Source: Gallaecimonas kandeliae
GTDB taxonomy: Bacteria; Pseudomonadota; Gammaproteobacteria; Enterobacterales; Gallaecimonadaceae
Length of the DNA: 64,000 nt
NCBI RefSeq assembly: GCF_030450055.1
Contig: NZ_CP118480.1
Coordinates: forward strand, 124,001 to 188,000
Direction: 5' to 3'
Position numbers and translations under genes: made by a program. The notes below the pieces were generated by a model, which worked only from the letters and a program-made list of their open reading frames with translations, did not search any database and was not told the DNA's origin. This document shows, in pieces, positions 1 to 64,000 of the stretch (position 1 is the first letter of the stretch; each line of letters begins with the position of its first letter).

Positions 1-2793
1 CCGGTCTGCGAGTCGTCGGTATCATTGGTCGCACAGGCACTGAAAGACGCTAAGCGTCGAGCTGTTACCCCAGAAAACCTGATAGAAGATTTCGGTCACC
101 AGTCGCCAGCTGGCAAGGGCATGATGCAGGTGCTGGCTGATGCGCTTATGAGCCAGTTGGCCGAGACAGGCCCGAACAAGATCAAAATGCTATTCGAAGA
201 ATGGCGTCATCTGTACGGCCAAGTGGCCGATCTATCAGCTAATCAGATCAATGACATCTTACGTAGTATTGGCTTTCACCTGACCTGCAAGCAAGCAAGC
301 AACAGTATTATTCCGGCCTTGCTATTTGTCATTCACACCTATGATTCTCTCCTCATCAAGCTGCTCGGTGCCGAAATTGTCTCCATGCTTGGCGACAATA
401 CCGCTTACAAGGGATTTGCCGAGGCTGCATCGGCGCTTGACGATGACGAGCTAATTCAGCGCATGGCCACAGATATCGAACGTGGTGAATTCTTTAGCCG
501 TGCAGGGATTCTGGGATTCGTTGAAGAGGCTATTTTCAGTTGGTATCTCGATGCGGCTGCCTCTCCAGCACATGGGGCCAACATCTGCAGTGGCCTGCGG
601 CAAGTTCTGGTTGGCCTGGCGATGTACCGCACCGACAATCTAACTGTTGCCCGTTCAAGGGACGTTCTCAAGCATTTTTATCAAGGCTTGGTGCCCGATG
701 CACTGCGTAAGAGCCTGGGCGAGTTCTATACCCCTGACTGGTTGGTAGAGGTTACCCTCGACAAAACTGGAGTGGATGACTGGACTGATAAACGTTTTCT
801 CGACCCGACTTGTGGTTCCGGATCGTTCCTGCTGGCAACGATCAAGCGCATTCGTAAACAGGCTGAGGCGGCGGGATGGTCGAAGAAAGCCACGCTAGAA
901 CATATCACCCGCAGCGTGTGGGGTTTCGACCTTAATCCCTTGGCCGTGCAGGCGGCACGGGTCAATCTGCTTATTTCCATTACTGATTTACTATCGGCAT
1001 GCCCTGGTTCTCGTATTGAATTGCCAGTTCTACTGGCTGATGCGGTGTATTCCCCTGCTCGCAATCCAGATAGCGATCAAGACACTGTGGAGTACACAGT
1101 CGGCAGCCAGGTTGCCAACCTGAAAGTAACCTTGCCTGCGGCGCTGGCGATGGATCGCAAGCGCCTCGACGCAGTGTTTTCGACCATGGGTGAACTGGTA
1201 GAAGAGGATACTGACTACCCTGATGTTGAGCGGAGGTTGACGGCTCGTAACCAGCTCAGCCAGGAGGAAGCCGATTCCTGGCGTTTTCCTCTGTCGGAAA
1301 CCTATGGACGAGTGCTTGAACTGCATCGCAAGAATTGGAATGGCATCTGGTTCCGTATCGTGCGCAACTTTTTCTGGTCGGCCACTGCCGGTGAGTTTGA
1401 AGTGGTGATTGGCAACCCTCCGTGGGTTCGTTGGTCAAAGCTACCCGAGCTGTATAGGGAGCGTGTCATGCCAACCTGCCGCGACTATGACATTTTCTCC
1501 AGTACACCACGTCATGGCGGCAACGAGTTGGATATTTCAGCGATGATTTCGTACACGGTATCCGATAAGTGGCTAAAGGAAGAAGGCCGACTAGCCTTCT
1601 TGGTTACACAAACCCTGTTTCAGTCCCCTTCATCGGAAGGCTTTCGGCGCTTCCGCATCAAGGATGGCTATAACCTGATCCCCGAGTCGGTAGACGATCT
1701 CAAGTCGCTGAAACCCTTTCCGGATGCAGCCAACAAGACAGCCATTTTCGTTGCCAGCAAAAGCCGTTCTCGTGTGCCGAACTTTCCTCTGCCTTACTAT
1801 GTGTGGAATGCCGCACCGGGAGCCAAGAAAGTCATTTCGGCATCACTGGACAAGGTCGCCGCGTTGTCTGGAGTGGTCATTGACCGGCAGGAAGCAACGC
1901 CCGTTGGTGGTGAAGGCTCACCTTGGGCGGTTCTACCGATTGGGGAGTTTGCCTCAATGGCCTCCCTGACTGGACAAAGCGAGTGGGCAAAAGGGCGCAA
2001 AGGCATTACTGTTGACTTGAACGGAATCTATTTCGTGTCCATCCCCCGCGTCAGCGAAGACGGCAACTTGGTGCAGGTTGAAACCCGTCCGGAGGCAGGT
2101 AAGACCAACATTGGGCCAAAGCAGCGCTATTGGATTGAGCCGGGCATGCTATTCCCGTTGTTAAAAGGAGCCAGTGACTTCTCGGCTTGCTACGTCAGCC
2201 CGAAAGACGAGTTGTATGCTTTAGTGCCTAACCGTGGCATTACTAAGGAAGAGTATGGTGGTGCTGAAGCACTGATCGATGCCAATATGCCACTGTTGGG
2301 CCGCTATTTCGCTTCATTCCGTTCGTTGCTAGTTAGTCGTTCAACCTATCGTGGGCGAATGCCTAACGCGCCTTACTACGCTGTCTACAACGTTGGAGAT
2401 TATACCTTCGCGCCATGGAAGGTGATCTGGGCGGAGCAGAAGGATTTTTGCGCCGCAGTGGTGTCAACCGCCTCAGTTCCGGGTGCTGGCGAGCGGGTTG
2501 TCGTACCCGACCATAAGTTGTTTTTTGTGGATTTTGATGCGCCAGAACCAGCGTACTTCCTGTGTGGTATGCTGAATACCGTGAAAGTGCGCCAGTTTAT
2601 CGAAAGCCATGTCATCAAGACCCAAATAGGTAACGTGTTCAAGCATCTGAGCGTGCCGCAATTCGACGCTACGAATCAAGGACATCAAGAGTTGTCCATG
2701 CTGGTTGAGCAGGCGCATGCAGAACCCAACCAGGGAAAGCGACAGGTGCTGCTGACGAAAATCAGTGACCTCGGTTGTAGCCTGCTTTCATAA
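1..2793 (+). CDS. Large N6-adenine DNA methyltransferase, 5' end outside window
   Basis: The frame is open from base 1, so the gene starts upstream of the window; a TTG at 25 is merely the first possible start inside it. It encodes an adenine-specific DNA methyltransferase that would transfer a methyl group from S-adenosylmethionine to N6 of adenine. Visible motifs are GEFYTPDWLVE ahead of the SAM site, motif I DPTCGSGSFL near residue 260 of the visible part, and catalytic motif IV NPPW near 464. More than 300 residues follow, as is usual for target recognition in large PglX/DrmMI/type IIG-like enzymes; no nuclease motif was seen. The gene lies left of the left att repeat, so it is not part of the island to its right. 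It may belong to a second defence island or to a class 1 DISARM locus (drmMI-like). The family call is firm; the system assignment is inference. Confidence 0.85.
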   Translation, partial: PVCESSVSLVAQALKDAKRRAVTPENLIEDFGHQSPAGKGMMQVLADALMSQLAETGPNKIKMLFEEWRHLYGQVADLSANQINDILRSIGFHLTCKQASNSIIPALLFVIHTYDSLLIKLLGAEIVSMLGDNTAYKGFAEAASALDDDELIQRMATDIERGEFFSRAGILGFVEEAIFSWYLDAAASPAHGANICSGLRQVLVGLAMYRTDNLTVARSRDVLKHFYQGLVPDALRKSLGEFYTPDWLVEVTLDKTGVDDWTDKRFLDPTCGSGSFLLATIKRIRKQAEAAGWSKKATLEHITRSVWGFDLNPLAVQAARVNLLISITDLLSACPGSRIELPVLLADAVYSPARNPDSDQDTVEYTVGSQVANLKVTLPAALAMDRKRLDAVFSTMGELVEEDTDYPDVERRLTARNQLSQEEADSWRFPLSETYGRVLELHRKNWNGIWFRIVRNFFWSATAGEFEVVIGNPPWVRWSKLPELYRERVMPTCRDYDIFSSTPRHGGNELDISAMISYTVSDKWLKEEGRLAFLVTQTLFQSPSSEGFRRFRIKDGYNLIPESVDDLKSLKPFPDAANKTAIFVASKSRSRVPNFPLPYYVWNAAPGAKKVISASLDKVAALSGVVIDRQEATPVGGEGSPWAVLPIGEFASMASLTGQSEWAKGRKGITVDLNGIYFVSIPRVSEDGNLVQVETRPEAGKTNIGPKQRYWIEPGMLFPLLKGASDFSACYVSPKDELYALVPNRGITKEEYGGAEALIDANMPLLGRYFASFRSLLVSRSTYRGRMPNAPYYAVYNVGDYTFAPWKVIWAEQKDFCAAVVSTASVPGAGERVVVPDHKLFFVDFDAPEPAYFLCGMLNTVKVRQFIESHVIKTQIGNVFKHLSVPQFDATNQGHQELSMLVEQAHAEPNQGKRQVLLTKISDLGCSLLS

Positions 2794-3042
2794 GACATCA
2801 TTGCTTATTTAAGTATGACGATTGATTTTTAAATTTTATGGTGAAGTATGAGTTCTTGTGGACATGTCCTCTAGTCTGATTATGGAGGTTTCTGGTCTCT
2901 TTCAGTGAAGTTCGGAGCCTGCAAGGATGGCCCGTCAGGAAGAAGGCCTGGGAAGGCCTGGGAAGGCCGGAGTAAGACCGGCGAATATGAGGTGGTTATC
3001 TGCTACACATGCCACGCAGTGGACAAGCTGAGTCATCTATAC

Positions 3043-3067
3043 AAAACCCCGCCTGAGCGGGGTTTTT
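3043..3067. terminator. Bidirectional Rho-independent terminator
   Basis: A perfect 10-bp stem (AAAACCCCGC / GCGGGGTTTT) with a CTGA loop carries a T run on the plus side and an A run on the minus side, so it can end transcription both ways. It follows the methyltransferase gene at some distance. On the minus strand it lies just beyond the old yicC 3'-end copy at 3096-3112, so it may be the original yicC terminator. Confidence 0.8.
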
Positions 3068-3095
3068 GTTATCAGGCAGAAGGCCTCGGCATCAC

Positions 3096-3112
3096 TCGAT
3101 ATTCTGGATCTG
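3096..3112. repeat. Left attachment-site core (attL)
   Basis: This copy is identical to 22600-22616. Read on the minus strand it is CAGATCCAGAATATCGA followed by G and TGA, encoding QIQNIE and a stop. It is therefore the displaced original 3' end of yicC, with GAG TGA in place of the GAA TAA now used at the intact gene. Confidence 0.85.
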
Positions 3113-3185
3113 TTTGTCGACTATGCTGGCTACTTCTCTTTAAAACAATAGGTTAGCCGTGGGTCTTACCTGCTCTTGAAGATCA

Positions 3186-3206
3186 TACTACCCGACGTAC
3201 TACCCA
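3186..3206 (+). repeat. Candidate integrase arm sites, left end
   Basis: TACTACCC at 3186-3193 is followed by GTACTACCCA at 3197-3206. The same 10-mer recurs at the right end of the island. Paired arm sites close to both core sites are typical of tyrosine integrases; the role is inferred from position and repetition. Confidence 0.55.
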
Positions 3207-3314
3207 CTTGAGATTGGCTTGGTTGAAGGCTCTGTCCAGCTACCAACCGGGTTCTTGGCCAGTAGTTTTTGGGGCAGGCAAACGGTCACTTCCACTTCAC
3301 TGGCAGCCTGAGGG

Positions 3315-4363
3315 GGCGTTGTTTCCTAAATGCACTGAACCATTCTGCTTAGCTGTGATCCGATCCCCGACGTATCGATGGGGAAAAGCCAAATTGGCTA
3401 GGCCAAGCACAACGCCAGCAACTGGGCAGACTACAACCGCGCCTTGGTCAACCGAGGCTCGTTGACCTTCTGGATGGATGAGGCGGCCATCCGCCATTGG
3501 CATTGTCAGCACCACCACGGCAGCCGAGGGCGAGGCTTCGAATACAGCGACACCGCCATCGAGACAGCGCTGATGCTCAAGGGCTTGTTCGGCCTGCCGT
3601 TGCGCGCCCAGGAAGGCTTTATCAACTCGCTGTTTCAGTTGATGACCCTACCACTGGCCTAGCCCAGTTATAGCTGCATCTGCAAGCGGGTCAAGACGGT
3701 CAACATCAGTTATCGCCTACCCAGTAAAAGCCCTGTTACCCATCTCGTCGTCGACGTCTCCGGCCTCAAGCCCTATGGCGAAGGCGAATGGAAGCAACAC
3801 AAGCACGGTAAGGAGAAGCGTTGGATCTGGTGCAAGCTGCATCTGGCCGTAGATACCCACACCCATGAGGCCATCGCTGCCGAAGTGAGCCTGGAAAACG
3901 TCAGTGACAGTGAAGTATTCCCCAACTTGCTGAATCCACTGCGCCGCCGAATCGGGCAGGTCAGCGCCGACGGTGTTTATGACAGCAAAGTCTGTCATCG
4001 GCTACCGAAAAGGAGAGGCGTCAAGGCGACTATCCCACCTCGCAAAACAGCTGAGCACTGGGAGGAAGGACACCCTCGGAATAAGGCCGTCGCTGCGCTG
4101 AAAGCCGGGCAACTGGCCGAGTGGACAAGAGAAAGCCGCTATCACCAACGCTCAAAAGCTGAAACGGCGATGTCCCGCCACAAGCAGCTCATCAGCCCGA
4201 AGCTGAGTTTGCGCGACTACAATGGGTAAGTAGCAGAGGCTTTGGCTGGAGTGAAGGTGATGAACAAGATGTTGGGCCTCGGCATGCCTATTCGCCAGGC
4301 CAGCTAAGGGCAGCAAGCCCTTTAGGAGCAGGCTTTCCAGGGGCTGATTTAATCAACAACGCC
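3315..4363 (+). mobile_element. Degraded IS5-family (IS903-type) insertion sequence
   Basis: The element spans about 1,049 bp, close to the usual 1.05 kb of IS903-group elements. The right terminal repeat at 4344-4363 reads GGCGTTGTTGATTAAATCAG on the minus strand, close to the IS903 end. The left end at 3315-3334 matches it at 14 of 20 positions. No 9-bp target duplication is recognisable, so the insertion is old. It sits between attL and the DISARM-like operon. Confidence 0.75.
3378..4307 (+). pseudogene. IS5/IS903-type transposase, three in-frame stops
   Basis: One frame reads through from ATG 3378 to TAA 4305-4307 with IS903-type transposase sequence: NWADYNRALVNRGSLTFW, then ALMLKGLFGLPLRAQEG, a DDE-type segment around HLVVDVSGLKPYGEGEWK, and the C-terminal RSKAETAMSRHKQL block. 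It is interrupted by TAG at 3399, TAG at 3660 and TAA at 4227, of which the first and third probably arose from glutamine codons. There is no frameshift, so decay is by point mutation only. The full-length product would have been about 309 aa, the normal size. It cannot make an active transposase. Confidence 0.85.
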
Positions 4364-4579
4364 GATGGGCACTGCACTGGATGTAGAAAAAGGTTACCAG
4401 ATGCATGGGTTTCGTTATACGTTAAGACTTGATACTCAAGGAAATGAGAATTGGTCGCCTACCACTTAAAGTACTCCCACGACCGGGGTGGATGTCGTGA
4501 CCCATCCAAATCAATCTGGGTGTGACTAAGTTAACTCGGTGAATGGCGGCCCAGTATTAACTCAAGGGATAGAAAAACA
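4364..4579 (+). promoter_or_regulatory. Leader region of the DISARM-like operon
   Basis: These 216 bases separate the IS end from the first operon gene and must carry its promoter unless transcription enters from further left. I could not pick out a convincing sigma-70 pair. An imperfect hairpin (GGATG...CATCC) is visible around 4489-4508. A 22-codon open frame at 4401-4469 has a weak ribosome site and no recognisable product. Confidence 0.35.
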
Positions 4580-6241
4580 TTGAGCTCTCACCAGGATTAT
4601 CTCAGAGCGTTCTCCTCTCATGCTCAAACCCTGTCGCGCTTAAATGGGAAGCAGCGTGACCCGTCAAGTCTAATCCAGGAAATTCTGGAATGTTGGAGCT
4701 GTAGTGAAGAACCTTTAGAGCGTGGAATCTGCGAATCCGAAGTCTCTTGGGAAAGAGCTGTGACGGACTTTCTGACCTGGCTTCAAACTTTAGACCACGA
4801 GAATGCGGCCTATTGGCTTGGATGCCTTTACGCCCACCTCCTGCCCGCAGAGCAACGCAAGCACCAAGCAGTCTATTTTACCCCTCCATTGCTGACCGAA
4901 CCCGTGCTTTGGCGCATCCGTAATATGGCGCCCAAAGTTTTGTTAGGCCACATTGTAGATCCAGCTTGTGGCGGAGCTGCGTTCCTCGTGCCGGTTTTGG
5001 AGGTCGTACTTAGGCTTCCAGCTTTGAAGGCCATGAGCCCTGAAGCACGCATGAGCCATGTCGAGAAGCACATACATGGCGCAGATATTGACCCACACTT
5101 AATCGAGATAACTCGTCGGCTGCTCGATCGAAGCATGGCCAAGGACATCCGGGTGACAGGTCAATTTCCTCAGTGGGATCTTCGCGTGGAAGATGGCCTA
5201 AATGCATTTGACGATCTGAATGGCAAAGTGGACTTGGTTGTCAGCAACCCTCCCTATCGCAAACTCATCCGCACGGAAATCGAAACTTTAGCTGACCAGA
5301 GGCTTCGGTCATTGTGTGCCGGACAGTTCAATTTGTATGGTCTGTTCATGGGCCGAGCACTTGACTTGCTTCGACCAGGCGGACACGCCGGACTAGTAAC
5401 TCCTATGAGCTATTTGTCTGGGAAAACTTTCTCGCATCTAAGGTCAAGGTTGATTGCAGAGGCTGCGGTGACAGACTTGGCCTTGGTTCACCAGAAAGGC
5501 GGGGTTTTCTATGGTGCCGAACAGGATGCGGTACTAACCATATTGCACAAGGGCGCCAAACAGGGCCAAGCACGCATCAGTGCTATCTCCAAAGATGGCA
5601 AATCTTTGAGTCTAGGTGCTGTAAAAATTGAAGACCAGGATATGCCTTGGGTCCTACCACGTCGCTCGGAGGATCTTGCTGTACTACAAGAATCGTCCAG
5701 ATGGCATTTATCTCTCAAGGATTATGGTTACAGCATTCGGGTTGGCAATCTTGTCAACTATCGCGACCCTCGACCGAGACATGTTGAGCGTCCTCCAGAC
5801 AAGGCCGACATCGTCCCTTTGCTCTGGGACAGTCACGTGCGAGCCGGGGCCCTTCGATGGACACCCATAGGTACAAAGGAGCGCCCCTCTTGGGTTGAGG
5901 TTGCGAACGGTGCGCAGGGTGTAATTTGCCGGCCAGCAGTACTAATCCAACGAGTATCCTCCCCCGAGCAATCAAAGCGTTTGGTCTGCGCCGCGCTGAG
6001 CGGGGCCTTTATAAAGGAACATCGGGGTTTCATTGCGGAGAATCACGTAATTGTATTGGAGGCTATCGATCCCAAGATTACCCCCGAGCGGCTGGCTCAA
6101 TTGCTAAACCACCCCACAGTTGATCGCTTGTTCTCTATGCGTGCTTCATCCACTAACGTTTCGATATACGAGCTCCAGTATCTTCGCCTTCCAGATGTCT
6201 CCGCGCTGACCGGGTTTATCGGCGCTGCGGAGGTTCTATGA
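4580..6241 (+). CDS. Eco57I-like N6-adenine DNA methyltransferase of the DISARM-like operon
   Basis: This 553-aa SAM-dependent methyltransferase presumably marks host DNA for the operon. Motifs in order are HQAVYFTPPLLTEPV (residues ~95-110), motif I DPACGGAAFLVP (~127), the acidic HIHGADIDPHLIE, and catalytic NPPY (~224), followed by a C-terminal half that would hold target recognition. It is much shorter than the 1,000-aa-class DrmMI/PglX enzymes and shows no nuclease domain, so it resembles the methylase part of Eco57I-type enzymes. A TTG start at 4580 is used, with AAGGGA about 12 bases upstream; no ATG lies nearby. Its stop overlaps the next start as ATGA, so the two are translationally coupled. 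The enzyme class is firm; the link to defence is inferred from the neighbours. Confidence 0.85.
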   Translation: MSSHQDYLRAFSSHAQTLSRLNGKQRDPSSLIQEILECWSCSEEPLERGICESEVSWERAVTDFLTWLQTLDHENAAYWLGCLYAHLLPAEQRKHQAVYFTPPLLTEPVLWRIRNMAPKVLLGHIVDPACGGAAFLVPVLEVVLRLPALKAMSPEARMSHVEKHIHGADIDPHLIEITRRLLDRSMAKDIRVTGQFPQWDLRVEDGLNAFDDLNGKVDLVVSNPPYRKLIRTEIETLADQRLRSLCAGQFNLYGLFMGRALDLLRPGGHAGLVTPMSYLSGKTFSHLRSRLIAEAAVTDLALVHQKGGVFYGAEQDAVLTILHKGAKQGQARISAISKDGKSLSLGAVKIEDQDMPWVLPRRSEDLAVLQESSRWHLSLKDYGYSIRVGNLVNYRDPRPRHVERPPDKADIVPLLWDSHVRAGALRWTPIGTKERPSWVEVANGAQGVICRPAVLIQRVSSPEQSKRLVCAALSGAFIKEHRGFIAENHVIVLEAIDPKITPERLAQLLNHPTVDRLFSMRASSTNVSIYELQYLRLPDVSALTGFIGAAEVL

Positions 6242-8787
6242 CTGACACTTCAAAACAAAACAACATACAGCAGCTAGATTTACAGTTTTGCACGGCGGTG
6301 GAGCATCACTGGCTAGTCCCTGCTCAGGCGACTGAAGTGTTATGTTTGGCGATAGACTCTCTTGCTGGATCCAGTCAGGCAAAAAGTGACCTTGTGTGGC
6401 CCGGCCTGACCGAACACCCCGCGCTCCTGCATGCTATGGCTAATCTTCGCCGTCGAGGTCATGGTGACTTTCAAGGTTTTCGAACCTTGATCTACCCAGT
6501 AATGGATCGCGGCTTGTCAGATCTGCACCGATATTGCGTAGATAGAGACAGGCTAAAGAACCAGGGTCAATACTTGTGTTCACAAGGCATGTTTACATCA
6601 GCAGTGACTCAGTTCCTCTTCGACCCGGCTTCGGTTGAGGACCGCCCTGATGTTCCGCGCTTTCATCCGCCGATGCGCGATTTGATCCCTGTTTTTCAAA
6701 TTCTAGACAATGAAATGGAGTGGCCTGGAACTGACCCTAGAGTCATGAGAGATACGATCCGTTCCGTGGCCCGTTCCCGCCGGAAAGCAATTCGCCAGAA
6801 TATCCAGGCCTACAATGCGTGGGCCAAAGCACCTTCCGCAGTAATAGGTTTGGGCGGCCGATTGGATCGAAAGCACCGAATTAGACGGTTAATTGAAGCG
6901 TTCGGTGCCAAAGTAATGTCACCAGACCTTGTTATTTTAGATGGGCGACGGAAGGTCCTGAATGGGCTAAATATCTGTCCCGAACAGCTGATTCACTTTG
7001 TGCAATCTCTGGCGGAATCCTTCCCTAAACACGCCAAACCTCCTGGTTTATGGGTTTTCTTTGATCAGCCGGATGATTGGCTAGATTTCAGGATCCGCGT
7101 TCGTCAACGATTGGCCTTACTCGACGACTTAAGTGATCTTGAAGTCCGCTGGCTTCGAGAACTTCTTTCAGACGCAGCCATGCATATCCATACAGGTAAT
7201 TGGCTCAATACCACGATAAGTGAAACGCCACCATCGACTCCAATCGGCTGGCCACAACCCTATGCAGTGGATAATGAAACTACGCGGCTTGCATCCAAGA
7301 TAATAGGATTGATTCAGCATCCAGATTGTGGGGGGAGCTTGGAACCCAGTCTTTGGCGCGCCTACCTTTGGATAACAGGGGTGTCAAATCTCACAATTCC
7401 TTTGCGTTCAGTTGAAAACTGGCTGGTTGAACATCCTGATCAGCGTCGTATCCACCGCCAATGGGATGCCCTGGAGGCGAAGAAAGGACTAATTGAAGTT
7501 CTGCAAAAGGGGCAAGCCGGTCCACTACACGATGAACTCCATTACCTAGTGACGTCGATGGATACGCTCCATAAGCATTGGATCGCCCATGGGCAGCCTA
7601 TGGTTTACGCCTTCAAGAGTTCTCTTGACCGAATTACATTGCAGCAGGATAGAAATGTACATGTCGTTGTGAAGACCTTTCTAGAAAAAGAATTGCTCGC
7701 ACACGATTACGCGAATTGCGGCGTCCATTTTCATCGTTCCTCAGAATTAAAGATCTTGGGGAGCGAAATTTTTCATGAGCCCGTTTTATTCACAGACATG
7801 AACAAGCCATGGCTCGATCATCTCCTTTTTAAGACGGATTCTACTCCGTTCGAATGGTTATTAACGCCACGAACTCTACGCTGGATGAAACGTTACCTAG
7901 ATGGTCTGCTAGAGGCCCCAGGTTTGGGGCCTCTAGAAGTGCGGGTAACGGGACTGCGCGATGTTGTCAAAGCTGTGTTGGAACAACCTGGCATGGATCT
8001 GTTTATGCATCGTCCATCCCCAGAGATCTTCGACCTACTTGAAGACACCTTGCCAGCATATTCCAGCCCCGGTTCTTTTTCCGACGGAACTATTCGGGTG
8101 ACCTTGGATGATGGATCTACGCGAAGCTTGTGGGGAAATCAGACGGTCTATCGTTCTAAAGGTCTAGTCTCTAGCTTGAATCTTGAACCGGTCGTAGCTC
8201 GCCGATTAGAGGTTGGGGATGTCATCTTGTGGCCCGACGAGGTCCTCGAGATGGCCATGAATCAGGTACTGTCCGAAGATGCATTGGCTCGAATGATGGT
8301 GGCCAAAACATTCGTCGACTGTCTAAAAGCGTACCACGACAATTTGAGAACTGCTTACGCCAGACACCCTGCCAAACCAGAACTTCGGCCAGAAATCATA
8401 CGTCAGGCTATGTCGGAAGCACTCCGGACGGACATCGAGCTGAGCAATATCAAAGACTGGCTCTCGCCCATACTGCAGCCAGACAATCTCCATGGCCGAT
8501 CCCATGCTCCTCAAAGGTACGACATATTTCAAGAGTTTGCGCGTGCAGTAGGACTCCCGGAGCTGTTTGTGCCGACGTATTGGAAGGGCATTGTCCGCTA
8601 TCGTGGGGCAAGGCGTGTTAAAGGCCGCGAACGTCATGCCGTGTTACTGCAGTGTCTTCTTCATCCAGAGAGTGCGGCAGCCTATTGTGGCAGTGAAGCC
8701 CAGGCTTTGTCTGACTTGCATCATGTTGCTCTTAGTCAACTTTTCACTCTGAATGCTATCCACACTAAGGAGGCTACCCGTGCCTGA
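6238..8787 (+). CDS. Uncharacterised 849-aa protein of the DISARM-like operon
   Basis: I do not recognise this family. The product is soluble-looking, with no signal peptide, no membrane segment and no Walker A or helicase motifs, so it is not a DrmD-type SNF2 helicase. The N-terminal ~330 residues include an FQGFRTLIYPVMDRGL stretch and a basic segment near 180 (RSVARSRRKAIRQN). A segment at about 620-670 (DGTIRVTLDDGSTRSLWGN, then RRLEVGDVILWP) looks like a small beta-rich domain. The start ATG overlaps the methyltransferase stop (ATGA), with GGAGG upstream. The stop overlaps the GTG of drmA by 8 bases. Its place directly before drmABC makes an accessory or sensor role in the system likely; equivalence to DrmE is possible but unproven. 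Confidence 0.8.
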   Translation: MTDTSKQNNIQQLDLQFCTAVEHHWLVPAQATEVLCLAIDSLAGSSQAKSDLVWPGLTEHPALLHAMANLRRRGHGDFQGFRTLIYPVMDRGLSDLHRYCVDRDRLKNQGQYLCSQGMFTSAVTQFLFDPASVEDRPDVPRFHPPMRDLIPVFQILDNEMEWPGTDPRVMRDTIRSVARSRRKAIRQNIQAYNAWAKAPSAVIGLGGRLDRKHRIRRLIEAFGAKVMSPDLVILDGRRKVLNGLNICPEQLIHFVQSLAESFPKHAKPPGLWVFFDQPDDWLDFRIRVRQRLALLDDLSDLEVRWLRELLSDAAMHIHTGNWLNTTISETPPSTPIGWPQPYAVDNETTRLASKIIGLIQHPDCGGSLEPSLWRAYLWITGVSNLTIPLRSVENWLVEHPDQRRIHRQWDALEAKKGLIEVLQKGQAGPLHDELHYLVTSMDTLHKHWIAHGQPMVYAFKSSLDRITLQQDRNVHVVVKTFLEKELLAHDYANCGVHFHRSSELKILGSEIFHEPVLFTDMNKPWLDHLLFKTDSTPFEWLLTPRTLRWMKRYLDGLLEAPGLGPLEVRVTGLRDVVKAVLEQPGMDLFMHRPSPEIFDLLEDTLPAYSSPGSFSDGTIRVTLDDGSTRSLWGNQTVYRSKGLVSSLNLEPVVARRLEVGDVILWPDEVLEMAMNQVLSEDALARMMVAKTFVDCLKAYHDNLRTAYARHPAKPELRPEIIRQAMSEALRTDIELSNIKDWLSPILQPDNLHGRSHAPQRYDIFQEFARAVGLPELFVPTYWKGIVRYRGARRVKGRERHAVLLQCLLHPESAAAYCGSEAQALSDLHHVALSQLFTLNAIHTKEATRA

Positions 8788-11700
8788 GCGTATTGCGCCT
8801 TTAAAGATAGACGCATCACTTAAGGAGGCAGTATCCGAGGCTCTCTTGGGCCAAGTGTACCAGCGGATTTCCGGTGGGGGTGAATCCGGTAAGGTACTCT
8901 TCCGCGTACGCCCTCAGGATCAGCTGGTGTCGGGATTTCTGCTTCCACCGACACGTGAAGCTGACTTGGATGAGACTCGTCGCAATATTGTGATTTCTTC
9001 GCACGGTATTCGTTTAAAACTTCAAAAGTCGGTTCCCGGAAATTTGAAACTTCAGATCCAGGTTTCAGCCTATGTAAGGATGCTTCCTAAGAATGAGGAT
9101 TTGATGCGTCCAGGTGTGCGTCCTGTACCTGTGTTGTCTCGGGAAGCGCAGAATTCCATGCGAGAATGGGTGAGTAGCCGACTATCTACTCCTCCAGATG
9201 ATGTTAATGGAATCTCGCGAGAAGAACGTGCATTGAAATTACGTGAGATCTGGTTGATTGAGCATGGTGTTCCACCAGCTTTATTCCCACATGTCAGCCT
9301 TTCGGACCTTGATCCTGGCCCAGAAAATGAAAGCAAGCAGGACGAAGCTACAGCCATGGGTGGTCAGTCAGGCACAACAAATCTTGCGGACACAACTCAG
9401 ATAAATGCGCTGTTTGATCCCCTTCCTGTTCCTCATCGTTGGGAACGGGTGGACTTGCCATTCCCCGAGTTAGACCTGGACCTTGAGAATATATCTACCT
9501 GGCCGAATATCACCCAAGCCTTTTCAGTAACTTTGAAAGAACAATTGGCCTCAGAGCTAGTGGCCTGGAGTCAGGCGCCAGAGCAAGCTGGGCGAGTCTA
9601 TCGAAAAGGTCTGAAATGCAAGGTTGCAGATTTGCTGGACTGGAGTCAGTTTTTGGAGCGAACAGCACAAAGCGACGATCCAATGGTTCTACCACCCCTT
9701 GAGCCCGTCCTGATTTGCAGGGTTACCGACGATTGGCAAGTTGATGGCCAGACTAATCTGACACTTTTGGTCGAGAATCGTACACGTCCTCCGGCACAGG
9801 ACATTGATGCCTACGATCCGGCGTTGTTTGGCGTAAGTATTACCGTGATATTGCCAAAAAATGCACATTTGCCGCTGCCCATGTCGCGAGTAAAGAGATC
9901 CTACGCAGTAGAGCGTTTCCTGAATTACCCAGCCATGGGGTTCAACGGAGGCGTTGAACGCCTACCAGCCAATCCTGGCGAATTGAGGCTGCGCACAACT
10001 TGGGCACCACGCTTCCATCAACCACGCATGCGGGCTCGAGACCATGAAGGCATAAACCGAAGATTTCGCCACCTTGCTCAAGCTGATGGCCATGAAAGTC
10101 TTATGCCTATGGTTCAGGCTTATGTTAATTGGATCCGAGAAGTTGATGCTGAATTCTCGCGAAGCGAGAGTCAAAGGAACAATGCGAATCATCAAGCAGA
10201 GCTAGACGCTTTCGAAAGAGACAGGGACCTTGGTTGGCGACGTGAATTGGATGGTATTCGCGACGGTCTAGTTATACTGGAAATCTCACGCAAGCACTGG
10301 TCCGGCCGAGGTCCTCAAAGTGACTCAAGAGGTGCACCTTATGAGGCATGGTTGGCTATGAATGAAGCAATGGCCGACATGATGAAGGACAAGCTCAAGA
10401 ATGATGATGGGGCATGGCGCCTATTCCAGGTTGCATTCATTCTGGCCAGTCTGCCCTCGCTTGTTACCAGAATGAGTGATTTCAAGCACAGCTTTCAGCG
10501 CAACAGGGATGAGGCTGTCACGTTGCTTTACTTCTCTACTGGCGGAGGTAAATCTGAAGCCTTCCTTGGTCTGCTGCTTTTTAATCTATTTCTAGATCGT
10601 TTACGAGGTAAGGCTTTCGGGGTGACCGCAATGATGCGCTACCCGTTGCGGCTGCTGACCATACAGCAGGCCGTTCGTACAGCTAAGGCAATGGCATTCG
10701 CCGAAACCATTCGTATCAAAAGAGAATACTCTGGCGAGCCATTCAGCATTGGTTTCTGGGTGGGGAGTACAGGAACGCCGAACTGGCACAGTGACCCGAA
10801 GATTCAGAACATTCCTTACCTTGAGGATGTTGGTGTAGAAAGGCCGATTCCTGCTGGTCTGAAGGATAATTACAAGCAGGCTGAAGTCGATTGGCGTAAG
10901 TTGACCCACTGCCCCTTTTGTAGCTCAAAAACTGTTCTCCGGAGGGTGCGAGCATCAGGGGGGACACTTGCACATGTATGCACCAGTAAGTCGTGCATTT
11001 CCCATTGTGGTACACCCTACAAGGCACTTCCCTTTTATATCTGCGATGAGGATATTTACGCCTTTGCACCTTCCGTACTGCTTGGCACCGTAGACAAGTT
11101 GGCCCTTATTGGCCAGAGCACTCGTACTATCCGACATCTATTTAGTATGTTTGGCGCAGCCGCAACCCGAGACTCTTCAACAGGCCGTTTAGCCCCACCG
11201 CAAATTCAAAACCCCGGTCCACAAAGTGCTGCTGGTGAGGATGAAAACTACCCACTTGCCCCTGCGTATCCTTCTGGTGTCCCCCTCTTTCACGATCCTT
11301 TTCCATCAATGCTTATCCAGGATGAGGCTCACCTTCTGGATGAGTCGCTAGGGACCTTTGCTGGTCTGTTCGAGACTTTATTCGAGGCAATGCTGGACTG
11401 CCTGGGAAGTACGCGACTTGCTTCGGCTGGTATGGCTGTTGCCCCAGATGGTCTGCGTAGAAGGGCCAAAGTCATTGCGGCTTCAGCCACTGTTTCTCAG
11501 CCGGATAGGCAGATGGAACATCTGTACCAGCGGAGTACTCCTACCGTCCTTTTCCCCCATCCGGGCCCAGACATCTACCGATCCTTCTATGCCGAACCAT
11601 TACTTCGTGAGGATGCAGTAATGCCAGACATCCAGGATGCCCAGGATCTTGAAGAGCATCGCACAAGTTGGTCACGCATTTATATTGCTTTCCTGACCAA

Positions 11701-12883
11701 TGGTCGACCACATACAACAACTACAGTGGCAATCCTTGGTCACTTCCACCGTACTATCACGCTTTATTATGAAGGATTGAGGCAAGGAGATCTTGAAGAA
11801 GTCAGGTCCTTGATGAGGAATAGTCTGGATCCGGAAAGTCCAAACGGGCTTTATTTCGATGCCCAGCTGGCTGAAGCAAATGCCTCGCAGTTATTAACTT
11901 TGGTAGACCTTCATCGCATTGCTTTGACTTATGTGACCAATAAAAAAGGGGGAGATCAGGTTCAAGCAGCCGAATGGCCTGAGGCGAAACGTATCCATGC
12001 CTATGAGAAGTCAGACTACTCACCAATGCCTACCCGCCTGATAACATCCGAAGTCGAACAAGGAGAGATCCAGAGCATTATTGAAGATGCTCAGCGTCGT
12101 GTTGACACTGGCCAGGAGTTTCCACCGATAGTGGATCAGATGCGCTCGATCATCGCCACATCGGCAGTGTCGCATGGTGTGGATGTGGATGAGTTTAATT
12201 CGATGTTCTTTGCTGGCATGCCATCAGACATTGCTGAATATATTCAGGCGTCTTCACGTGTAGGAAGGACGCATACCGGCTTTTGTGTATTGATCCCCAC
12301 CCCACAGCAAAGAAGAGACCGTTACGTTGTCGAGGTATTTGACGGTTTCCATCGTTTTTTGGAGCGAATGGTGCAACCCGCAGCAATAGATCGCTGGGCC
12401 GAGCAGGCCATCGTTCGGTCGTTGCCCAGTATGGTTATGGGGTATCTCGCGGGTGTACGCCCGATGATGAACTTTCTTAATCTCGACGACGATAAGGATG
12501 GTTGGCAGAGTGATCGCCTTGTCTCAAGCATACTGCAGGCATATAAACGCCAGCCAGTAACATTTCGAAGCGACATGGTGAACTTCCTGAGCGAGGCCAT
12601 TGGCTTGGATAATGGATTCGAGCCGGCTGCTGAGCCACATTACCGAGCAATGATTCGTGAGACAGTCGATGAGCTCATCAATGGCATGCAAATGGAGCAC
12701 CACTGCCCAAACTCATTCGAAAGTTATATGGCGACTTGTCCTTTGGGCCATGCCCCTATGACGTCACTTCGTGACGTCGATACCGGGGGAGTCATCGTTA
12801 AGGCTAATCATGACTACAAAGACCAAAGCCTGAAAGATGCGGATGTGCGTGCTCTTATGGACCTGATCCGTAAAGGACTCTGA
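8780..12883 (+). CDS. drmA: DrmA-type superfamily 2 helicase
   Basis: This very large (1367 aa) ATP-dependent helicase-like protein is the hallmark of DISARM defence. Walker A is TGGGKSEA (~residue 588), the DEAH box is IQDEAHLLDE (~848), and the motif V/VI region reads SHGVDVDEF followed by QASSRVGRT (~1156). Between the RecA halves is a cysteine cluster (CPFC, then CTSKSCISHC, ~711-745) suggesting a zinc site. About 580 residues precede the helicase core. I chose GTG 8780 because AAGGAGG lies seven bases upstream; ATG 8753, nine codons earlier, has no ribosome site. The start overlaps the preceding gene, and drmB follows after 14 bases. In studied DISARM systems this protein works with DrmB on invading DNA; activity here is inferred from family. 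Confidence 0.85.
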   Translation: MPERIAPLKIDASLKEAVSEALLGQVYQRISGGGESGKVLFRVRPQDQLVSGFLLPPTREADLDETRRNIVISSHGIRLKLQKSVPGNLKLQIQVSAYVRMLPKNEDLMRPGVRPVPVLSREAQNSMREWVSSRLSTPPDDVNGISREERALKLREIWLIEHGVPPALFPHVSLSDLDPGPENESKQDEATAMGGQSGTTNLADTTQINALFDPLPVPHRWERVDLPFPELDLDLENISTWPNITQAFSVTLKEQLASELVAWSQAPEQAGRVYRKGLKCKVADLLDWSQFLERTAQSDDPMVLPPLEPVLICRVTDDWQVDGQTNLTLLVENRTRPPAQDIDAYDPALFGVSITVILPKNAHLPLPMSRVKRSYAVERFLNYPAMGFNGGVERLPANPGELRLRTTWAPRFHQPRMRARDHEGINRRFRHLAQADGHESLMPMVQAYVNWIREVDAEFSRSESQRNNANHQAELDAFERDRDLGWRRELDGIRDGLVILEISRKHWSGRGPQSDSRGAPYEAWLAMNEAMADMMKDKLKNDDGAWRLFQVAFILASLPSLVTRMSDFKHSFQRNRDEAVTLLYFSTGGGKSEAFLGLLLFNLFLDRLRGKAFGVTAMMRYPLRLLTIQQAVRTAKAMAFAETIRIKREYSGEPFSIGFWVGSTGTPNWHSDPKIQNIPYLEDVGVERPIPAGLKDNYKQAEVDWRKLTHCPFCSSKTVLRRVRASGGTLAHVCTSKSCISHCGTPYKALPFYICDEDIYAFAPSVLLGTVDKLALIGQSTRTIRHLFSMFGAAATRDSSTGRLAPPQIQNPGPQSAAGEDENYPLAPAYPSGVPLFHDPFPSMLIQDEAHLLDESLGTFAGLFETLFEAMLDCLGSTRLASAGMAVAPDGLRRRAKVIAASATVSQPDRQMEHLYQRSTPTVLFPHPGPDIYRSFYAEPLLREDAVMPDIQDAQDLEEHRTSWSRIYIAFLTNGRPHTTTTVAILGHFHRTITLYYEGLRQGDLEEVRSLMRNSLDPESPNGLYFDAQLAEANASQLLTLVDLHRIALTYVTNKKGGDQVQAAEWPEAKRIHAYEKSDYSPMPTRLITSEVEQGEIQSIIEDAQRRVDTGQEFPPIVDQMRSIIATSAVSHGVDVDEFNSMFFAGMPSDIAEYIQASSRVGRTHTGFCVLIPTPQQRRDRYVVEVFDGFHRFLERMVQPAAIDRWAEQAIVRSLPSMVMGYLAGVRPMMNFLNLDDDKDGWQSDRLVSSILQAYKRQPVTFRSDMVNFLSEAIGLDNGFEPAAEPHYRAMIRETVDELINGMQMEHHCPNSFESYMATCPLGHAPMTSLRDVDTGGVIVKANHDYKDQSLKDADVRALMDLIRKGL

Positions 12884-12897
12884 ATAAGGAGATACTC

Positions 12898-15189
12898 GTG
12901 GTCTATCGCCCAAACCAAATGGAAGTGGATTCTGAGCGGCAAAAGGAATCCAAGGCCAAAAGTATGAACCGTTCTCAGAGCCAGTTGGCAGGATCATATG
13001 CTCCGGGTGTGTTTTTTCCGTTTGAAGGTGGCCTTGGGGCGTGCATGGCGCTTCCACTCCCTCAGACGCATTACAACCTATATGAGCCGACTCCATCAGT
13101 GCGTGCACAGATCAGCCTGCGCTTGGATGAGGCCATTCAATCATGGGTGCGGCGTGCGCAGACTGCCTCTGATTCCGTGCCAATGGCGTCAATGTGTGTA
13201 TCCGATTGGATTTTGAATCAAGGACAGCTGGGGAAGGTCACACTTGACCGATTCATGCTCGTGAAACCAGTCAATATGGGTTACACCCTTGCTCCATTAA
13301 CATTCGTTTGCGAACACGAGGGATGCGGCTTATATCGAGGATTTGACACTGTAAAACAGACACGGAAGGAGATGGAGAATCTCATCCAATGCCCAAACTG
13401 TCATCGTCCTGCTCGTTGGCGACAGTTGGATGTCATTCATGTCCATCCATCTGGTCATTGGGAGCCTCTTCGTCCCGGACGGTACGACTGGCGTGTTGGA
13501 GAGGATGGTCAAGGTTACCTGCAACGCCCGAGATCCTACTGTGCTCAATGCAGTAATGACTCTTTTCGTTTGGTTATGGATCCGCGTGGATTAAGTCATT
13601 GGCGGTTTGTTTGTGCAAACTGTAACACCCCTGATTTCGCTCAGATGCGACAGAATGATCCTGTTACGCTCGAGAGTCTGAAGGACCAAGTCCAAAGTCG
13701 CCCAGGTTATGCGCGTATGGAAGCAATCTCATATCGTGCATCGGCGGCTCATTACGCTCAAAGCGACCAGTTCGTACTGTTTGGCCGAGACAATCCCGAG
13801 ATCATGAGCCTGCTGGATCAAAGTCGTGAATCAGATCTCGTCCACTTTATCGCGACTCAATTCGGTTTTGGTCACGGTGAACGACCGACATTCGAAGAGT
13901 TAGCTCTAGCGCTGCGTGAGCGCGGCTTTGCCCAGGATGCCGATACTTTGGAAGGTGAGGCCAAGCGCTTTACCGATGCCCGTGATGCGCTGGCACTAGT
14001 GCCTGAAACAATTCGCCCGGTGCTTCAGGTCTCTGTGGACGAGCAGGCCGACAAACTCCGTATCAGCATGGATACTTTATTAAACCAACATCCTGATCTA
14101 TTCCCTGAGCAACACGCGCTGAGTGCAGAAGCGGAAGCCGTATTCGCCCAACGTGCAAAATTCTCGATGCGTTTCGATCCCTTCCGTCTTGCAGTCGAGC
14201 ATGAGGCCCTAGAAGTCAGTGTCCTTAGGCACCCAGGAAAGGCGGGTCGACGGCCCTACGTCTCCTTTGCAGCCCCAGACGCTGATCTTGCACCGCGCGA
14301 TCCTGATGCTCGTGCTGATCAGATAGAGTGCATCAAGGCGTTACTTCCACGACTGGGTCTGGTCGATTGCGGATTAATTCGCGAATTCAACCTATGCCGC
14401 ATGACATTTGGCTTCACCCGCGTCGGCAATCAGCCAATCTTAGAGCGCGACCGCTTTGGCCCGGGGGGAATGCCTGTGAAGCTGAATCTGTTCCCTCTAG
14501 AGAAGAACATTAAGGGCCGTTTCCGTTCGCCGATCTACATCATCGACCAGACTAATGAAGCGTATTATTTCCGACTAAAGCCAAGTCTAGTGTACGACTG
14601 GCTTCAGGCCATTAACCCAACACCAGCGGATAGTTTTGCTTGGTCACCGAGCGACACAATTCGATTCGGCGGGCGGTTGCTTGAGAATGCTGTTCCTTTT
14701 GGGCGATTCTTAGACAATATCGGTGCTGAGCAGATGAGCCAGGTCTATCCACTCGTGTATGGCCTGCTGCATAGCTATGCTCATGTGCTAATGAAAGTTG
14801 TGGCAGAACGCTCAGGGTTAGATCTAGGGTCGATGGGCGAATACATCTTCCCGGCAGATCTTGCGTTTGTCATCTATCGCAATGGTACAACCCTGGATTT
14901 AGGTAACCTTTCTTCCGTATGGCGCAATGATAACAAAGACATCCTGAAAGAACTCCTGGCTTCTCATACCACAGAGTGTGGTGCTGGAAGTTTGTGCGAC
15001 GAGGGTGGTGGCGCTTGTCCCGACTGTCTGATGATCCCTGAAACAGCCTGTCTTGCCCAGAATCGCCTCCTCTCTCGGGCCTATCTGTGTGGCGGTCCAG
15101 TACCTTGGCAGATTTCCGCCCAGGACGAGATGCCAGGTTATTTGGAAATCGCGCATGCTGCTGTCGCCAAAACCAGATCTGTTGCTTGA
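12898..15189 (+). CDS. drmB: DrmB-type DUF1998 zinc-binding protein
   Basis: This 763-aa protein is the standard partner of DrmA. Cysteine pairs that could bind zinc occur at FVCEHEGCGLY (~138-146), CPNCHRP (~165), YCAQC (~215) and CANC (~240). The DUF1998 signature is visible at GLLHSYAHVLMK (~622), and a second cysteine cluster (CGAGSLC, GGACPDC, ETACLAQ, ~695-720) is near the C-terminus. There is no nucleotide-binding motif. The start is GTG with AAGGAG seven bases before it, and the drmC start lies inside its 3' end. In DISARM, DrmA and DrmB form a complex that recognises DNA ends or single strands; that role is taken from the family, not seen here. Confidence 0.85.
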   Translation: MVYRPNQMEVDSERQKESKAKSMNRSQSQLAGSYAPGVFFPFEGGLGACMALPLPQTHYNLYEPTPSVRAQISLRLDEAIQSWVRRAQTASDSVPMASMCVSDWILNQGQLGKVTLDRFMLVKPVNMGYTLAPLTFVCEHEGCGLYRGFDTVKQTRKEMENLIQCPNCHRPARWRQLDVIHVHPSGHWEPLRPGRYDWRVGEDGQGYLQRPRSYCAQCSNDSFRLVMDPRGLSHWRFVCANCNTPDFAQMRQNDPVTLESLKDQVQSRPGYARMEAISYRASAAHYAQSDQFVLFGRDNPEIMSLLDQSRESDLVHFIATQFGFGHGERPTFEELALALRERGFAQDADTLEGEAKRFTDARDALALVPETIRPVLQVSVDEQADKLRISMDTLLNQHPDLFPEQHALSAEAEAVFAQRAKFSMRFDPFRLAVEHEALEVSVLRHPGKAGRRPYVSFAAPDADLAPRDPDARADQIECIKALLPRLGLVDCGLIREFNLCRMTFGFTRVGNQPILERDRFGPGGMPVKLNLFPLEKNIKGRFRSPIYIIDQTNEAYYFRLKPSLVYDWLQAINPTPADSFAWSPSDTIRFGGRLLENAVPFGRFLDNIGAEQMSQVYPLVYGLLHSYAHVLMKVVAERSGLDLGSMGEYIFPADLAFVIYRNGTTLDLGNLSSVWRNDNKDILKELLASHTTECGAGSLCDEGGGACPDCLMIPETACLAQNRLLSRAYLCGGPVPWQISAQDEMPGYLEIAHAAVAKTRSVA

Positions 15190-15985
15190 GGCTTTGATTC
15201 CAGTAGGAAGTACTGCTGTAGTTCTTTTGTCCGTGATGGAGTCTACGAGATCAAGTGGGATTCGGTTGGATCGTCTGATTAGTGAAGCAGGCATACCTCT
15301 GGCACGCCGTCAGGATGTTTTTCGAGTCTTGCAGATACTCGCTAGACAAAATTGGCTGATAGAGCGCGACGGCTATTGGCAACGGACTAAGAGGTTTGAA
15401 CCGACACTGCGATGGCGGCTCACAGGGGCCTTACAAGCTCTAGCATCTCGGGAAAATGAACAGGCTGATATAGTCCTTACTCAGGGCTCGCATGCACGAG
15501 CGCTTCGCGATGCGATCTCTACCTGTGTACCATGTTCGCCGATCCTTCGTACCGATGAGCTATTCCGCGAGATGGTATCTACCACCCCAAAAGGCAGTCC
15601 GGTTTATTTTGTCATGCCGTTCTTTGACGAGGAAGGGCTGTGTTTCTTAGGTGAGCTTACCAGACATGTTCCGGAAGGCTCTAAAATCCGACTCATTACC
15701 CGTGTCCAGCAGATTGAGGACGAGTTAAGGCTCAAGGATCTACAATCCAAGGCTAAACATCTACTAACCATTAGAATATATCAGCGAGCAGCCGAGAAAG
15801 GATATGAGACATTTCATGCAAAGCTGGTAGCCCACAACACATCAGCGTATGTTGGATCCGCCAATTTAACCCGCGCATCTCTTGGAATAAGTGCGGAACT
15901 AGGTATTCATCTCAAGAGCAGAAGCGCAGAAACAGTATTTCAGTTAGCGGATGTGCTCTGGGGAATCTCAGAAGCTATCGAATAA
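15155..15985 (+). CDS. drmC: DrmC-type phospholipase D-like protein
   Basis: This 276-aa phospholipase D superfamily protein completes the drmABC triplet. A single HKD motif is present: FHAKLVAHN (~residue 220) followed by GSANLTRASLG (~234). The N-terminal third looks like a winged-helix DNA-binding segment (IRLDRLISEAGIPLARRQDVFRVLQIL). With one HKD motif per chain it would need to dimerise to form a nuclease-type active site. The frame extends up to 15053, but ATG 15155 is the better start: it gives the usual length and overlaps drmB by only 35 bases, though its ribosome site is weak. In tested DISARM systems DrmC is reported as the least essential member. It is the last gene of the operon. 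Confidence 0.82.
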   Translation: MLLSPKPDLLLEALIPVGSTAVVLLSVMESTRSSGIRLDRLISEAGIPLARRQDVFRVLQILARQNWLIERDGYWQRTKRFEPTLRWRLTGALQALASRENEQADIVLTQGSHARALRDAISTCVPCSPILRTDELFREMVSTTPKGSPVYFVMPFFDEEGLCFLGELTRHVPEGSKIRLITRVQQIEDELRLKDLQSKAKHLLTIRIYQRAAEKGYETFHAKLVAHNTSAYVGSANLTRASLGISAELGIHLKSRSAETVFQLADVLWGISEAIE

Positions 15986-16221
15986 AATTAATAGGCAAGT
16001 TATTGTTGTTGCATCTTGAATGATTTCGGAGTTAAACTTTGCTATTCTAAGTTTCCTCATCTGAGCGTATCTTTGAAAAGTAATATAAAAATATTAAGAT
16101 TTGTTTGATTAGGATGGTGAAATTTTTTGTTTTACTATCTCCGAAACGCTACTCCTAGCGGGAATTTATACGTAAGTGCCGAAAAAGTTGAAAAATAGAA
16201 AAATCTTATTTTGTAGTGTTT
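15986..16221. other. AT-rich intergenic region after drmC
   Basis: No gene is visible. A small hairpin (CGCTA-CTCC-TAGCG, about 16147-16160) could weakly end transcription of the defence operon. The rest is strongly AT-rich and unlike the flanking genes. Confidence 0.4.
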
Positions 16222-16407
16222 TTAAATTCGCTGGTTTAATTTCTCAACTATCCAAGCTTCGACCTCCTCTTGATTCCACGCAACGTTCCTTGGGCCTAAC
16301 TTAGCCTGACGCGGAAATCTTCCATCTTTCATGTAATTGTATATGGTTGGACGAGACAGTGCGGTCATGCTCATTACCTGAGGAAGTTTTATCAGTTTCT
16401 TGGCCAT
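16222..16407 (-). CDS. AlpA/Xis-like helix-turn-helix protein
   Basis: A 61-aa AlpA-family DNA-binding protein. The pattern LPQVMSMTALSRPTIYNYMKDGRFPRQAKLG, then a tryptophan and the acidic helix EEVEAWIVEKL, is the classic MerR-like winged helix of phage and island excisionases. Such proteins bend the arm sites for excision and often activate the integrase gene. It lies inside the island, on the same strand as the Rep, peptidase and integrase genes. The candidate origin and inverted repeat lie directly upstream, so they may also serve its control. Confidence 0.8.
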   Translation of the reverse strand: MAKKLIKLPQVMSMTALSRPTIYNYMKDGRFPRQAKLGPRNVAWNQEEVEAWIVEKLNQRI

Positions 16408-16444
16408 AGTTGTATCTCTGAAATGATGTCACCGTTGACCTCTC

Positions 16445-16572
16445 CCGTTTACAGATTCGGATCTGCTAAGGGCGGACTGGTGAACTGGAAGTTCTGACGA
16501 GCGAAGAGTTCTTGGTGTCAGCTCGCTCGTCAGCAGGAGCGGAATGCCCCTGTTCCTTCCGTTTACAGATTC
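16445..16572. other. Candidate replication origin: inverted repeat between two 14-bp direct repeats
   Basis: CCGTTTACAGATTC occurs at 16445-16458 and again at 16559-16572. Between them is a perfect 11-bp inverted repeat, CTGACGAGCGA at 16494-16504 and its complement at 16523-16533, with an 18-base loop. A partial copy, TTTACAGATT, recurs at 18672-18681 just upstream of the Rep gene. Repeats plus a hairpin next to a rolling-circle-type initiator resemble a double-strand origin. This is inference from arrangement; a regulatory role for alpA is the main alternative. Confidence 0.4.
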
Positions 16573-17215
16573 ACGAAGCCAAGGAGAGCGGGTCAGAACT
16601 ATTGAACCGCTTCAGGGCGATTGCGCTGATGGTCTGCAACTTGTGACCGGATGCGAACGACCGTGCCAAAGTTCTTTTGGCCTTCGGTATGCGGATGACT
16701 TCGTTCCAGCAACACAGGACTGGCGAAGCGAAACTGGGGTCCAGGCAAAGTATGTCCACAGAACTATCGGTTTCGCAGAAGCCGACCGCGCAGGTCATGT
16801 GTGCAAAGTTCTCTACTGCCGTGTAGGCCAGTAGAATCGGGGCGTTCGACTTCAAAGTATCGATTAGGAACTTTGGATCGAGGTGGCAGAAGTTCTGTAG
16901 TTCTACCGAAAGTTCCTTGCCGTAAGAACTATGGAGCGCATGTTCAACGACATGTATCTCCTGGCCTTCACGCAGGAGGAGGTCGCTTCGGTTCCACCAG
17001 GAAAGAAGTTTCCCGAAACGTGTACGGCCATCGAACCGATGGCCATACTTCACTTCGAACAGATCAACTTTGCCGAGAAGTATCAGCGCCGTAACCACGG
17101 CATAGAGCGAGCATGCACCATCCAGGTCCCCCTGCCTGAGGTGCATCGAAAGTTCCGGGTTATACGGAGAGAAGTGAACTACCGACAGCGGTTCAATGAT
17201 GTGCATGTTTGGCAT
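16571..17215 (-). CDS. Papain/C39-like cysteine peptidase domain protein
   Basis: A 214-aa protein whose pattern fits a papain-fold peptidase: QGDLDGACSLYAVVTAL with a candidate nucleophile Cys near residue 36, FAHMTCAVGF with a candidate His near 138, and CLDPSF with a candidate Asp near 157. There is no signal peptide or membrane segment, so it should act in the cytoplasm. It follows the Rep gene by about 40 bases on the same strand and is probably co-transcribed. Its stop codon overlaps the right copy of the 14-bp origin-like repeat. I do not know its target; processing of Rep or a host-interference role are both possible. The family assignment is by motif only. Confidence 0.6.
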   Translation of the reverse strand: MPNMHIIEPLSVVHFSPYNPELSMHLRQGDLDGACSLYAVVTALILLGKVDLFEVKYGHRFDGRTRFGKLLSWWNRSDLLLREGQEIHVVEHALHSSYGKELSVELQNFCHLDPKFLIDTLKSNAPILLAYTAVENFAHMTCAVGFCETDSSVDILCLDPSFASPVLCCWNEVIRIPKAKRTLARSFASGHKLQTISAIALKRFNSSDPLSLAS

Positions 17216-17257
17216 ACGAGTGTCTGCCTCTTCGCTTTGTTGAGTTTGATGAAGACA

Positions 17258-18637
17258 TCAAGCATCGTCACCTGATGACAAAACTGGGTATCGAAAGAAG
17301 GTGGCCCATTCCTTGATATGAAGATTCGCCTCTTTAGATAGTTGGAGATAGGGAAACTCTATCAAGTAGTTGTTCAAGCGATTTCTGAACCTCCTCAGAT
17401 ATTTTTTATCCCTGATAGTATCTAAGTAGCTGTCCAATCCATCGTTCAAAATCTTTTGACGTTGCTCCTTCCTTTTTACGTGATCTATGATCCCAATGTT
17501 ATAAAACTTCGTACCCATGAAATATTCTCTTGGAACTTTGAACTTACTTAACTTACGCGATGCTAGCCTTTTTAAAAGAGGGCTCTTTCCTGGGATGATC
17601 TTCCACTCAATGCGGGTTAAGAAATGACCGAAATCTATCCCCTGAGTAGAAAGTAATTCTGTAGCCTTATCGTATATTTTTAGCTGGCATCCATGCTTGG
17701 AGCCCAGAGTCCTTGTCTCTGTTATTCTATTCATAGGTGTTTCGGGATCTGGTTTGTTACTACCAGAGAATTTCATTATTTCATTGCTACGACTATTCGA
17801 TATAACACTGTGGATAGGGGCATCCTTAATATCTATGGCGATATCTACCCTAGTAACCTTAAGGCTGTCGTAGAAATCACAATAACTCTCAGAGCCAATT
17901 TTTTTCTTTATGAACGTTAGTAACTTGATAAGATGCCGTGGCTGAAGCTTGTCAGGGTTGAACTCTAATCGTATTTGGTTAGGGTTTCTTTTTTTGTTGT
18001 ATAATGATAGATGTATTACTTGTGACTTTACCTCAACGCAGTATGCATACAGATAGAGATTACCATTTTTGAATTCTCGTCTTACTTTAGCCTTTTTGCC
18101 GAAGCATCTTTTCAGACCATCAAAGAGACCCTGTCTCAGTTTGGTCATTGCAATCTGCTCAATTTCCCCTACCACACTCAATTTATCGAAAATGACGTAG
18201 AACTTTTCTTTGTCGAAGATAAACTTTTGGAATTTACTATTGCCCTCTCTTATTTTCTTCATGTATGGACGGTTACTTAGGTAGATAGGGTGAGAGAGGT
18301 GCTTGAAGCTATGATTGCATATGCTTCTACTATCATTCAAAGGTACATTATTGCTTATAGCTTCTAATGCTCTGCTATTAGAGGGGCCGCTTTGCTTTCT
18401 CTTTGCCTGTTCAAGCAACTTGAGTCCATCCTTACTCCTCAGGTACCGATCGAGTTTTTTCTTGGTAATGAAGCCATGGATATCAAAGTTCTTTCGGGTG
18501 ATACCAACACTGTTGAAGTGCTTGGTCAGGCCTGGATGCTTTCTGTATCGTATCCATTTCTTGATTGTAGTCGGTTGAACTGAGAGTTTTTTCGCTACTT
18601 CGTCAATGCTGAACAGAAGTTCTGTATGGTTAGTCAT
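17258..18637 (-). CDS. Rolling-circle-type replication initiator (RstA/Rep_trans-like)
   Basis: This 459-aa protein begins with a MerR/Xis-like helix-turn-helix (FSIDEVAKKLSVQPTTIKKWI). It then carries a central region typical of filamentous-phage RstA and Rep_trans initiators: a VTRVDIAIDIKD strand at ~250, KIYDKATELL at ~315 and LTRIEWKI at ~335. Such proteins nick one strand of a circular form at the origin and start rolling-circle synthesis. I could not assign the catalytic tyrosine with certainty. The start ATG has a perfect AGGAGG. The gene is clearly AT-rich against the chromosome, which supports acquisition with the island. It suggests that the excised island can replicate, as in some integrative elements and phage satellites. 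Confidence 0.65.
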   Translation of the reverse strand: MTNHTELLFSIDEVAKKLSVQPTTIKKWIRYRKHPGLTKHFNSVGITRKNFDIHGFITKKKLDRYLRSKDGLKLLEQAKRKQSGPSNSRALEAISNNVPLNDSRSICNHSFKHLSHPIYLSNRPYMKKIREGNSKFQKFIFDKEKFYVIFDKLSVVGEIEQIAMTKLRQGLFDGLKRCFGKKAKVRREFKNGNLYLYAYCVEVKSQVIHLSLYNKKRNPNQIRLEFNPDKLQPRHLIKLLTFIKKKIGSESYCDFYDSLKVTRVDIAIDIKDAPIHSVISNSRSNEIMKFSGSNKPDPETPMNRITETRTLGSKHGCQLKIYDKATELLSTQGIDFGHFLTRIEWKIIPGKSPLLKRLASRKLSKFKVPREYFMGTKFYNIGIIDHVKRKEQRQKILNDGLDSYLDTIRDKKYLRRFRNRLNNYLIEFPYLQLSKEANLHIKEWATFFRYPVLSSGDDA

Positions 18638-18671
18638 CCTTTCCTCCTGATGATGTTGGTGACTAACCGTA

Positions 18672-18681
18672 TTTACAGATT
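18672..18681 (+). repeat. Third copy of the TTTACAGATT repeat
   Basis: TTTACAGATT lies 35 bases upstream of the Rep start codon, matching the core of the 14-bp repeats at 16445 and 16559. A shorter TTTTACAGA follows at 18686-18694. These could be Rep-binding or autoregulatory sites. Confidence 0.4.
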
Positions 18682-18726
18682 TTCGTTTTACAGAGCGTCA
18701 TGTGGCTGGACGTGGTTGCGCAGGCC

Positions 18727-19242
18727 TTAGTTATAGATATAATCGTTGATGTTAGTAAAAGGCTGGCCTACCCAAGCGTGGCTGTTCATACTTTCTAGCG
18801 TGACTTCACCGCCTGACACGGACCACTGAACCTCTACCGCTTCACCAGCCTTCCATTCATTCTTCAAGCACTCTATCAAAGCGTTTCTGGCTACGTCTTC
18901 GCCTTTCTCCAGTAAGTTGAAGGCGGGGCCGAGAAACATCATTTTGCAGGCGCTTCCAATCACATGTGATCTGTACATAGGAGTTTCGTCAAACATGGAT
19001 AGATAATCATCGACTACGGCTTGGTGCGTTTCTTCGGATATGTAGCCGGTGAAGGTCACGATCGAGTACCCCTTGGGTGACGTTTCAGAAGTCCATTCTG
19101 GTGAATTGAAGGTCGCTTCAAATGCTGGACCGGTCTTGTTGCCGTAATCCTCTGGTTCGTAGTTCTTAACGAGCTGTACCGCTTCGTTCGAGCATGCGGC
19201 CAAAGAAAGAGCTACAGTAACGACAAGTAGCTGCCTTTTCAT
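18727..19242 (-). CDS. Predicted lipoprotein of the island
   Basis: A 171-aa protein with a short type II signal ending in a lipobox (LSLAAC, cysteine at ~17), so it is probably anchored in the cell envelope. The mature part has no motif I recognise. ATG 19242 is chosen over an upstream start because AAGGAG lies just before it and it gives a clean signal peptide. It starts ten bases after the stop of the membrane protein gene upstream, so the two form an operon. Confidence 0.7.
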   Translation of the reverse strand: MKRQLLVVTVALSLAACSNEAVQLVKNYEPEDYGNKTGPAFEATFNSPEWTSETSPKGYSIVTFTGYISEETHQAVVDDYLSMFDETPMYRSHVIGSACKMMFLGPAFNLLEKGEDVARNALIECLKNEWKAGEAVEVQWSVSGGEVTLESMNSHAWVGQPFTNINDYIYN

Positions 19243-19252
19243 AGTTCTCTCC

Positions 19253-20374
19253 TTATGATTCGGTGGCACGACGGAATTCATCATTTCCAAGACGGTTGAT
19301 TTTATAGTTCGCGTAGACACTTCCGAGCAGAACTGCCAAAGGTTTCGAATACTTGATACCAGTTCCCTCCAGGTTTTTAAGTATTTGCAAAGATAAGATT
19401 ATTGAAATCATGTAGTCTAGTAGAAATAGTATTACAAGAACGCTGCTGTTATCACTACTCTCCATGTTTCCAACCTGTTGTATCGTTTCGGCTACCATGG
19501 CAAGAATGATGAAACCGAGGCCAAGCTTTTTTGCTCCCCAGCCTTGAAGGCGATAATTGATGTAGAAAACCCAGGCGAGAAAAAATCCGGGAACGTTGTA
19601 TGTTCCAGATAGATAAACAAGAGAAGGAATCGAATATCCAAAGTTTCCTATTAAACTTGATCGATTAATTCTCTCTTTTGAATAGGTCTGCAAACCTATT
19701 TTGGAAATTCTTTCCGATATTTCATCTGCTTTTTCTTTCGCTATGCCTTTAGTAAGTAATACATCGCCTTTCTTAAACTCTGATAGAAATTTTTCCTTAC
19801 CTATTGAAAACGACCGTTCGGCTATAGTAATGGCCTTCTGTAGCGCTTCCCTTGTCTTTATGGATGACTTGTTCAGATATAATGAGTAGTGCTTATTAAT
19901 ATCTGCTTTTACACTCTCAATAAGCCCCCTTAGTTTTTCAGTGTCTCCAAATGCCGTGCTTGATAGAAGTAACTCTTGACCGCCTTCCCTTACAATCTTA
20001 ACTTGCTTCGGATCGTAAGTAATGCTGCTTATTTCTGATAGTTTTATCGTTAATGGAATTTTACTTAAGAACGTTGGATATATTAAATATCCATTGCTCT
20101 TGTAAGCATAGGAGTTAGATGAATAGGAAATATTTATCATCATTGAAACAAGGAATGCTATTGTTATACAAGCAAGCGGATAAATAATTACTTGAAAGGA
20201 ATAGAAAAGTATTTGAGATAACTGTTCAAAAGGATTGGCATGATGATAGGAATGTTCATTATGAACTTCTTCGAAAAGGCTAGGAAACGAAACCGAAAGA
20301 ACTACAAGAGAACATAAGGCAATCATTATTATTGATAAAAGAACAATTTTTAATTTTGAGACTTTTACTTTCAT
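19253..20374 (-). CDS. Uncharacterised multi-pass membrane protein
   Basis: A 373-aa protein with two hydrophobic segments near the N-terminus (~8-30 and ~55-80), a soluble middle of about 150 residues, and four or so hydrophobic segments in the C-terminal third. The middle begins with a PH-like strand pattern (YLIYPTFLSKIPLTIKLSEI) and ends with a lysine/glutamate-rich helical stretch that could be coiled. The start is ATG 20374, with AAGGAGA upstream. The coding sequence is very AT-rich. It is co-transcribed with the lipoprotein and divergent from the XRE regulator gene. The function is unknown; an envelope-level defence or entry-exclusion role is speculation. Confidence 0.65.
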   Translation of the reverse strand: MKVKVSKLKIVLLSIIMIALCSLVVLSVSFPSLFEEVHNEHSYHHANPFEQLSQILFYSFQVIIYPLACITIAFLVSMMINISYSSNSYAYKSNGYLIYPTFLSKIPLTIKLSEISSITYDPKQVKIVREGGQELLLSSTAFGDTEKLRGLIESVKADINKHYSLYLNKSSIKTREALQKAITIAERSFSIGKEKFLSEFKKGDVLLTKGIAKEKADEISERISKIGLQTYSKERINRSSLIGNFGYSIPSLVYLSGTYNVPGFFLAWVFYINYRLQGWGAKKLGLGFIILAMVAETIQQVGNMESSDNSSVLVILFLLDYMISIILSLQILKNLEGTGIKYSKPLAVLLGSVYANYKINRLGNDEFRRATES

Positions 20375-20433
20375 TTGACTTCTCCTTTTCCGGTTAAACA
20401 TAAGCCGTTTTTTGTCAGGCTGGCCTGCGTCCT

Positions 20434-20445
20434 TTAGTTAACTAA
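20434..20445. promoter_or_regulatory. Palindromic operator candidate between divergent genes
   Basis: TTAGTTAACTAA is a perfect 12-bp palindrome in the gap between the membrane-protein gene and the XRE regulator gene. It is well placed for the regulator to control both promoters. Binding is inferred. Confidence 0.4.
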
Positions 20446-20515
20446 GTAATCCTTAGTATCTGTGACGAGTGTAAGCTCAGAGAATCTTAGCTTTCAAGCT
20501 GAACCACTCAGGTAC

Positions 20516-20788
20516 ATGCAAGCTAAGGACGAATCCCCTTTCTCCCGTCGCCTCAAAGAGGCAAGGTTAGCGAGCGGTTACTCTCAGAAATCCTTAGGGA
20601 TTGCAGCTGGGATTGACGAGTTTGCTGCGTCTGCACGCATGAATCAGTATGAACGCGGAGTCCATGCTCCCGATTTCCTGACTGTCAGGGCGATAGCCAG
20701 GGTTTTGAACCTTCCTACAGCCTTCTTCTATTGTGAGGAAGAGGAACTGGCCGAGATGATCAAAGTTTGGCAGCAAGGCAGGTTCTGA
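20516..20788 (+). CDS. XRE-family transcriptional regulator
   Basis: A small Cro/CI-type DNA-binding protein: SPFSRRLKEARLASGYSQKSLGIAAGI supplies the first helices and MNQYERGVHAPDFLTVRAIARVLNLPTAFFY the rest of the domain. There is little beyond the helix-turn-helix. I chose ATG 20516 (90 aa); the frame is also open from GTG 20462 (108 aa), and neither start has a strong ribosome site. It is divergent from the membrane protein/lipoprotein operon and convergent with the integrase gene, whose stop is only 10 bases away. It is probably an island-encoded repressor. Confidence 0.75.
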   Translation: MQAKDESPFSRRLKEARLASGYSQKSLGIAAGIDEFAASARMNQYERGVHAPDFLTVRAIARVLNLPTAFFYCEEEELAEMIKVWQQGRF

Positions 20789-20797
20789 ACTTTGCCC

Positions 20798-22003
20798 TTA
20801 AAGTAGAGGTGTAACCATGGCGGCAAGCTTCTCCAGTGCATCTCTGCGTTCTTCCAAGTAATCGTGCCTGTTGTAGATGGCCTCAGAGCCCTTAAGTTTG
20901 TGGTTGAGGCAACGTTCGGCGACATCTCCAGACACACCGGCAGCGGCCAACAGGCTTCGACAGGTTCTGCGTAGGTCGTGGACCGTGAAGTATTCGAGAT
21001 CTCCCATCCGGTTTTCTGACATGCCGTTCTTGGCTTTTTCTCTACCAAACAACTTTGCAATCGCCCTGTTGAGGGTATCTTTGCCCATGTGCTGGCGCTT
21101 GCTTGAGCGGCGGTTCGGGAAGACGTGATCCGAACCACAGGCACGCACCTGAAGTTCTTCTAGCCAAGTCAGGGCTAGCCGAGGCAGTGGTATGGTGAAC
21201 CCTATGCCTGTCTTGCTTCGGCCAGCAGGCAACTCCCAAGTCGAACGTTCAAGATCGAACTCGGCCCAAGTCGCTTCGATCAGTTCACTTTTCCGAACAC
21301 CCAGCAGAAGAAGTAGAGCACAGGCGAGGTAGTTGTCCCTGGTGAATTGATCGCTTTGCTCCCTGAATATTTGAAAAGCCTTGTGCAACTCTTCCAAGCT
21401 TAACGCCCTGTCGCGACTCTTTTCGATACCTCCAGCGTCTGTAACCTTCAAAGCGGCGGCTGGGTTGTTGCTGAGTAGCCCCAACTTTATGCCGTGATTG
21501 AACAGCTGCTTCAGGTACATCAGAGCGTCATTGGCGATGCTTGGACGGTCGATAATGCTCCGGAGTACAGCCCTGATCTCCAACGGGGTGATCGTTGCTA
21601 GGGGATATAAGCCCAACTTGAGTGATATGTCTTTACAGTAAATTCGCTTAGGAATTTCTGGATGCTTCAACCACCGGCATCGTTCCTGATGCCAGTCGCT
21701 GAAGAGTTCATCCAGCGTGCGGATGGTGACATCTGATTCCCGTTTTCTTTCGACAATCGGGTTGTTGCCGCTACGTACCATCCTCCTTGCATCCTCTGCC
21801 TTTGAACGGGCTTCAGAAAGCGACAAATGCTTTTCTTTTCCGAGGGTGAACTCTTGGCGTTTGCCGCGCAGCGTATATCTGAGTGCCCAGTAGGCTGAGC
21901 CTTTACGGGGGAGTATCAGGTTTAGCCCATCGCCATCACTGTACCTGTTGGGTTTTCCTTCTTTAATCAAAGACTGAACAGTCTTCGCCGTGAGTTTGCC
22001 CAT
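20798..22003 (-). CDS. P4-type tyrosine integrase
   Basis: A 401-aa site-specific recombinase that inserts and excises the island at the yicC 3' end. It has an N-terminal arm-binding DUF4102-like domain (KLTAKTVQSLIKEGKPNRYSD), a core-binding SAM-like domain, and a catalytic domain with Arg in LLGVRKSELIEATW, Lys in GRSKTGIGFTIPL, HDLRR, LNHK and the nucleophile Tyr in IYNRHDY. ATG 22003 is chosen because AGGAGA precedes it; the frame runs on to 22075. It lies 0.6 kb from attR, pointing away from it, as usual for this family. The GTACTACCCA repeats upstream are likely its arm sites. Confidence 0.92.
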   Translation of the reverse strand: MGKLTAKTVQSLIKEGKPNRYSDGDGLNLILPRKGSAYWALRYTLRGKRQEFTLGKEKHLSLSEARSKAEDARRMVRSGNNPIVERKRESDVTIRTLDELFSDWHQERCRWLKHPEIPKRIYCKDISLKLGLYPLATITPLEIRAVLRSIIDRPSIANDALMYLKQLFNHGIKLGLLSNNPAAALKVTDAGGIEKSRDRALSLEELHKAFQIFREQSDQFTRDNYLACALLLLLGVRKSELIEATWAEFDLERSTWELPAGRSKTGIGFTIPLPRLALTWLEELQVRACGSDHVFPNRRSSKRQHMGKDTLNRAIAKLFGREKAKNGMSENRMGDLEYFTVHDLRRTCRSLLAAAGVSGDVAERCLNHKLKGSEAIYNRHDYLEERRDALEKLAAMVTPLL

Positions 22004-22075
22004 AGCGACACATCTCCTCTTGTTGATGCCCATGAGTTGATGCTGACCAGGCGAACCGCAGACACACCGATACAC

Positions 22076-22101
22076 AGAAAGGAGGCTTCAGCCTCCTTTC
22101 T
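22076..22101. terminator. Strong hairpin upstream of the integrase gene
   Basis: An 11-bp perfect stem (AGAAAGGAGGC and its complement) with a TTCA loop is followed by GTTTTCC on the plus strand. It could insulate the integrase promoter from transcription entering through the island, or act as a terminator for it. Confidence 0.5.
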
Positions 22102-22103
22102 GT

Positions 22104-22599
22104 TTTCCAGCCATAGGGAAACACTTCGCCGGGCTCATGGAGCCGCGAAGTCAGGGTTTTGTGGTGTGGGGGTTGTTGTTGGTCAGCTCTTCTGGGGGGT
22201 ATCACCGCCCAGATGTAGTCACTCGACTTCAGCAAAAAAAGCGTGGGTAGTACAGGGGAAAGTTTGCCGCCGGTTTTTCAGATGGTGCGAGACCCCTTGC
22301 TGTGCAAGCGGTGGTGGATACTTACCTTCTTGGCGTGCTGCTGGAACAGGCTCAACGCTGTTTGGTTGGCGGGTCGTAGTGTAGTGGTTCATGGGGTTTG
22401 GATAGACGGAGCAGAGGTGGGTAGTACCGGCAGAAATTTATCACTAGCGGGCGATTTTGTTGGGTAGTACTACCCACGGTACTACCCATAAAGAGGTGGC
22501 TTTGGTGAGATGGACAAAGACTTTCATAGACAACGCGCCTACAAAAAAGGCCCTTTTATCAGGGCCTTGTAGACAGTTCAATCGCTTGATGTCGCTTAT
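22104..22599. other. Non-coding right end of the island with integrase arm sites
   Basis: About 500 bases without a convincing gene. TGGGTAGTAC/GTACTACCCA occurs at 22244-22253, 22418-22427, 22461-22476 (a perfect 16-bp palindrome made of two overlapping copies) and 22479-22488. These are the likely arm-binding sites for integrase and excisionase. The yicC terminator lies at 22543-22569. Confidence 0.6.
22543..22569 (-). terminator. yicC terminator supplied by the island
   Basis: On the minus strand AAGGCCC and GGGCCTT pair around TGATAAAA and are followed by a TTTTTTG run. Because it lies on the island side of the core repeat, the island brought its own terminator for the gene it interrupts. 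Confidence 0.75.
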
Positions 22600-23459
22600 T
22601 CGATATTCTGGATCTGCTCGCGCATCTGCTCTATCAGCACCTTGAGCTCCACCGAGCTGGCGGTGATGTCGGCGTTGATGGATTTGGAGCCCAGGGTGTT
22701 CGCCTCGCGGTTGAACTCCTGCATCATGAAGTCCAGGCGGCGGCCTATGGCACCGCCTTTCTTGAGGGCGGCGCGGGTTTCCTTGACGTGGGATTCGAGG
22801 CGGTCCAGCTCTTCGGCCACGTCGACGCGGCTGGCCAGCATCACCATCTCCTGCTCGAGGCGGGCGGGGTCCAATTCGACCTTGGCTTCCTCGAAGCGGT
22901 TCTGCATCCGCTCCCTTTGCCAGGCCAGCACTTCCGGCATGCGGGTGCGGACCTTGGCCACTTCTTCCAGCACGCCGGCCAGGCGGGCCTCGATCAGTTC
23001 CTTGAGGTTGGCCCCTTCACGGGCGCGGGCGTCGATGAAGTCCTGCAAGGTGTCGTCGAAGGCCTTCAGCAGATCTTCGCTGATGGCGTCGAGATCCGCC
23101 TCAGGGGCGTTCATGACGCCGGGCCAGCGCAGCACGTCCACCACGTTGACCTGGGCGCCGGGCACCTTGGCGGCCAGCTCGCCGGCGCGGGCCATCAGCA
23201 TCTCGGCCAGGGAGGCGTTGAAGGCCAGGGTGTTGGCGTCGGCGGCGGCCGCCTCGAAGCGCAGCTGCACCTCCACCTTGCCGCGGTTGAGCCGGGCGCG
23301 CAGCTTGTCGCGCAGCACGGGGTCCAGGCCCCGGAAGGACTCGGGCAGGCGCAGGTAGGTCTCGAGGTAGCGCTGGTTGACGGAGCGGATCTCCCAGGAG
23401 GCGTTGCCCCAGTCGGCCCGCACATCTTTACGGGCAAAGGCGGTCATGCTGTAGGTCAT
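22596..23459 (-). CDS. yicC: YicC-family endoribonuclease
   Basis: A 287-aa YicC protein, the normal length. It starts MTYSMTAFARKDV and ends with the conserved EQMREQIQNIE, which is also the recombination core of the island. In E. coli YicC is an endoribonuclease implicated in small-RNA turnover. N-terminal YicC_N and C-terminal DUF1732 regions can both be followed. The coding sequence is intact despite the integration, because the island carries an equivalent last few codons. It is divergent from rph, the usual arrangement in gammaproteobacteria. Confidence 0.93.
   Translation of the reverse strand: MTYSMTAFARKDVRADWGNASWEIRSVNQRYLETYLRLPESFRGLDPVLRDKLRARLNRGKVEVQLRFEAAAADANTLAFNASLAEMLMARAGELAAKVPGAQVNVVDVLRWPGVMNAPEADLDAISEDLLKAFDDTLQDFIDARAREGANLKELIEARLAGVLEEVAKVRTRMPEVLAWQRERMQNRFEEAKVELDPARLEQEMVMLASRVDVAEELDRLESHVKETRAALKKGGAIGRRLDFMMQEFNREANTLGSKSINADITASSVELKVLIEQMREQIQNIE
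22600..22616. repeat. Right attachment-site core (attR) within yicC
   Basis: The second copy of the 17-bp repeat. On the minus strand it is CAGATCCAGAATATCGA, the codons for QIQNI and the start of the last Glu codon of intact yicC, followed by TAA. Confidence 0.85.
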
Positions 23460-23584
23460 AGGGGGTGGTCCTTACCAAATAGGCATCCAGTATACAGGCA
23501 AGTGGCCGCCATTGCTGCCGCCGCCTGGCCCCCCGGGTGCCCATCCCCTATAATGGCCGCCACTTCTTATTGCCAGGACTTGCC

Positions 23585-24298
23585 ATGCGACACAGCGGCA
23601 GAACAGCCAGCCAGACCCGTACCGTCACCCTGACCCGCAACTACACCAGGCACGCCGAAGGCGCCGTGTTGGTGGAATTCGGCCACACCAAGGTGCTCTG
23701 CACCGCTTCTGTTGTGGAAGGGGCGCCCCGCTGGCTGAAGGGCAAGGGCCAGGGCTGGGTGACCGCCGAGTACGGCATGCTGCCCCGCGCCACCCACAGC
23801 CGCAACGACCGCGAGGCGGCCCGTGGCAAGCAGTCCGGCCGGACCATGGAGATCCAGCGCCTCATCGCCCGCAGCCTGCGCGCCGCCGTGGATCTCGGCG
23901 CCCTCGGCGACTTCACCATCACCGTGGATTGCGACGTCATCCAGGCCGACGGCGGCACCCGCACCGCCTCCATCACCGGCGGCTGTGTGGCCCTCCACGA
24001 CGCCCTCTCCTGGATGGTCGAGAAGAAGCTCATCAAGGCCAACCCCTTCAAGCAGATGGTGGCGGCCCTGTCGGTGGGCATGGTCGGCGGCGAGCCGGTC
24101 TGCGACCTCGACTACGAGGAAGACTCCAGCGCCGAGACCGACATGAACGTGGTGATGACTGAAGACGGCCGCATGATCGAAGTGCAGGGCACCGCCGAGG
24201 CCGAACCCTTCAGCCGCCAGGAGCTGAACGCCATGCTGGAGCTGGCCGAGAACGGCATCCGCGAACTCTTCAACGCCCAGCGCGCCGCGCTGGTGTGA
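23585..24298 (+). CDS. rph: Ribonuclease PH
   Basis: A 237-aa phosphate-dependent 3'-5' exoribonuclease that trims tRNA 3' ends. The MRHSGRT start, [30 protein letters not shown] with its catalytic acidic residues, and the C-terminal [17 protein letters not shown] are all standard. I moved the start to ATG 23585, which matches the family's usual 238 residues; the open frame begins 16 codons earlier. pyrE follows after 46 bases containing an attenuator-like terminator, the same arrangement as in E. coli. Confidence 0.95.
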
Positions 24299-24306
24299 GT
24301 GCAATG

Positions 24307-24330
24307 GCGGGGCCAGGGCCCCGCTTTTTT
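24307..24330 (+). terminator. Probable pyrE attenuator
   Basis: GCGGGGCC and GGCCCCGC form a tight hairpin followed by six T residues, 8 bases after the rph stop and 14 before the pyrE start. In E. coli, UTP-sensitive coupling of rph translation to RNA polymerase pausing controls a terminator at this place. The same mechanism is likely here. Confidence 0.75.
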
Positions 24331-24344
24331 ATGGAAGCGACCCC

Positions 24345-24986
24345 ATGAAAGCCTACCAGAAAGCCTTTATCGAATTCGCCATCGAGCGCCAGGTGCTGCG
24401 TTTCGGCAGCTTTACCCTCAAATCCGGCCGCCAGAGCCCCTACTTCTTCAACGCCGGCCTCTTCAACACCGGCCGCGACTTGGCCAAGCTGGGCCGCTTC
24501 TACGCCGACGCCCTGGTGGACGCCGGCATCGACTTCGACCTGCTGTTCGGCCCCGCCTACAAGGGCATCCCCATCGCCACCACCACGGCCGTGGCCCTGG
24601 CCGACCACCATGACCGCGACTACCCCTACTGCTTCAACCGCAAGGAGAAGAAGGACCACGGCGAAGGCGGCAGCCTGGTGGGCAGCCCCCTGGAAGGGCG
24701 GGTGATGCTGGTGGACGACGTGATCACCGCCGGCACCGCCATCCGCGAGTCCATGGACATCATCCAGGCCGCCGGCGCCACCCTTGCCGGTGTGCTGATC
24801 GCCCTGGACCGCCAGGAGAAGGGCAAGGGCGAGCTGTCCGCCATCCAGGAAGTGGAGCGGGACTTCGGCTGCCAGGTGATCTCCATCATCACCCTGGCCG
24901 ACCTCATCAGCTACCTGGAGCAGCAGCCGGAGATGGCAGATTCTTTACAGGCGGTACGGAACTATCGCGAGCAATACGGCGTCTGA
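24345..24986 (+). CDS. pyrE: Orotate phosphoribosyltransferase
   Basis: A 213-aa enzyme converting orotate and PRPP to orotidine 5'-phosphate in UMP synthesis. It starts [32 protein letters not shown] and the PRPP-binding loop [16 protein letters not shown] (about 118-134) are present. Length and ends match the E. coli enzyme. It follows rph, and expression is probably tuned by the attenuator between them. A terminator hairpin lies 66 bases beyond the stop. Confidence 0.96.
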
Positions 24987-25051
24987 TAGCCGTTGCAAAG
25001 AGGACAAGGATGTTCGAGGCGTTAAGCCTTTTTGATGTCTGCAAGACTTGT

Positions 25052-25075
25052 GGCCGGCTCAGCCGGCCTTTCTTT
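25052..25075 (+). terminator. Terminator downstream of pyrE
   Basis: GGCCGGC-TCA-GCCGGCC is followed by a T-rich tail (TTTCTTTC). Confidence 0.7.
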
Positions 25076-25089
25076 CGCTCGAACGCATT

Positions 25090-25113
25090 ATTGAAATGAG
25101 AATTGATTTCATT
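25090..25113 (+). promoter_or_regulatory. Fur-box-like operator before the TonB receptor gene
   Basis: TTGAAATGAGAATTGATTTC is an interrupted inverted repeat close to the Fur consensus of GATAAT/ATTATC hexamers. It ends about 58 bases upstream of the receptor start, so iron repression of the receptor is likely. No binding data are available. Confidence 0.6.
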
Positions 25114-25170
25114 TAAGGTGCGCCCTGTGATTTGACCAGGCCGCCGTTGGTGGCACACAGGAAGTCCCAG

Positions 25171-27234
25171 ATGAAGTCTCTCTCCCTGCTGGCCCTGGCG
25201 GCCATGTCAGCCCTTGCCGCCGACGACAGCGACCTGGAGCGCATCACCGTCGTCGGCCGCGCCCAGTCCCTTTACCGGGTCGACGACGGCGAGCTGGCCA
25301 CCGGCACCCCTACTCCCCTGGCCCGTACGCCCCAGTCGCTGCAGATCCTGCCCCAGGCGCTGATCGAGGACCAGGCGGCGCTGCAGATCACCGACCTCTA
25401 CCGCTCCATCAGCGGTGTCAGCCAGAACGCCTACTCGGCGGTGACCTTCCGCGGCTTCCGCCAGGACGAGATCCGTTACGACGGCGTGCGGGGCGACCCT
25501 TTCAACGGCTTCGCCATCCCCCAGCTGTTCGGCATAGCGCAGGTGCAGGTGTTGAAGGGCCCCAGCGCCGCCCTTTACGGTGCCGGCGAGCCGGGGGGCC
25601 TGATCAACTACGTGACCAAGCAGCCCGGTTATGAGCGGGACAACCGCCTGCAGCTGCGCCTCGGCAACGACGACTTCGCCGGCCTGGGCCTGGAGCTGTC
25701 CGGGCCCCTGACGACAGACGCCGGCCAGCGTTACCGCCTTGGCCTCTACCAGGACCACCAGAACCCCTACCGCTTCAACACCGACGACCGCAACCGCATC
25801 CTGGACGCCGGTTACGCCGTCGACTTTGGCGACAGCACCCTGACCTTGCAGTGGCGCCATATCGACCAGCACCTGGGCGGCGCCCGGCTGCGGGGCATTC
25901 CCGCCGACAGCCAGGGTAACTTCCTGGCCGACCGCCGCTGGAACGCCAACGAGGCCTCTGACGTGCAGCAGCTGAAGGCCGATGTGCTCCAGGCCCGCCT
26001 GGACCACGACTTCAATGCCTGGCTGTCGGGCCAGCTGACGCTGCGTTACTTCGAGAACAGCGAGCTGCAGCGCTACCACGAGCCGGCCAGCATGACCGAC
26101 AGCGACGGCGACGGCCTGGCCGACTGGACGGAGCGCCAGTACCGGGACCAGGAACGCAACACCCAGGCCGCCTCCGTGACCGGCCGGTTGGTGGCGGAGT
26201 TGGGCGACCACACCCTGTTGCTGGGGGCCGACGGCTATCGCCAGGAGGAAGGATTCCATTACCAGCGGGCCAACAAGGCGGACGGGGTGCTGGGGCTGAG
26301 TTACGGCGACCCCCAATACGGCGTCACCGATCCCGTCGAGTACCGGCTGCACCTCATCACAGATTCGGACACCAGGGCCCTGCGCTACGGCCTTTCCCTG
26401 CAGGACCAGTGGCGCCTGACCCCGGCCTGGGACATCACCGGCAGCCTGCGCCTGGACGGTTTCAACGACAGGGTACTGGACAGGAAAAGCGGCGAGGCCC
26501 AGCAGCATGACGACAGCGGCTTCTCCTACCGGCTGGGCAGCACCTATAGGCTCAGCGACCGGCTGCACCCCTACCTGAGCTGGTCCACCGGCTTTGTACC
26601 CCAGGCTCCCGGCAACCAGCTGGCGGCCAAGGGCGGGCCCTTCGAGCCGGAGCAGAGCCGGCAGTGGGAGGCAGGGCTGCGCAGCTACTGGCTGGACGGC
26701 GCCATCAACCTCAACCTGGCGGCCTACCGCATAGTCCGCCGGAACATATTGCAGACCGATCCACAAGATACGGACAAGCTGCAGGCCCTGGGCAAGGTGC
26801 GCAGCCAGGGATTGGAGATGGATCTGCTGGGCGACTTGAGTGACAACTGGGTACTGAACCTGAGCTACGCCTACAACGACACCCGGGTGCTGGAGGCCAG
26901 CAGCGGCATCAGCCGCGCCTTTGGCGACCGTTTCGCCAATGCGCCGCGCCACCAGCTGGGGCTCTGGACCCGCTACGACATCAGCGCCTGGGATTCGGCC
27001 ATCGCCTTCGGTGCCGACCATGTCAGCGAGCAGGTCAACCAGGAGGGGCAACGCATCAAGGCTTACACCGTCTTCGACGCCTCCTGGCAGAGCCGCTGGC
27101 GGGCCTGGCTGGTCCAGCTCAACCTCAAGAACCTTTTCGACAAGACTTATGCGGTGAGCGGCCTTATCGACCGCACCGGTCAGTTCGCCGGGGAGCACAG
27201 GCGCCTCTACCTGACGGCCAGCTACCGCTTCTGA
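25171..27234 (+). CDS. TonB-dependent siderophore receptor
   Basis: A 687-aa outer-membrane receptor for energised uptake of a ferric siderophore. The signal peptide is MKSLSLLALAAMSALA. A TonB-box-like segment (LERITVVG) follows, then a plug domain (about 45-165, with TPQSLQILPQALIEDQ and VEVLKGPSA-type VQVLKGPSAALYGAGEPGGLINY), then a 22-strand barrel ending YLTASYRF with the terminal Phe. It is of the FhuA/FpvA/FoxA type; the ligand cannot be told. ATG 25171 has AGGAAG upstream and gives a clean signal peptide; the open frame starts 13 codons earlier. It stands alone between two terminators, with a Fur-like site ahead. Confidence 0.9.
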   Translation: MKSLSLLALAAMSALAADDSDLERITVVGRAQSLYRVDDGELATGTPTPLARTPQSLQILPQALIEDQAALQITDLYRSISGVSQNAYSAVTFRGFRQDEIRYDGVRGDPFNGFAIPQLFGIAQVQVLKGPSAALYGAGEPGGLINYVTKQPGYERDNRLQLRLGNDDFAGLGLELSGPLTTDAGQRYRLGLYQDHQNPYRFNTDDRNRILDAGYAVDFGDSTLTLQWRHIDQHLGGARLRGIPADSQGNFLADRRWNANEASDVQQLKADVLQARLDHDFNAWLSGQLTLRYFENSELQRYHEPASMTDSDGDGLADWTERQYRDQERNTQAASVTGRLVAELGDHTLLLGADGYRQEEGFHYQRANKADGVLGLSYGDPQYGVTDPVEYRLHLITDSDTRALRYGLSLQDQWRLTPAWDITGSLRLDGFNDRVLDRKSGEAQQHDDSGFSYRLGSTYRLSDRLHPYLSWSTGFVPQAPGNQLAAKGGPFEPEQSRQWEAGLRSYWLDGAINLNLAAYRIVRRNILQTDPQDTDKLQALGKVRSQGLEMDLLGDLSDNWVLNLSYAYNDTRVLEASSGISRAFGDRFANAPRHQLGLWTRYDISAWDSAIAFGADHVSEQVNQEGQRIKAYTVFDASWQSRWRAWLVQLNLKNLFDKTYAVSGLIDRTGQFAGEHRRLYLTASYRF

Positions 27235-27235
27235 C

Positions 27236-27263
27236 AAAAAAGGCGCCCCAAGGCGCCTTTTTT
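27236..27263. terminator. Bidirectional terminator between the receptor gene and a DUF5362 gene
   Basis: AAAAAAGGCGCC-CCAA-GGCGCCTTTTTT serves two converging genes. Confidence 0.85.
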
Positions 27264-27634
27264 CAGAAGTCTTTCATCATGTGGCCGCCCCAGCCCATGA
27301 AGACGGCGGCGCCGCCCATCAACAGGAAGATGGCCACGAAGATGATGCCGATCAGGGTGAGGATGCCCATGATGGTGAAGTAGGTCTTGAGCTTGGCCAT
27401 GGCGTCCTGCATGGCCTGCTCGGAGCCGAGCTGGGCCCCTTCCAGGGCACCGGCGGACTGGAACAGCAGCACCCCCATCCAGATCGGCAGCCAGGCCACC
27501 AGCAGCCCGACGATGGACAGGGCCTGGGCGACGCCGCCGATGATGGCCATGACGCCCACCAGCCGCAGCCAGCCCCTGGCCTGGAACAGCGGTAGGCTGA
27601 GGCGGCTGACCAGTTCAGATTGTTCTTCCTGCAT
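27263..27634 (-). CDS. DUF5362-type small membrane protein
   Basis: A 123-aa protein with two strongly hydrophobic regions (about 24-55 and 85-115) separated by a polar amphipathic stretch (GSEQAMQDAMAKLKTYF). It resembles the DUF5362 family of unknown function. ATG 27634 has GGAG a few bases upstream; the open frame continues to 27706 without a better site. It lies 41 bases downstream of slmA on the same strand and may be co-transcribed with it. Confidence 0.7.
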   Translation of the reverse strand: MQEEQSELVSRLSLPLFQARGWLRLVGVMAIIGGVAQALSIVGLLVAWLPIWMGVLLFQSAGALEGAQLGSEQAMQDAMAKLKTYFTIMGILTLIGIIFVAIFLLMGGAAVFMGWGGHMMKDF

Positions 27635-27675
27635 GACATCTCCATCTTGAGGTTGGGACGCCCTGCCGGCCGACA

Positions 27676-28260
27676 TCAAAGCAGCTGTTGTTCGATCAGC
27701 TGCCACTGGGCGGCGAAGCCGTCTGTGGGTTTATGTTTGAAGCCGGACCGCACGAACTGGCCGATACGGCCTTCGGTGAAGGCCAGCAGCAGGTTGGCCA
27801 GCACCCCTTCGTCCACGGCGAAGCCCTTGCCTTCGCGCAGGCGGCGTTCCCGCAGCACCTGCTTGAGCTGGGTTTCCAGCTTCTGGAACAGCAACTCGAT
27901 GCGGTCGCGCAGCCTTTCCTGTTCGCCCTGCAGGGCGTCGCCGTTGATGATACGGGTCAGGCCGGGGTTTTTCTCGGCGAAGGCCAGCAACAGGTGCAGC
28001 ATATGGTGGATACGAGTCAGGGTGTCCTTTTCATCCTTGAGGATCAAGTTGATGCGGGAGACCAGGGAGTCTTCGATGAAATCGATAAGGCCTTCGAACA
28101 TCCGCGCCTTGGAGGGGAAGTGCCGGTAGAGGGCGGCTTCGGATACCCCGACCTGGGCGGCCAGCTTGGCGGTGGTGATCCGCTGTCCGGCTTGGGTTTC
28201 CAGCATCTGGGCAAGGCTTTGGAGTATTTGTTCGCGGCGGCTGGTCTTGGCGTTGGCCAT
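27676..28260 (-). CDS. slmA: Nucleoid occlusion factor SlmA
   Basis: A 194-aa TetR-fold protein that binds specific DNA sites and blocks FtsZ assembly over the nucleoid. The helix-turn-helix is [20 protein letters not shown] at ~28-48, and the tail ([21 protein letters not shown]) is typical of SlmA rather than of metabolic TetR regulators. The neighbours dut and coaBC match the conserved gammaproteobacterial cluster. Confidence 0.93.
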
Positions 28261-28358
28261 GGTTACAACTTCCCTGCAGGATAAAGCAGGGGCCGCAGTG
28301 CGGCCCCTTGATAGGTAGACACAAGTTTATCTTGTGTTCAGGCAGGAAAAAAGCGCGG

Positions 28359-28817
28359 TCAGTGCCGTCCGGAGTGTCCGAAGCCCCCTTCACCGCGTTT
28401 GGTGGCCGCGAAGTCGTCCACCAGGTCAAAGCGGGCCTGCACTACGGGCAGGAACACCAGTTGGGCAATGCGCTCGCCGGGCTGGACTGTGAAGGCGTCC
28501 TGGCCGCGGTTCCATACGGATACCATCAGCTGGCCCTGATAGTCGGAATCGATAAGGCCCACCAGGTTGCCAAGGACTATGCCGTGCTTATGACCGAGGC
28601 CGGAGCGCGGCAGGATGGTGGCGCAGAGGCCGGGGTCGGCGATGTAGATAGCAAGGCCAGTGGGCACCAAGGTGGTTTCGCCCGGGGCCAGTTCTATGGG
28701 GCCGTCGATGACGGCGCGCAGATCCAGGCCGGCCGAGCCGTCGGTGGCGTAGGCGGGCAGGGGGAATTCGGTACCGACTCGGGAGTCGAGGATCTTCAGT
28801 TGGATGGGGGTCTTCAT
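28359..28817 (-). CDS. dut: dUTP diphosphatase
   Basis: A 152-aa trimeric dUTPase that removes dUTP and supplies dUMP. The five motifs can be followed: [13 protein letters not shown], the serine motif [16 protein letters not shown], the uracil-binding region around GERIAQ, and the C-terminal arm [12 protein letters not shown]. Its start overlaps the coaBC stop by 4 bases, so the two are translationally coupled. Confidence 0.96.
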
Positions 28818-30013
28818 TTTGCCTCGCTGAGCTGGGTGGCCAGGTGCGCCAGCATTTGCCTGGCCAGTGTCAGTTTGTCTGCCTGGGGCAGGGGAAGGGT
28901 GGTGCTGTGGCCGATCAGGGTCAGCTGGTTGTCGTCCTGGCCGAAGGCCAGGCCCCTGCCGACGGCGTTGGCCGCTATCCAGTCGAGCTTCTTGCGGGCC
29001 AGCTTGTCGCGGGCGTAATGCTCCACGTCACGGGTCTCGGCGGCGAAGCCCACTACCAGGCCAGGGCGCTGGGCCATGGCCGCTACGTCGCTGATGATGT
29101 CGGGGTTCTTGACCATCTCCACCACCAGTTTGTCGTTGTCTTTCTTGATCTTGTGCTCGGCGTGCTGGGCCGGCCTGTAGTCGGCAACGGCGGCGCAGCC
29201 GATGAAGAGATCGCAGCCGGCCGCCTCAATCAGGGCCGCTTCGTGCATCTCCAGGGCCGATTCCACATCCAGACGCCGGACCCCAAGCGGGGTTGCCAGG
29301 CTGACCGGGCCGCTGACCAGGGTGACGTCGGCGCCCAGCTCGGCGGCGGCCTGCGCCAGGGCAAAGCCCATCTTGCCGGAGCTGTGGTTGGACAGGTAAC
29401 GCACCGGGTCCAATGGCTCGCGGGTAGGGCCGGCGGTGATCACCAGCTTGCGGCCGGCCAGCGGTTTGGGGCCGAAATGGCGCTCTACTTCCGCCACCAG
29501 CTCCAGGGGTTCCTTCATCCGCCCCGGGCCCACGTCACCGCAGGCCTGCTCGCCGCCGTTGGGGCCCCAGATGGCGACGCCGCGGCGGGCCAGGGCCTCG
29601 AGGTTGGCCTGGGTGGCGGCGGCCCTGTACATCTGCTGGTTCATGGCCGGGGCCACCGCCAAGGGAGCGGCCGAGGCCAGGATCAAGGTGGTCAGCAGGT
29701 CGTCGGCCAGGCCGGCATTGATGCGGGCCAGCACATTGGCGCTGGCCGGGGCCACCAGTATCAGGTCGGCCCATTTGGCCAGCTCGATATGGCCCATGGC
29801 CGCCTCGGCGTTGGGGTCGAGCAGGCTGTCGCCCACAGGGTTGCCGGACAGGGCCTGCAGGGTCAGGGGAGTGATGAACTCCTTGGCGGAGGCCGTCATC
29901 ACCACCCGTACCTCGGCGCCGCGCTCCTTGAGGCGGCGCACCAGATCGGCGCTCTTGTAGGCGGCAATGCCGCCGCTGATGCCAAGCAGGATGCGTTTGT
30001 CAGATAGGCTCAT
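28814..30013 (-). CDS. coaBC: Bifunctional phosphopantothenoylcysteine decarboxylase/synthase
   Basis: A 399-aa enzyme for two steps of coenzyme A synthesis. The N-terminal flavodoxin-like CoaC half has [10 protein letters not shown], the PAMNQQMY motif and CGDVGPGRM. The C-terminal CoaB half begins near [18 protein letters not shown] and has SSGKMG. The start is ATG 30013; a TTG two codons earlier is less likely. It is divergent from radC. Confidence 0.95.
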
Positions 30014-30108
30014 GGTCAAGGGCTCCGCCGGTGGAAGGCCGCTAAGATAGCATATTTGCCCCCGGCCCTGGACTACCCTTAATTACCGGCAACGGGCAGG
30101 GAGGCGCC

Positions 30109-30783
30109 ATGGGGATACGGCATTGGCCCGAAGGGGAAAGGCCCAGGGAGAAGCTGCTGACGCTTGGCGCCGGTGCCCTGAGCGACGCCGAGCTACTGGC
30201 CATACTGCTGCGGGTGGGCCTGCCCGGCAAAGACGCCTTGGCCCTGGCCCGCGAGCTGCTGGGGCAATTTGGTGGCCTGCGGGCCCTGCTCAATGCCGAC
30301 CTGGCCCGTTTTTGCCAGGGCCCCGGCCTCGGCAGCGCCAAGTACGTGCAACTCCAAGCGGCCCTGGAACTGGCGGTGCGGGTACAGGGAGAGAAACTGC
30401 AACGGGAAGGGGCCCTGACCTGCCCGGACGAGGTGCGCCGTTACCTGATCGGCAAGCTGCGCGACCGGCCCCGGGAGGTCTTCTGCCTGTTACTGCTGGA
30501 CAGCCAGCATAGGGTGATCAGGCTGCTGGAACTCTTCCACGGCACCCTGGACGCGGCCGCCGTCTATCCCCGGGAAGTGGTACGGGCGGTGCTGGCGGCC
30601 AATGCAGCTGCGGTGATACTGGCGCACAACCACCCGTCTGGTATCGCCGAGCCAAGCCGGGCCGACAGACAGCTCACCGAGCGCCTCGGTGCGGCCCTGG
30701 GACTGGTGGATGTGCGGCTGTTGGACCACCTGGTGGTGGGGGACGGCGAGGCGGTTTCCTTCGCCGAGCGGGGATGGCTCTGA
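30109..30783 (+). CDS. radC: RadC/JAB-domain protein
   Basis: A 224-aa RadC-family protein. An N-terminal helix-hairpin-helix region ([16 protein letters not shown] ... [18 protein letters not shown]) is followed by a JAB metalloprotease-like domain with [14 protein letters not shown], which retains the His-x-His and Asp zinc ligands. The molecular role of RadC is unsettled despite the name. rpmB follows, as in E. coli. Confidence 0.93.
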
Positions 30784-30789
30784 TCTTTC

Positions 30790-30818
30790 TTGATCTTGCC
30801 GCCGCTTTTCTGTATAAA
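30790..30818 (+). promoter_or_regulatory. Sigma-70 promoter of rpmB-rpmG
   Basis: TTGATC at 30790-30795 and TATAAA at 30813-30818 are separated by 17 bases, directly upstream of the ribosomal protein genes. Confidence 0.65.
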
Positions 30819-30893
30819 TTGCGCCCTCTCTGCGCCTGAGGCGACGGCCTCGAGGTGATAATCGCTCGAGCTGATGTTTTTTGGAGAATTTAC

Positions 30894-31130
30894 ATGTCCC
30901 GAGTATGCCAAGTAACCGGTAAGGGTCCGGTCGTGGGTAACAACGTATCCCACGCTAACAACAAGACCCGTCGCCGTTTTCTGCCTAACCTGCAAACCCA
31001 CCGTTTCTGGGTAGCCAGCGAAAACCGTTTCGTGAAGCTGCGCCTGTCCACCAAGGGTATGCGTATTATCGACAAGAAGGGCATCGACGCCGTACTGGCT
31101 GACCTGCGTGCCCGCGGTGAGAAGATCTAA
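30894..31130 (+). CDS. rpmB: 50S ribosomal protein L28
   Basis: A 78-aa ribosomal protein of the large subunit, starting [20 protein letters not shown] and ending LRARGEKI. The open frame extends 13 codons upstream, but ATG 30894 with GGAGAA before it is the true start. It is co-transcribed with rpmG, 10 bases downstream. Confidence 0.97.
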
Positions 31131-31140
31131 GGGGTAAACC

Positions 31141-31308
31141 ATGGCAAAAGGTATTCGTGAGAAGATCAAGCTGGTTTCCTCTGCCGGCACCGGTCACTTC
31201 TACACCACCGACAAGAACAAGCGCAACATGCCGGAAAAGATGGAAATCAAAAAGTTCGATCCGGTTGTTCGTCAGCACGTTCTCTACAAAGAAGCCAAGA
31301 TCAAATAA
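31141..31308 (+). CDS. rpmG: 50S ribosomal protein L33
   Basis: A 55-aa protein: [18 protein letters not shown] at the start and LYKEAKIK at the end, both diagnostic of L33. It has AAGGGG upstream, directly follows rpmB, and is followed by a strong terminator. There is no CxxC pair, so this is the zinc-free form of L33. Confidence 0.96.
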
Positions 31309-31323
31309 GATCAGGCCTCTTGC

Positions 31324-31353
31324 AAAAAAACCCGACTTCGGTCGGGTTTTTTT
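31324..31353. terminator. Terminator of rpmB-rpmG
   Basis: AAAAAAACCCGAC-TTCG-GTCGGGTTTTTTT has a stable UUCG loop. The 250 bases beyond it, up to the next gene, contain nothing I can identify. Confidence 0.9.
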
Positions 31354-31606
31354 GTATCTGGCATCCCTGCCTCCTACCCTTCGGGCCATCGCTGGCGCGA
31401 TGTAGCGAAGCGCTCCTGGCGCTTCTGTTGTGCCTCACGTCCGGAGAGGCACCTCCTGGGCCGCCGCACGCGGCGTCAAAAAGTGTTCCTGAGACTTTGT
31501 TGTGGGCGACTTTCCTGTCGGTCACTCCACGGGTTATGCAAAAGCGGCCTCTGGCGTTCCCTTCTGGCCGGCACCTGGCTATGCTGGGCCCCGCAAGGAG
31601 GAAGCC

Positions 31607-32290
31607 ATGCCCATCACCCTTTTCGAACTGGCCGGTGCCAGCCCAGAGCGCCGTTTCAGCCCCTATTGCTGGCGTAGCCATCTCGCCCTCTGGCACAAGG
31701 GCCTGGATTTCCAGGCGCTGCCCTGGCGCTACAACGACAAGGCTCTCATCGCCGCTTCCGGCCAGGGCAAGGTCCCGGTGCTTGTCGACGGCGACCAGAT
31801 ACTCCACGAGTCCTGGGATATCGCCCTTTACCTGGAAGACCGTTATCCTCAGGCCCCATCGCTCTTTCCCGAGGGGGCAGTGCAGGCCAAGGCCTTCATG
31901 AACCGCTGTGACAGCGAGTTCAACCCGGCCGTCCGTTGGTTTCTGTTGCCGGTGATCCACCCCTTGTTGACCCCGGGTGACCAGGTCTATTTCCGCCAGA
32001 GCCGCGAGGCCCAACTGGGCATGCGTCTGGAAGACTGCAGCCAGAAGGCCGACAGGGCGGCGCTGGCGTCGGTGCTAGGCGGATTTGCCGAACAGTTGGG
32101 GAGCCAGCCCTTCTTTGCCGGCTTTGAGCCGGGCTACAGCGACTTGTCGCTGCTCGGTTCCCTGCTCTGGGCCGCCGCCAGCTGGGATCAGGATCCGCTG
32201 AGCGACCAACCTGTGCTCAAGGCCTGGCGGGCTCGCCTGGCCGCCCGTTTCCCTGGCCTGGCCGATTATCGTTTCCAGTACCAGCTGTAA
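31607..32290 (+). CDS. Glutathione S-transferase family protein
   Basis: A 227-aa protein with an N-terminal thioredoxin-like GST domain: SPYCWRSHLALWHKGLDF near the active site, the cis-proline GKVPVLVDGDQ and LHESWDIALYLEDRYP. A helical C-terminal domain follows. The substrate is unknown, and the catalytic residue is not obvious from the family pattern. ATG 31607 is preceded by AAGGAGG; the longer open frame upstream is not needed. mutM follows after 9 bases, so they are probably in one operon. Confidence 0.85.
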   Translation: MPITLFELAGASPERRFSPYCWRSHLALWHKGLDFQALPWRYNDKALIAASGQGKVPVLVDGDQILHESWDIALYLEDRYPQAPSLFPEGAVQAKAFMNRCDSEFNPAVRWFLLPVIHPLLTPGDQVYFRQSREAQLGMRLEDCSQKADRAALASVLGGFAEQLGSQPFFAGFEPGYSDLSLLGSLLWAAASWDQDPLSDQPVLKAWRARLAARFPGLADYRFQYQL

Positions 32291-32299
32291 GGAGCCGAG

Positions 32300-33109
32300 A
32301 TGCCGGAATTGCCGGAGGTCGAAACCACCCGCCGCGGCGTGGCCCCTTTTTTGGTCGGGCAGTGCATAGCCCGCATCGAGGTGCGCCAGCGCGGCCTGCG
32401 CTGGCCTGTGCCCGAGGCCCTGGCCTTGCTGGAAGGCCAGGTCATCGACAAGGTCAGCCGCCGTGCCAAGTACCTCTTGATCGAGACGGCCATGGGCAGT
32501 GCCCTGGTGCACCTGGGTATGAGCGGCGCCCTGCGCATCCTCGGCGAGCCTGTACCGCCCGGTAAGCACGACCATGTGGACCTGGTGCTGGCAACGGGCA
32601 AGGTACTGCGTTACACGGACCCACGCCGTTTCGGCGCCTGGCTCTATGTGCCGCCGGGGGAAGAACCGGAGCAGCTGAAGAAACTGGGCCCCGAGCCGCT
32701 GACCGAGGATTTCGACGGCGAACGGCTCTTTAGCTTGAGCCGCAAACGCCAGGTCCCGGTCAAGACCTTCATCATGGATAATGCGATAGTGGTAGGGGTG
32801 GGTAACATCTACGCCAACGAGGCGCTGTTCATGGCCGGCATAGACCCGCGCCGCCCTGCCGGCGCCATCGCCAGGGAGCGCTACCTGAAGCTGGCGGACG
32901 CCATCAAGACGGTGCTGGCCAGAGCCATAGAGCAAGGAGGCACTACCTTGAAGGACTTCACCGCCGCCGACGGCAAGCCCGGCTATTTCGCCCAGGAGCT
33001 GCAGGTCTATGGCCGCAAGGGCCAACCCTGCCAGGCCTGCGGCGCCGAATTACGGGAAGTACGCATCGGTGGGCGCAGCACCGTTTATTGTGGAATTTGT
33101 CAGCGCTAA
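32300..33109 (+). CDS. mutM: Formamidopyrimidine-DNA glycosylase
   Basis: A 269-aa base-excision repair enzyme removing 8-oxoguanine. The catalytic N-terminus is [14 protein letters not shown] (Pro2, Glu3), HLGMSGALR carries the conserved Lys/Met region, the helix-two-turn-helix region includes [12 protein letters not shown], and the C-terminal zinc finger is CQACG...YCGICQR. It is complete and of normal length. The glycosyltransferase gene begins 8 bases later. Confidence 0.96.
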
Positions 33110-33117
33110 GGATGACC

Positions 33118-34179
33118 ATGACTATCTGTTTGTACCGTCACAACCTCAATCTGAAAAGCGGCGCTGGCCAGCTGATAAGGATGCAAGCCAAGGCTCTTAA
33201 GGCCCGCGGCGAGCCCTTCAAGGTGGTAGCCGGCAGCGGCGTTTGGAAGTTCTTCTTCGGCAGTGGTGTCAAGGCGGCGGCCCTGTCTCAGGCTCAACTG
33301 GCACAGCGGCTGAAAAAGGAGCCCATGCTGGTGGTCGACCATGGCATGCGACTACCCTACGCCGATATCCTCTTCGTGCATAACTTGGTGACAGAGGCCA
33401 ATGGCTTCCTGCACCGCGCCGATTTTGAAGCGGAAGTTGCCTTGGAGAAACGGTTCTTCGCTGAGCTGTCTTCCGACACTTTGGTGATAGCCAACTCCCA
33501 GTTGGTAAAGGCGGCACTTGAGCGACACTTCGGCCTGTCGGGGCGGCAGGTGTTGGTTCAGTACCCAGGCTTTGATGACAAACGTTTCAACCTGGCTGCT
33601 CGGGACAAATGGCGTGATAGCAGCCGTAAGGCCTTGGGTTTTACTGACGAGCCGGTGCTGGGTTTTGTAACCTCTGGGGATTTCCATAAACGGGGTCTGG
33701 ATCTGCTGCTGGGGAGCGCTGCACTGATATTGCGGCAGCGACCTGATGTCCGTTTCTTTGTAGTGGGATCCAAGAAGCTGCCTGCCTGGGCCGTAGCGCA
33801 TCCCCTTATAAAGGAAGGGCTGGTGCGATACAGGCCCAAAAGCGGGCTTCCTCAACGGTGGCTGGCGGCCCTGGATATATTCCTCTATCCGGCCCGCTTT
33901 GAAGAGTTCGGCATGGTGGTGTCAGAGGCGCAAGCCATGGGCATTCCTGTACTGACATCAAGAAGGGTTGGGGCCTCAGAATGCCTGCCGGCCCCTTATC
34001 AGGATTGGCTGCTGGAAGAGCCAGTGGCTGAAGGATTAGCCGACAAGGCCCTGGCGCTGCTGGCAGACCCTGCCGCCCAGCATACACTGGCCGAAGCAGG
34101 GGTGACGTCCATAGGCCGTTTTGACCAAGCCTATTACATCGACACCACCCTCAAGACCATCCTCACTCAGAAGCGGTAG
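33118..34179 (+). CDS. GT-B family glycosyltransferase
   Basis: A 353-aa protein of the glycosyltransferase group 1 type, probably acting at the cytoplasmic side on lipopolysaccharide or another surface glycan. The C-terminal nucleotide-sugar half has VLGFVTSGDFHKRGLD and the E-x7-E-type EEFGMVVSEAQAMGIPVL. ATG 33118 is chosen for AAGG six bases before it; ATG 33112 is also possible. It follows mutM closely and converges with an outer-membrane protein gene, overlapping its end by 13 bases. Donor and acceptor sugars are unknown. Confidence 0.8.
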   Translation: MTICLYRHNLNLKSGAGQLIRMQAKALKARGEPFKVVAGSGVWKFFFGSGVKAAALSQAQLAQRLKKEPMLVVDHGMRLPYADILFVHNLVTEANGFLHRADFEAEVALEKRFFAELSSDTLVIANSQLVKAALERHFGLSGRQVLVQYPGFDDKRFNLAARDKWRDSSRKALGFTDEPVLGFVTSGDFHKRGLDLLLGSAALILRQRPDVRFFVVGSKKLPAWAVAHPLIKEGLVRYRPKSGLPQRWLAALDIFLYPARFEEFGMVVSEAQAMGIPVLTSRRVGASECLPAPYQDWLLEEPVAEGLADKALALLADPAAQHTLAEAGVTSIGRFDQAYYIDTTLKTILTQKR

Positions 34180-34685
34180 CTCAGGTAGAGGCTGAGCCCG
34201 GCGATGTTGTAGAAGTAATCGGGGCTATTGCCCTGGGGATCGCTGGGTAGCAGCTTGTCCCTGGCCACATTGTCGCCGTAGCGCAAGTCCATACCAAGAT
34301 CCCAATGGGGCATGATGTCCCGATACTGGATGCCGGTGCCGAGATAATAACCATAGGCGGGGGTGGCCAGATCATAGCGGGCGGCGCCGACAAAGGCGCT
34401 GATGGCCAGCTTGTCGTTGAATCGGTAACGGTAATCCAAGGCCCTGACCGCAAAGAAGTTATGGTTGTCGACATTGTCCAACTCCATTCGAACACCGATG
34501 TCGCTGTGGTCGCTGGCCTCACGTCTGGCGCCCAGCCCCAGATGCGCCCCTGTGCTGCTGTAGTGGCTGTGGTCGCCGGCTAAGTTGCGACTGATCTTGG
34601 CACCGTTGATCCCGACATCCATGAAGATCTCGGCTTGGGCGGGCAATACCGTCAATGCGGCCAGCAGCGTCAATGCATACTTCAT
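34167..34685 (-). CDS. Small outer-membrane beta-barrel protein, YfaZ-like
   Basis: A 172-aa protein with signal peptide MKYALTLLAALTVLPAQA, alternating beta strands and a terminal aromatic (LYLSYRF), as expected of an outer-membrane barrel. It resembles YfaZ-type proteins. It lies 9 bases downstream of the Wzi-type gene and is probably co-expressed, which suggests a part in surface polysaccharide display. The function is not known. Confidence 0.7.
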   Translation of the reverse strand: MKYALTLLAALTVLPAQAEIFMDVGINGAKISRNLAGDHSHYSSTGAHLGLGARREASDHSDIGVRMELDNVDNHNFFAVRALDYRYRFNDKLAISAFVGAARYDLATPAYGYYLGTGIQYRDIMPHWDLGMDLRYGDNVARDKLLPSDPQGNSPDYFYNIAGLSLYLSYRF

Positions 34686-34694
34686 GGTTCTCTC

Positions 34695-36113
34695 CTAGAA
34701 ACGGATAAAGGCGGTCAGCCTGTTGTAGTTCTCACCCAGGGCGTCCCGCCCAATTTGCAGTTCACCTCCTACCAGGTAGAGGCGCCAGGGTACGGAATAA
34801 CTCAGGATCAGTTCTTGGCTGCGGTCATAGTGACGCTGGCCATAGCTTTGGTTGTTTACGGTACGGTAACGAGCCTGGGCCAAGCCACCGAACTCCGGTT
34901 GCCAACCGAGGTTGAGCATCAGGCTCTGGCCGCCGACCCCATCATTGAACTGGCGCTGGTTTGCGCCCCAATGGCCGATGACTGCGCCGTCGTTGGTCAG
35001 GCCGTCCTGGTAGATATGGTGTACATACCAGCCGTTCTGCCATTCCGACAGTTCCAAAGTCAGGTCGAAGTCTTGCCAGAGGCGGGGAAAATGGATGCCC
35101 CCCGACAGGGCAGCGTTACCCAGGCGGAAGTTTGAGCCGCCAGAGGTGTCTTCGCCGCCATATTCGAAATAGACGGAGAAGGGCGTTTCGCCTGGGAAGA
35201 TGAAGCGGCTGGTGATGGAGGCGGCTTGGTTGCCGAACTCCTGGTCAGTGGTGAGTCCACCGTTGCTGGTATTGTCTGAATGGCCCGGGCGGAAAAAGGC
35301 ACTAAAGATATCACTCAGGCCTTTGCCGCCGCGGGCGCCGCCACCGTACTGCATCACCCTGTTGACTCCCAGGGCCCAACCGGGTAGTGGCTGGAAGGAC
35401 AGATGCAAACCGGCCAGCATGGGGTGGCCTGAGGTATAGCCGCCTTGGTAACTGATATGGTCGGAGCTGGCCATCTCTGCCAGGAACAGCTCGTACTGGA
35501 CGTTCCAGGAGCTGATGGGCTGGTAGTTGGACAGGGTAATGGAGGGCATTGTCCTGGCGTTGGTACTGAGCAGCAGTGAGCTGTCGGTCATGGGAGACAG
35601 CCAGTGGTCCCGATAGCCGATATCCAACTGGGCGTAATCGACACCCAGGCTGACCAAGGTGTTGGTGAGGGTCGTATTGTTCTCGTCGCTGACCAGGCCG
35701 GCGTTCAGCAGCAGGTAGTCGCTGGGTTGCCAATAGGCGCTGACTGAGGCCTGGTAATTGCTGTCTGCAGCCATGCCGTGGCGGTTGGCCAGGGTGGTGC
35801 TGTTGTTGTTGGCCAGGCTGGCTTCCAGGCTGGCATGGCTGACGCCAGCGCTGCCCATCAACCGCCGAAGGTAGCGTTTGACCTGGCCGCAGAGCACGGC
35901 ATCCTTTTCGCAGGCCTTGGGCAGGGCTTCCAGCACTGTGGCGGCGGCGATGGGCCTGGTCATGATGGGCTTGTCGGCCAGCACCATCACTCGTTCCACC
36001 TGGTGCTCTATTTCCGGGGAAAGTGAAAGGGACAGGTAGGGACTGACACCGCGGGCCATGACGGTGCTGCTCATCAGCACCAGTGAGGCCAAGGCGCTCA
36101 AACGTACAACCAT
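34695..36113 (-). CDS. Capsule assembly Wzi-family outer-membrane protein
   Basis: A 472-aa protein with an N-terminal signal (ASLVLMSSTVMA), an N-terminal helical segment (VERVMVLADKPIMTRPIAAATVLEALPKAC) and a long barrel ending LTAFIRF. This is the layout of the Caps_assemb_Wzi family, lectin-like barrels that attach capsule or exopolysaccharide to the cell surface. It lies 4 bases downstream of coaD on the same strand and upstream of the small barrel gene. No wza/wzc capsule export genes are in view, so the polysaccharide is unknown. Confidence 0.78.
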   Translation of the reverse strand: MVVRLSALASLVLMSSTVMARGVSPYLSLSLSPEIEHQVERVMVLADKPIMTRPIAAATVLEALPKACEKDAVLCGQVKRYLRRLMGSAGVSHASLEASLANNNSTTLANRHGMAADSNYQASVSAYWQPSDYLLLNAGLVSDENNTTLTNTLVSLGVDYAQLDIGYRDHWLSPMTDSSLLLSTNARTMPSITLSNYQPISSWNVQYELFLAEMASSDHISYQGGYTSGHPMLAGLHLSFQPLPGWALGVNRVMQYGGGARGGKGLSDIFSAFFRPGHSDNTSNGGLTTDQEFGNQAASITSRFIFPGETPFSVYFEYGGEDTSGGSNFRLGNAALSGGIHFPRLWQDFDLTLELSEWQNGWYVHHIYQDGLTNDGAVIGHWGANQRQFNDGVGGQSLMLNLGWQPEFGGLAQARYRTVNNQSYGQRHYDRSQELILSYSVPWRLYLVGGELQIGRDALGENYNRLTAFIRF

Positions 36114-36117
36114 GAAT

Positions 36118-36663
<546 letters not shown>

Positions 36664-36688
36664 CTACAGCTTTCCAGTACCTTATAGG

Positions 36689-37714
36689 TCAAGGACTGAC
36701 TGTCTTATAAAGGTCTAGGTAGGCCTGCTTTATTGCCTGGGGACTGAAGCGAGCCAGGGTCTTTCTTGCATGGGAAACCAGCCTTTGGCACTGGGCCTGG
36801 TCGCCCAGCAAGGCCTCCATGGCTATTGCAAGGGCTTTTGCGTCGCCAGGCGGTACCAGAATACCGTTTTCCCCGTCTTCAATGATGTCGGGAATGCCGC
36901 CGGCGTTGCTGCCGATGACAGGCACTTTTTGCTGCATGGCCTCCAAGATGGTGGAACCCATGCCTTCCGTCAGCGAGGGGAAGATCAACAGATCCAAGGC
37001 GGCCAGCCAGTTGCCTATGTCGCTCTGGTGACCGAGGAAGGCCACGTTGGGCAGATCTTGGGCCTGGGCTTCCAGTGTCTCTTTCTCAGGGCCTTCACCC
37101 AGGAACAGGAACTGCCAGTCGGGATGGGTCGCCTGGAGCTGCCTGGCCGCTTCGATGCTGACCTGGTATCCCTTGTGGTGTAAAAGCCTGCCGACCTGGC
37201 CTATCAGCACCTTGCCAGGATAACGGGAACGGATATCGGATACGGTGGCGGGGTCGGCGGTAAAGTCAGAACAGCTGTCGGGGATACGGCAGGTCTGAGC
37301 CTGGGGGACCGTGCTTTTCACGACCGCTTCTATGGCCCGGCTCAAGCAGACCACGGCCGCCGCTTTTTGGTAAGCATTACGGGTCAGGGCGCCCGCACTC
37401 AAGGGGTTGTCCACCCGCCGGGTGATCACGTAGGGCGTGCGGCGCAGCAGGTGTTCGATAAAGGCCCAATACACCGCCTTGCCGTCGTGGCAGTGCAGCA
37501 GATCCCAGGCACCCCCCTGGCTGTGGCCCTTCAGGAAGTGCCTGACCCCCTTGATCGGGATGCCCAGCTTGGCGACTTCCCTGGCCAGCGGGCCATGAGG
37601 TTGCGCCACCAGGCTCTGGCGAACGCCTTGCCCGGCCAGGCTCTGGATCAGGTTCAGGGTCTGGCGCTCACCGCCGGAAAAGCCCTTGGCCAGGTTGATA
37701 TGACAGATGTGCAT
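36689..37714 (-). CDS. GT-B glycosyltransferase (group 1)
   Basis: A 341-aa glycosyltransferase with an N-terminal FSGGERQTLNLIQSLAGQG fold and C-terminal UDP/ADP-sugar site: QVGRLLHHKGYQ, FLGEGPE, and EGMGSTILEAMQQKVPVIG with the retaining E-x7-E pattern. It is likely to add a sugar to the LPS core. The start is ATG 37714; the longer open frame (to 38287) runs through the divergent gene and is not real. It is transcribed away from the neighbouring glycosyltransferase gene at 37799, with an 84-base shared promoter gap. Confidence 0.85.
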   Translation of the reverse strand: MHICHINLAKGFSGGERQTLNLIQSLAGQGVRQSLVAQPHGPLAREVAKLGIPIKGVRHFLKGHSQGGAWDLLHCHDGKAVYWAFIEHLLRRTPYVITRRVDNPLSAGALTRNAYQKAAAVVCLSRAIEAVVKSTVPQAQTCRIPDSCSDFTADPATVSDIRSRYPGKVLIGQVGRLLHHKGYQVSIEAARQLQATHPDWQFLFLGEGPEKETLEAQAQDLPNVAFLGHQSDIGNWLAALDLLIFPSLTEGMGSTILEAMQQKVPVIGSNAGGIPDIIEDGENGILVPPGDAKALAIAMEALLGDQAQCQRLVSHARKTLARFSPQAIKQAYLDLYKTVSP

Positions 37715-37798
37715 GTAAGCCCCCCGTTGATGGCGCGATTGTACGGGATTTGCCTGGCCTGTGTTATGTTGGCGCCGATTTTTGGGGAGGGGTAACTG

Positions 37799-38893
37799 AT
37801 GAAAGTCCTGGTGGTGAGCTCGTACAAAGACACCTGGAATTCGGTGCGGCCTGAGGCGGAAATGCTGATCGGCCTCAAGGCCCATGGCATAGATCTCGAG
37901 GTGATGACCGAAGGAGACGCCGACTATGTGCGCCGCTTCGTCGATGCCGGCGTCAGGGTCCACCCCTATCACCCCAAGAAGAAGCTGAGCTGGGACGCCA
38001 TCAAGCGTATCCGTGCCTTGTTGAAAGAAGGCGGCTTTGAGGCCGTCTACAGTTTCAACAACAAGGCCATCGCCAACGTCAACATTGCCGCCATGGGCCT
38101 GCCGGTGAAAGTGCTCACTTACCGGGGCCAGACCGGCAACATCAGCAAGTGGGACCTCAGCTGCTACCTGACCCACCTGAGCCCCAGGGTGGACCGCATC
38201 CTCTGCGTGGCCAAGGCCACCGAGGTTGATCTGCGCCAGCACGTCTGGGGTAACAAGGCCAAGGTCTGCACCGTCTACAAGGGTCATGACCTGGCTTGGT
38301 ACCAGGACCAGCCCGCTGACCTTGGTCAGTTAGGCATCCCATCGGGAGCCTTCGTGGTGGGGGCCGTGGCCAATGCCCGTCCTCGTAAAGGCCTGCCGGT
38401 GCTGCTGGCCGCCACCCACCTGTTGTCAAAGGACGCCGACATCCACCTGCTGCTGGTAGGGGGCGGCATGGACACCCCTGAAGTCAAGAAACTCATCGAA
38501 GCCAGCCCCATGAAGGGCCGCATCCATTTGGCTGGCTTTCGCAAGGACGCCCCCGCCGTCATCGCCGCCTGTGACGTCTCTGTGCTGGCTTCCACCAAGC
38601 GCGAGGGCCTGCCCAAGACGGTGATCGAGGCCATGGTCTATGGGGTGGCGCCCATCGTCTCCGACACCGGCGGCAGCGCCGAGCTTATCGAGGACGGGAC
38701 CAGTGGCATCAAGGTTCAGCCGGGGGACGCCAAGGCCATAGCGGCCGGCATCCAGAAACTCTACGAGGACAGGGAACTGTGCAAGGCCATGGGCCAACGG
38801 GCCAGGGCGCGCATCGACCAGCACTTCAATGTGCGCCAGTCCTCAGCGGCGCTGGCGCGGGTGCTCTTTGAGACGGTCAGCGGCGGCTTCTGA
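37799..38893 (+). CDS. GT-B glycosyltransferase (group 1)
   Basis: A 364-aa glycosyltransferase: MKVLVVSSYKDTW at the start, ANARPRKGLPVLLAA, LLVGGG and KREGLPKTVIEAMVYGVAPIVS in the nucleotide-sugar half. It is probably part of LPS-core or O-antigen-like assembly with its neighbours. The ATG has GGGAGGGG upstream. Its 3' end overlaps the convergent family 2 glycosyltransferase gene by 17 bases. Confidence 0.85.
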   Translation: MKVLVVSSYKDTWNSVRPEAEMLIGLKAHGIDLEVMTEGDADYVRRFVDAGVRVHPYHPKKKLSWDAIKRIRALLKEGGFEAVYSFNNKAIANVNIAAMGLPVKVLTYRGQTGNISKWDLSCYLTHLSPRVDRILCVAKATEVDLRQHVWGNKAKVCTVYKGHDLAWYQDQPADLGQLGIPSGAFVVGAVANARPRKGLPVLLAATHLLSKDADIHLLLVGGGMDTPEVKKLIEASPMKGRIHLAGFRKDAPAVIAACDVSVLASTKREGLPKTVIEAMVYGVAPIVSDTGGSAELIEDGTSGIKVQPGDAKAIAAGIQKLYEDRELCKAMGQRARARIDQHFNVRQSSAALARVLFETVSGGF

Positions 38894-39626
38894 TCCAGAG
38901 CGCCGCGTATTTGTTGAAGGTGTAGTGGGCGGTGAAGATGGCCAGTAGCAGGCCGTGTTTACCGTCCAAAAAACCCCTCTGCAACAGGTACTTGCGAAGA
39001 AAAGCCACGAAGCTGCGCAGGCTGGCGGACAGCAGCCCCGCCTTCTTGCCGCGCTTGGCCCTGTCTTCAGCCCAGTCACCGGCGTAGCGCACCGACTTCT
39101 GCAGGTAGGACGTGAAATCCCCTGTGGTGTAGTGCAGCAGGTGGCCAGGCAGATCCAGGACCAAAGCCCCCTTGCAGTCCACTTTTTCATGTACCAGGGC
39201 GTCGTCATAACGGTACTCGCCGCTCCTGTGCAGCCGCACTATGCGGTCCGGGTACCAGCCGGAGTGTTTGATGAAGCGGCCGAAGAAATCGGTGAGACGA
39301 TTGGCCCTGTACACCACCTGTGGCCGCTGCTCTTCGATGGCCGCCAAGATCCCCGCCTTCAGCTCCTCGGTTACCACCTCGTCGGCGTCTATCCAGAACA
39401 GCCAGTCCCCTTGGGCGTGCTGCTGGGCACGCTGGCGCTGGGGGCCGAAGCCCGGCCAGTCGGTGCTCTCGAAGACCTTGGCGCCGGCGGCCTCGGCGAT
39501 CTTGAGCGTGCCGTCGGTGGAGCCCGAATCCAGCACCACGATCTCGTCGACGAAATCCAGGCTTTTCAGGCAGTTGGGCAGATCGGCGGCCACGTTCTTG
39601 GTGATGATGACGGCGGACAGCTTCAT
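38877..39626 (-). CDS. Glycosyltransferase family 2, WaaE/KdtX-like
   Basis: A 249-aa GT-A enzyme: AVIITKNVAADLPNCL, DSGSTDGT, WPGFGPQRQRAQ and the metal-binding DADEVV, then a C-terminal amphipathic helix region with HYTTGDFTSYLQKSVRYAGDWA. This is the pattern of the WaaE/KdtX glucosyltransferases that modify the inner LPS core. The start ATG 39626 overlaps the waaF stop (ATGA), so it is coupled to hldD-waaF. The open frame above 39626 is the waaF region read in another frame. Confidence 0.85.
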   Translation of the reverse strand: MKLSAVIITKNVAADLPNCLKSLDFVDEIVVLDSGSTDGTLKIAEAAGAKVFESTDWPGFGPQRQRAQQHAQGDWLFWIDADEVVTEELKAGILAAIEEQRPQVVYRANRLTDFFGRFIKHSGWYPDRIVRLHRSGEYRYDDALVHEKVDCKGALVLDLPGHLLHYTTGDFTSYLQKSVRYAGDWAEDRAKRGKKAGLLSASLRSFVAFLRKYLLQRGFLDGKHGLLLAIFTAHYTFNKYAALWIRSRR

Positions 39627-40636
39627 GCCAGTGCCTCCAGCACCTGCTGGACGGTGATCTCCGTCAGGCAGCGGTAGTGGCCGAAGCGGCAGGTCCGTTC
39701 GAAACAAGGGCTGCATTCGATGGGGTGGCGCAAGATGATGGCCTTATCGGTGAGCGGCGGGGTGAAGTCGGGGCTGGTGGAGCCGTAGATGGCCACCACC
39801 TTGGCGCCGCTGGCGGCGGCCACGTGCATCAGCCCTGAGTCGTGGCTGACGACGCTCTGGCAGTGGGCAAAGAGGTCGACTGTGTCTTCCAGCCGCGTCT
39901 TGCCGCAGAGGTTGTAAACCCCGTCCTGGCCTTGGGCTATGGTGTCGCCCGCTTCCACGTCCTTGGGGCCGCCCATCACCCAGACTTGGTAGCCGCGCTC
40001 GGCGAGCGCGCCGGCCAGGGCCCTGTGGTTTGCCAAGGGCCACTGCTTGGAGGGGCCGTATTCGGCGCCGGGGCAGAGTGCCACGGCCGGCTTGTCGGTG
40101 GGCAACGCCAGCTTTGCCATCACAGAGGCGATATTGGCCTGGTCGGTGTCAAGGGCCGGGAAGGGCACCTCGAACTGGTAGCGCCGATAGTCGGCACGGC
40201 TAACCCCCAGGCCCAGGTAACGCCACACCGTCTTGTCGGTGATCTGGTTGCCGTCCCGGGTGGGGCGGCGCTTGCGGGCGTCGGTCAGCAGCAGGCTGCG
40301 GCCTTCGCCACTGAAGCCCACCCGTTCGGGGATCCGAGCCAGGAAGGGGATGAGGGCCGACTTGAAGGAGCGGGGCAATATGATGGCCTTGTCGTAACCT
40401 TCGCGGGCCAGCTCCCTGGCCAGTTGCCACTGGGCCCTGGGATTGAGCTTGCCATGGCCCCAGGGCGCGGCTATGCCGCGGCGCACCTGGGGCATGCGCT
40501 GGATGATCGGCAATGACCAGCCCGGCGCCAGTACGTCTATGGTGGCGCCAGGGTGTTCCTGCTGCAGGCGGATGAACAGCGCCTGGGCCATGACCATGTC
40601 ACCGACCCAGGACGGCCCTACGACCAATACCTTCAT
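39623..40636 (-). CDS. waaF: ADP-heptose:LPS heptosyltransferase II
   Basis: A 337-aa glycosyltransferase family 9 enzyme adding the second heptose of the LPS inner core. It starts [34 protein letters not shown], the [12 protein letters not shown] nucleotide-sugar site and the C-terminal [17 protein letters not shown] cysteine region, typical of WaaF, are present. It overlaps hldD by 4 bases. hldD, which makes the heptose donor, and waaF, which uses it, form one unit. Confidence 0.94.
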
Positions 40637-41580
40637 GCCCTGGCGTCAAGCCATTGCAGGTATTCGGCCACCCCTTGGGCGACGGTGCGGAAGGGGTCCT
40701 TGTAGCCGACGGTGCGCAGCTTGCTCATGTCGGCCTGGGTGAAGCTCTGGTAGCGGCCCTTGAGTTCGTCGGGGAAGGGGATGTATTCCACCTCGCCCTT
40801 GCCGTGGTGCTGGATCACCGCCTCGGCCACGGCCTGGAAGGGTTCGGCGGAGCCTGTGCCCAGGTTGAAGATGCCGGACAGGTGCGGGTGGTCCATGAAC
40901 CAGAGGTTGACCTTGCAGACGTCGCCCACATAGACGAAGTCCCGTTGCTGGCCGCCGTTGGGGTAGCCGTCGCAGCCTTCGAAGAGGCGGGGGTTCTTGC
41001 CGTCTTTGAGCTGGTTGTGGAGGTGGAAGGCCACGGACGCCATCTTGCCCTTGTGCTGTTCGCGGGGGCCGTAGACGTTGAAGTAGCGGAAGCCCACCAC
41101 CTGGCTCTCGGCCTCGGGCAGGATGCGGCGCACGTACTGGTCGAACTGCCACTTGGAGTAGCCGTAGACGTTGAGCGGGCCTTCGCATTCGCGGTCTTCA
41201 CGGAACTCGGTGCCGGCGCCGTAAACGGCGGCGCTGGAGGCGTAGATGAAGGGGACTTCCCGGTCCAGGCACCAGTGCAGCAGTTCCTTGGAGTACTCGT
41301 AGTTGTTCTCCATCATGAACTTGCCGTCCCACTCGGTGGTGTCGGAGCAGGCGCCCTGATGGAAGACGGCGTCGACGGGGCCGAACTCGTCACCGGAGAC
41401 GATGCGGGCGATGAAGTCGTCCTTGTCCATGTAATCGGCGATGTCGAGGTCAGCCAGGTTCTTGAACTTGGTGCCGTCGGTGAGGTCGTCCACCACCAGT
41501 ATGTCTTTGTGGCCACGCTCGTTCAGCGCCTTGACCAGATTGGCGCCGATGAAGCCGGCGCCGCCTGTTACGATGATCAT
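40633..41580 (-). CDS. hldD: ADP-L-glycero-D-manno-heptose 6-epimerase
   Basis: A 315-aa SDR-type epimerase making the heptose donor for LPS. The NADP-binding [15 protein letters not shown] and catalytic YGYSKWQFD (Tyr-x3-Lys) are present, as is ADYMDKDDF, which is typical of HldD. The start is ATG 41580; the TTG one codon earlier is not needed. It is the first gene of hldD-waaF-GT2 and is divergent from a TetR regulator gene. Confidence 0.95.
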
Positions 41581-41657
41581 CAATTCCCCTTTGTGCCAAG
41601 GATGCCGGCACCGTGATAGACTCGGGAAAAACCGCCTTGAAGGCTTAAAAAAGCAGC

Positions 41658-42299
41658 GTGAAGACCCGAGACAAAATCCTGAAAGCCAGCCTGGCCCTCT
41701 TCAACGAGAAGGGTGAGCGGAACGTCACTACCAACCATATCGCCGCTCACCTGGGCATCAGTCCAGGGAACCTATACTACCATTTCCGCAACAAGGAGGA
41801 CATTGTCCACGCCATCTTCGGCGAGTATGTCCGCCACCTGGAAACGGCCTTCACGCCCAGGGAAAACGGCCCCACCCTGGACGCCCTGATGAGCTACATG
41901 GACGGCGTCTTCTACACCATGTGGGAGTTCCGCTTCTTCTACGCCAGCCTGCCTGACATCCTGGCCCGCAACCCGGCACTGCACCAAGAGTATTTCCAGG
42001 TTCAGACCCAGCTGGCGGACAGGGTAGTGGCCATCTTCCGCTCCCTGAAGGAGGAGGGCATCCTCAACATCGACGAGGAGTCCCTGCCGGATCTGGCCCA
42101 CACGGTGAAGATCATGGTCACCTTCTGGATCAGCTACCAGACCACCCAGGCCATAGAGGCGGCCATCACCAGGCCTGTCATCTACCAGGGGGTCTTGAAG
42201 GTGCTCTTCCTCATTCGCCCCTACTTGGCGCCAGAGGCCAAGGACACCATAGCCCGCCTGGAAGACCATTACCGGCGCCTGGCGACCCGCACCCGCTGA
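41658..42299 (+). CDS. TetR-family transcriptional regulator
   Basis: A 213-aa regulator with helix-turn-helix [27 protein letters not shown] at ~23-50, a well-conserved TetR pattern, and a C-terminal ligand domain without recognisable specificity. The start is GTG 41658 with only a weak ribosome site. It lies between hldD (divergent) and kbl (same strand). A palindrome just after its stop (42304-42321) may be its operator in the kbl-tdh promoter region. Confidence 0.82.
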
Positions 42300-42303
42300 G
42301 CGG

Positions 42304-42321
42304 CTTGACGCAAACGTCAAG
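42304..42321. promoter_or_regulatory. Palindromic operator candidate upstream of kbl
   Basis: CTTGACG-CAAA-CGTCAAG is a perfect 7-bp inverted repeat containing a TTGACG -35-like element. A possible -10, TACAAT, lies at 42363-42368. It could be an operator for the adjacent TetR protein or a weak terminator; there is no T run, which favours the operator. Confidence 0.4.
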
Positions 42322-42398
42322 CAAGTTAAAGAGGTCCGACTGTTTCCTGGCCCGCGATTCGCTACAATAGCGCCCAAATCGTTTTCGCGGAGCCACCC

Positions 42399-43589
42399 AT
42401 GAGTGCCAAGCTGTTCGACCACCTGCGCCAGGAACTTGCCACCCTCAAAGAAGAAGGGCTGTACAAGGACGAGCGCATCATCACCAGTGCCCAACAGGCC
42501 GCCATCCATGTCGGCAACAGGGACGTGCTGAACTTCTGCGCCAACAACTACCTGGGCCTGGCCAACCATCCCGACCTGATCCAAGCCGCCAAAGAAGGCC
42601 TGGATACCCACGGTTTCGGCATGGCCTCGGTGCGCTTCATCTGCGGCACCCAGGACAGCCACAAGGTGCTGGAACAGAAGATCGCCGCCTTCCTGAACAT
42701 GGAAGACGCCATCCTCTACAGCTCCTGCTTCGACGCCAACGCCGGCCTCTTCGAGACCATCCTTGGCCCGGAAGACGCCATCATCTCCGACGAGCTCAAC
42801 CACGCCTCCATCATCGACGGCGTGCGCCTCTGCAAGGCCAAGCGTTTCCGCTACAAGAACAACGACATGGCCAGCCTCGAAGAGCAGCTCAAGGCCGCCG
42901 ACGAGGCCGGTGCCCGCTTCAAGCTGATCGCCACTGACGGCGTCTTTTCCATGGATGGCATCATCGCCAACCTGCCCGGCGTCTGCGATCTGGCCGAGAA
43001 ATACGACGCCCTGGTGATGGTGGACGACTCCCACGCCGTCGGCTTCGTCGGCCAAGGCGGTCGCGGCGTCCACGAATTCCACAACTGCCTGGACCGCGTC
43101 CACATCATCACCGGTACCCTGGGCAAGGCCCTGGGCGGCGCCTCCGGCGGCTACACCGCCGCCAAGAAGGAAGTGGTGGACATGCTGCGCAACCGCAGCC
43201 GCCCCTACCTCTTCTCCAACTCCCTGGCCCCGGCCATAGTCCATGCTTCCATCAAGGTGCTGGACATGCTGGCGGACGGTGGTGAGCTGCGCCAGAAGCT
43301 GTGGGACAACAGCAAATACTTCCGCGAGCGCATGAGCGCCGCCGGCTTCAACCTGGCCGGTGCCGACCACGCCATCATCCCTGTGATGCTGGGCGACGCC
43401 AAGCTGGCCAAGGCCTTCGCCGACAAGATGCTGGAACGCGGCATCTATGTGGTGGGCTTCAGCTTCCCCGTGGTGCCCAAGGGCCAGGCCCGGATCCGCA
43501 CCCAGATGTCTGCCGCCCACAGCCGCGAGCAGCTGGACCAGGCCATCGACGCCTTTATCGCCGTCGGCCAAGAACTGGGCGTGATTTAA
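42399..43589 (+). CDS. kbl: Glycine C-acetyltransferase (2-amino-3-ketobutyrate CoA ligase)
   Basis: A 396-aa PLP enzyme that cleaves 2-amino-3-ketobutyrate with CoA to glycine and acetyl-CoA. [29 protein letters not shown] and the PLP-lysine site [14 protein letters not shown] are present. It works with Tdh, encoded 36 bases downstream, to degrade threonine. Length and order match E. coli kbl-tdh. Confidence 0.96.
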
Positions 43590-43625
43590 CCGAATTTGTG
43601 CCCGCAAGGGTTCTGGAGTGTAAAG

Positions 43626-44651
43626 ATGAAAGCGCTCGCCAAACAGTACGCCAAAGAAGGGATCTGGCTGGTCGATGTGGAGAAACCCGAAATGGGCCAC
43701 AACGACGTCATGATCAAGATTAAGAAGACCGCCATCTGCGGTACCGACATGCACATCTACAAGTGGGACGAATGGGCGCAGAACACCATTCCCGTGCCCA
43801 TGGTGGTGGGCCACGAGTACGTGGGCGAGATCGTCGCCATGGGCCAGGAAGTGCGCGGCTACCAGATCGGTGACAGGGTCTCAGGTGAAGGCCACATCAC
43901 CTGTGGCCATTGCCGTAACTGCCGTGCCGGCCGGGTGCACCTGTGCCGCAACACCACGGGGGTGGGCGTCAACCGTACCGGTGCCTTCGCCGAGTACCTG
44001 GTGATCCCCGCCTACAACGTCTTCAAGCTGCCGGACAACATCCCGGACGACGTGGCTGCCATCTTCGACCCCTTCGGCAACGCCGTCCACACTGCCCTGA
44101 GCTTCGACCTGGTGGGTGAAGACGTGCTGATCACGGGCGCCGGCCCCATCGGCATCATGGCCGCCGCCGTGGCCCGCCATGTCGGTGCCCGTCATGTGGT
44201 GATCACCGACGTCAACGACTACCGCCTGGATCTGGCCAAGCAGATGGGCGCCACCCGCGCCGTCAACGTCGCCAAGGAAAACCTCAAGGACGTGATGAAA
44301 GAACTGGGCATGACCGAAGGCTTCGACGTGGGCCTGGAAGTGTCGGGCGTACCCCAGGCCTTCCGCCAGATGCTGGACACCATGAATCACGGCGGCAAGA
44401 TAGCCATGCTCGGCATACCGCCCTCCGATATGGCCATCGACTGGAACCAGGTGATCTTCAAGGGCCTGGTGATCAAGGGTATCTACGGCCGCGAGATGTT
44501 CGAGACCTGGTACAAGATGGCCTCACTGGTGCAGTCCGGCCTGGATCTCAGCCCCATCATCACCCACCACTTCAAGGTGGAGGACTTCCAGAAAGGCTTC
44601 GACGCCATGGGCTCCGGCCAAAGCGGCAAGGTCATCCTCGACTGGAGCTAA
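43626..44651 (+). CDS. tdh: L-threonine 3-dehydrogenase
   Basis: A 341-aa zinc-dependent NAD dehydrogenase oxidising threonine to 2-amino-3-ketobutyrate. It has catalytic-zinc [23 protein letters not shown], the structural zinc loop [15 protein letters not shown] and NAD-binding [13 protein letters not shown]. The start ATG 43626 gives the same length as E. coli Tdh; the frame is open 10 codons further up. It is the second gene of kbl-tdh and ends at a terminator. Confidence 0.96.
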
Positions 44652-44657
44652 GTCTCT

Positions 44658-44687
44658 GAAAAAAGACCACTTCGGTGGTCTTTTTTT
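44658..44687. terminator. Terminator of kbl-tdh
   Basis: AAAAAAGACCAC-TTCG-GTGGTCTTTTTTT. Confidence 0.9.
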
Positions 44688-44729
44688 ATGGCCCTGTTAG
44701 TATCCGGGGGAAGTACTTTTTCGGAGTTC

Positions 44730-45488
44730 ATGCCTATGCTGACGGCCTTGGCGGCGGCCGCCGTCTTTGAATTCGGCCTGGGGGGTACAGCCACCTACCT
44801 GGAAGATTATGTGGGGGCGGGGCAGGGGCGCTATTACCTGCTGCCTTTCCCCTACATCTACTACCACTCCGACAAGCTCAGCATCGACAGGAACATCATC
44901 AGGGGCAAGCTGGCGGCCAAGGGGCGCTGGCGCCTGGATCTGTCCTTGAGCGGCCAGGTGCCGGTCAACAGTGACAAGAACGACGCCCGCCACGGCATGG
45001 ACGACCTGGGCTGGCTGGGCATGGCCGGGCCGGCGCTGCAGTATTACATCAAGGGGGATGCCGACAGCGACCAGAGCCTCTACCTAGAATGGCCGCTGCG
45101 TGCCGCCGTTTCCCTGGACCATGGTCGCAGCCACGGCCGAGGCCTGGAATCGGAGCTGCAGCTGGTGTGGCGCCAGGCCTACCAGCGTGGCGACTGGACC
45201 ATCAAACCTCAGTTGAGCCTGGGGGCGCGTTGGGGCAGCCGGCAGCTGCACCAGTATCTTTATGGTGTCGAGGAGCAGGATGCGCAGCTGGGCAGGCCGG
45301 CCTACCAGGCCGGCGCCGGCTACGCCGGCTGGCGCCTCTCGGCCAGTTTCACGGTGCGCCGCCAGCAGTGGTGGTTGGGCTTTTTCTCCCGCTATTACCG
45401 CATCGACGGCGCCAGCTTCGAAGACAGCCCCCTGGTCAAAAGCCACAGCAGCCTCTATGCCGGTGTCGCCCTGGCCCGCATCTTCTAG
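44730..45488 (+). CDS. MipA/OmpV-family outer-membrane protein
   Basis: A 252-aa predicted barrel: FEFGLGGTATYLEDYVGAGQG, LPFPYIYYHSDKLSID and the C-terminal HSSLYAGVALARIF are the MipA/OmpV pattern. Members are outer-membrane proteins, some linked to murein synthesis complexes or antibiotic entry. The N-terminal signal (MPMLTALAAAAV) is short. ATG 44730 is chosen with GGAG close before it; ATG 44736 is nearly as good. It is a single gene between two terminators. Confidence 0.8.
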   Translation: MPMLTALAAAAVFEFGLGGTATYLEDYVGAGQGRYYLLPFPYIYYHSDKLSIDRNIIRGKLAAKGRWRLDLSLSGQVPVNSDKNDARHGMDDLGWLGMAGPALQYYIKGDADSDQSLYLEWPLRAAVSLDHGRSHGRGLESELQLVWRQAYQRGDWTIKPQLSLGARWGSRQLHQYLYGVEEQDAQLGRPAYQAGAGYAGWRLSASFTVRRQQWWLGFFSRYYRIDGASFEDSPLVKSHSSLYAGVALARIF

Positions 45489-45496
45489 CCAAGAAA

Positions 45497-45525
45497 AAGC
45501 CGGCCCTGGGGCCGGCTTGTCTTAA
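45497..45525. terminator. Terminator between convergent genes
   Basis: AAGCCGGCCC-TG-GGGCCGGCTT is followed by GTCTT on the plus side and by AAAAA before it, which becomes a T run on the minus strand. Confidence 0.75.
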
Positions 45526-47210
45526 AAGGTGTTCAGTCGCTGCTGATAGGGGCTTGCATCCCAACCCCTGTCCTTGGCCTCAGCCAGGGCCTCCTCCAGG
45601 TAATGTCGGGCTTCTCGCTTATCGCCTTTTGCCAGCCAGGCGTCGGCCAGCACGTCGTAGCTGTTGGGGTCCTCATGGTCCTTGACCACTTCCTGGGCCA
45701 GCGCCAGGGAACGGCTCGGGTCACGCAGGCTGGCGGCATCGGCCGTGGCCAACACCCTGGCCAGTTCCCGCTTGGCCAGCCAACTGCCCTGGGCGGCGGC
45801 TTTTTCCAGCCAGGCCTTGGCCTTGGCCCAGTCGCGCTGGGTCTCGCCGCCCTTGACCAATTCCATGCCCAAGAGCTCCTGGGCCTCCACCTGGCCCTGC
45901 TGGGCGGCGTAGGTCAGCCAGTCCAGGCCCTTGCGTCTGTCCACCACGCAGCTGCGGCCATAGAGCAGATCGCTCCCCACCTGATATTGGGCCAGGGCCA
46001 GGCCGCCTTGGGCGGCCTTCAACACCATGTCACGGGCCGACTGCTGAGGCGGCAGGGCGGGCCTAACCGTCTCTTCCTCGGAATTGCGGTAGACGTTGTA
46101 GCTGAGGACGTAGAGTCCTTGGTTATCGCTGTCATGGGGTCTGTGATAATGACGCTTGGCGATCTGTTCCATCAACTCGCGGTTCCAGCCGGCATCCTCT
46201 GCGCTTTGTTTGTGGATGTCCAGTTGCCGTATGCCTACCGGCTTGCCTTTCTCGTCCAAACGGAAGGCAAAGCGCCAGTGCCGGTATTTGAAGCCTGAAT
46301 CTCGACCCTGGGGCAGCCCTTTGGGCCTCTTCAAACTTGATGGCTTGGCGCTCAGCTCGGGGGCACCATAATGCTCTTTACCTTGGATCTCGGTGAAGCG
46401 CCAGCCGTCGATGTTCTGTTGCCATTCCAGTATGCCGGCCAGCTGAAACTGGGCTGCGGGGTTGCCGGTTTGGGCTTTCTGCGCCAGGGCGTCAGTCAAC
46501 TTGTCGAAAGCCTTGTCGTCGATCTGGGCTCCGACCAGGCGATAGTCCAGTACCACTGCGGCGCCTTGAATACGGCTGGGGTGGCCGTCTTTATCCTTGG
46601 GCGGGGCGTACTTCCATGAACTGACGGCATCGAGACTGGCTTTGTTGAAAACTTGGGGTGGCATGGCGCTAACCACTCTGGCGTTTTCGACGCCGCCGGC
46701 CTCGTTGATATCGAAAATGACTTTAGTGAAGCCCATCTCCATATTACGGGCGGCATTTTGGGGATAGCGGGGATCCCTTCTTTTCAGGGGGTGCGCCTCG
46801 GGATTGTCGGTGGTGACCCGGATCTCCGGCAGCAGGGTCTTTTCCAAGGCTGTCTGCCCCAGTAATGACAGGCGCTGCTGGGCCAGGTTGGAGGCGGCCT
46901 TCAGTTGACCCTTACCCAGTTGGCTTAGCGCTTTGAGCTTGGCCTTGTCGGCGCCGGCCAGGCCGTTGTCTTCGGCGGCGGCGAACCAGGCATAGGCCTC
47001 TTCGGGGTCCCTGGTCACCCCTTCACCGTTGAAGTACATGACTCCCAGGTTGAACTGGGCGTTGGGTTGGCCAAGCTGGGCGCTGGCACGAAATTCCGCC
47101 AGGGCCTTGGGGTAGTCTTTAGCCAGGTAGGCTTTTAAACCGTCGTTGAAATCGGCGAAGGCGGGGCTGGCGGCGGCCAGCAGGGAAGTGGCGAGTAGCC
47201 ATTGGCGCAT
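45522..47210 (-). CDS. TonB C-terminal/Sel1-repeat periplasmic protein, copy 1
   Basis: A 562-aa protein. The signal peptide MRQWLLATSLLAAASPAFA is followed by Sel1-like repeats (LGQPNAQFNLGVMYFNGEGVTRDPEEAYAWF), then a TonB C-terminal-type domain at ~125-220 (DPRYPQNAARN...VSSWKYAPP). After a middle region come further Sel1 repeats (AQYQVGSDLLYGR...AAQQGQVEAQELLGMELVKGG). It lacks a membrane anchor for TonB function, so the TonB_C fold is more likely used for peptide or protein binding. The start ATG 47210 has GAGGG upstream. A close paralog lies directly upstream at 47345-49045 and a decayed third copy beyond it: a tandem duplication. Confidence 0.78.
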   Translation of the reverse strand: MRQWLLATSLLAAASPAFADFNDGLKAYLAKDYPKALAEFRASAQLGQPNAQFNLGVMYFNGEGVTRDPEEAYAWFAAAEDNGLAGADKAKLKALSQLGKGQLKAASNLAQQRLSLLGQTALEKTLLPEIRVTTDNPEAHPLKRRDPRYPQNAARNMEMGFTKVIFDINEAGGVENARVVSAMPPQVFNKASLDAVSSWKYAPPKDKDGHPSRIQGAAVVLDYRLVGAQIDDKAFDKLTDALAQKAQTGNPAAQFQLAGILEWQQNIDGWRFTEIQGKEHYGAPELSAKPSSLKRPKGLPQGRDSGFKYRHWRFAFRLDEKGKPVGIRQLDIHKQSAEDAGWNRELMEQIAKRHYHRPHDSDNQGLYVLSYNVYRNSEEETVRPALPPQQSARDMVLKAAQGGLALAQYQVGSDLLYGRSCVVDRRKGLDWLTYAAQQGQVEAQELLGMELVKGGETQRDWAKAKAWLEKAAAQGSWLAKRELARVLATADAASLRDPSRSLALAQEVVKDHEDPNSYDVLADAWLAKGDKREARHYLEEALAEAKDRGWDASPYQQRLNTF

Positions 47211-47344
47211 CTGTGTATCCCTCACATTGGATTCTATCGTCAGGCCCAACCCGGGCAATCCTGCTGCAGATTGGGCCTGTACTATCCTGATATTTCCCAA
47301 TGGTTGCAACAAAAGGCCAAAATGCGTCCTTTTGGATGCATCCC

Positions 47345-49045
47345 CTAGAGCGACTTTAGCCTTGCTTGGTAGGGGCCTATGTCCCAACCCCTGTCATCTG
47401 CTTCGTCCAGCGCCTCTTTCAGGTAATGACGGGCTTTCTTCTTGTCGCCCTTGGCCTGCCAGGCATCGGCCAGCACCCCGTAGCTGTTGGGATCTTCATG
47501 GTCCTTGATCACCTCCTGGGCCAGTGCCAGGGCGCGGTCAGGGTCGCGCAGGCTGGCGGCGTCGGCGGTGGCCAGCACCCTGGCCAGTTCCCGCTTGGCG
47601 AGCCAGCTGCCCTGGGCGGCCGCTTTTTCCAGCCAGACCTTGGCCTTGGCCCAGTCGCGCTCGGTCTCGCCGCCCTTGACCAGCTCCATGCCCAAGAGTT
47701 CTTGGGCTTCAACCTGGCCCTGCTGGGCGGCATAGGTCAGCCAGTCCAGGCCTTTGCGCCTGTCCACCACGCAGCTGCGGCCATAGAGCAGATCGCTGCC
47801 CACCTGGTACTGGGCCAGGGCCAGGCCGCCCTGGGCCGCTTTGACCATCATCTCCTTGGCTGACAGCTTGGGGGCCAGGGCCGGCAGGGTGCTTTCCTCT
47901 TCATCGCTGTTGTTGAAGACCTGGTACTTGAGGACGTAGAGCCCCTGACCGTCGTTGGGGTGCTTGAAGCGGTAATGACGCTTGGTGATCTGCGCCGTCA
48001 AAGCGGTGGTCCAGCTGGCTTGCTGCGCATCCTTTTTTTCCTCCCCTGGTCCAGTGACCAATCGCAAGTCCTGGGGCACGCCTTCCTTGTCGAGGCGGAA
48101 GGCGAAGATCCAAGACAGGGTCTTGAAGTAATGACTGCTGACTTTGGGGATCCCTTGGGGCCGGGCCAATCGGCGGCTGTAGGGGAGTAGAGCTGTGGCG
48201 CCGTAATGCTCCTCGCCCTGAGTTTGGGCTGAGCGCCAGCCGTCGATGCTATTCTGCCATTCCAGCACGCCGGCCAGTTGGAACTGGGCAGCCGGATCGC
48301 CGGCATTGGCCTTTTGCTCCAGCGGCTGCGTTAATTTTTCAAAGGACTGGTCATTAATGCCGTAACCGGCCAGCTCATAGTCCAGGCTCACCGTAGTACC
48401 CTGAATGCGGCTGGGTTTACCATCCTTGTCTTTGGGCGGAGCGTAACGCCATTGGCGGATGGCCTTCAGTGTGGCCTCCTCGAACAGTCCCTGGGGTACC
48501 GCCTCAAATACCCTTGCGTTTTCCACGCCCCCGGCCTCGTTGATATCGAAGATGACCTTGTTGAATCCCATCAGGCCCTTACGCGCGGCGCTGATAGGGT
48601 AGATTGGGTCCACCCGCGCCACAGGCTTGGCGTCCGGGGCGTCTGTGGTGATCCTGATCTCGGGCAGCAGCGACTGGACCAGGGCCTGGTGACCGGCTTT
48701 TGCCAGGCGGTGGTGGGCGAGGTCTAGAGCAGCTTGGCGCTGGGGCTGCGTCAGTCTCTCCAGTACCTGGGTTTTGGCATTATCGGCGCCAGCAAAGCCG
48801 TTGTCAGCGGCCACGCTGAACCAGGCATAGGCTTCCACCAGGTTCTTGGACATCCCCTCGCCGTTGAAGTACATGGCGCCCAGATCAAATTGGGCATTGG
48901 GGTGGCCAAGCTGGGCGGCGGCCTGGAATTCGGCCAGGGCCTTGGGGTAGTCCTTAGCCAGGTAGGCCTTGAGGCCATCGTTGAAGTCGGCAAAAGCCGG
49001 GCTGGCTGCAAGCAGCAAAGAGGTGCTAAGGAGCCATCGGCGCAT
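47345..49045 (-). CDS. TonB C-terminal/Sel1-repeat periplasmic protein, copy 2
   Basis: A 566-aa paralog of the protein encoded at 45522-47210, with the same order: signal peptide, Sel1 repeats, TonB_C-like domain (DPIYPISAARKGLMGFNKVIFDINEAGG), middle region and C-terminal Sel1 repeats. The Sel1 tail is almost identical between the copies (GRSCVVDRRKGLDWLTYAAQ in both), while the middle has diverged. That suggests recent gene conversion of the 3' part. The start is ATG 49045 with GAGGG upstream, the same leader as copy 1. The function is unknown; Sel1 repeats usually mediate protein contacts. Confidence 0.78.
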   Translation of the reverse strand: MRRWLLSTSLLLAASPAFADFNDGLKAYLAKDYPKALAEFQAAAQLGHPNAQFDLGAMYFNGEGMSKNLVEAYAWFSVAADNGFAGADNAKTQVLERLTQPQRQAALDLAHHRLAKAGHQALVQSLLPEIRITTDAPDAKPVARVDPIYPISAARKGLMGFNKVIFDINEAGGVENARVFEAVPQGLFEEATLKAIRQWRYAPPKDKDGKPSRIQGTTVSLDYELAGYGINDQSFEKLTQPLEQKANAGDPAAQFQLAGVLEWQNSIDGWRSAQTQGEEHYGATALLPYSRRLARPQGIPKVSSHYFKTLSWIFAFRLDKEGVPQDLRLVTGPGEEKKDAQQASWTTALTAQITKRHYRFKHPNDGQGLYVLKYQVFNNSDEEESTLPALAPKLSAKEMMVKAAQGGLALAQYQVGSDLLYGRSCVVDRRKGLDWLTYAAQQGQVEAQELLGMELVKGGETERDWAKAKVWLEKAAAQGSWLAKRELARVLATADAASLRDPDRALALAQEVIKDHEDPNSYGVLADAWQAKGDKKKARHYLKEALDEADDRGWDIGPYQARLKSL

Positions 49046-49181
49046 CTGTGTATCCCTCACATGGGGTGGCGTAGTTGACCTTTACCCCGACTGTCCTGCC
49101 GGGGCTTGGGGCATACTATTCATTTATTTCCAATATGTTGCAACGGCTTGCGAATTACGCCGTTTACGGACACTAGGGTGC

Positions 49182-49381
49182 TTAAAGCGAATCCAGTTTG
49201 GTCTGGTAGCTGGTGACATCCCAACCCCTGCCCTTGGCCCAGTCGCGCTCGGTCTCGCCGCCCTTGACCTGCTCCATGCCAAGCAGTTCCTGGGCTTCAA
49301 CCTGGCCCTGCTGGGCGGCATAGGTCAGCCAGTCCAGGCCCTTGCGCCTGTCCACCACGCAGCTACGGCCACAGACCCGAT
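49182..49381 (-). pseudogene. Remnant of a third TonB/Sel1 copy
   Basis: A fragment matching the C-terminal part of the two upstream paralogs: GRSCVVDRRKGLDWLTYAAQ to KGGETERDWAKG, then a direct jump to RGWDVTSYQTKLDSL. About 90 residues are missing between DWAK and RGWD. The join (near 49230-49240) falls at CCTTGGCC, which occurs at both corresponding places in the intact copies, so it looks like a microhomology deletion. The N-terminal 80% of the gene is absent. An open frame to 49430 exists, but its first codons are unrelated. Confidence 0.8.
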
Positions 49382-49653
49382 ATTTAAAGTGGGGCTGAGA
49401 CCTCGCCTCACCAAGGCAGAGCCGCCTCATCGGAACCAGATGTTGATTTGGTGTGAATTTTGAAAGTGTTCAATTTTGTACGATCAGGGTTCAGGCCTTA
49501 CCGGGCGGTCGTCACAGGGAATAAAAACAACAGGATCTGGACTGCTTCGTGGGGGCGTGCTGGTTGTTAAAAGAGCGGAGGGAAAATCGATCTTTTCGGG
49601 AAAGGCCATCTAAGCTGGTTTAGGATAGGGAAAACTTTTTCAAGCGATGGACC

Positions 49654-50649
49654 ATGAGCCCGGTTTACGACATTTTCAAGAAGACCCTTGGACTGCTCAG
49701 CAAGTACAAGCTGCCTCCTACGCCAGAGCATTACAGCCTTTGGTATGTCTATGTCAGTGAAGAAAACCCGGAACTGAATGCCGCCGTCGACAAGACCCTG
49801 GGCAAGGCCGATCAGATTGGCCCCAGCTCGGCGGCCCTGCTCTACCAGGCGCACCTGGCCGACAGCCGCTGGCGCGACAGCCAGGCCCTGGGCGCCAGCC
49901 TCTCGGCCCTTAGCCAGGAGCTGGTTTCGACCCTCCACGACACCCGCCAGGATGCGGCCCAGTTCCAACAAATACTCAGCGACAGGTTCAACCGCCTGAG
50001 CGGTATCCAGGACGGCAATGTCTCCCTGGAAATGCTGCTGGACGAGGTGCGTAACCTGGTCAAGGATGCCCACCTGATGGAGGGCAGCGCCGAACACCTG
50101 CAAGACCGGCTGCAGAATGCCGAGGGCGAAGTCAACCGGCTGCGTGAGGCCTTGGCCAAGAGCCAGGAAGAGGCCCTGGTGGACGTGCTGACGGGCCTTC
50201 GCAACCGCCGCGCCTTCGACATGGAACTGGCTTCCATCCAGGGGCCCGTGTCCCTGATCTTGTTGGACCTTGACCACTTCAAGCAGGTCAACGACAGCTT
50301 CGGCCATCTGCTGGGGGACCAGGTGCTCAAGGCCACGGCCAAGCAGCTCAACAGCTTCATCCGTGACGGTGCCCAGGCCTTCCGCTACGGCGGCGAGGAG
50401 TTTGCGGTGCTGGTGCCGGAATCCCTGTCGGTAGCCAGGCGCAGGGCCGAAAGCCTGCGGATGCTGGTGTCCAAGGTGATGGTGACCGACAGGCGAACCG
50501 ATCAGAAGATCGGCAATATCACCGCTTCTTTGGGGGTGGCGGAAGGCAAGGGCGGCAGCCAGGCGGAGCAACTGGTGGAAAAAGCCGACCAGCAGCTCTA
50601 CGAGGCCAAGCGCCTGGGCCGCAACCGCGTCATGCCCATGGCGCTGTGA
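49654..50649 (+). CDS. Diguanylate cyclase
   Basis: A 331-aa GGDEF protein making cyclic di-GMP from two GTP. The N-terminal ~160 residues are helical and coiled-coil-like (LQDRLQNAEGEVNRLREALAKSQEEA) with no membrane segment, so it is cytoplasmic. The catalytic domain has DVLTGLRNRRAFD, LDLDHFKQVNDSFGH and the active RYGGEEF. The usual inhibitory RxxD site upstream reads RDGA, so product inhibition at the I-site is probably missing. It converges with a small gene and a LacI-type gene across a shared terminator. Confidence 0.92.
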   Translation: MSPVYDIFKKTLGLLSKYKLPPTPEHYSLWYVYVSEENPELNAAVDKTLGKADQIGPSSAALLYQAHLADSRWRDSQALGASLSALSQELVSTLHDTRQDAAQFQQILSDRFNRLSGIQDGNVSLEMLLDEVRNLVKDAHLMEGSAEHLQDRLQNAEGEVNRLREALAKSQEEALVDVLTGLRNRRAFDMELASIQGPVSLILLDLDHFKQVNDSFGHLLGDQVLKATAKQLNSFIRDGAQAFRYGGEEFAVLVPESLSVARRRAESLRMLVSKVMVTDRRTDQKIGNITASLGVAEGKGGSQAEQLVEKADQQLYEAKRLGRNRVMPMAL

Positions 50650-50650
50650 C

Positions 50651-50680
50651 AAAAAGAGCGGGTCAATCCCGCTCTTTTTT
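50651..50680. terminator. Shared terminator of convergent genes
   Basis: AAAAAGAGCGGG-TCAAT-CCCGCTCTTTTTT is bidirectional. The stop codon of the small minus-strand gene lies in its loop. Confidence 0.85.
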
Positions 50681-50773
50681 GATGGGCACGCAGCTGCGTT
50701 TGTAGACGGGGTGCAACCCCCACTTCAAGGCCCAGGCGTCGTAACGGGCCAAGAGCCCCTTAAGCCAGCCCAC
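50663..50773 (-). CDS. Very small DUF5363-like protein
   Basis: A 36-codon frame starting at GTG 50773 with GGAG eight bases upstream, overlapping the 3' end of the LacI-type gene by 14 bases. The product contains GLLARYDAWALKWGLHPVYK and ends RSCVPIKKERD. The RYDAW...GL.P..KRSCVP pattern matches my memory of the DUF5363 family of short proteins in Vibrio and Shewanella. Its stop lies in the terminator loop. I found no earlier ATG. The function is unknown. Confidence 0.55.
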   Translation of the reverse strand: MGWLKGLLARYDAWALKWGLHPVYKRSCVPIKKERD

Positions 50774-51764
50774 GCACCGAACTCCGCTCGATAAGCTCGG
50801 GGTGCAAGGTCAGCACCTTGCTGTCGCTCTCTTCCTTGTTGACCTTGGCCAGCAGTATCTTGGCGGCCTTCTGGCCCAGCCGGTATTTGGGCTGGTGGAT
50901 GGTGGTCAGGGGCGGGCTGAAGAAGTTGGCCATGGGCACATCGTCGTAGCCGATGACGGACAGGTCGTCCGGTACCCGCACTCCGGCCTGGTGGGCGGCG
51001 CTGATGGCCCCCAGGGCCATGGGGTCGGAGAAGACGAAGAGCGCCGTCGGCTTGTCCTTGAGTTTGAGCAGCTGTTCCATGGCGGCATGACCGCCCTCAG
51101 GTTCGAAGTCCCCTGCGATGATCCAGGCCGGGTTTTCCTTAAGGCCGGCTTCCTTCATGGCACGGCGGTAGCCGGCCAGGCGCTCTACGGTGAGGCTCTT
51201 GTCGGCCGGCCCCGTGATGCAACCGATTGCCTTGTGGCCCTTGTCAATCAGGTGCCGGGTGGCCAGGTAACCCCCCTGTTCGGCGTTGTCCTGGATGCGG
51301 TAGATATCGCCCTGGGTGTCGCCCCACTCCATCAGCACCTGGGGCAGCTCGGGGTGGGTGCCCAGCAGGTTGTAGAGTTCGGAGGCGTCCTCGGAGAGCA
51401 TCACCAGTATGCCGTCCACCCGCTTTTCGATGAGCATGCGCAGGCTGGCCTGCTGGCGCTCGGTCTCGCCGCCCGAGTTGCAGAGGATCAGCGTATAACC
51501 CTGCTCGGCGCAGGTCTCTTCGACACCGCGGATCACCTCGGCGAAGAAGGGGTTGGTGGAGGTGGTGACCAGCATCCCCAGGGTGCGGGTGCGGTTGACC
51601 TTGAGGCTGCGGGCCACGGCGGAGGGGGCGTAATTGAGCTCTTTGATGGCCTGGAAGACCCGCTCTTTGGTGGCCTCGGCCACGAACCTGGTGCTGTTCA
51701 GGACGTGAGAGACGGTGGAAATGCTGACGCCGGCTTTGTTCGCGACATCTTTGATCGTGGCCAT
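50760..51764 (-). CDS. LacI-family repressor, RbsR/PurR-like
   Basis: A 334-aa regulator. The N-terminal LacI helix-turn-helix is MATIKDVANKAGVSISTVSHVL and the hinge helix is PSAVARSLK. The periplasmic-binding-protein-like core (LGMLVTTSTNPFFAEVIRGVE, KRVDGILVM, GHKAIGCITGPADKS, GYDDVPMANFFSPPLTTIHQP) is closer to RbsR than to PurR by eye. No ribose or purine genes are adjacent, so the regulon is unknown. The small DUF5363-like gene follows with an overlap. Confidence 0.88.
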   Translation of the reverse strand: MATIKDVANKAGVSISTVSHVLNSTRFVAEATKERVFQAIKELNYAPSAVARSLKVNRTRTLGMLVTTSTNPFFAEVIRGVEETCAEQGYTLILCNSGGETERQQASLRMLIEKRVDGILVMLSEDASELYNLLGTHPELPQVLMEWGDTQGDIYRIQDNAEQGGYLATRHLIDKGHKAIGCITGPADKSLTVERLAGYRRAMKEAGLKENPAWIIAGDFEPEGGHAAMEQLLKLKDKPTALFVFSDPMALGAISAAHQAGVRVPDDLSVIGYDDVPMANFFSPPLTTIHQPKYRLGQKAAKILLAKVNKEESDSKVLTLHPELIERSSVRGLA

Positions 51765-51874
51765 GAAGTGTTCCTGCAGGGGCTCCGACTAAAGCTTAAC
51801 CAAAACCAGTGGCCAAGTTAACGTCCGATGCCAATAAGGGGTATGCTATGGCAGCAAATTAAGAGAGGTATTGT

Positions 51875-52213
51875 ATGGAGCAGTTCGCCCATATATCAAT
51901 CGATGAAGCCTTCCAAAAGCTCAATGACGGCCAGGCCAGGCTGGTGGATATCCGCGACGAGCAGAGTTTTGGCGCCGGCCACGTGGCAGGGGCCTACCAT
52001 CTGACCAACGGTTCATTGAACCGCTTCATGGGCGAAGCGGACCTCGACACTCCCCTCATCGTCTGCTGCTACCACGGCGTTTCCAGCCAGGGGGCAGCCC
52101 AATACCTGCTGCAACAGGGCTTCGAGGAAGTCTACAGCCTGGACGGTGGTTTCGAAGCCTGGCGCAAGGTGTATCCCTATGTCCGCGACCAAGATACTGG
52201 GTCACTTTCCTGA
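51875..52213 (+). CDS. glpE: Thiosulfate sulfurtransferase GlpE
   Basis: A 112-aa single-domain rhodanese that moves sulfur from thiosulfate to an acceptor. [19 protein letters not shown] and the active-site loop CCYHGVSS, in which the second Cys is the nucleophile, are present. It overlaps glpG by 35 bases, reproducing the glpEG pair of E. coli. Confidence 0.93.
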
Positions 52214-52997
52214 TCCGCGCCTGGCCCAGGGTTTTGTCGACTACCTGGGTGGCCGTGGGGTCAGGGCCAGGCTGGTGCCTACCGACAGCGACGTGATGGT
52301 GGAAGTGGCCCTGCCGGCCCCTGACTGGCTGGAGTCGGCCTGGCAGACCTTCCTTTCCGATCCTGGCAACAGCCGCTACCAGGCGGCCAGCTGGCAGTCC
52401 GGTGACGCCGGCCGGTTGCGTTACCAGGCCGCGCCCACCCGGCTGCGGTTGGTGGCCGGCCCTCTGACCTGGGGGCTGATGGGCGCCTGCATACTGGTAT
52501 ACCTGTCGGCCCTGATGGGCTTCGGCGGCCTCTACCAGGCCCTTTCCTTCCCGCCGTCACTGGACATGGTGAGCGTCGGCAACGCCTATCGGCTGGTGAC
52601 TCCCATACTGTTGCACTTCTCGCTGCTGCACATAGGTTTCAACCTGTTGTGGTGGTGGCAACTGGGTGGCGTCTTGGAGAAGCGGGAAGGCAGCCTGCAC
52701 CTGCTGCTGGTGACGTTGGTCACCGGCTTTGCCGGCAACCTGGCCCAGTTCCTGGCATCGGGGCCCAATTTCGGCGGCCTGTCCGGGGTGGTCTACGGCC
52801 TCTTCGGTTACTTCTGGATCTCGGGGCTGCTCTACCCCAGGCGAGGGCTGATGCTGCCGGGGTCACTGGTGATCTTCATGCTGGCCTGGCTGGTGATGGG
52901 CTTCGTGGGCATAGGCCTGCCCATCGCCAACCAGGCCCACCTCTGGGGCCTTATCGCCGGTTGCGCCCTGGCGGCGCTGCCGTTCAGGCGTCAGTAG
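52179..52997 (+). CDS. glpG: Rhomboid intramembrane protease GlpG
   Basis: A 272-aa inner-membrane serine protease. An N-terminal cytoplasmic domain (~1-90) precedes six membrane segments. The catalytic Ser is in GLSGVVYGL and the catalytic His in [23 protein letters not shown] supplies the oxyanion-region His and Asn. ATG 52179 lies inside glpE. It converges with a FliL-like gene, overlapping its end by 7 bases. Confidence 0.94.
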
Positions 52998-53392
52998 TAG
53001 AGGTACTTGGTGAACAGGAGGTCGGCGACCAGGGGCTCGCCGGCCTCTTTTTGTAACAGGTCCTGGGTAGCCTTGAGGCAGGCCTTGCGGATCTGCTCCC
53101 GGCCCTGCAGGGAACGGATGTCGTCCGCATTCTGCTTGCCGAGGATCTCGATGAGGGCGTCGCGGATCAGCGGCGCATGGTGGTCCACCAGGTCCAGCTT
53201 GTCCTTGTCCTTGAGCATCAGCTGCACCGTCACCTTGATATAACCCAGGTGCCCGGCCTGGCCCACGTAGTTGGTGATGATGTCCGGCTCCAGCTCGTAG
53301 TAGCCGTAGTTGTCCGCCTTGTCCTGTTCTGCCGCCATGGCAGGACTGAGGAAACCGCAAAGGGCAAGCAGCAACGGCAGCAGGTAGCGCAT
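52991..53392 (-). CDS. FliL-like protein with signal peptide
   Basis: A 133-aa protein: signal-like MRYLLPLLLALCGFLSPAMA, then a FliL-type domain (YYELEPDIITNYVGQAGHLGYIKVTVQLML...HAPLIRDALIEILGKQNADDIRS). True FliL binds the flagellar stator and has a membrane anchor. Here the hydrophobic segment looks cleavable, and no flagellar genes are nearby, so this is a stand-alone paralog of the kind found near glpG in relatives. GAGGGAG precedes ATG 53392. Confidence 0.82.
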   Translation of the reverse strand: MRYLLPLLLALCGFLSPAMAAEQDKADNYGYYELEPDIITNYVGQAGHLGYIKVTVQLMLKDKDKLDLVDHHAPLIRDALIEILGKQNADDIRSLQGREQIRKACLKATQDLLQKEAGEPLVADLLFTKYLYY

Positions 53393-53498
53393 CGGATTCT
53401 CCCTCGATATTTGGAACGCATTACTTTGCCAGTAAAGCACTTGGCTCGCCAGATGGCGGTGCTATCATGAGGCACTTTTGAAACGAGCACTATCCTGC

Positions 53499-54005
53499 AT
53501 GTGGTCTGACTGGCAGTGGATGTCGGCAAGCGAGGCCGGTGATTTGACGCCCGAACAGCGGCAGTGGCTGCTGGCCGAGGGCTCCATGACCCGGCGCCTC
53601 AAGGGGCGTTGCGAGCAGTTCAGGGTCCAGCTGCTGGGGCTGGACAGTGTGCAGCTGGGCGAGAGCCAGCGCCGCTGGCTGGGGCTGGAAGACGACGTCA
53701 CAGAGCGCACCGTGCTGCTGCTGGCCGACGGCGTTCCCTGCGTCTACGCCAAGAGCCTCTGGGCCGGACAGCAGCATCCCTTCGCCAACTTGGGGGAGCA
53801 GCCCCTGGGCGAGCAGCTGTTTGTCGGCGGCAACTGGCGCCGCGGCCCCATCCGCCTGGCCAGGGTTAAGGACCCTTTGCCTGGCCTGGCACTGCCCACG
53901 CAGGATCTCTGGGCCCGCTGCTCGGCTTTCGAAGCCCAGGCCCAGGGCCCCGTCTGGGTGATGGAGGTCCTGCTGCCGGCCATCTACCAGCTCGACACCC
54001 TTTGA
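53499..54005 (+). CDS. ubiC: Chorismate lyase
   Basis: A 168-aa enzyme releasing 4-hydroxybenzoate and pyruvate from chorismate, the first committed step of ubiquinone synthesis. [31 protein letters not shown] and [11 protein letters not shown] are typical. The ATG at 53499 is chosen; the frame also has a TTG at 53478, and neither has a good ribosome site. ubiA follows 7 bases later, so they form the ubiCA operon. Confidence 0.92.
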
Positions 54006-54012
54006 GAAGTTC

Positions 54013-54870
54013 ATGACCGAAACCTTGCGAAATTATCTGCGGCTGATGCGGGCCGATAAACCCATAGGCTCACTGCTGCTGTTCTGGCCCACTTTCTGGG
54101 CGCTGCTGGTGGCCAGTGATGGCAGGCCCGATCCCTGGATCACCGCCGTCTTCTTCGTCGGGGTCTTCCTGATGCGCTCCGCCGGCTGCGTGATCAACGA
54201 TTTTGCCGACCGCAAGGTCGACGGCCAGGTCAAACGCACCAAGGACAGGCCCCTGGCCACGGGCGCCGTCAGCAGCCGCGAGGCCCTGGTGCTCTTCGCC
54301 GTGCTCTGCCTGGTGTCCTTCGGCCTTGTGCTGACCCTCAACTTCTTCACCATAGCGCTGTCGCTGGTGGCCCTGGGGCTGGCCGTGGCCTACCCCTTCA
54401 TGAAGCGTTTCACCCACCTGCCGCAACTGGTGCTGGGCATGGCCTTCGGCTGGGGCGTGCCCATGGCCGCCGCCGCCCAGGCCAACCGTATCGACGAGTC
54501 CATCTGGTGGCTTTTCGCCGCCAACATCGCCTGGACCATGGCCTACGACACCTTCTACGCCATGGTGGACAGGGACGACGACTTGCGCATCGGCGTCAAA
54601 TCCACGGCCATCCTCTTCGGCCGCTTCGACAAGCTGATCACCGGCCTGCTGCAACTCTGCACCCTGCTGTTGCTGCTCAAGGCAGGGGAAAGTGCCGCCC
54701 TGGGCCTGCCCTACTACCTGGGTGTGCTGACCATGGGCGTGCTCTTCGTTCACCAGCAGTGGCTGATCCGCAACCGCGAGCGCATGGCCTGTTTCAAGGC
54801 CTTCCTGGCCAACAACCAGGCCGGCATGGTGGTGGCGGTCGGGCTCTACGTCGACTACCTGATGCATTGA
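54013..54870 (+). CDS. ubiA: 4-hydroxybenzoate octaprenyltransferase
   Basis: A 285-aa inner-membrane prenyltransferase attaching the polyprenyl chain to 4-hydroxybenzoate. It has [18 protein letters not shown], the first Asp-rich motif [10 protein letters not shown], the second region [13 protein letters not shown], and about eight hydrophobic helices. It is the normal length and directly downstream of ubiC. Confidence 0.96.
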
Positions 54871-54961
54871 CGACTTCGGCTTGTCGTCTCGATAAGCAAA
54901 TTGAATTGTGACCAGGCCCCGCAGGCACTAGCTTGCGGGGCCTTATTGTTGTGGGGTGCCT

Positions 54962-55564
54962 ATGGAGCAGAAATTGGAGGCCGTGGTCGAAGGCCTGGCC
55001 GGGCAGGGCCATGTGGTGTTGCCGGGTTGGCTGGACGAGACACTGCGTGCCGAGCTGCGTGCCGAGCTGTTGGTGCGTGCCGATGAGCTGAGCCGGGCCG
55101 GCATAGGCCGCGGCGGCGACCACCAGCAGCAACTGGATATCCGCAACGACCAGACCCTCTGGCTGGACGGCCTCTCCGGCCAGCAGCAGCGCTTCCTGGG
55201 GCTGATGGAGGAGCTGCGCCTCGCCCTTAACCGCAATCTCTTCCTGGGGCTCAACGACTACGAGTGCCATTTTGCCCACTATGGCCCAGGCCACTACTAC
55301 CAGAAGCACCTCGACGCTTTCCGTGGCCGCTCCAACAGGGTCGTGTCCACTGTGCTCTACCTCAACGAATACTGGCCGGCTGGTGCCGGCGGCGAGCTGG
55401 CCATCTACGACGACAAGGACCAACTGCTGGCCAAGGTCAGCCCTGAGCCCGGCACCCTGGTCTGCTTCCTCTCTGAAGACTTCCCCCACGAGGTGCTGCC
55501 GGCCGGGGCTGACCGCTACTCCATCGCCGGCTGGTTCAGGCGCGATGGCGGTCCATTGTCCTGA
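54962..55564 (+). CDS. 2-oxoglutarate/Fe(II)-dependent oxygenase (prolyl 4-hydroxylase-like)
   Basis: A 200-aa oxygenase with the double-stranded beta-helix iron site: His-x-Asp in YYQKHLDAFRG, distal His in FPHEVLPAG, and the 2-oxoglutarate-binding Arg in RYSIAGWFRRD. The family includes SM-20/P4H-type hydroxylases acting on protein or small-molecule substrates; the target is unknown. ATG 54962 is used; a GTG two codons earlier is possible. A diverged copy of its last ~65 bases follows directly (to 55639), so the gene end has been tandemly duplicated. Confidence 0.85.
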   Translation: MEQKLEAVVEGLAGQGHVVLPGWLDETLRAELRAELLVRADELSRAGIGRGGDHQQQLDIRNDQTLWLDGLSGQQQRFLGLMEELRLALNRNLFLGLNDYECHFAHYGPGHYYQKHLDAFRGRSNRVVSTVLYLNEYWPAGAGGELAIYDDKDQLLAKVSPEPGTLVCFLSEDFPHEVLPAGADRYSIAGWFRRDGGPLS

Positions 55565-55572
55565 TGAAGCGG

Positions 55573-55639
55573 CGGGGCTGACCTGCTGTTGCCCGGCATC
55601 GCGGGCTGGTTCAGGCGCGACGGCCGTCCTTTGTCCTAG
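55573..55639 (+). repeat. Tandem duplicate of the oxygenase gene 3' end
   Basis: This stretch repeats the end of the preceding gene (55498-55564) with substitutions and a short insertion. 55598-55639 matches 55523-55564 and again encodes IAGWFRRDGRPLS and a stop. It is not translated as part of the main gene. Confidence 0.75.
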
Positions 55640-55654
55640 GGCACTGACGCCAAT

Positions 55655-55680
55655 AAAAAAGGCCCTTGCGGGCCTTTTTT
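55655..55680. terminator. Bidirectional terminator between the oxygenase gene and plsB
   Basis: AAAAAAGGCCC-TTGC-GGGCCTTTTTT; the plsB stop lies at its right edge. Confidence 0.85.
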
Positions 55681-58141
55681 ATTGGGCGCAACCTTCCTTG
55701 CAAAGGAGGTTGCGGATGGTGTCTGCCACCTCGGCGTCCAGCATCCCCAGTACCAGCTCGTCCAGTTCGGCTGCGGCCTGGTTGGGCAGCAGTTCGCTCT
55801 GTTCTCCCAGCTCCACCAAGTCGGCTTCCCGCAAGGTGGCGATCAGGGTGGCGATCAGCTTCTTGTCGAAGAACTCGGGGGCGTTGATGCCGTAGAGGGC
55901 GGAGAGGCGTTCGGCCACGGCCTGGGCGCGGCTCTCCAGCTCGGCGCGGCCCAGGGGCTCTGGGCTGCGTAGCAAGGTCAGCACTATGGCGTAACGCTGC
56001 AGGGACTCCGAGATGACGCCTGCCAGCAGCCACAGTTTGCGGTGGCCGGGCCGGCGCGCATCCATGGCCTGCCAGCCGGCTTCGTCGCCGCTGATAAGCT
56101 CCTGGGCGGCCAGGCCGGCCAGTATCTGGTCCAGGTAGGCGTCCAGTTGCGCCTCGTCCAGGCCCATGAACAGCTCGGCCTTCAGCAGCGGATAAAGGGC
56201 GCGCACCTTGTCCTTGAGCTGCTGGCTGGAGAAGCTCTGGCCCAGCAGCAGCTTGGCCACCAGGGCCGGCAGCACATAGAGGTGCAGTATGTTGTTGCGG
56301 TAGTAGGTCATGGCGATGGCGCGGTGCTCGTCCAGGCTCACCAGTTCCCCCAGGCCGTCCTGGCTGACCAGGAACTTGTCGCCCTTGAGGGTCTGGGCCA
56401 GCAGCGCCTTGCCGTCCAGCTCCGGCACCGTCATCTGCGCCGAGTAGGGGGCCGCCTTGGCCAGGGCCAGCAACAGGTCGAGCTGGGCCTCCAGCACTTC
56501 CCGGGTCAGGGCCCTGTGTTCGGCGCTCAGCAGGGCCAGGGCGGTGAGGGTGGTGCCGTTGAGGGCGGCCGCATCGTTGATGCGGGTCAGCACCTCGTCA
56601 CCCAGCTTGTTGACCAGGGGGGTCAGCCAGCTGGGCTTGGCGTCCGGGCTCTCTGAGGCCTGGCGCCAGTCCGGTACCTGCTCGCCCAAGTACTGGGTCA
56701 GGGGTATGGGCTGGCCGAAGTTGACGAAGCCCTGGCCGAAGTCCTGGCGCAACGCCTGGATGCTGGACTTGAAGGCCTGCCAGCCGGATTCCTTCTCCTT
56801 GGAGTTGCCACGCAGCTCCTTGAGGTAGGAACCCACTTCCATCACGTGCTCGTAGCCGATGTAGACGGGCACCAGGGTGATGGGCCGCTCGGCCTTGCGC
56901 AGCATGCTCTGTACCGTCATGGCCAGCATGCCGGTCTTGGGGGGCAACAACCGGCCGGTGCGGGAACGGCCACCTTCGGTGAAGTATTCCACCGCGTAGC
57001 CCTTCTCGAAGAGGCTGTAGAGGTACTCGCGGAAGACGGTGGAATAGAGCTTGTTGCCCTTGAAGCTGCGGCGGATGAAGAAGGCGCCGCCGCGGCGGAA
57101 CATGGGGCCGGCCGGGAAGAAGTTGAGGTTGACCCCGGCGGCGATGTGGGGCGGCACCATGCCCTGCTGGTAGATGACGTAGGACAGCAGCAGGTAGTCC
57201 ATGTGGGATCTATGGCAGGGCACATAGACGATCTCGTGGCCGTCATGGGCCAGCTGGCGCACCACCTCGGCGTTGGTGACCTGGATGCCGTTGTAGATGC
57301 GGTTCCAGATCCAGGTCAGCAGCCGGTCGAGGATGCGTACGAAGCCGGGGGAGAACTTGGCGGCGATCTCGTCCAGGTACTGGGCGGCGCGCTTCTCGGC
57401 CTGGCCGTAGGCCTCCTTGCGGCCCTTGGCTTCGTCTTCGATGGCCCGCTTCATGGGCTCTGTCTTCAAGAGCGCCGCCAGCATGGTCTCGCGGTCGGGT
57501 AGGCGTGGGCCTGTCATCACCAGGCGCTGGCGGGAAAAATGCACCCGGGCGACCCTGGCCAGCTTGTGGCCCAGTTCGTCGAGGGAGGCATTGGGCCTGT
57601 CCGCCAGCAGGGTGCGCAGGGACACGGGGCGGGCGAAACGCACGAAGTTGTCGCGGCCGTAGCGGGCGATGATCAGTGCCTTCCGGAGCCAGGACGGGGA
57701 GTCGTAGTCCGACAGCATCGAGCCCAGCAGCGAGGGGTTCTCGTGGCCGGGCTGGCGGCCCCAGAACAGGGAGATTGGCAGCAGCTGGATCTCCTGGTGC
57801 TCATCGGTGTTCAGGGCGTCCAACAGCTTGGCCAGGTCGGTGCGGAAGTTGCCTGACTTGCGGCTGCGGGTCAGCAGTGCCACTGGCCTGTCCAGGAAGA
57901 GGCTGCGGGGCAGGATCTCGCCGTTCAGGCGCAAGGGCTCGGTCGGGTCAGGCAACCCCAGTTGGAAGCAGAGCCGACGCACCGCCAGCAGGTCCGAGGC
58001 GGACGCAGTCTTGAAGGCGTAGACGATGGGCTTGGCCGGGTCCAACTGCAGTTCCTTGATGGGGTCCTGCGGAACCAGCTTGCTTTTGACGCTGAGGGAG
58101 ATGGGCCACTTGAGGGCCTTTAACAGAAAATTCGGCAGCAC
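55679..58141 (-). CDS. plsB: Glycerol-3-phosphate 1-O-acyltransferase
   Basis: An 820-aa inner-membrane-associated enzyme that starts phospholipid synthesis by acylating glycerol 3-phosphate. The acyltransferase block has VPCHRSHMDYLLLSYVIY (catalytic His-x4-Asp), FFIRRSFKGNKLYS, FTEGGRSRTGRLLPPKTGML and ITLVPVYIGYE. The length matches E. coli PlsB. It is divergent from the YvcK-like gene. Confidence 0.96.
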   Translation of the reverse strand: MLPNFLLKALKWPISLSVKSKLVPQDPIKELQLDPAKPIVYAFKTASASDLLAVRRLCFQLGLPDPTEPLRLNGEILPRSLFLDRPVALLTRSRKSGNFRTDLAKLLDALNTDEHQEIQLLPISLFWGRQPGHENPSLLGSMLSDYDSPSWLRKALIIARYGRDNFVRFARPVSLRTLLADRPNASLDELGHKLARVARVHFSRQRLVMTGPRLPDRETMLAALLKTEPMKRAIEDEAKGRKEAYGQAEKRAAQYLDEIAAKFSPGFVRILDRLLTWIWNRIYNGIQVTNAEVVRQLAHDGHEIVYVPCHRSHMDYLLLSYVIYQQGMVPPHIAAGVNLNFFPAGPMFRRGGAFFIRRSFKGNKLYSTVFREYLYSLFEKGYAVEYFTEGGRSRTGRLLPPKTGMLAMTVQSMLRKAERPITLVPVYIGYEHVMEVGSYLKELRGNSKEKESGWQAFKSSIQALRQDFGQGFVNFGQPIPLTQYLGEQVPDWRQASESPDAKPSWLTPLVNKLGDEVLTRINDAAALNGTTLTALALLSAEHRALTREVLEAQLDLLLALAKAAPYSAQMTVPELDGKALLAQTLKGDKFLVSQDGLGELVSLDEHRAIAMTYYRNNILHLYVLPALVAKLLLGQSFSSQQLKDKVRALYPLLKAELFMGLDEAQLDAYLDQILAGLAAQELISGDEAGWQAMDARRPGHRKLWLLAGVISESLQRYAIVLTLLRSPEPLGRAELESRAQAVAERLSALYGINAPEFFDKKLIATLIATLREADLVELGEQSELLPNQAAAELDELVLGMLDAEVADTIRNLLCKEGCAQ

Positions 58142-58263
58142 GGATAGGGATCCCGGTGAAAGTTAGCCGGCCGGCTAGCTTAGCAGAAGTCGTCATCAAA
58201 GTCTTTGCAACCTTGTACGACTGGGCGTTAACCTCAGGGGGCTATCCCTTTGTTGGCCCCTGC

Positions 58264-59184
58264 ATGACCGAACATCCCTATCGCCCGCACCTGGCCGCCC
58301 TGGAACGTGTCGTTGCCCTGGGGGGTGGCCACGGCCTTGGCCGCACCCTCTCAGCATTAAGCTTCCTCGGTCCGCGCCTGACCGGCATAGTCACCACCAC
58401 AGACAACGGCGGCTCCACGGGCCGGTTGCGCCAGAGCCGCCAATGCATCGCCTGGGGTGACGTGCGCAACTGCCTGAACCAGCTGATCACCCAGGATTCC
58501 ACCGGCAGCCGCCTCTTCGAGTACCGCTTTGGCGGTGAGGACGAGCTCAAGGGCCACAATCTCGGCAACCTGATACTGCTGGCCCTGGATGACCTCTGTG
58601 TGCGGCCGGTGGAGGCCATCAACCTGGTGCGCCAGGTGCTGAGGGTGAAATGCGGGCTTCTGCCCATGACCGAGAGCCCGGCCGATCTGCTGGCCCTGGG
58701 GGCCGACGGCCGCCGGCACCTGGGAGAGCTGTCGGTGGACGGCCTCAAGGCCATGCCCAGCCAGCTGAGCCTTTCCCCCCAGGTGGCCGCCACCCGTGAG
58801 GCTTTGGATGCGGTGCGCGAGGCGGACCTGCTGATCTTGGGGCCGGGCAGCTTCCTCACCTCTGTGTTGCCGCCGCTGCTGCTGCCGGATCTGGCCGCCG
58901 CTTTTCGCCAAAGCAAGGCCCTCAAGGTCTGGGTGGAAAACCTGGCCCCGGAGCAGAGCCCGGTACGTCAATTGAGTGCCGGTGCGCGCCTGGCCTGGCT
59001 TCATGAGCGGCTGGACTTTCCGGTGGTGGACTGGGTGCTCTGCCCGCCAGGGCTTGACTGGCAAAACGTGCCGGCCGGGGTGCGCCGCCTCGAGCAACCC
59101 CTGGCCTCCGACCAGATCTTCTACCGCCACGACAGGGGTGCCCTGGCGGACGGCCTGGAAAAGATCCTCGCCAGTTGTGGATAA
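58264..59184 (+). CDS. YvcK/CofD-family protein
   Basis: A 306-aa protein of the gluconeogenesis-factor (YvcK/YbhK) group: VVALGGGHGLGRTLSAL at the nucleotide-binding start, IVTTTDNGGSTGRLR, GDVRNCLNQL and ILGPGSFLTSVLPPLLLP. In Bacillus the YvcK protein binds UDP-GlcNAc and affects cell shape and carbon use; the role in gammaproteobacteria is poorly known. I use ATG 58264; the open frame runs back to 58156 into the plsB promoter. lexA follows. Confidence 0.85.
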   Translation: MTEHPYRPHLAALERVVALGGGHGLGRTLSALSFLGPRLTGIVTTTDNGGSTGRLRQSRQCIAWGDVRNCLNQLITQDSTGSRLFEYRFGGEDELKGHNLGNLILLALDDLCVRPVEAINLVRQVLRVKCGLLPMTESPADLLALGADGRRHLGELSVDGLKAMPSQLSLSPQVAATREALDAVREADLLILGPGSFLTSVLPPLLLPDLAAAFRQSKALKVWVENLAPEQSPVRQLSAGARLAWLHERLDFPVVDWVLCPPGLDWQNVPAGVRRLEQPLASDQIFYRHDRGALADGLEKILASCG

Positions 59185-59256
59185 GTCTGTGCATTTTTCT
59201 GTAAGGGCTGTGGGCCGACCCTTCCGCAGGCCAGGCGCCTTGCCATCCCCAGGGAA

Positions 59257-59291
59257 CTGGATATACTGACAGTTACTGTAAATAAACCCAG
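59257..59291. promoter_or_regulatory. Two tandem SOS boxes of lexA
   Basis: CTGGATATACTGACAG (59257-59272) and CTGTAAATAAACCCAG (59276-59291) both fit CTG-N10-CAG. They are separated by three bases and lie just upstream of lexA. E. coli lexA also has two boxes, so autoregulation is conserved. Confidence 0.85.
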
Positions 59292-59302
59292 TTGAGGCAG
59301 CC

Positions 59303-59920
59303 ATGCGTCCCCTTACTCCCCGCCAGCAACAGATCCTGGATCTGATCCGAGACCGCATCTCTGCCAGCGGTATGCCACCGACCCGGGCAGAGATAGCCCA
59401 GCAGCTGGGCTTTAAATCGGCCAACGCCGCCGAGGAACACCTCAAGGCCCTGGCCAAGAAAGGGGTCATAGAAATACTGGCCGGCACCTCCCGTGGCATC
59501 CGCCTGCTGGAAGAGGAGAGTGCCAACGACGAGCCCGGCCTGCCCCTGGTGGGCCAGGTGGCGGCTGGCGAGCCCATCCTTGCCACCCAGCACATCGAGT
59601 CCCACTACCAGCTGGATCCCGCTCTCTTCCATCCCCATGCCGATTTCCTGCTGCGGGTGAAGGGCGAGAGCATGAAGAAGATCGGCATCATGGACGGTGA
59701 CCTGCTGGCCGTGCACAGCACCAGCCAGGCCCGCAATGGCCAGGTGGTGGTGGCCAGGGTCGAGGACGAGGTCACGGTCAAGCGGCTGCAGCAAAACGGC
59801 CACCAGTTGAGGCTGATCGCCGAAAACGACGACTTCAAGGACATACTGGTGGATCTGCGCGAAACTCCTGTGACTATCGAAGGGTTGGCGGTCGGGGTGA
59901 TCCGCAACAACCAGTTCTGA
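59303..59920 (+). CDS. lexA: SOS repressor LexA
   Basis: A 205-aa repressor with self-cleavage activity. The N-terminal winged helix is [16 protein letters not shown]...[13 protein letters not shown], the cleavage site is Ala-Gly in [11 protein letters not shown], the catalytic Ser is in [10 protein letters not shown], and the catalytic Lys is in DEVTVKRLQ. Two SOS boxes lie upstream. Confidence 0.97.
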
Positions 59921-59947
59921 TTTCCCAATCTGCTAAAGCACTTAGCC

Positions 59948-59986
59948 AAAGCGCCACCTGGAAACCACGCCGGGCGGCGCTTTTGA
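59948..59986 (+). terminator. lexA terminator
   Basis: AAAGCGCC and GGCGCTTT form an 8-bp stem around a 20-base loop, followed by TGATTTTT. Confidence 0.6.
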
Positions 59987-60221
59987 TTTTTATCTTTGCC
60001 GGCGACTGGACGGATCGCCGGAAATTCGTTAAGTGTTAACGTAGCGAAAAAAAGTTGTTCAAAAAAACAACCAGAAAGGGTACTCCCCGCATCCAGAAAG
60101 CAAAGCCGTATTCATGACGTAGATGCGGGTTGGCGGGGGAGAGCTTTCATAGAGCTTGGCCGTACTGTGCAAGGCTCTTTTCCAGACGTTTGCGGTAAGC
60201 AAATGGACGGAGGAGAAGCGT
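59987..60221 (+). promoter_or_regulatory. Leader region of the cytochrome oxidase operon
   Basis: There is no gene in this stretch. It contains a GTTGTT/AACAAC hairpin (60053-60072) and a larger stem CCCGCATC (60086-60093) with GATGCGGG (60122-60129), so the operon mRNA probably has a structured leader. I could not place the promoter. Confidence 0.4.
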
Positions 60222-61364
60222 GTGAGCAGGAGTCATCTCGCATCAGGGGCGCTGGCCACGGCGTTCCTCTGCTGGCCCGCCTGGGCCAGCCACTACAACA
60301 TGACCAAAGGGGTCACGGATTTCAGCCATCAGGTCTACGGCCTGCACATGACCATCTTCTGGATCTGCTGTGCCATAGCCCTGGCGGTGTTCGGGGTCAT
60401 GTTCTACAGCCTGATCCGCCATCGTCGCTCCCGGGGCGCCAAGGCCGCCGAATTCCACGAGTCCACCAAGGTGGAGATCCTCTGGACTATCATTCCCTTC
60501 CTCATCCTTATCGCCATGGCGGTACCGGCCACCCAGGTGCTGGTCAGCGGCGACGACGACGGTTCGGGCAAGGCGGATCTCACGGTGCAGATCACCGGCT
60601 CCCAGTGGAAATGGCATTACCAGTACCTGGGCACCGACGTGGGTTTCTACTCGCTGCTGGCCACCACAGATGACCAGACTCATAACCGCTTGCCCAAGGA
60701 CCAGAACTACCTGCGTGAGGTTGACAGGCCCCTGGTGCTGCCCACAGACCGCAACATCCGCTTCGTCATCACCTCCGAAGACGTGATCCATTCCTGGTGG
60801 GTACCGGATTTCGCCATCAAGAAAGACGCCAACCCCGGCTTCATCAACCAGGTGCAGACCCGCATCAAGGAGCCCGGCGTCTACCGTGGCCAGTGCGCCG
60901 AGCTGTGCGGCAAGGGCCACGGCTTCATGCCGATAGTGGTGATCGCCAAGAAACCGGACGACTTCGACCACTGGCTGGCCGCCGAGGACCAGCGCATCAA
61001 GGCCAAGAAGGCCGAAGAGCAGAAACTGCTGGCCATGAACAAGTCCATGGACGAGCTGATGACCGAGGGCAAGCGGCTCTATGAAGGGCACTGCGCCATG
61101 TGCCACCAGCCCACAGGGGAAGGCCTGCCAGGCGCCATACCGGCCCTCAAGGGCAGCCCCGTCACCACGGGCGACGTCAAGGAGCACATGAGGGTGGTCC
61201 TCAACGGCCGCACCGGCACTGCCATGCAGGCCTTTGGCAAGCAGTTGGGCCTGTCGGAGCTGGCCGCCATCATCACTTATGAGCGCAACGCCTGGGGCAA
61301 CAACACGGGCGACATGGTGCAGGCAGCGGATCTGCACAACTTCATCCAAGGCGGGGAAAAGTAG
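60222..61364 (+). CDS. ctaC: Cytochrome c oxidase subunit II with fused cytochrome c domain
   Basis: A 380-aa subunit carrying electrons to the oxidase. The layout is a signal peptide (~1-22), two membrane helices (IFWICCAIALAVFGVMFY; ILWTIIPFLILIAMAV), a CuA domain with IHSWWVPDF and CAELCGKGHGFM ligands, a linker, and a C-terminal cytochrome c domain with CAMCH and a Met in MQAFGKQ. The fused haem domain marks the caa3 subtype. GTG 60222 is the start, with GGAGGAGA upstream; the open frame extends to 60156. It is the first gene of ctaC-ctaD-ctaG-ctaE. Confidence 0.94.
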   Translation: MSRSHLASGALATAFLCWPAWASHYNMTKGVTDFSHQVYGLHMTIFWICCAIALAVFGVMFYSLIRHRRSRGAKAAEFHESTKVEILWTIIPFLILIAMAVPATQVLVSGDDDGSGKADLTVQITGSQWKWHYQYLGTDVGFYSLLATTDDQTHNRLPKDQNYLREVDRPLVLPTDRNIRFVITSEDVIHSWWVPDFAIKKDANPGFINQVQTRIKEPGVYRGQCAELCGKGHGFMPIVVIAKKPDDFDHWLAAEDQRIKAKKAEEQKLLAMNKSMDELMTEGKRLYEGHCAMCHQPTGEGLPGAIPALKGSPVTTGDVKEHMRVVLNGRTGTAMQAFGKQLGLSELAAIITYERNAWGNNTGDMVQAADLHNFIQGGEK

Positions 61365-61372
61365 GAGGCAGC

Positions 61373-62986
61373 ATGCAGGTCACAAGGGAAATGGACGCCG
61401 AAGGCGTCGGCGCCAACGAACAGCACCAGGATCATGCTCACCACGGCCCCGCCAAGGGGGTGATGCGCTGGCTGACCACCACCAACCACAAGGACATCGG
61501 CACCCTCTACCTCTGGTTCAGCTTCATCATGTTCCTGATCGGCGGCTCCATGGCCATGGTGATCCGTGCCGAGCTGTTCGAGCCAGGGCTGCAGCTGGTG
61601 GAGCCGCAGTTCTTCAACCAGATGACCACTGTCCATGGCCTGATCATGGTGTTCGGTGCCGTGATGCCGGGCTTCGTCGGCCTGGCCAACTGGTTGATCC
61701 CCATGATGATAGGGGCGCCGGACATGGCCCTGCCGCGGATGAACAACTGGAGCTTCTGGATACTGCCCTTCGCCTTTTCCATACTGCTGTCCAGCCTCTT
61801 CATGGAAGGGGGTGGCCCGGCCTTCGGCTGGACCTTCTACGCGCCCCTGTCCACCACCTATTCATCTGACTCCACTGCCCTGTTCGTGTTCTCGGTCCAC
61901 CTGATGGGGATCAGCTCCATCATGGGGGCCATGAACATCATCGTCACCATCTTCAACCTGCGGGCGCCGGGCATGAAGTGGATGAAGCTGCCGCTCTTCG
62001 TCTGGACCTGGCTGATCACCGCCTTCCTGCTGATCGCCGTGATGCCGGTGCTGGCCGGGGCCGTGACCATGGTGCTCACCGACAAGTACTTCGGCACCGA
62101 CTTCTTCAACGCCGCCGGCGGCGGCGATCCCGTGATGTTCCAGCACATCTTCTGGTTCTTCGGGCACCCCGAGGTCTACATCATGATCTTGCCGAGCTTC
62201 GGCATCATCAGCGCCATCCTGCCCACCTTCGCCCGCAAGAAACTGTTCGGCTATTCAAGCATGGTGTACGCCACCTCCAGCATCGCCGGCCTGTCCTTCG
62301 TGGTCTGGGCCCACCACATGTTCACCACCGGCATGCCGCTCTTCGGCGAACTGTTCTTCATGTACTGCACCATGCTGATAGCGGTGCCGACCGGGGTGAA
62401 GGTATTCAACTGGGTGGCGACCCTCTGGCGTGGCTCCATCAGCTTCGAGGTGCCCATGCTGTTCGCCCTGGCCTTCCTGGTGCTCTTCACCATAGGGGGC
62501 TTCTCGGGGCTGATGCTGGCCATGACTCCGGCCGACTTCCAGTACCAGGACACCTACTTCGTGGTGGCCCACTTCCACTACGTGCTGGTGACGGGGGCCA
62601 TCTTCTCGATCATGGCCGCCACTTATTATTGGATACCCAAGTGGACGGGGCACATGTTCGACGAGACCTTGGGCAAGGCCCATTTCTGGTGCTCGCTGAT
62701 CTCGGTGAACGTGCTCTTCTTCCCCATGCACTTCCTGGGGCTGGCGGGCATGCCGAGGCGTATTCCCGATTACGCCCTGCAGTTCGCCGACCTCAACAAG
62801 CTGGTGTCCATCGGCGGCTTCGCCTTCGGCGCCAGCCAGCTGATCTTCCTGTGGGTGGTGATCAAGTGCATCCGCGGCGGTAAGCCGGCACCGGCCAAAC
62901 CCTGGGACGGCGCCGATGGCCTGGAATGGACACTGTCCAGCCCGCCCCCTTACCACAGCTTCCAGGAACCGCCGGAGGTGGACTGA
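61373..62986 (+). CDS. ctaD: Cytochrome c oxidase subunit I
   Basis: A 537-aa catalytic subunit holding haem a and the haem a3-CuB centre, reducing O2 to water and pumping protons. There are twelve membrane helices. Key motifs are FFGHPEVYIMILP (CuB His and cross-linked Tyr), WAHHMFTTG, and VVAHFHYVLVTGAIF with the haem ligands. GGAGG precedes the ATG. Its stop overlaps the ctaG start (TGATGG). Confidence 0.96.
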   Translation: MQVTREMDAEGVGANEQHQDHAHHGPAKGVMRWLTTTNHKDIGTLYLWFSFIMFLIGGSMAMVIRAELFEPGLQLVEPQFFNQMTTVHGLIMVFGAVMPGFVGLANWLIPMMIGAPDMALPRMNNWSFWILPFAFSILLSSLFMEGGGPAFGWTFYAPLSTTYSSDSTALFVFSVHLMGISSIMGAMNIIVTIFNLRAPGMKWMKLPLFVWTWLITAFLLIAVMPVLAGAVTMVLTDKYFGTDFFNAAGGGDPVMFQHIFWFFGHPEVYIMILPSFGIISAILPTFARKKLFGYSSMVYATSSIAGLSFVVWAHHMFTTGMPLFGELFFMYCTMLIAVPTGVKVFNWVATLWRGSISFEVPMLFALAFLVLFTIGGFSGLMLAMTPADFQYQDTYFVVAHFHYVLVTGAIFSIMAATYYWIPKWTGHMFDETLGKAHFWCSLISVNVLFFPMHFLGLAGMPRRIPDYALQFADLNKLVSIGGFAFGASQLIFLWVVIKCIRGGKPAPAKPWDGADGLEWTLSSPPPYHSFQEPPEVD

Positions 62987-63522
62987 TGGCCGAGGCAAAG
63001 GACCACAGCAAACTGGTCAAGCGGCTGGTGCTGCTGGTGGTGGCGATGTCCGGCTTCGCCTTCGCTCTGGTGCCGCTCTACAACGTCTTTTGCCAAGTCA
63101 CCGGCATCAACGGCAAGACGGGGGGTCCTGTGGCGGCCCCCATCAACGACATCGAAGACCACAGCCGCACGGTGACGGTGCAGTTCGTGGCCTATGTGAC
63201 GGACGGCCTGCCCTGGCAGTTCCACCCCGACGTCACCCAGGTGGTGGTGCATCCCGGTGAACGCAAACAGGTGCACTTCTTCGCCAAGAACCTGGCCGAC
63301 AAGGCCGTCACCATCCAGGCCATACCTTCGGTGGCTCCCGGCATAGGGGCCAAGTATTTCCACAAGATCGAATGCTTCTGCTTTCACCAGGAAACCTTGG
63401 CGGCGGGGCAGCAGACCGAGATGAAGCTGTTGTTCTTCCTGGACCCTGAGCTGCCCAAGGACATCGATACCCTGACCCTCTCCTACACCCTCTACAACCT
63501 CAGCGCGAGGAAGGACACATGA
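62986..63522 (+). CDS. ctaG: Cytochrome c oxidase assembly protein CtaG/Cox11
   Basis: A 178-aa copper chaperone delivering Cu to CuB of subunit I. It has one N-terminal membrane helix (VLLVVAMSGFAFALVPLYNVFC) and a periplasmic Cox11 domain with the copper-binding CFCFHQETL. ATG 62986 overlaps the ctaD stop by one base; the open frame 20 codons upstream lies within ctaD. Its stop overlaps the next start (ATGA). Confidence 0.95.
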   Translation: MAEAKDHSKLVKRLVLLVVAMSGFAFALVPLYNVFCQVTGINGKTGGPVAAPINDIEDHSRTVTVQFVAYVTDGLPWQFHPDVTQVVVHPGERKQVHFFAKNLADKAVTIQAIPSVAPGIGAKYFHKIECFCFHQETLAAGQQTEMKLLFFLDPELPKDIDTLTLSYTLYNLSARKDT

Positions 63523-64000
63523 GCCAAGAACGGTATTACGTGCCGGCCAGTTCCATCTGGCCCATCATGGGTGCCTTGAGCCTCTTTCTGATCGCCTTCG
63601 GCGCCGGCCACTACGTGCCCCAGGCCACCCAGGGCAAGGACGGCTTCGGCGGCTGGTTGATGCTGGCCGGCTTCACCACCTTGGTGCTGATGTGTTTCGG
63701 CTGGTTCGGCACCGTCATCCACGAGTCCATGAAAGGCCTCTATTCGGCGCAGATGGACAGGTCTTTCCGCCAAGGCATGAGCTGGTTCATCTTCTCAGAG
63801 GTGATGTTCTTCGGGGCCTTCTTCGGGGCCCTCTTCTACGCCCGCATCTTCGCCGTGCCCTGGCTGGGCGGGGCCTCCAACAACATCTTCACCCACGAAC
63901 TGCTCTGGCCCGATTTCTCCGGCACCTGGCCCGTGGCCACCACCCCTGGGGGCAAGAGCACCGAGATCATGCCCTGGCAGGGCATACCCCTTATCAACAC
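63519..64000 (+). CDS. ctaE: Cytochrome c oxidase subunit III, cut by right edge
   Basis: The first ~160 codons are present and the frame is open to the window end. It starts MSQERYYVPASSIWPIMGAL and contains MSWFIFSEVMFFGAFFGALF, the conserved helix III region of subunit III, then SNNIFTHELLWPDFSG. It overlaps the ctaG stop. The remainder lies outside the window. Confidence 0.92.
   Translation, partial: MSQERYYVPASSIWPIMGALSLFLIAFGAGHYVPQATQGKDGFGGWLMLAGFTTLVLMCFGWFGTVIHESMKGLYSAQMDRSFRQGMSWFIFSEVMFFGAFFGALFYARIFAVPWLGGASNNIFTHELLWPDFSGTWPVATTPGGKSTEIMPWQGIPLIN

Follow-up and report, generated by a model that had tools for sequence, protein, structure and literature searches.

A DISARM-like locus of Gallaecimonas kandeliae that joins an N6-adenine methylase to a putative, highly diverged DrmE

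DISARM is described in two classes, class 1 with the gene set DrmD-DrmMI-DrmA-DrmB-DrmC and class 2 with the set DrmA-DrmB-DrmC-DrmE-DrmMII; the definitions used here combine PMC9142583 and PMC9252829 with general background. A stretch of 64,000 nucleotides of Gallaecimonas kandeliae (contig NZ_CP118480.1, positions 124,001 to 188,000), hereafter the window, carries five genes which a sequence-only reading had described as a DISARM-like locus with the modification and sensing parts swapped. The locus raises the question of which DISARM lineage it represents, and of what its 849-aa protein is. Here we present the gene content, recurrence and probable affiliation of this locus, together with a structural prediction for the 849-aa protein.

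Gene content, carrying element and recurrence

All five genes are real and intact and have the look of an operon: their ORFs are open on the + strand and, as first described, are tightly spaced or overlapping by their coordinates (Table 1). The methylase start (TTG 4580) is merely the first possible start in its ORF. The listed start of the PLD gene (TTG 15053) is mechanical, and the likely start is the in-frame ATG at 15155, from which the protein measures 276 aa and the gene overlaps the preceding stop by 35 nt. The domain identities of the initial description (adenine methyltransferase, DrmA, DrmB and DrmC-type PLD protein) hold at family level in Pfam, NCBIfam and PADLOC, and the 849-aa protein is without a family match in these three collections. 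The three drm matches are real but remote, with NCBIfam scores far below the curated cut-offs (DrmA 340 of 950 bits, DrmB 33 of 240, DrmC 30 of 133).

Table 1. Features of the locus and of the element that carries it (window positions)
Feature	Position	Strand	Remarks
Left 17-bp repeat (att-like)	3096-3112	+	Identical to 22600-22616; expected number 0 at up to 2 mismatches
Broken DDE transposase (IS remnant)	3400-4310	+	Between left repeat and methylase; DDE_Tnp_1 7.3e-10 on 3885-4229, frame interrupted
N6-adenine DNA methyltransferase (Eco57I/CamA-like)	4580-6241	+	553 aa; proposed self-marking enzyme
Putative diverged DrmE	6238-8787	+	849 aa; predicted pseudo-SF2-helicase core ~15-580, then C-terminal barrel and helical domain
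DrmA-type YprA-family SF2 helicase	8753-12883	+	1376 aa; no fused DUF1998
DrmB-type protein (OB-CON-DUF1998 homologue)	12898-15189	+	763 aa; C-terminal Cys cluster
DrmC-type PLD protein	ORF 15053-15985, likely gene 15155-15985	+	310 aa (ORF) or 276 aa (likely gene)
AlpA-like regulator	16231-16407	-	58 aa, HTH-like sequence; resemblance judged by eye
Replication-initiation-like protein	17258-18637	-	Rep_trans E 6.5e-4, below Pfam cut-off
Tyrosine integrase	20798-22075	-	Phage_integrase 3.1e-17, Arm-DNA-bind_3 1e-19
yicC	22596-23459	-	3' end carries right repeat
Right 17-bp repeat (att-like)	22600-22616	+	Within last codons of yicC

The methylase matches Pfam Eco57I (2.2e-15) and N6_Mtase (9.9e-13). 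The solved structure nearest to its family profile is the CamA-type methyltransferase 7lni (6.5e-31), and BseCI matches at 4.9e-22. Members of the family measure about 580 aa (553 aa in the window copy) and keep the NPP[YFW] motif in 74 of 74 cases; the motifs are intact in the window copy, and the gene is present as a putative, DISARM-associated self-marking methylase. Similarity to DrmMI is confined to a catalytic core of about 120 residues, and comparison with the profile of the haloarchaeal C5 methyltransferase gave E 0.076. The modification enzyme is thus, to judge from its motifs and profiles, a non-canonical Eco57I/CamA-like N6-adenine methylase related to CamA- and BseCI-type enzymes.

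The helicase matches NCBIfam NF038325 (E 2.7e-101), and its only sequence match in the PDB is the solved DrmA 7s9v_A (3.4e-45). Its N-terminal 560 residues align with the N-terminal module of DrmA at Z 12.9, the next unrelated row reaching 4.8. The structural alignment begins at about DrmA residue 105-130, and the N-terminal ~100 residues of class 1 DrmA, in which an EVE-like domain has been described (PMC12458937), are therefore without an aligned counterpart. TGGGK is found in 87 of 87 family members and QDE[AM]H in 84 of 87, and the motifs are intact in the window copy. No relatives of the helicase were found in the phage records searched. DrmB (NF038324 3e-8; PADLOC DrmB 8.7e-16) is encoded by a separate gene next to drmA, and the PLD protein (PF13091 2.8e-9; NF038319 4.4e-7) is a DrmC homologue at family level; both are core traits of DISARM.

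The HxKx4D motif of the PLD protein is found in 56 of 61 relatives. At 15830-15875 the window copy reads HAKLVAHNTSAYVGSAN, in which the aspartate of the HKD motif has been lost by a one-codon deletion and a substitution, and the local PLD protein is therefore probably impaired. A similar change occurs in the PLD protein of locus L039 (HAKVVRVND). The missing aspartate, the broken transposase upstream (3.4-4.3 kb) and an 849-aa protein shorter than its relatives (849 vs ~920 aa) could together mean that the window holds a decayed, non-functional copy of the system. We regard this as unlikely, because all five ORFs are open, the helicase and methylase motifs are intact, and about 15 relatives do without a PLD gene altogether; in class 2 DISARM the PLD protein is, moreover, reported to be partly redundant (Ofir 2018).

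The stretch that holds the cassette is low in GC (~0.50 vs 0.63). An integrative element of about 19.5 kb (3096-22616) at the 3' end of yicC carries it. The right repeat is conserved at the yicC 3' end in four genomes of the same genus, with up to 3 mismatches. In a genome of the same genus, G078, the counterpart of C1:122922 in the genome of the window is separated from yicC by 53 bp of continuous sequence, from which it follows that about 23.7 kb were inserted in the genome of the window; this insertion consists of a type IIG restriction gene together with the 19.5-kb element. Genomic islands are known to integrate at yicC (PMC8978831). The type IIG restriction-methylation gene (window 1-2793, genome C1:123629-126793; PADLOC REase_MTase_IIG 1e-219) lies close to the left repeat, on its outer side, in DNA of low GC that has no counterpart in the same-genus genome, and probably stems from an earlier insertion at this site.

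A scan of genome contigs for relatives found 164, of which 80 were kept, and the gene content of the loci was called with iterated profiles. The set methyltransferase, unknown protein, DrmA, DrmB and (PLD) recurs in about 85 loci from dozens of bacterial species, so the arrangement is not due to chance and is not a one-off, the question that the survey proposed with the first description was to decide. By record titles the hosts comprise alpha-, beta-, gamma- and zetaproteobacteria, Acidobacteriota and Geomonas. Among plasmids, the helicase as query recovered all five genes in unchanged order from Polaromonas, Mesorhizobium, Sphingomonas and Afipia, an IS-interrupted copy from Sinorhizobium and a rearranged copy from Rhizobium. 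The complete five-gene order is found in 52 of 87 loci and the order without a detected PLD gene in 19; in 8 the methylase has moved downstream (Rhizobium/Microvirga/Brevundimonas-like). The 849-aa family is present in every locus whose contig extends far enough, and median gaps between the genes range from -26 to +2 nt. The fetched flanks of 88 loci contained no recurring sixth neighbour gene and no C5 methyltransferase, DrmD or DrmMI (blastp with Deinococcus DrmD and DrmMI). Pairwise distances of the 849-aa family, the helicase and DrmB correlate at r 0.98-0.99, values that show common inheritance of the three, not contact. Methylase distances correlate with those of the same three at r 0.82-0.84 among relatives, and the methylase is somewhat more exchangeable than these.

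The 849-aa protein

Ordinary searches with the 849-aa protein in plasmids, 296 genomes of its order and viral contigs gave no match beyond its own genome, and none of 45 family members has a convincing match in Pfam, NCBIfam or PADLOC, all falling below every curated DrmE model. Profile comparison (hhalign in local mode, with shuffled, reversed and other-family controls) aligned the family with a profile of nine DrmE sequences, mostly haloarchaeal, at E 1.4e-16 over 420 columns (family columns 415-873). The best of 60 column shuffles reached E 0.5 and the reversed profile 0.17, and comparisons with DrmD, DrmMI and the other four cassette families gave E of at least 0.1. The RecA2-like segment matches at 1.9e-8 and the barrel with the helical domain at 7.5e-15, in the same order as in DrmE; the N-terminal half is marginal (0.018). 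The bacterial DrmE of L124, used singly, gave no signal against the family. In haloarchaeal DISARM loci a DrmE of similar length stands directly 5' of drmA, the position of the 849-aa gene.

By these profile matches DrmE homology is established for the C-terminal ~60% of the protein and likely for the remaining N-terminal part, and the 849-aa protein is best described as a very fast-evolving, highly diverged DrmE homologue. The proposal that a new sensing part had been swapped in is therefore not upheld. A strong full-length DrmE match, which would have spoken against the initial description, exists only in part: profiles show it clearly over the C-terminal ~60% and marginally in the N-terminal half, and ordinary HMM searches do not see it. 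It would be rather surprising if the protein were an unrelated new component replacing DrmE and resembling it only in a shared barrel/helical module; the lack of any single-sequence or HMM match to DrmE models, the barely matching N-terminal half and the mean identity of only 24% between family members fit such an origin, but two separate segments match DrmE in the same order, and operon position and length are those of DrmE.

An AlphaFold model built with 62 relatives (pLDDT 85, pTM 0.78) has as its top structural neighbours exclusively SF2 helicases of Hef/XPF/RIG-I/MDA5 type (Foldseek E 1.9e-5). Compared with XPF, the model gave a VIA Z of 11.0 over 16-561 (383 residues, rmsd 9.1), and its TM-scores are low (0.2-0.26) because the domains are differently placed. 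Like the XPF/Hef/RIG-I proteins, the predicted 849-aa protein consists of RecA1, a helical insert and RecA2; it differs from them in lacking detected sequence similarity and a nuclease domain, and in ending instead with a predicted barrel and helical domain. Walker A is absent from the family, with one stray match in 76 sequences, and in no alignment column does GK[ST] exceed 7 of 62. LxWPxxxx stands where motif I would be, and the motif II position lacks the DEAH box. From these losses in an SF2-like fold the protein is predicted to be a dead SF2 helicase of the XPF/Hef/RIG-I arrangement, extended at its C-terminal end by a barrel and a helical domain; XPF itself likewise carries a dead helicase domain. 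The C-terminal barrel gave weak matches to Hedgehog/intein sequences (E 0.086) and to an intein structure (over 68 residues), which probably reflect a common barrel.

Placement among DISARM and related systems

Profiles of the three shared proteins are closer to DrmE-type DISARM than to class 1 in hhalign comparisons (helicase 8e-139 vs 1.7e-71, DrmB 3.9e-46 vs 2.2e-13, PLD 2.7e-27 vs 1e-14). With the 849-aa protein added, four of the five parts are homologous to those of DrmE-type DISARM. In the helicase tree the cassette helicases form one clade (SH-aLRT 100, stem 2.0) on the DrmE side, on long branches whose joins may be false. PADLOC placed no DrmE, DrmD, DrmMI or DrmMII model among the best matches, and the gene set that it requires for DISARM type I or II (PMC9252829) is incomplete here.

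With class 2, as found in haloarchaea such as Halobacterium GSL-19, the locus shares a DrmE-like gene directly 5' of drmA, recognisable at profile level, followed by drmB and the PLD gene, and helicase, DrmB and PLD profiles that are closest to this type. It differs from class 2 in beginning with an N6-adenine methylase and not with the C5 cytosine methylase DrmMII, in a DrmE, DrmB and DrmC beyond curated detection limits, and in a monophyletic helicase clade on a long stem. With class 1 (Deinococcus L119, Planktothrix L120) it shares an adenine methylase, the DrmABC core and the DrmA N-terminal fold (7s9v/7s9w); it differs in lacking the DrmD SNF2 helicase and in a methylase of about 580 aa compared with the DrmMI of more than 1100 aa. 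The gene set thus fits neither published class, as the sequence-only reading had it. Of the two parts said to have been swapped, modification has indeed changed, from a C5 enzyme to an adenine Eco57I-like one that is also no full-length DrmMI, its match being restricted to the catalytic core; the presumed sensing part has not been replaced, the 849-aa protein being a diverged DrmE.

That the cassette is a BREX/ARMADA-like or Druantia-like YprA system and not DISARM is highly improbable: a methylase and a YprA-family helicase side by side in a defence context would suit such systems, of which ARMADA and Druantia are examples (PMC12458937), but the DUF1998 part has a gene of its own apart from the helicase, which is a consistent trait in the DISARM branch alone (PMC12458937), the helicase N-terminal region matches that of DrmA as described above, no DrmD/SNF2-like or DrmMI/PglX-like neighbour occurs in the fetched flanks of the 88 loci, and the PADLOC matches to the Druantia III and Dpd markers (DruE, DpdF/DpdK) are weak, those to DruE and DpdF far weaker than that to DrmA. 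ARMADA/BRIGADE/TALON (Bell et al. 2025, PMC12458937) likewise combine a YprA-family helicase with DNA-modification partners; the fused OB-CON-DUF1998, Vsr nuclease, BrxHII-like helicase and PglX of ARMADA were not found here. Identity with the "DISARM-like" cassette that Bell et al. describe in association with McrBC was ruled out, since that cassette is of SNF2/PglX (ARMADA) type.

We read the locus as a third DISARM lineage, composed of a class-2-like core, an adenine methylase and a pseudo-helicase DrmE. No description of DrmE together with an adenine methylase was found in the searchable papers, which took in only a minority of subscription papers.

Other gene sets were observed among the loci. 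A Cupriavidus oxalaticus plasmid (L122, 1387-18762) encodes a 2285-aa protein, a weak DrmE of 933 aa, a helicase spread over two ORFs, and also DrmB and PLD, a set related to but different from that of the window. A Rubrobacter plasmid (L128, 4019-15192) encodes a 645-aa DUF1156-like protein, an unannotated DrmE-like protein of 839 aa, DrmA, DrmB and PLD, and represents a further DrmE-type set in which no C5 methylase is obvious. L135, L136 and L123 (gammaproteobacterial, Roseomonas) form another unlisted combination of a ~1012-aa DrmA, DrmB, a ~400-aa protein (sigma-70-like in Roseomonas) and a C5 methylase, with no DrmE or DrmD.

Proposed function and meaning

By analogy with known DISARM the cassette would serve in phage defence. 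It is quite probable that it constitutes a DrmE-type DISARM restriction system in which an N6-adenine methyltransferase provides the self-mark in place of the C5-cytosine DrmMII, with a DrmE so diverged that ordinary searches miss it. The methylase would mark an adenine motif in the host genome. DrmA and DrmB would form a two-part YprA helicase motor which, as in the solved class 1 DrmAB complex, may load on incoming single-stranded or 5'-overhang DNA; that complex is autoinhibited and is opened by 5'-overhang single-stranded DNA, its preferred substrate, and shows less ATPase activity on methylated DNA (PMC9142583). The DrmE-like protein, with a predicted helicase-shaped DNA-binding core lacking ATPase motifs as in XPF, may bind DNA or the motor without ATP hydrolysis and, tied to DrmAB, serve as a sensor of DNA structure or a scaffold with no motor function. 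The PLD protein would be an accessory nuclease, often missing and in the window copy probably crippled. Unmarked invading DNA would be unwound or degraded, and marked host DNA spared.

The wider claim, that this is a third DISARM class widespread in Pseudomonadota with a DrmE-type core, N6-adenine self-marking and a DrmE that is a dead XPF/Hef-like helicase sensing DNA structure, we hold at even odds. The cassette would give DISARM a further coherent lineage, for which current catalogues (NCBIfam, PADLOC) have partial names or none and which will escape detection tools built on obligatory DrmE/DrmMII models. Whether self is marked on adenine or on cytosine would be separable from the DrmE-type effector core. 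We know of no DISARM in which the role of DrmE has been established, and the helicase-shaped protein without ATPase motifs proposed here is the first concrete structural hypothesis for DrmE known to us, one that would make the subunit testable. This pseudo-helicase reading of DrmE is the part of most general interest.
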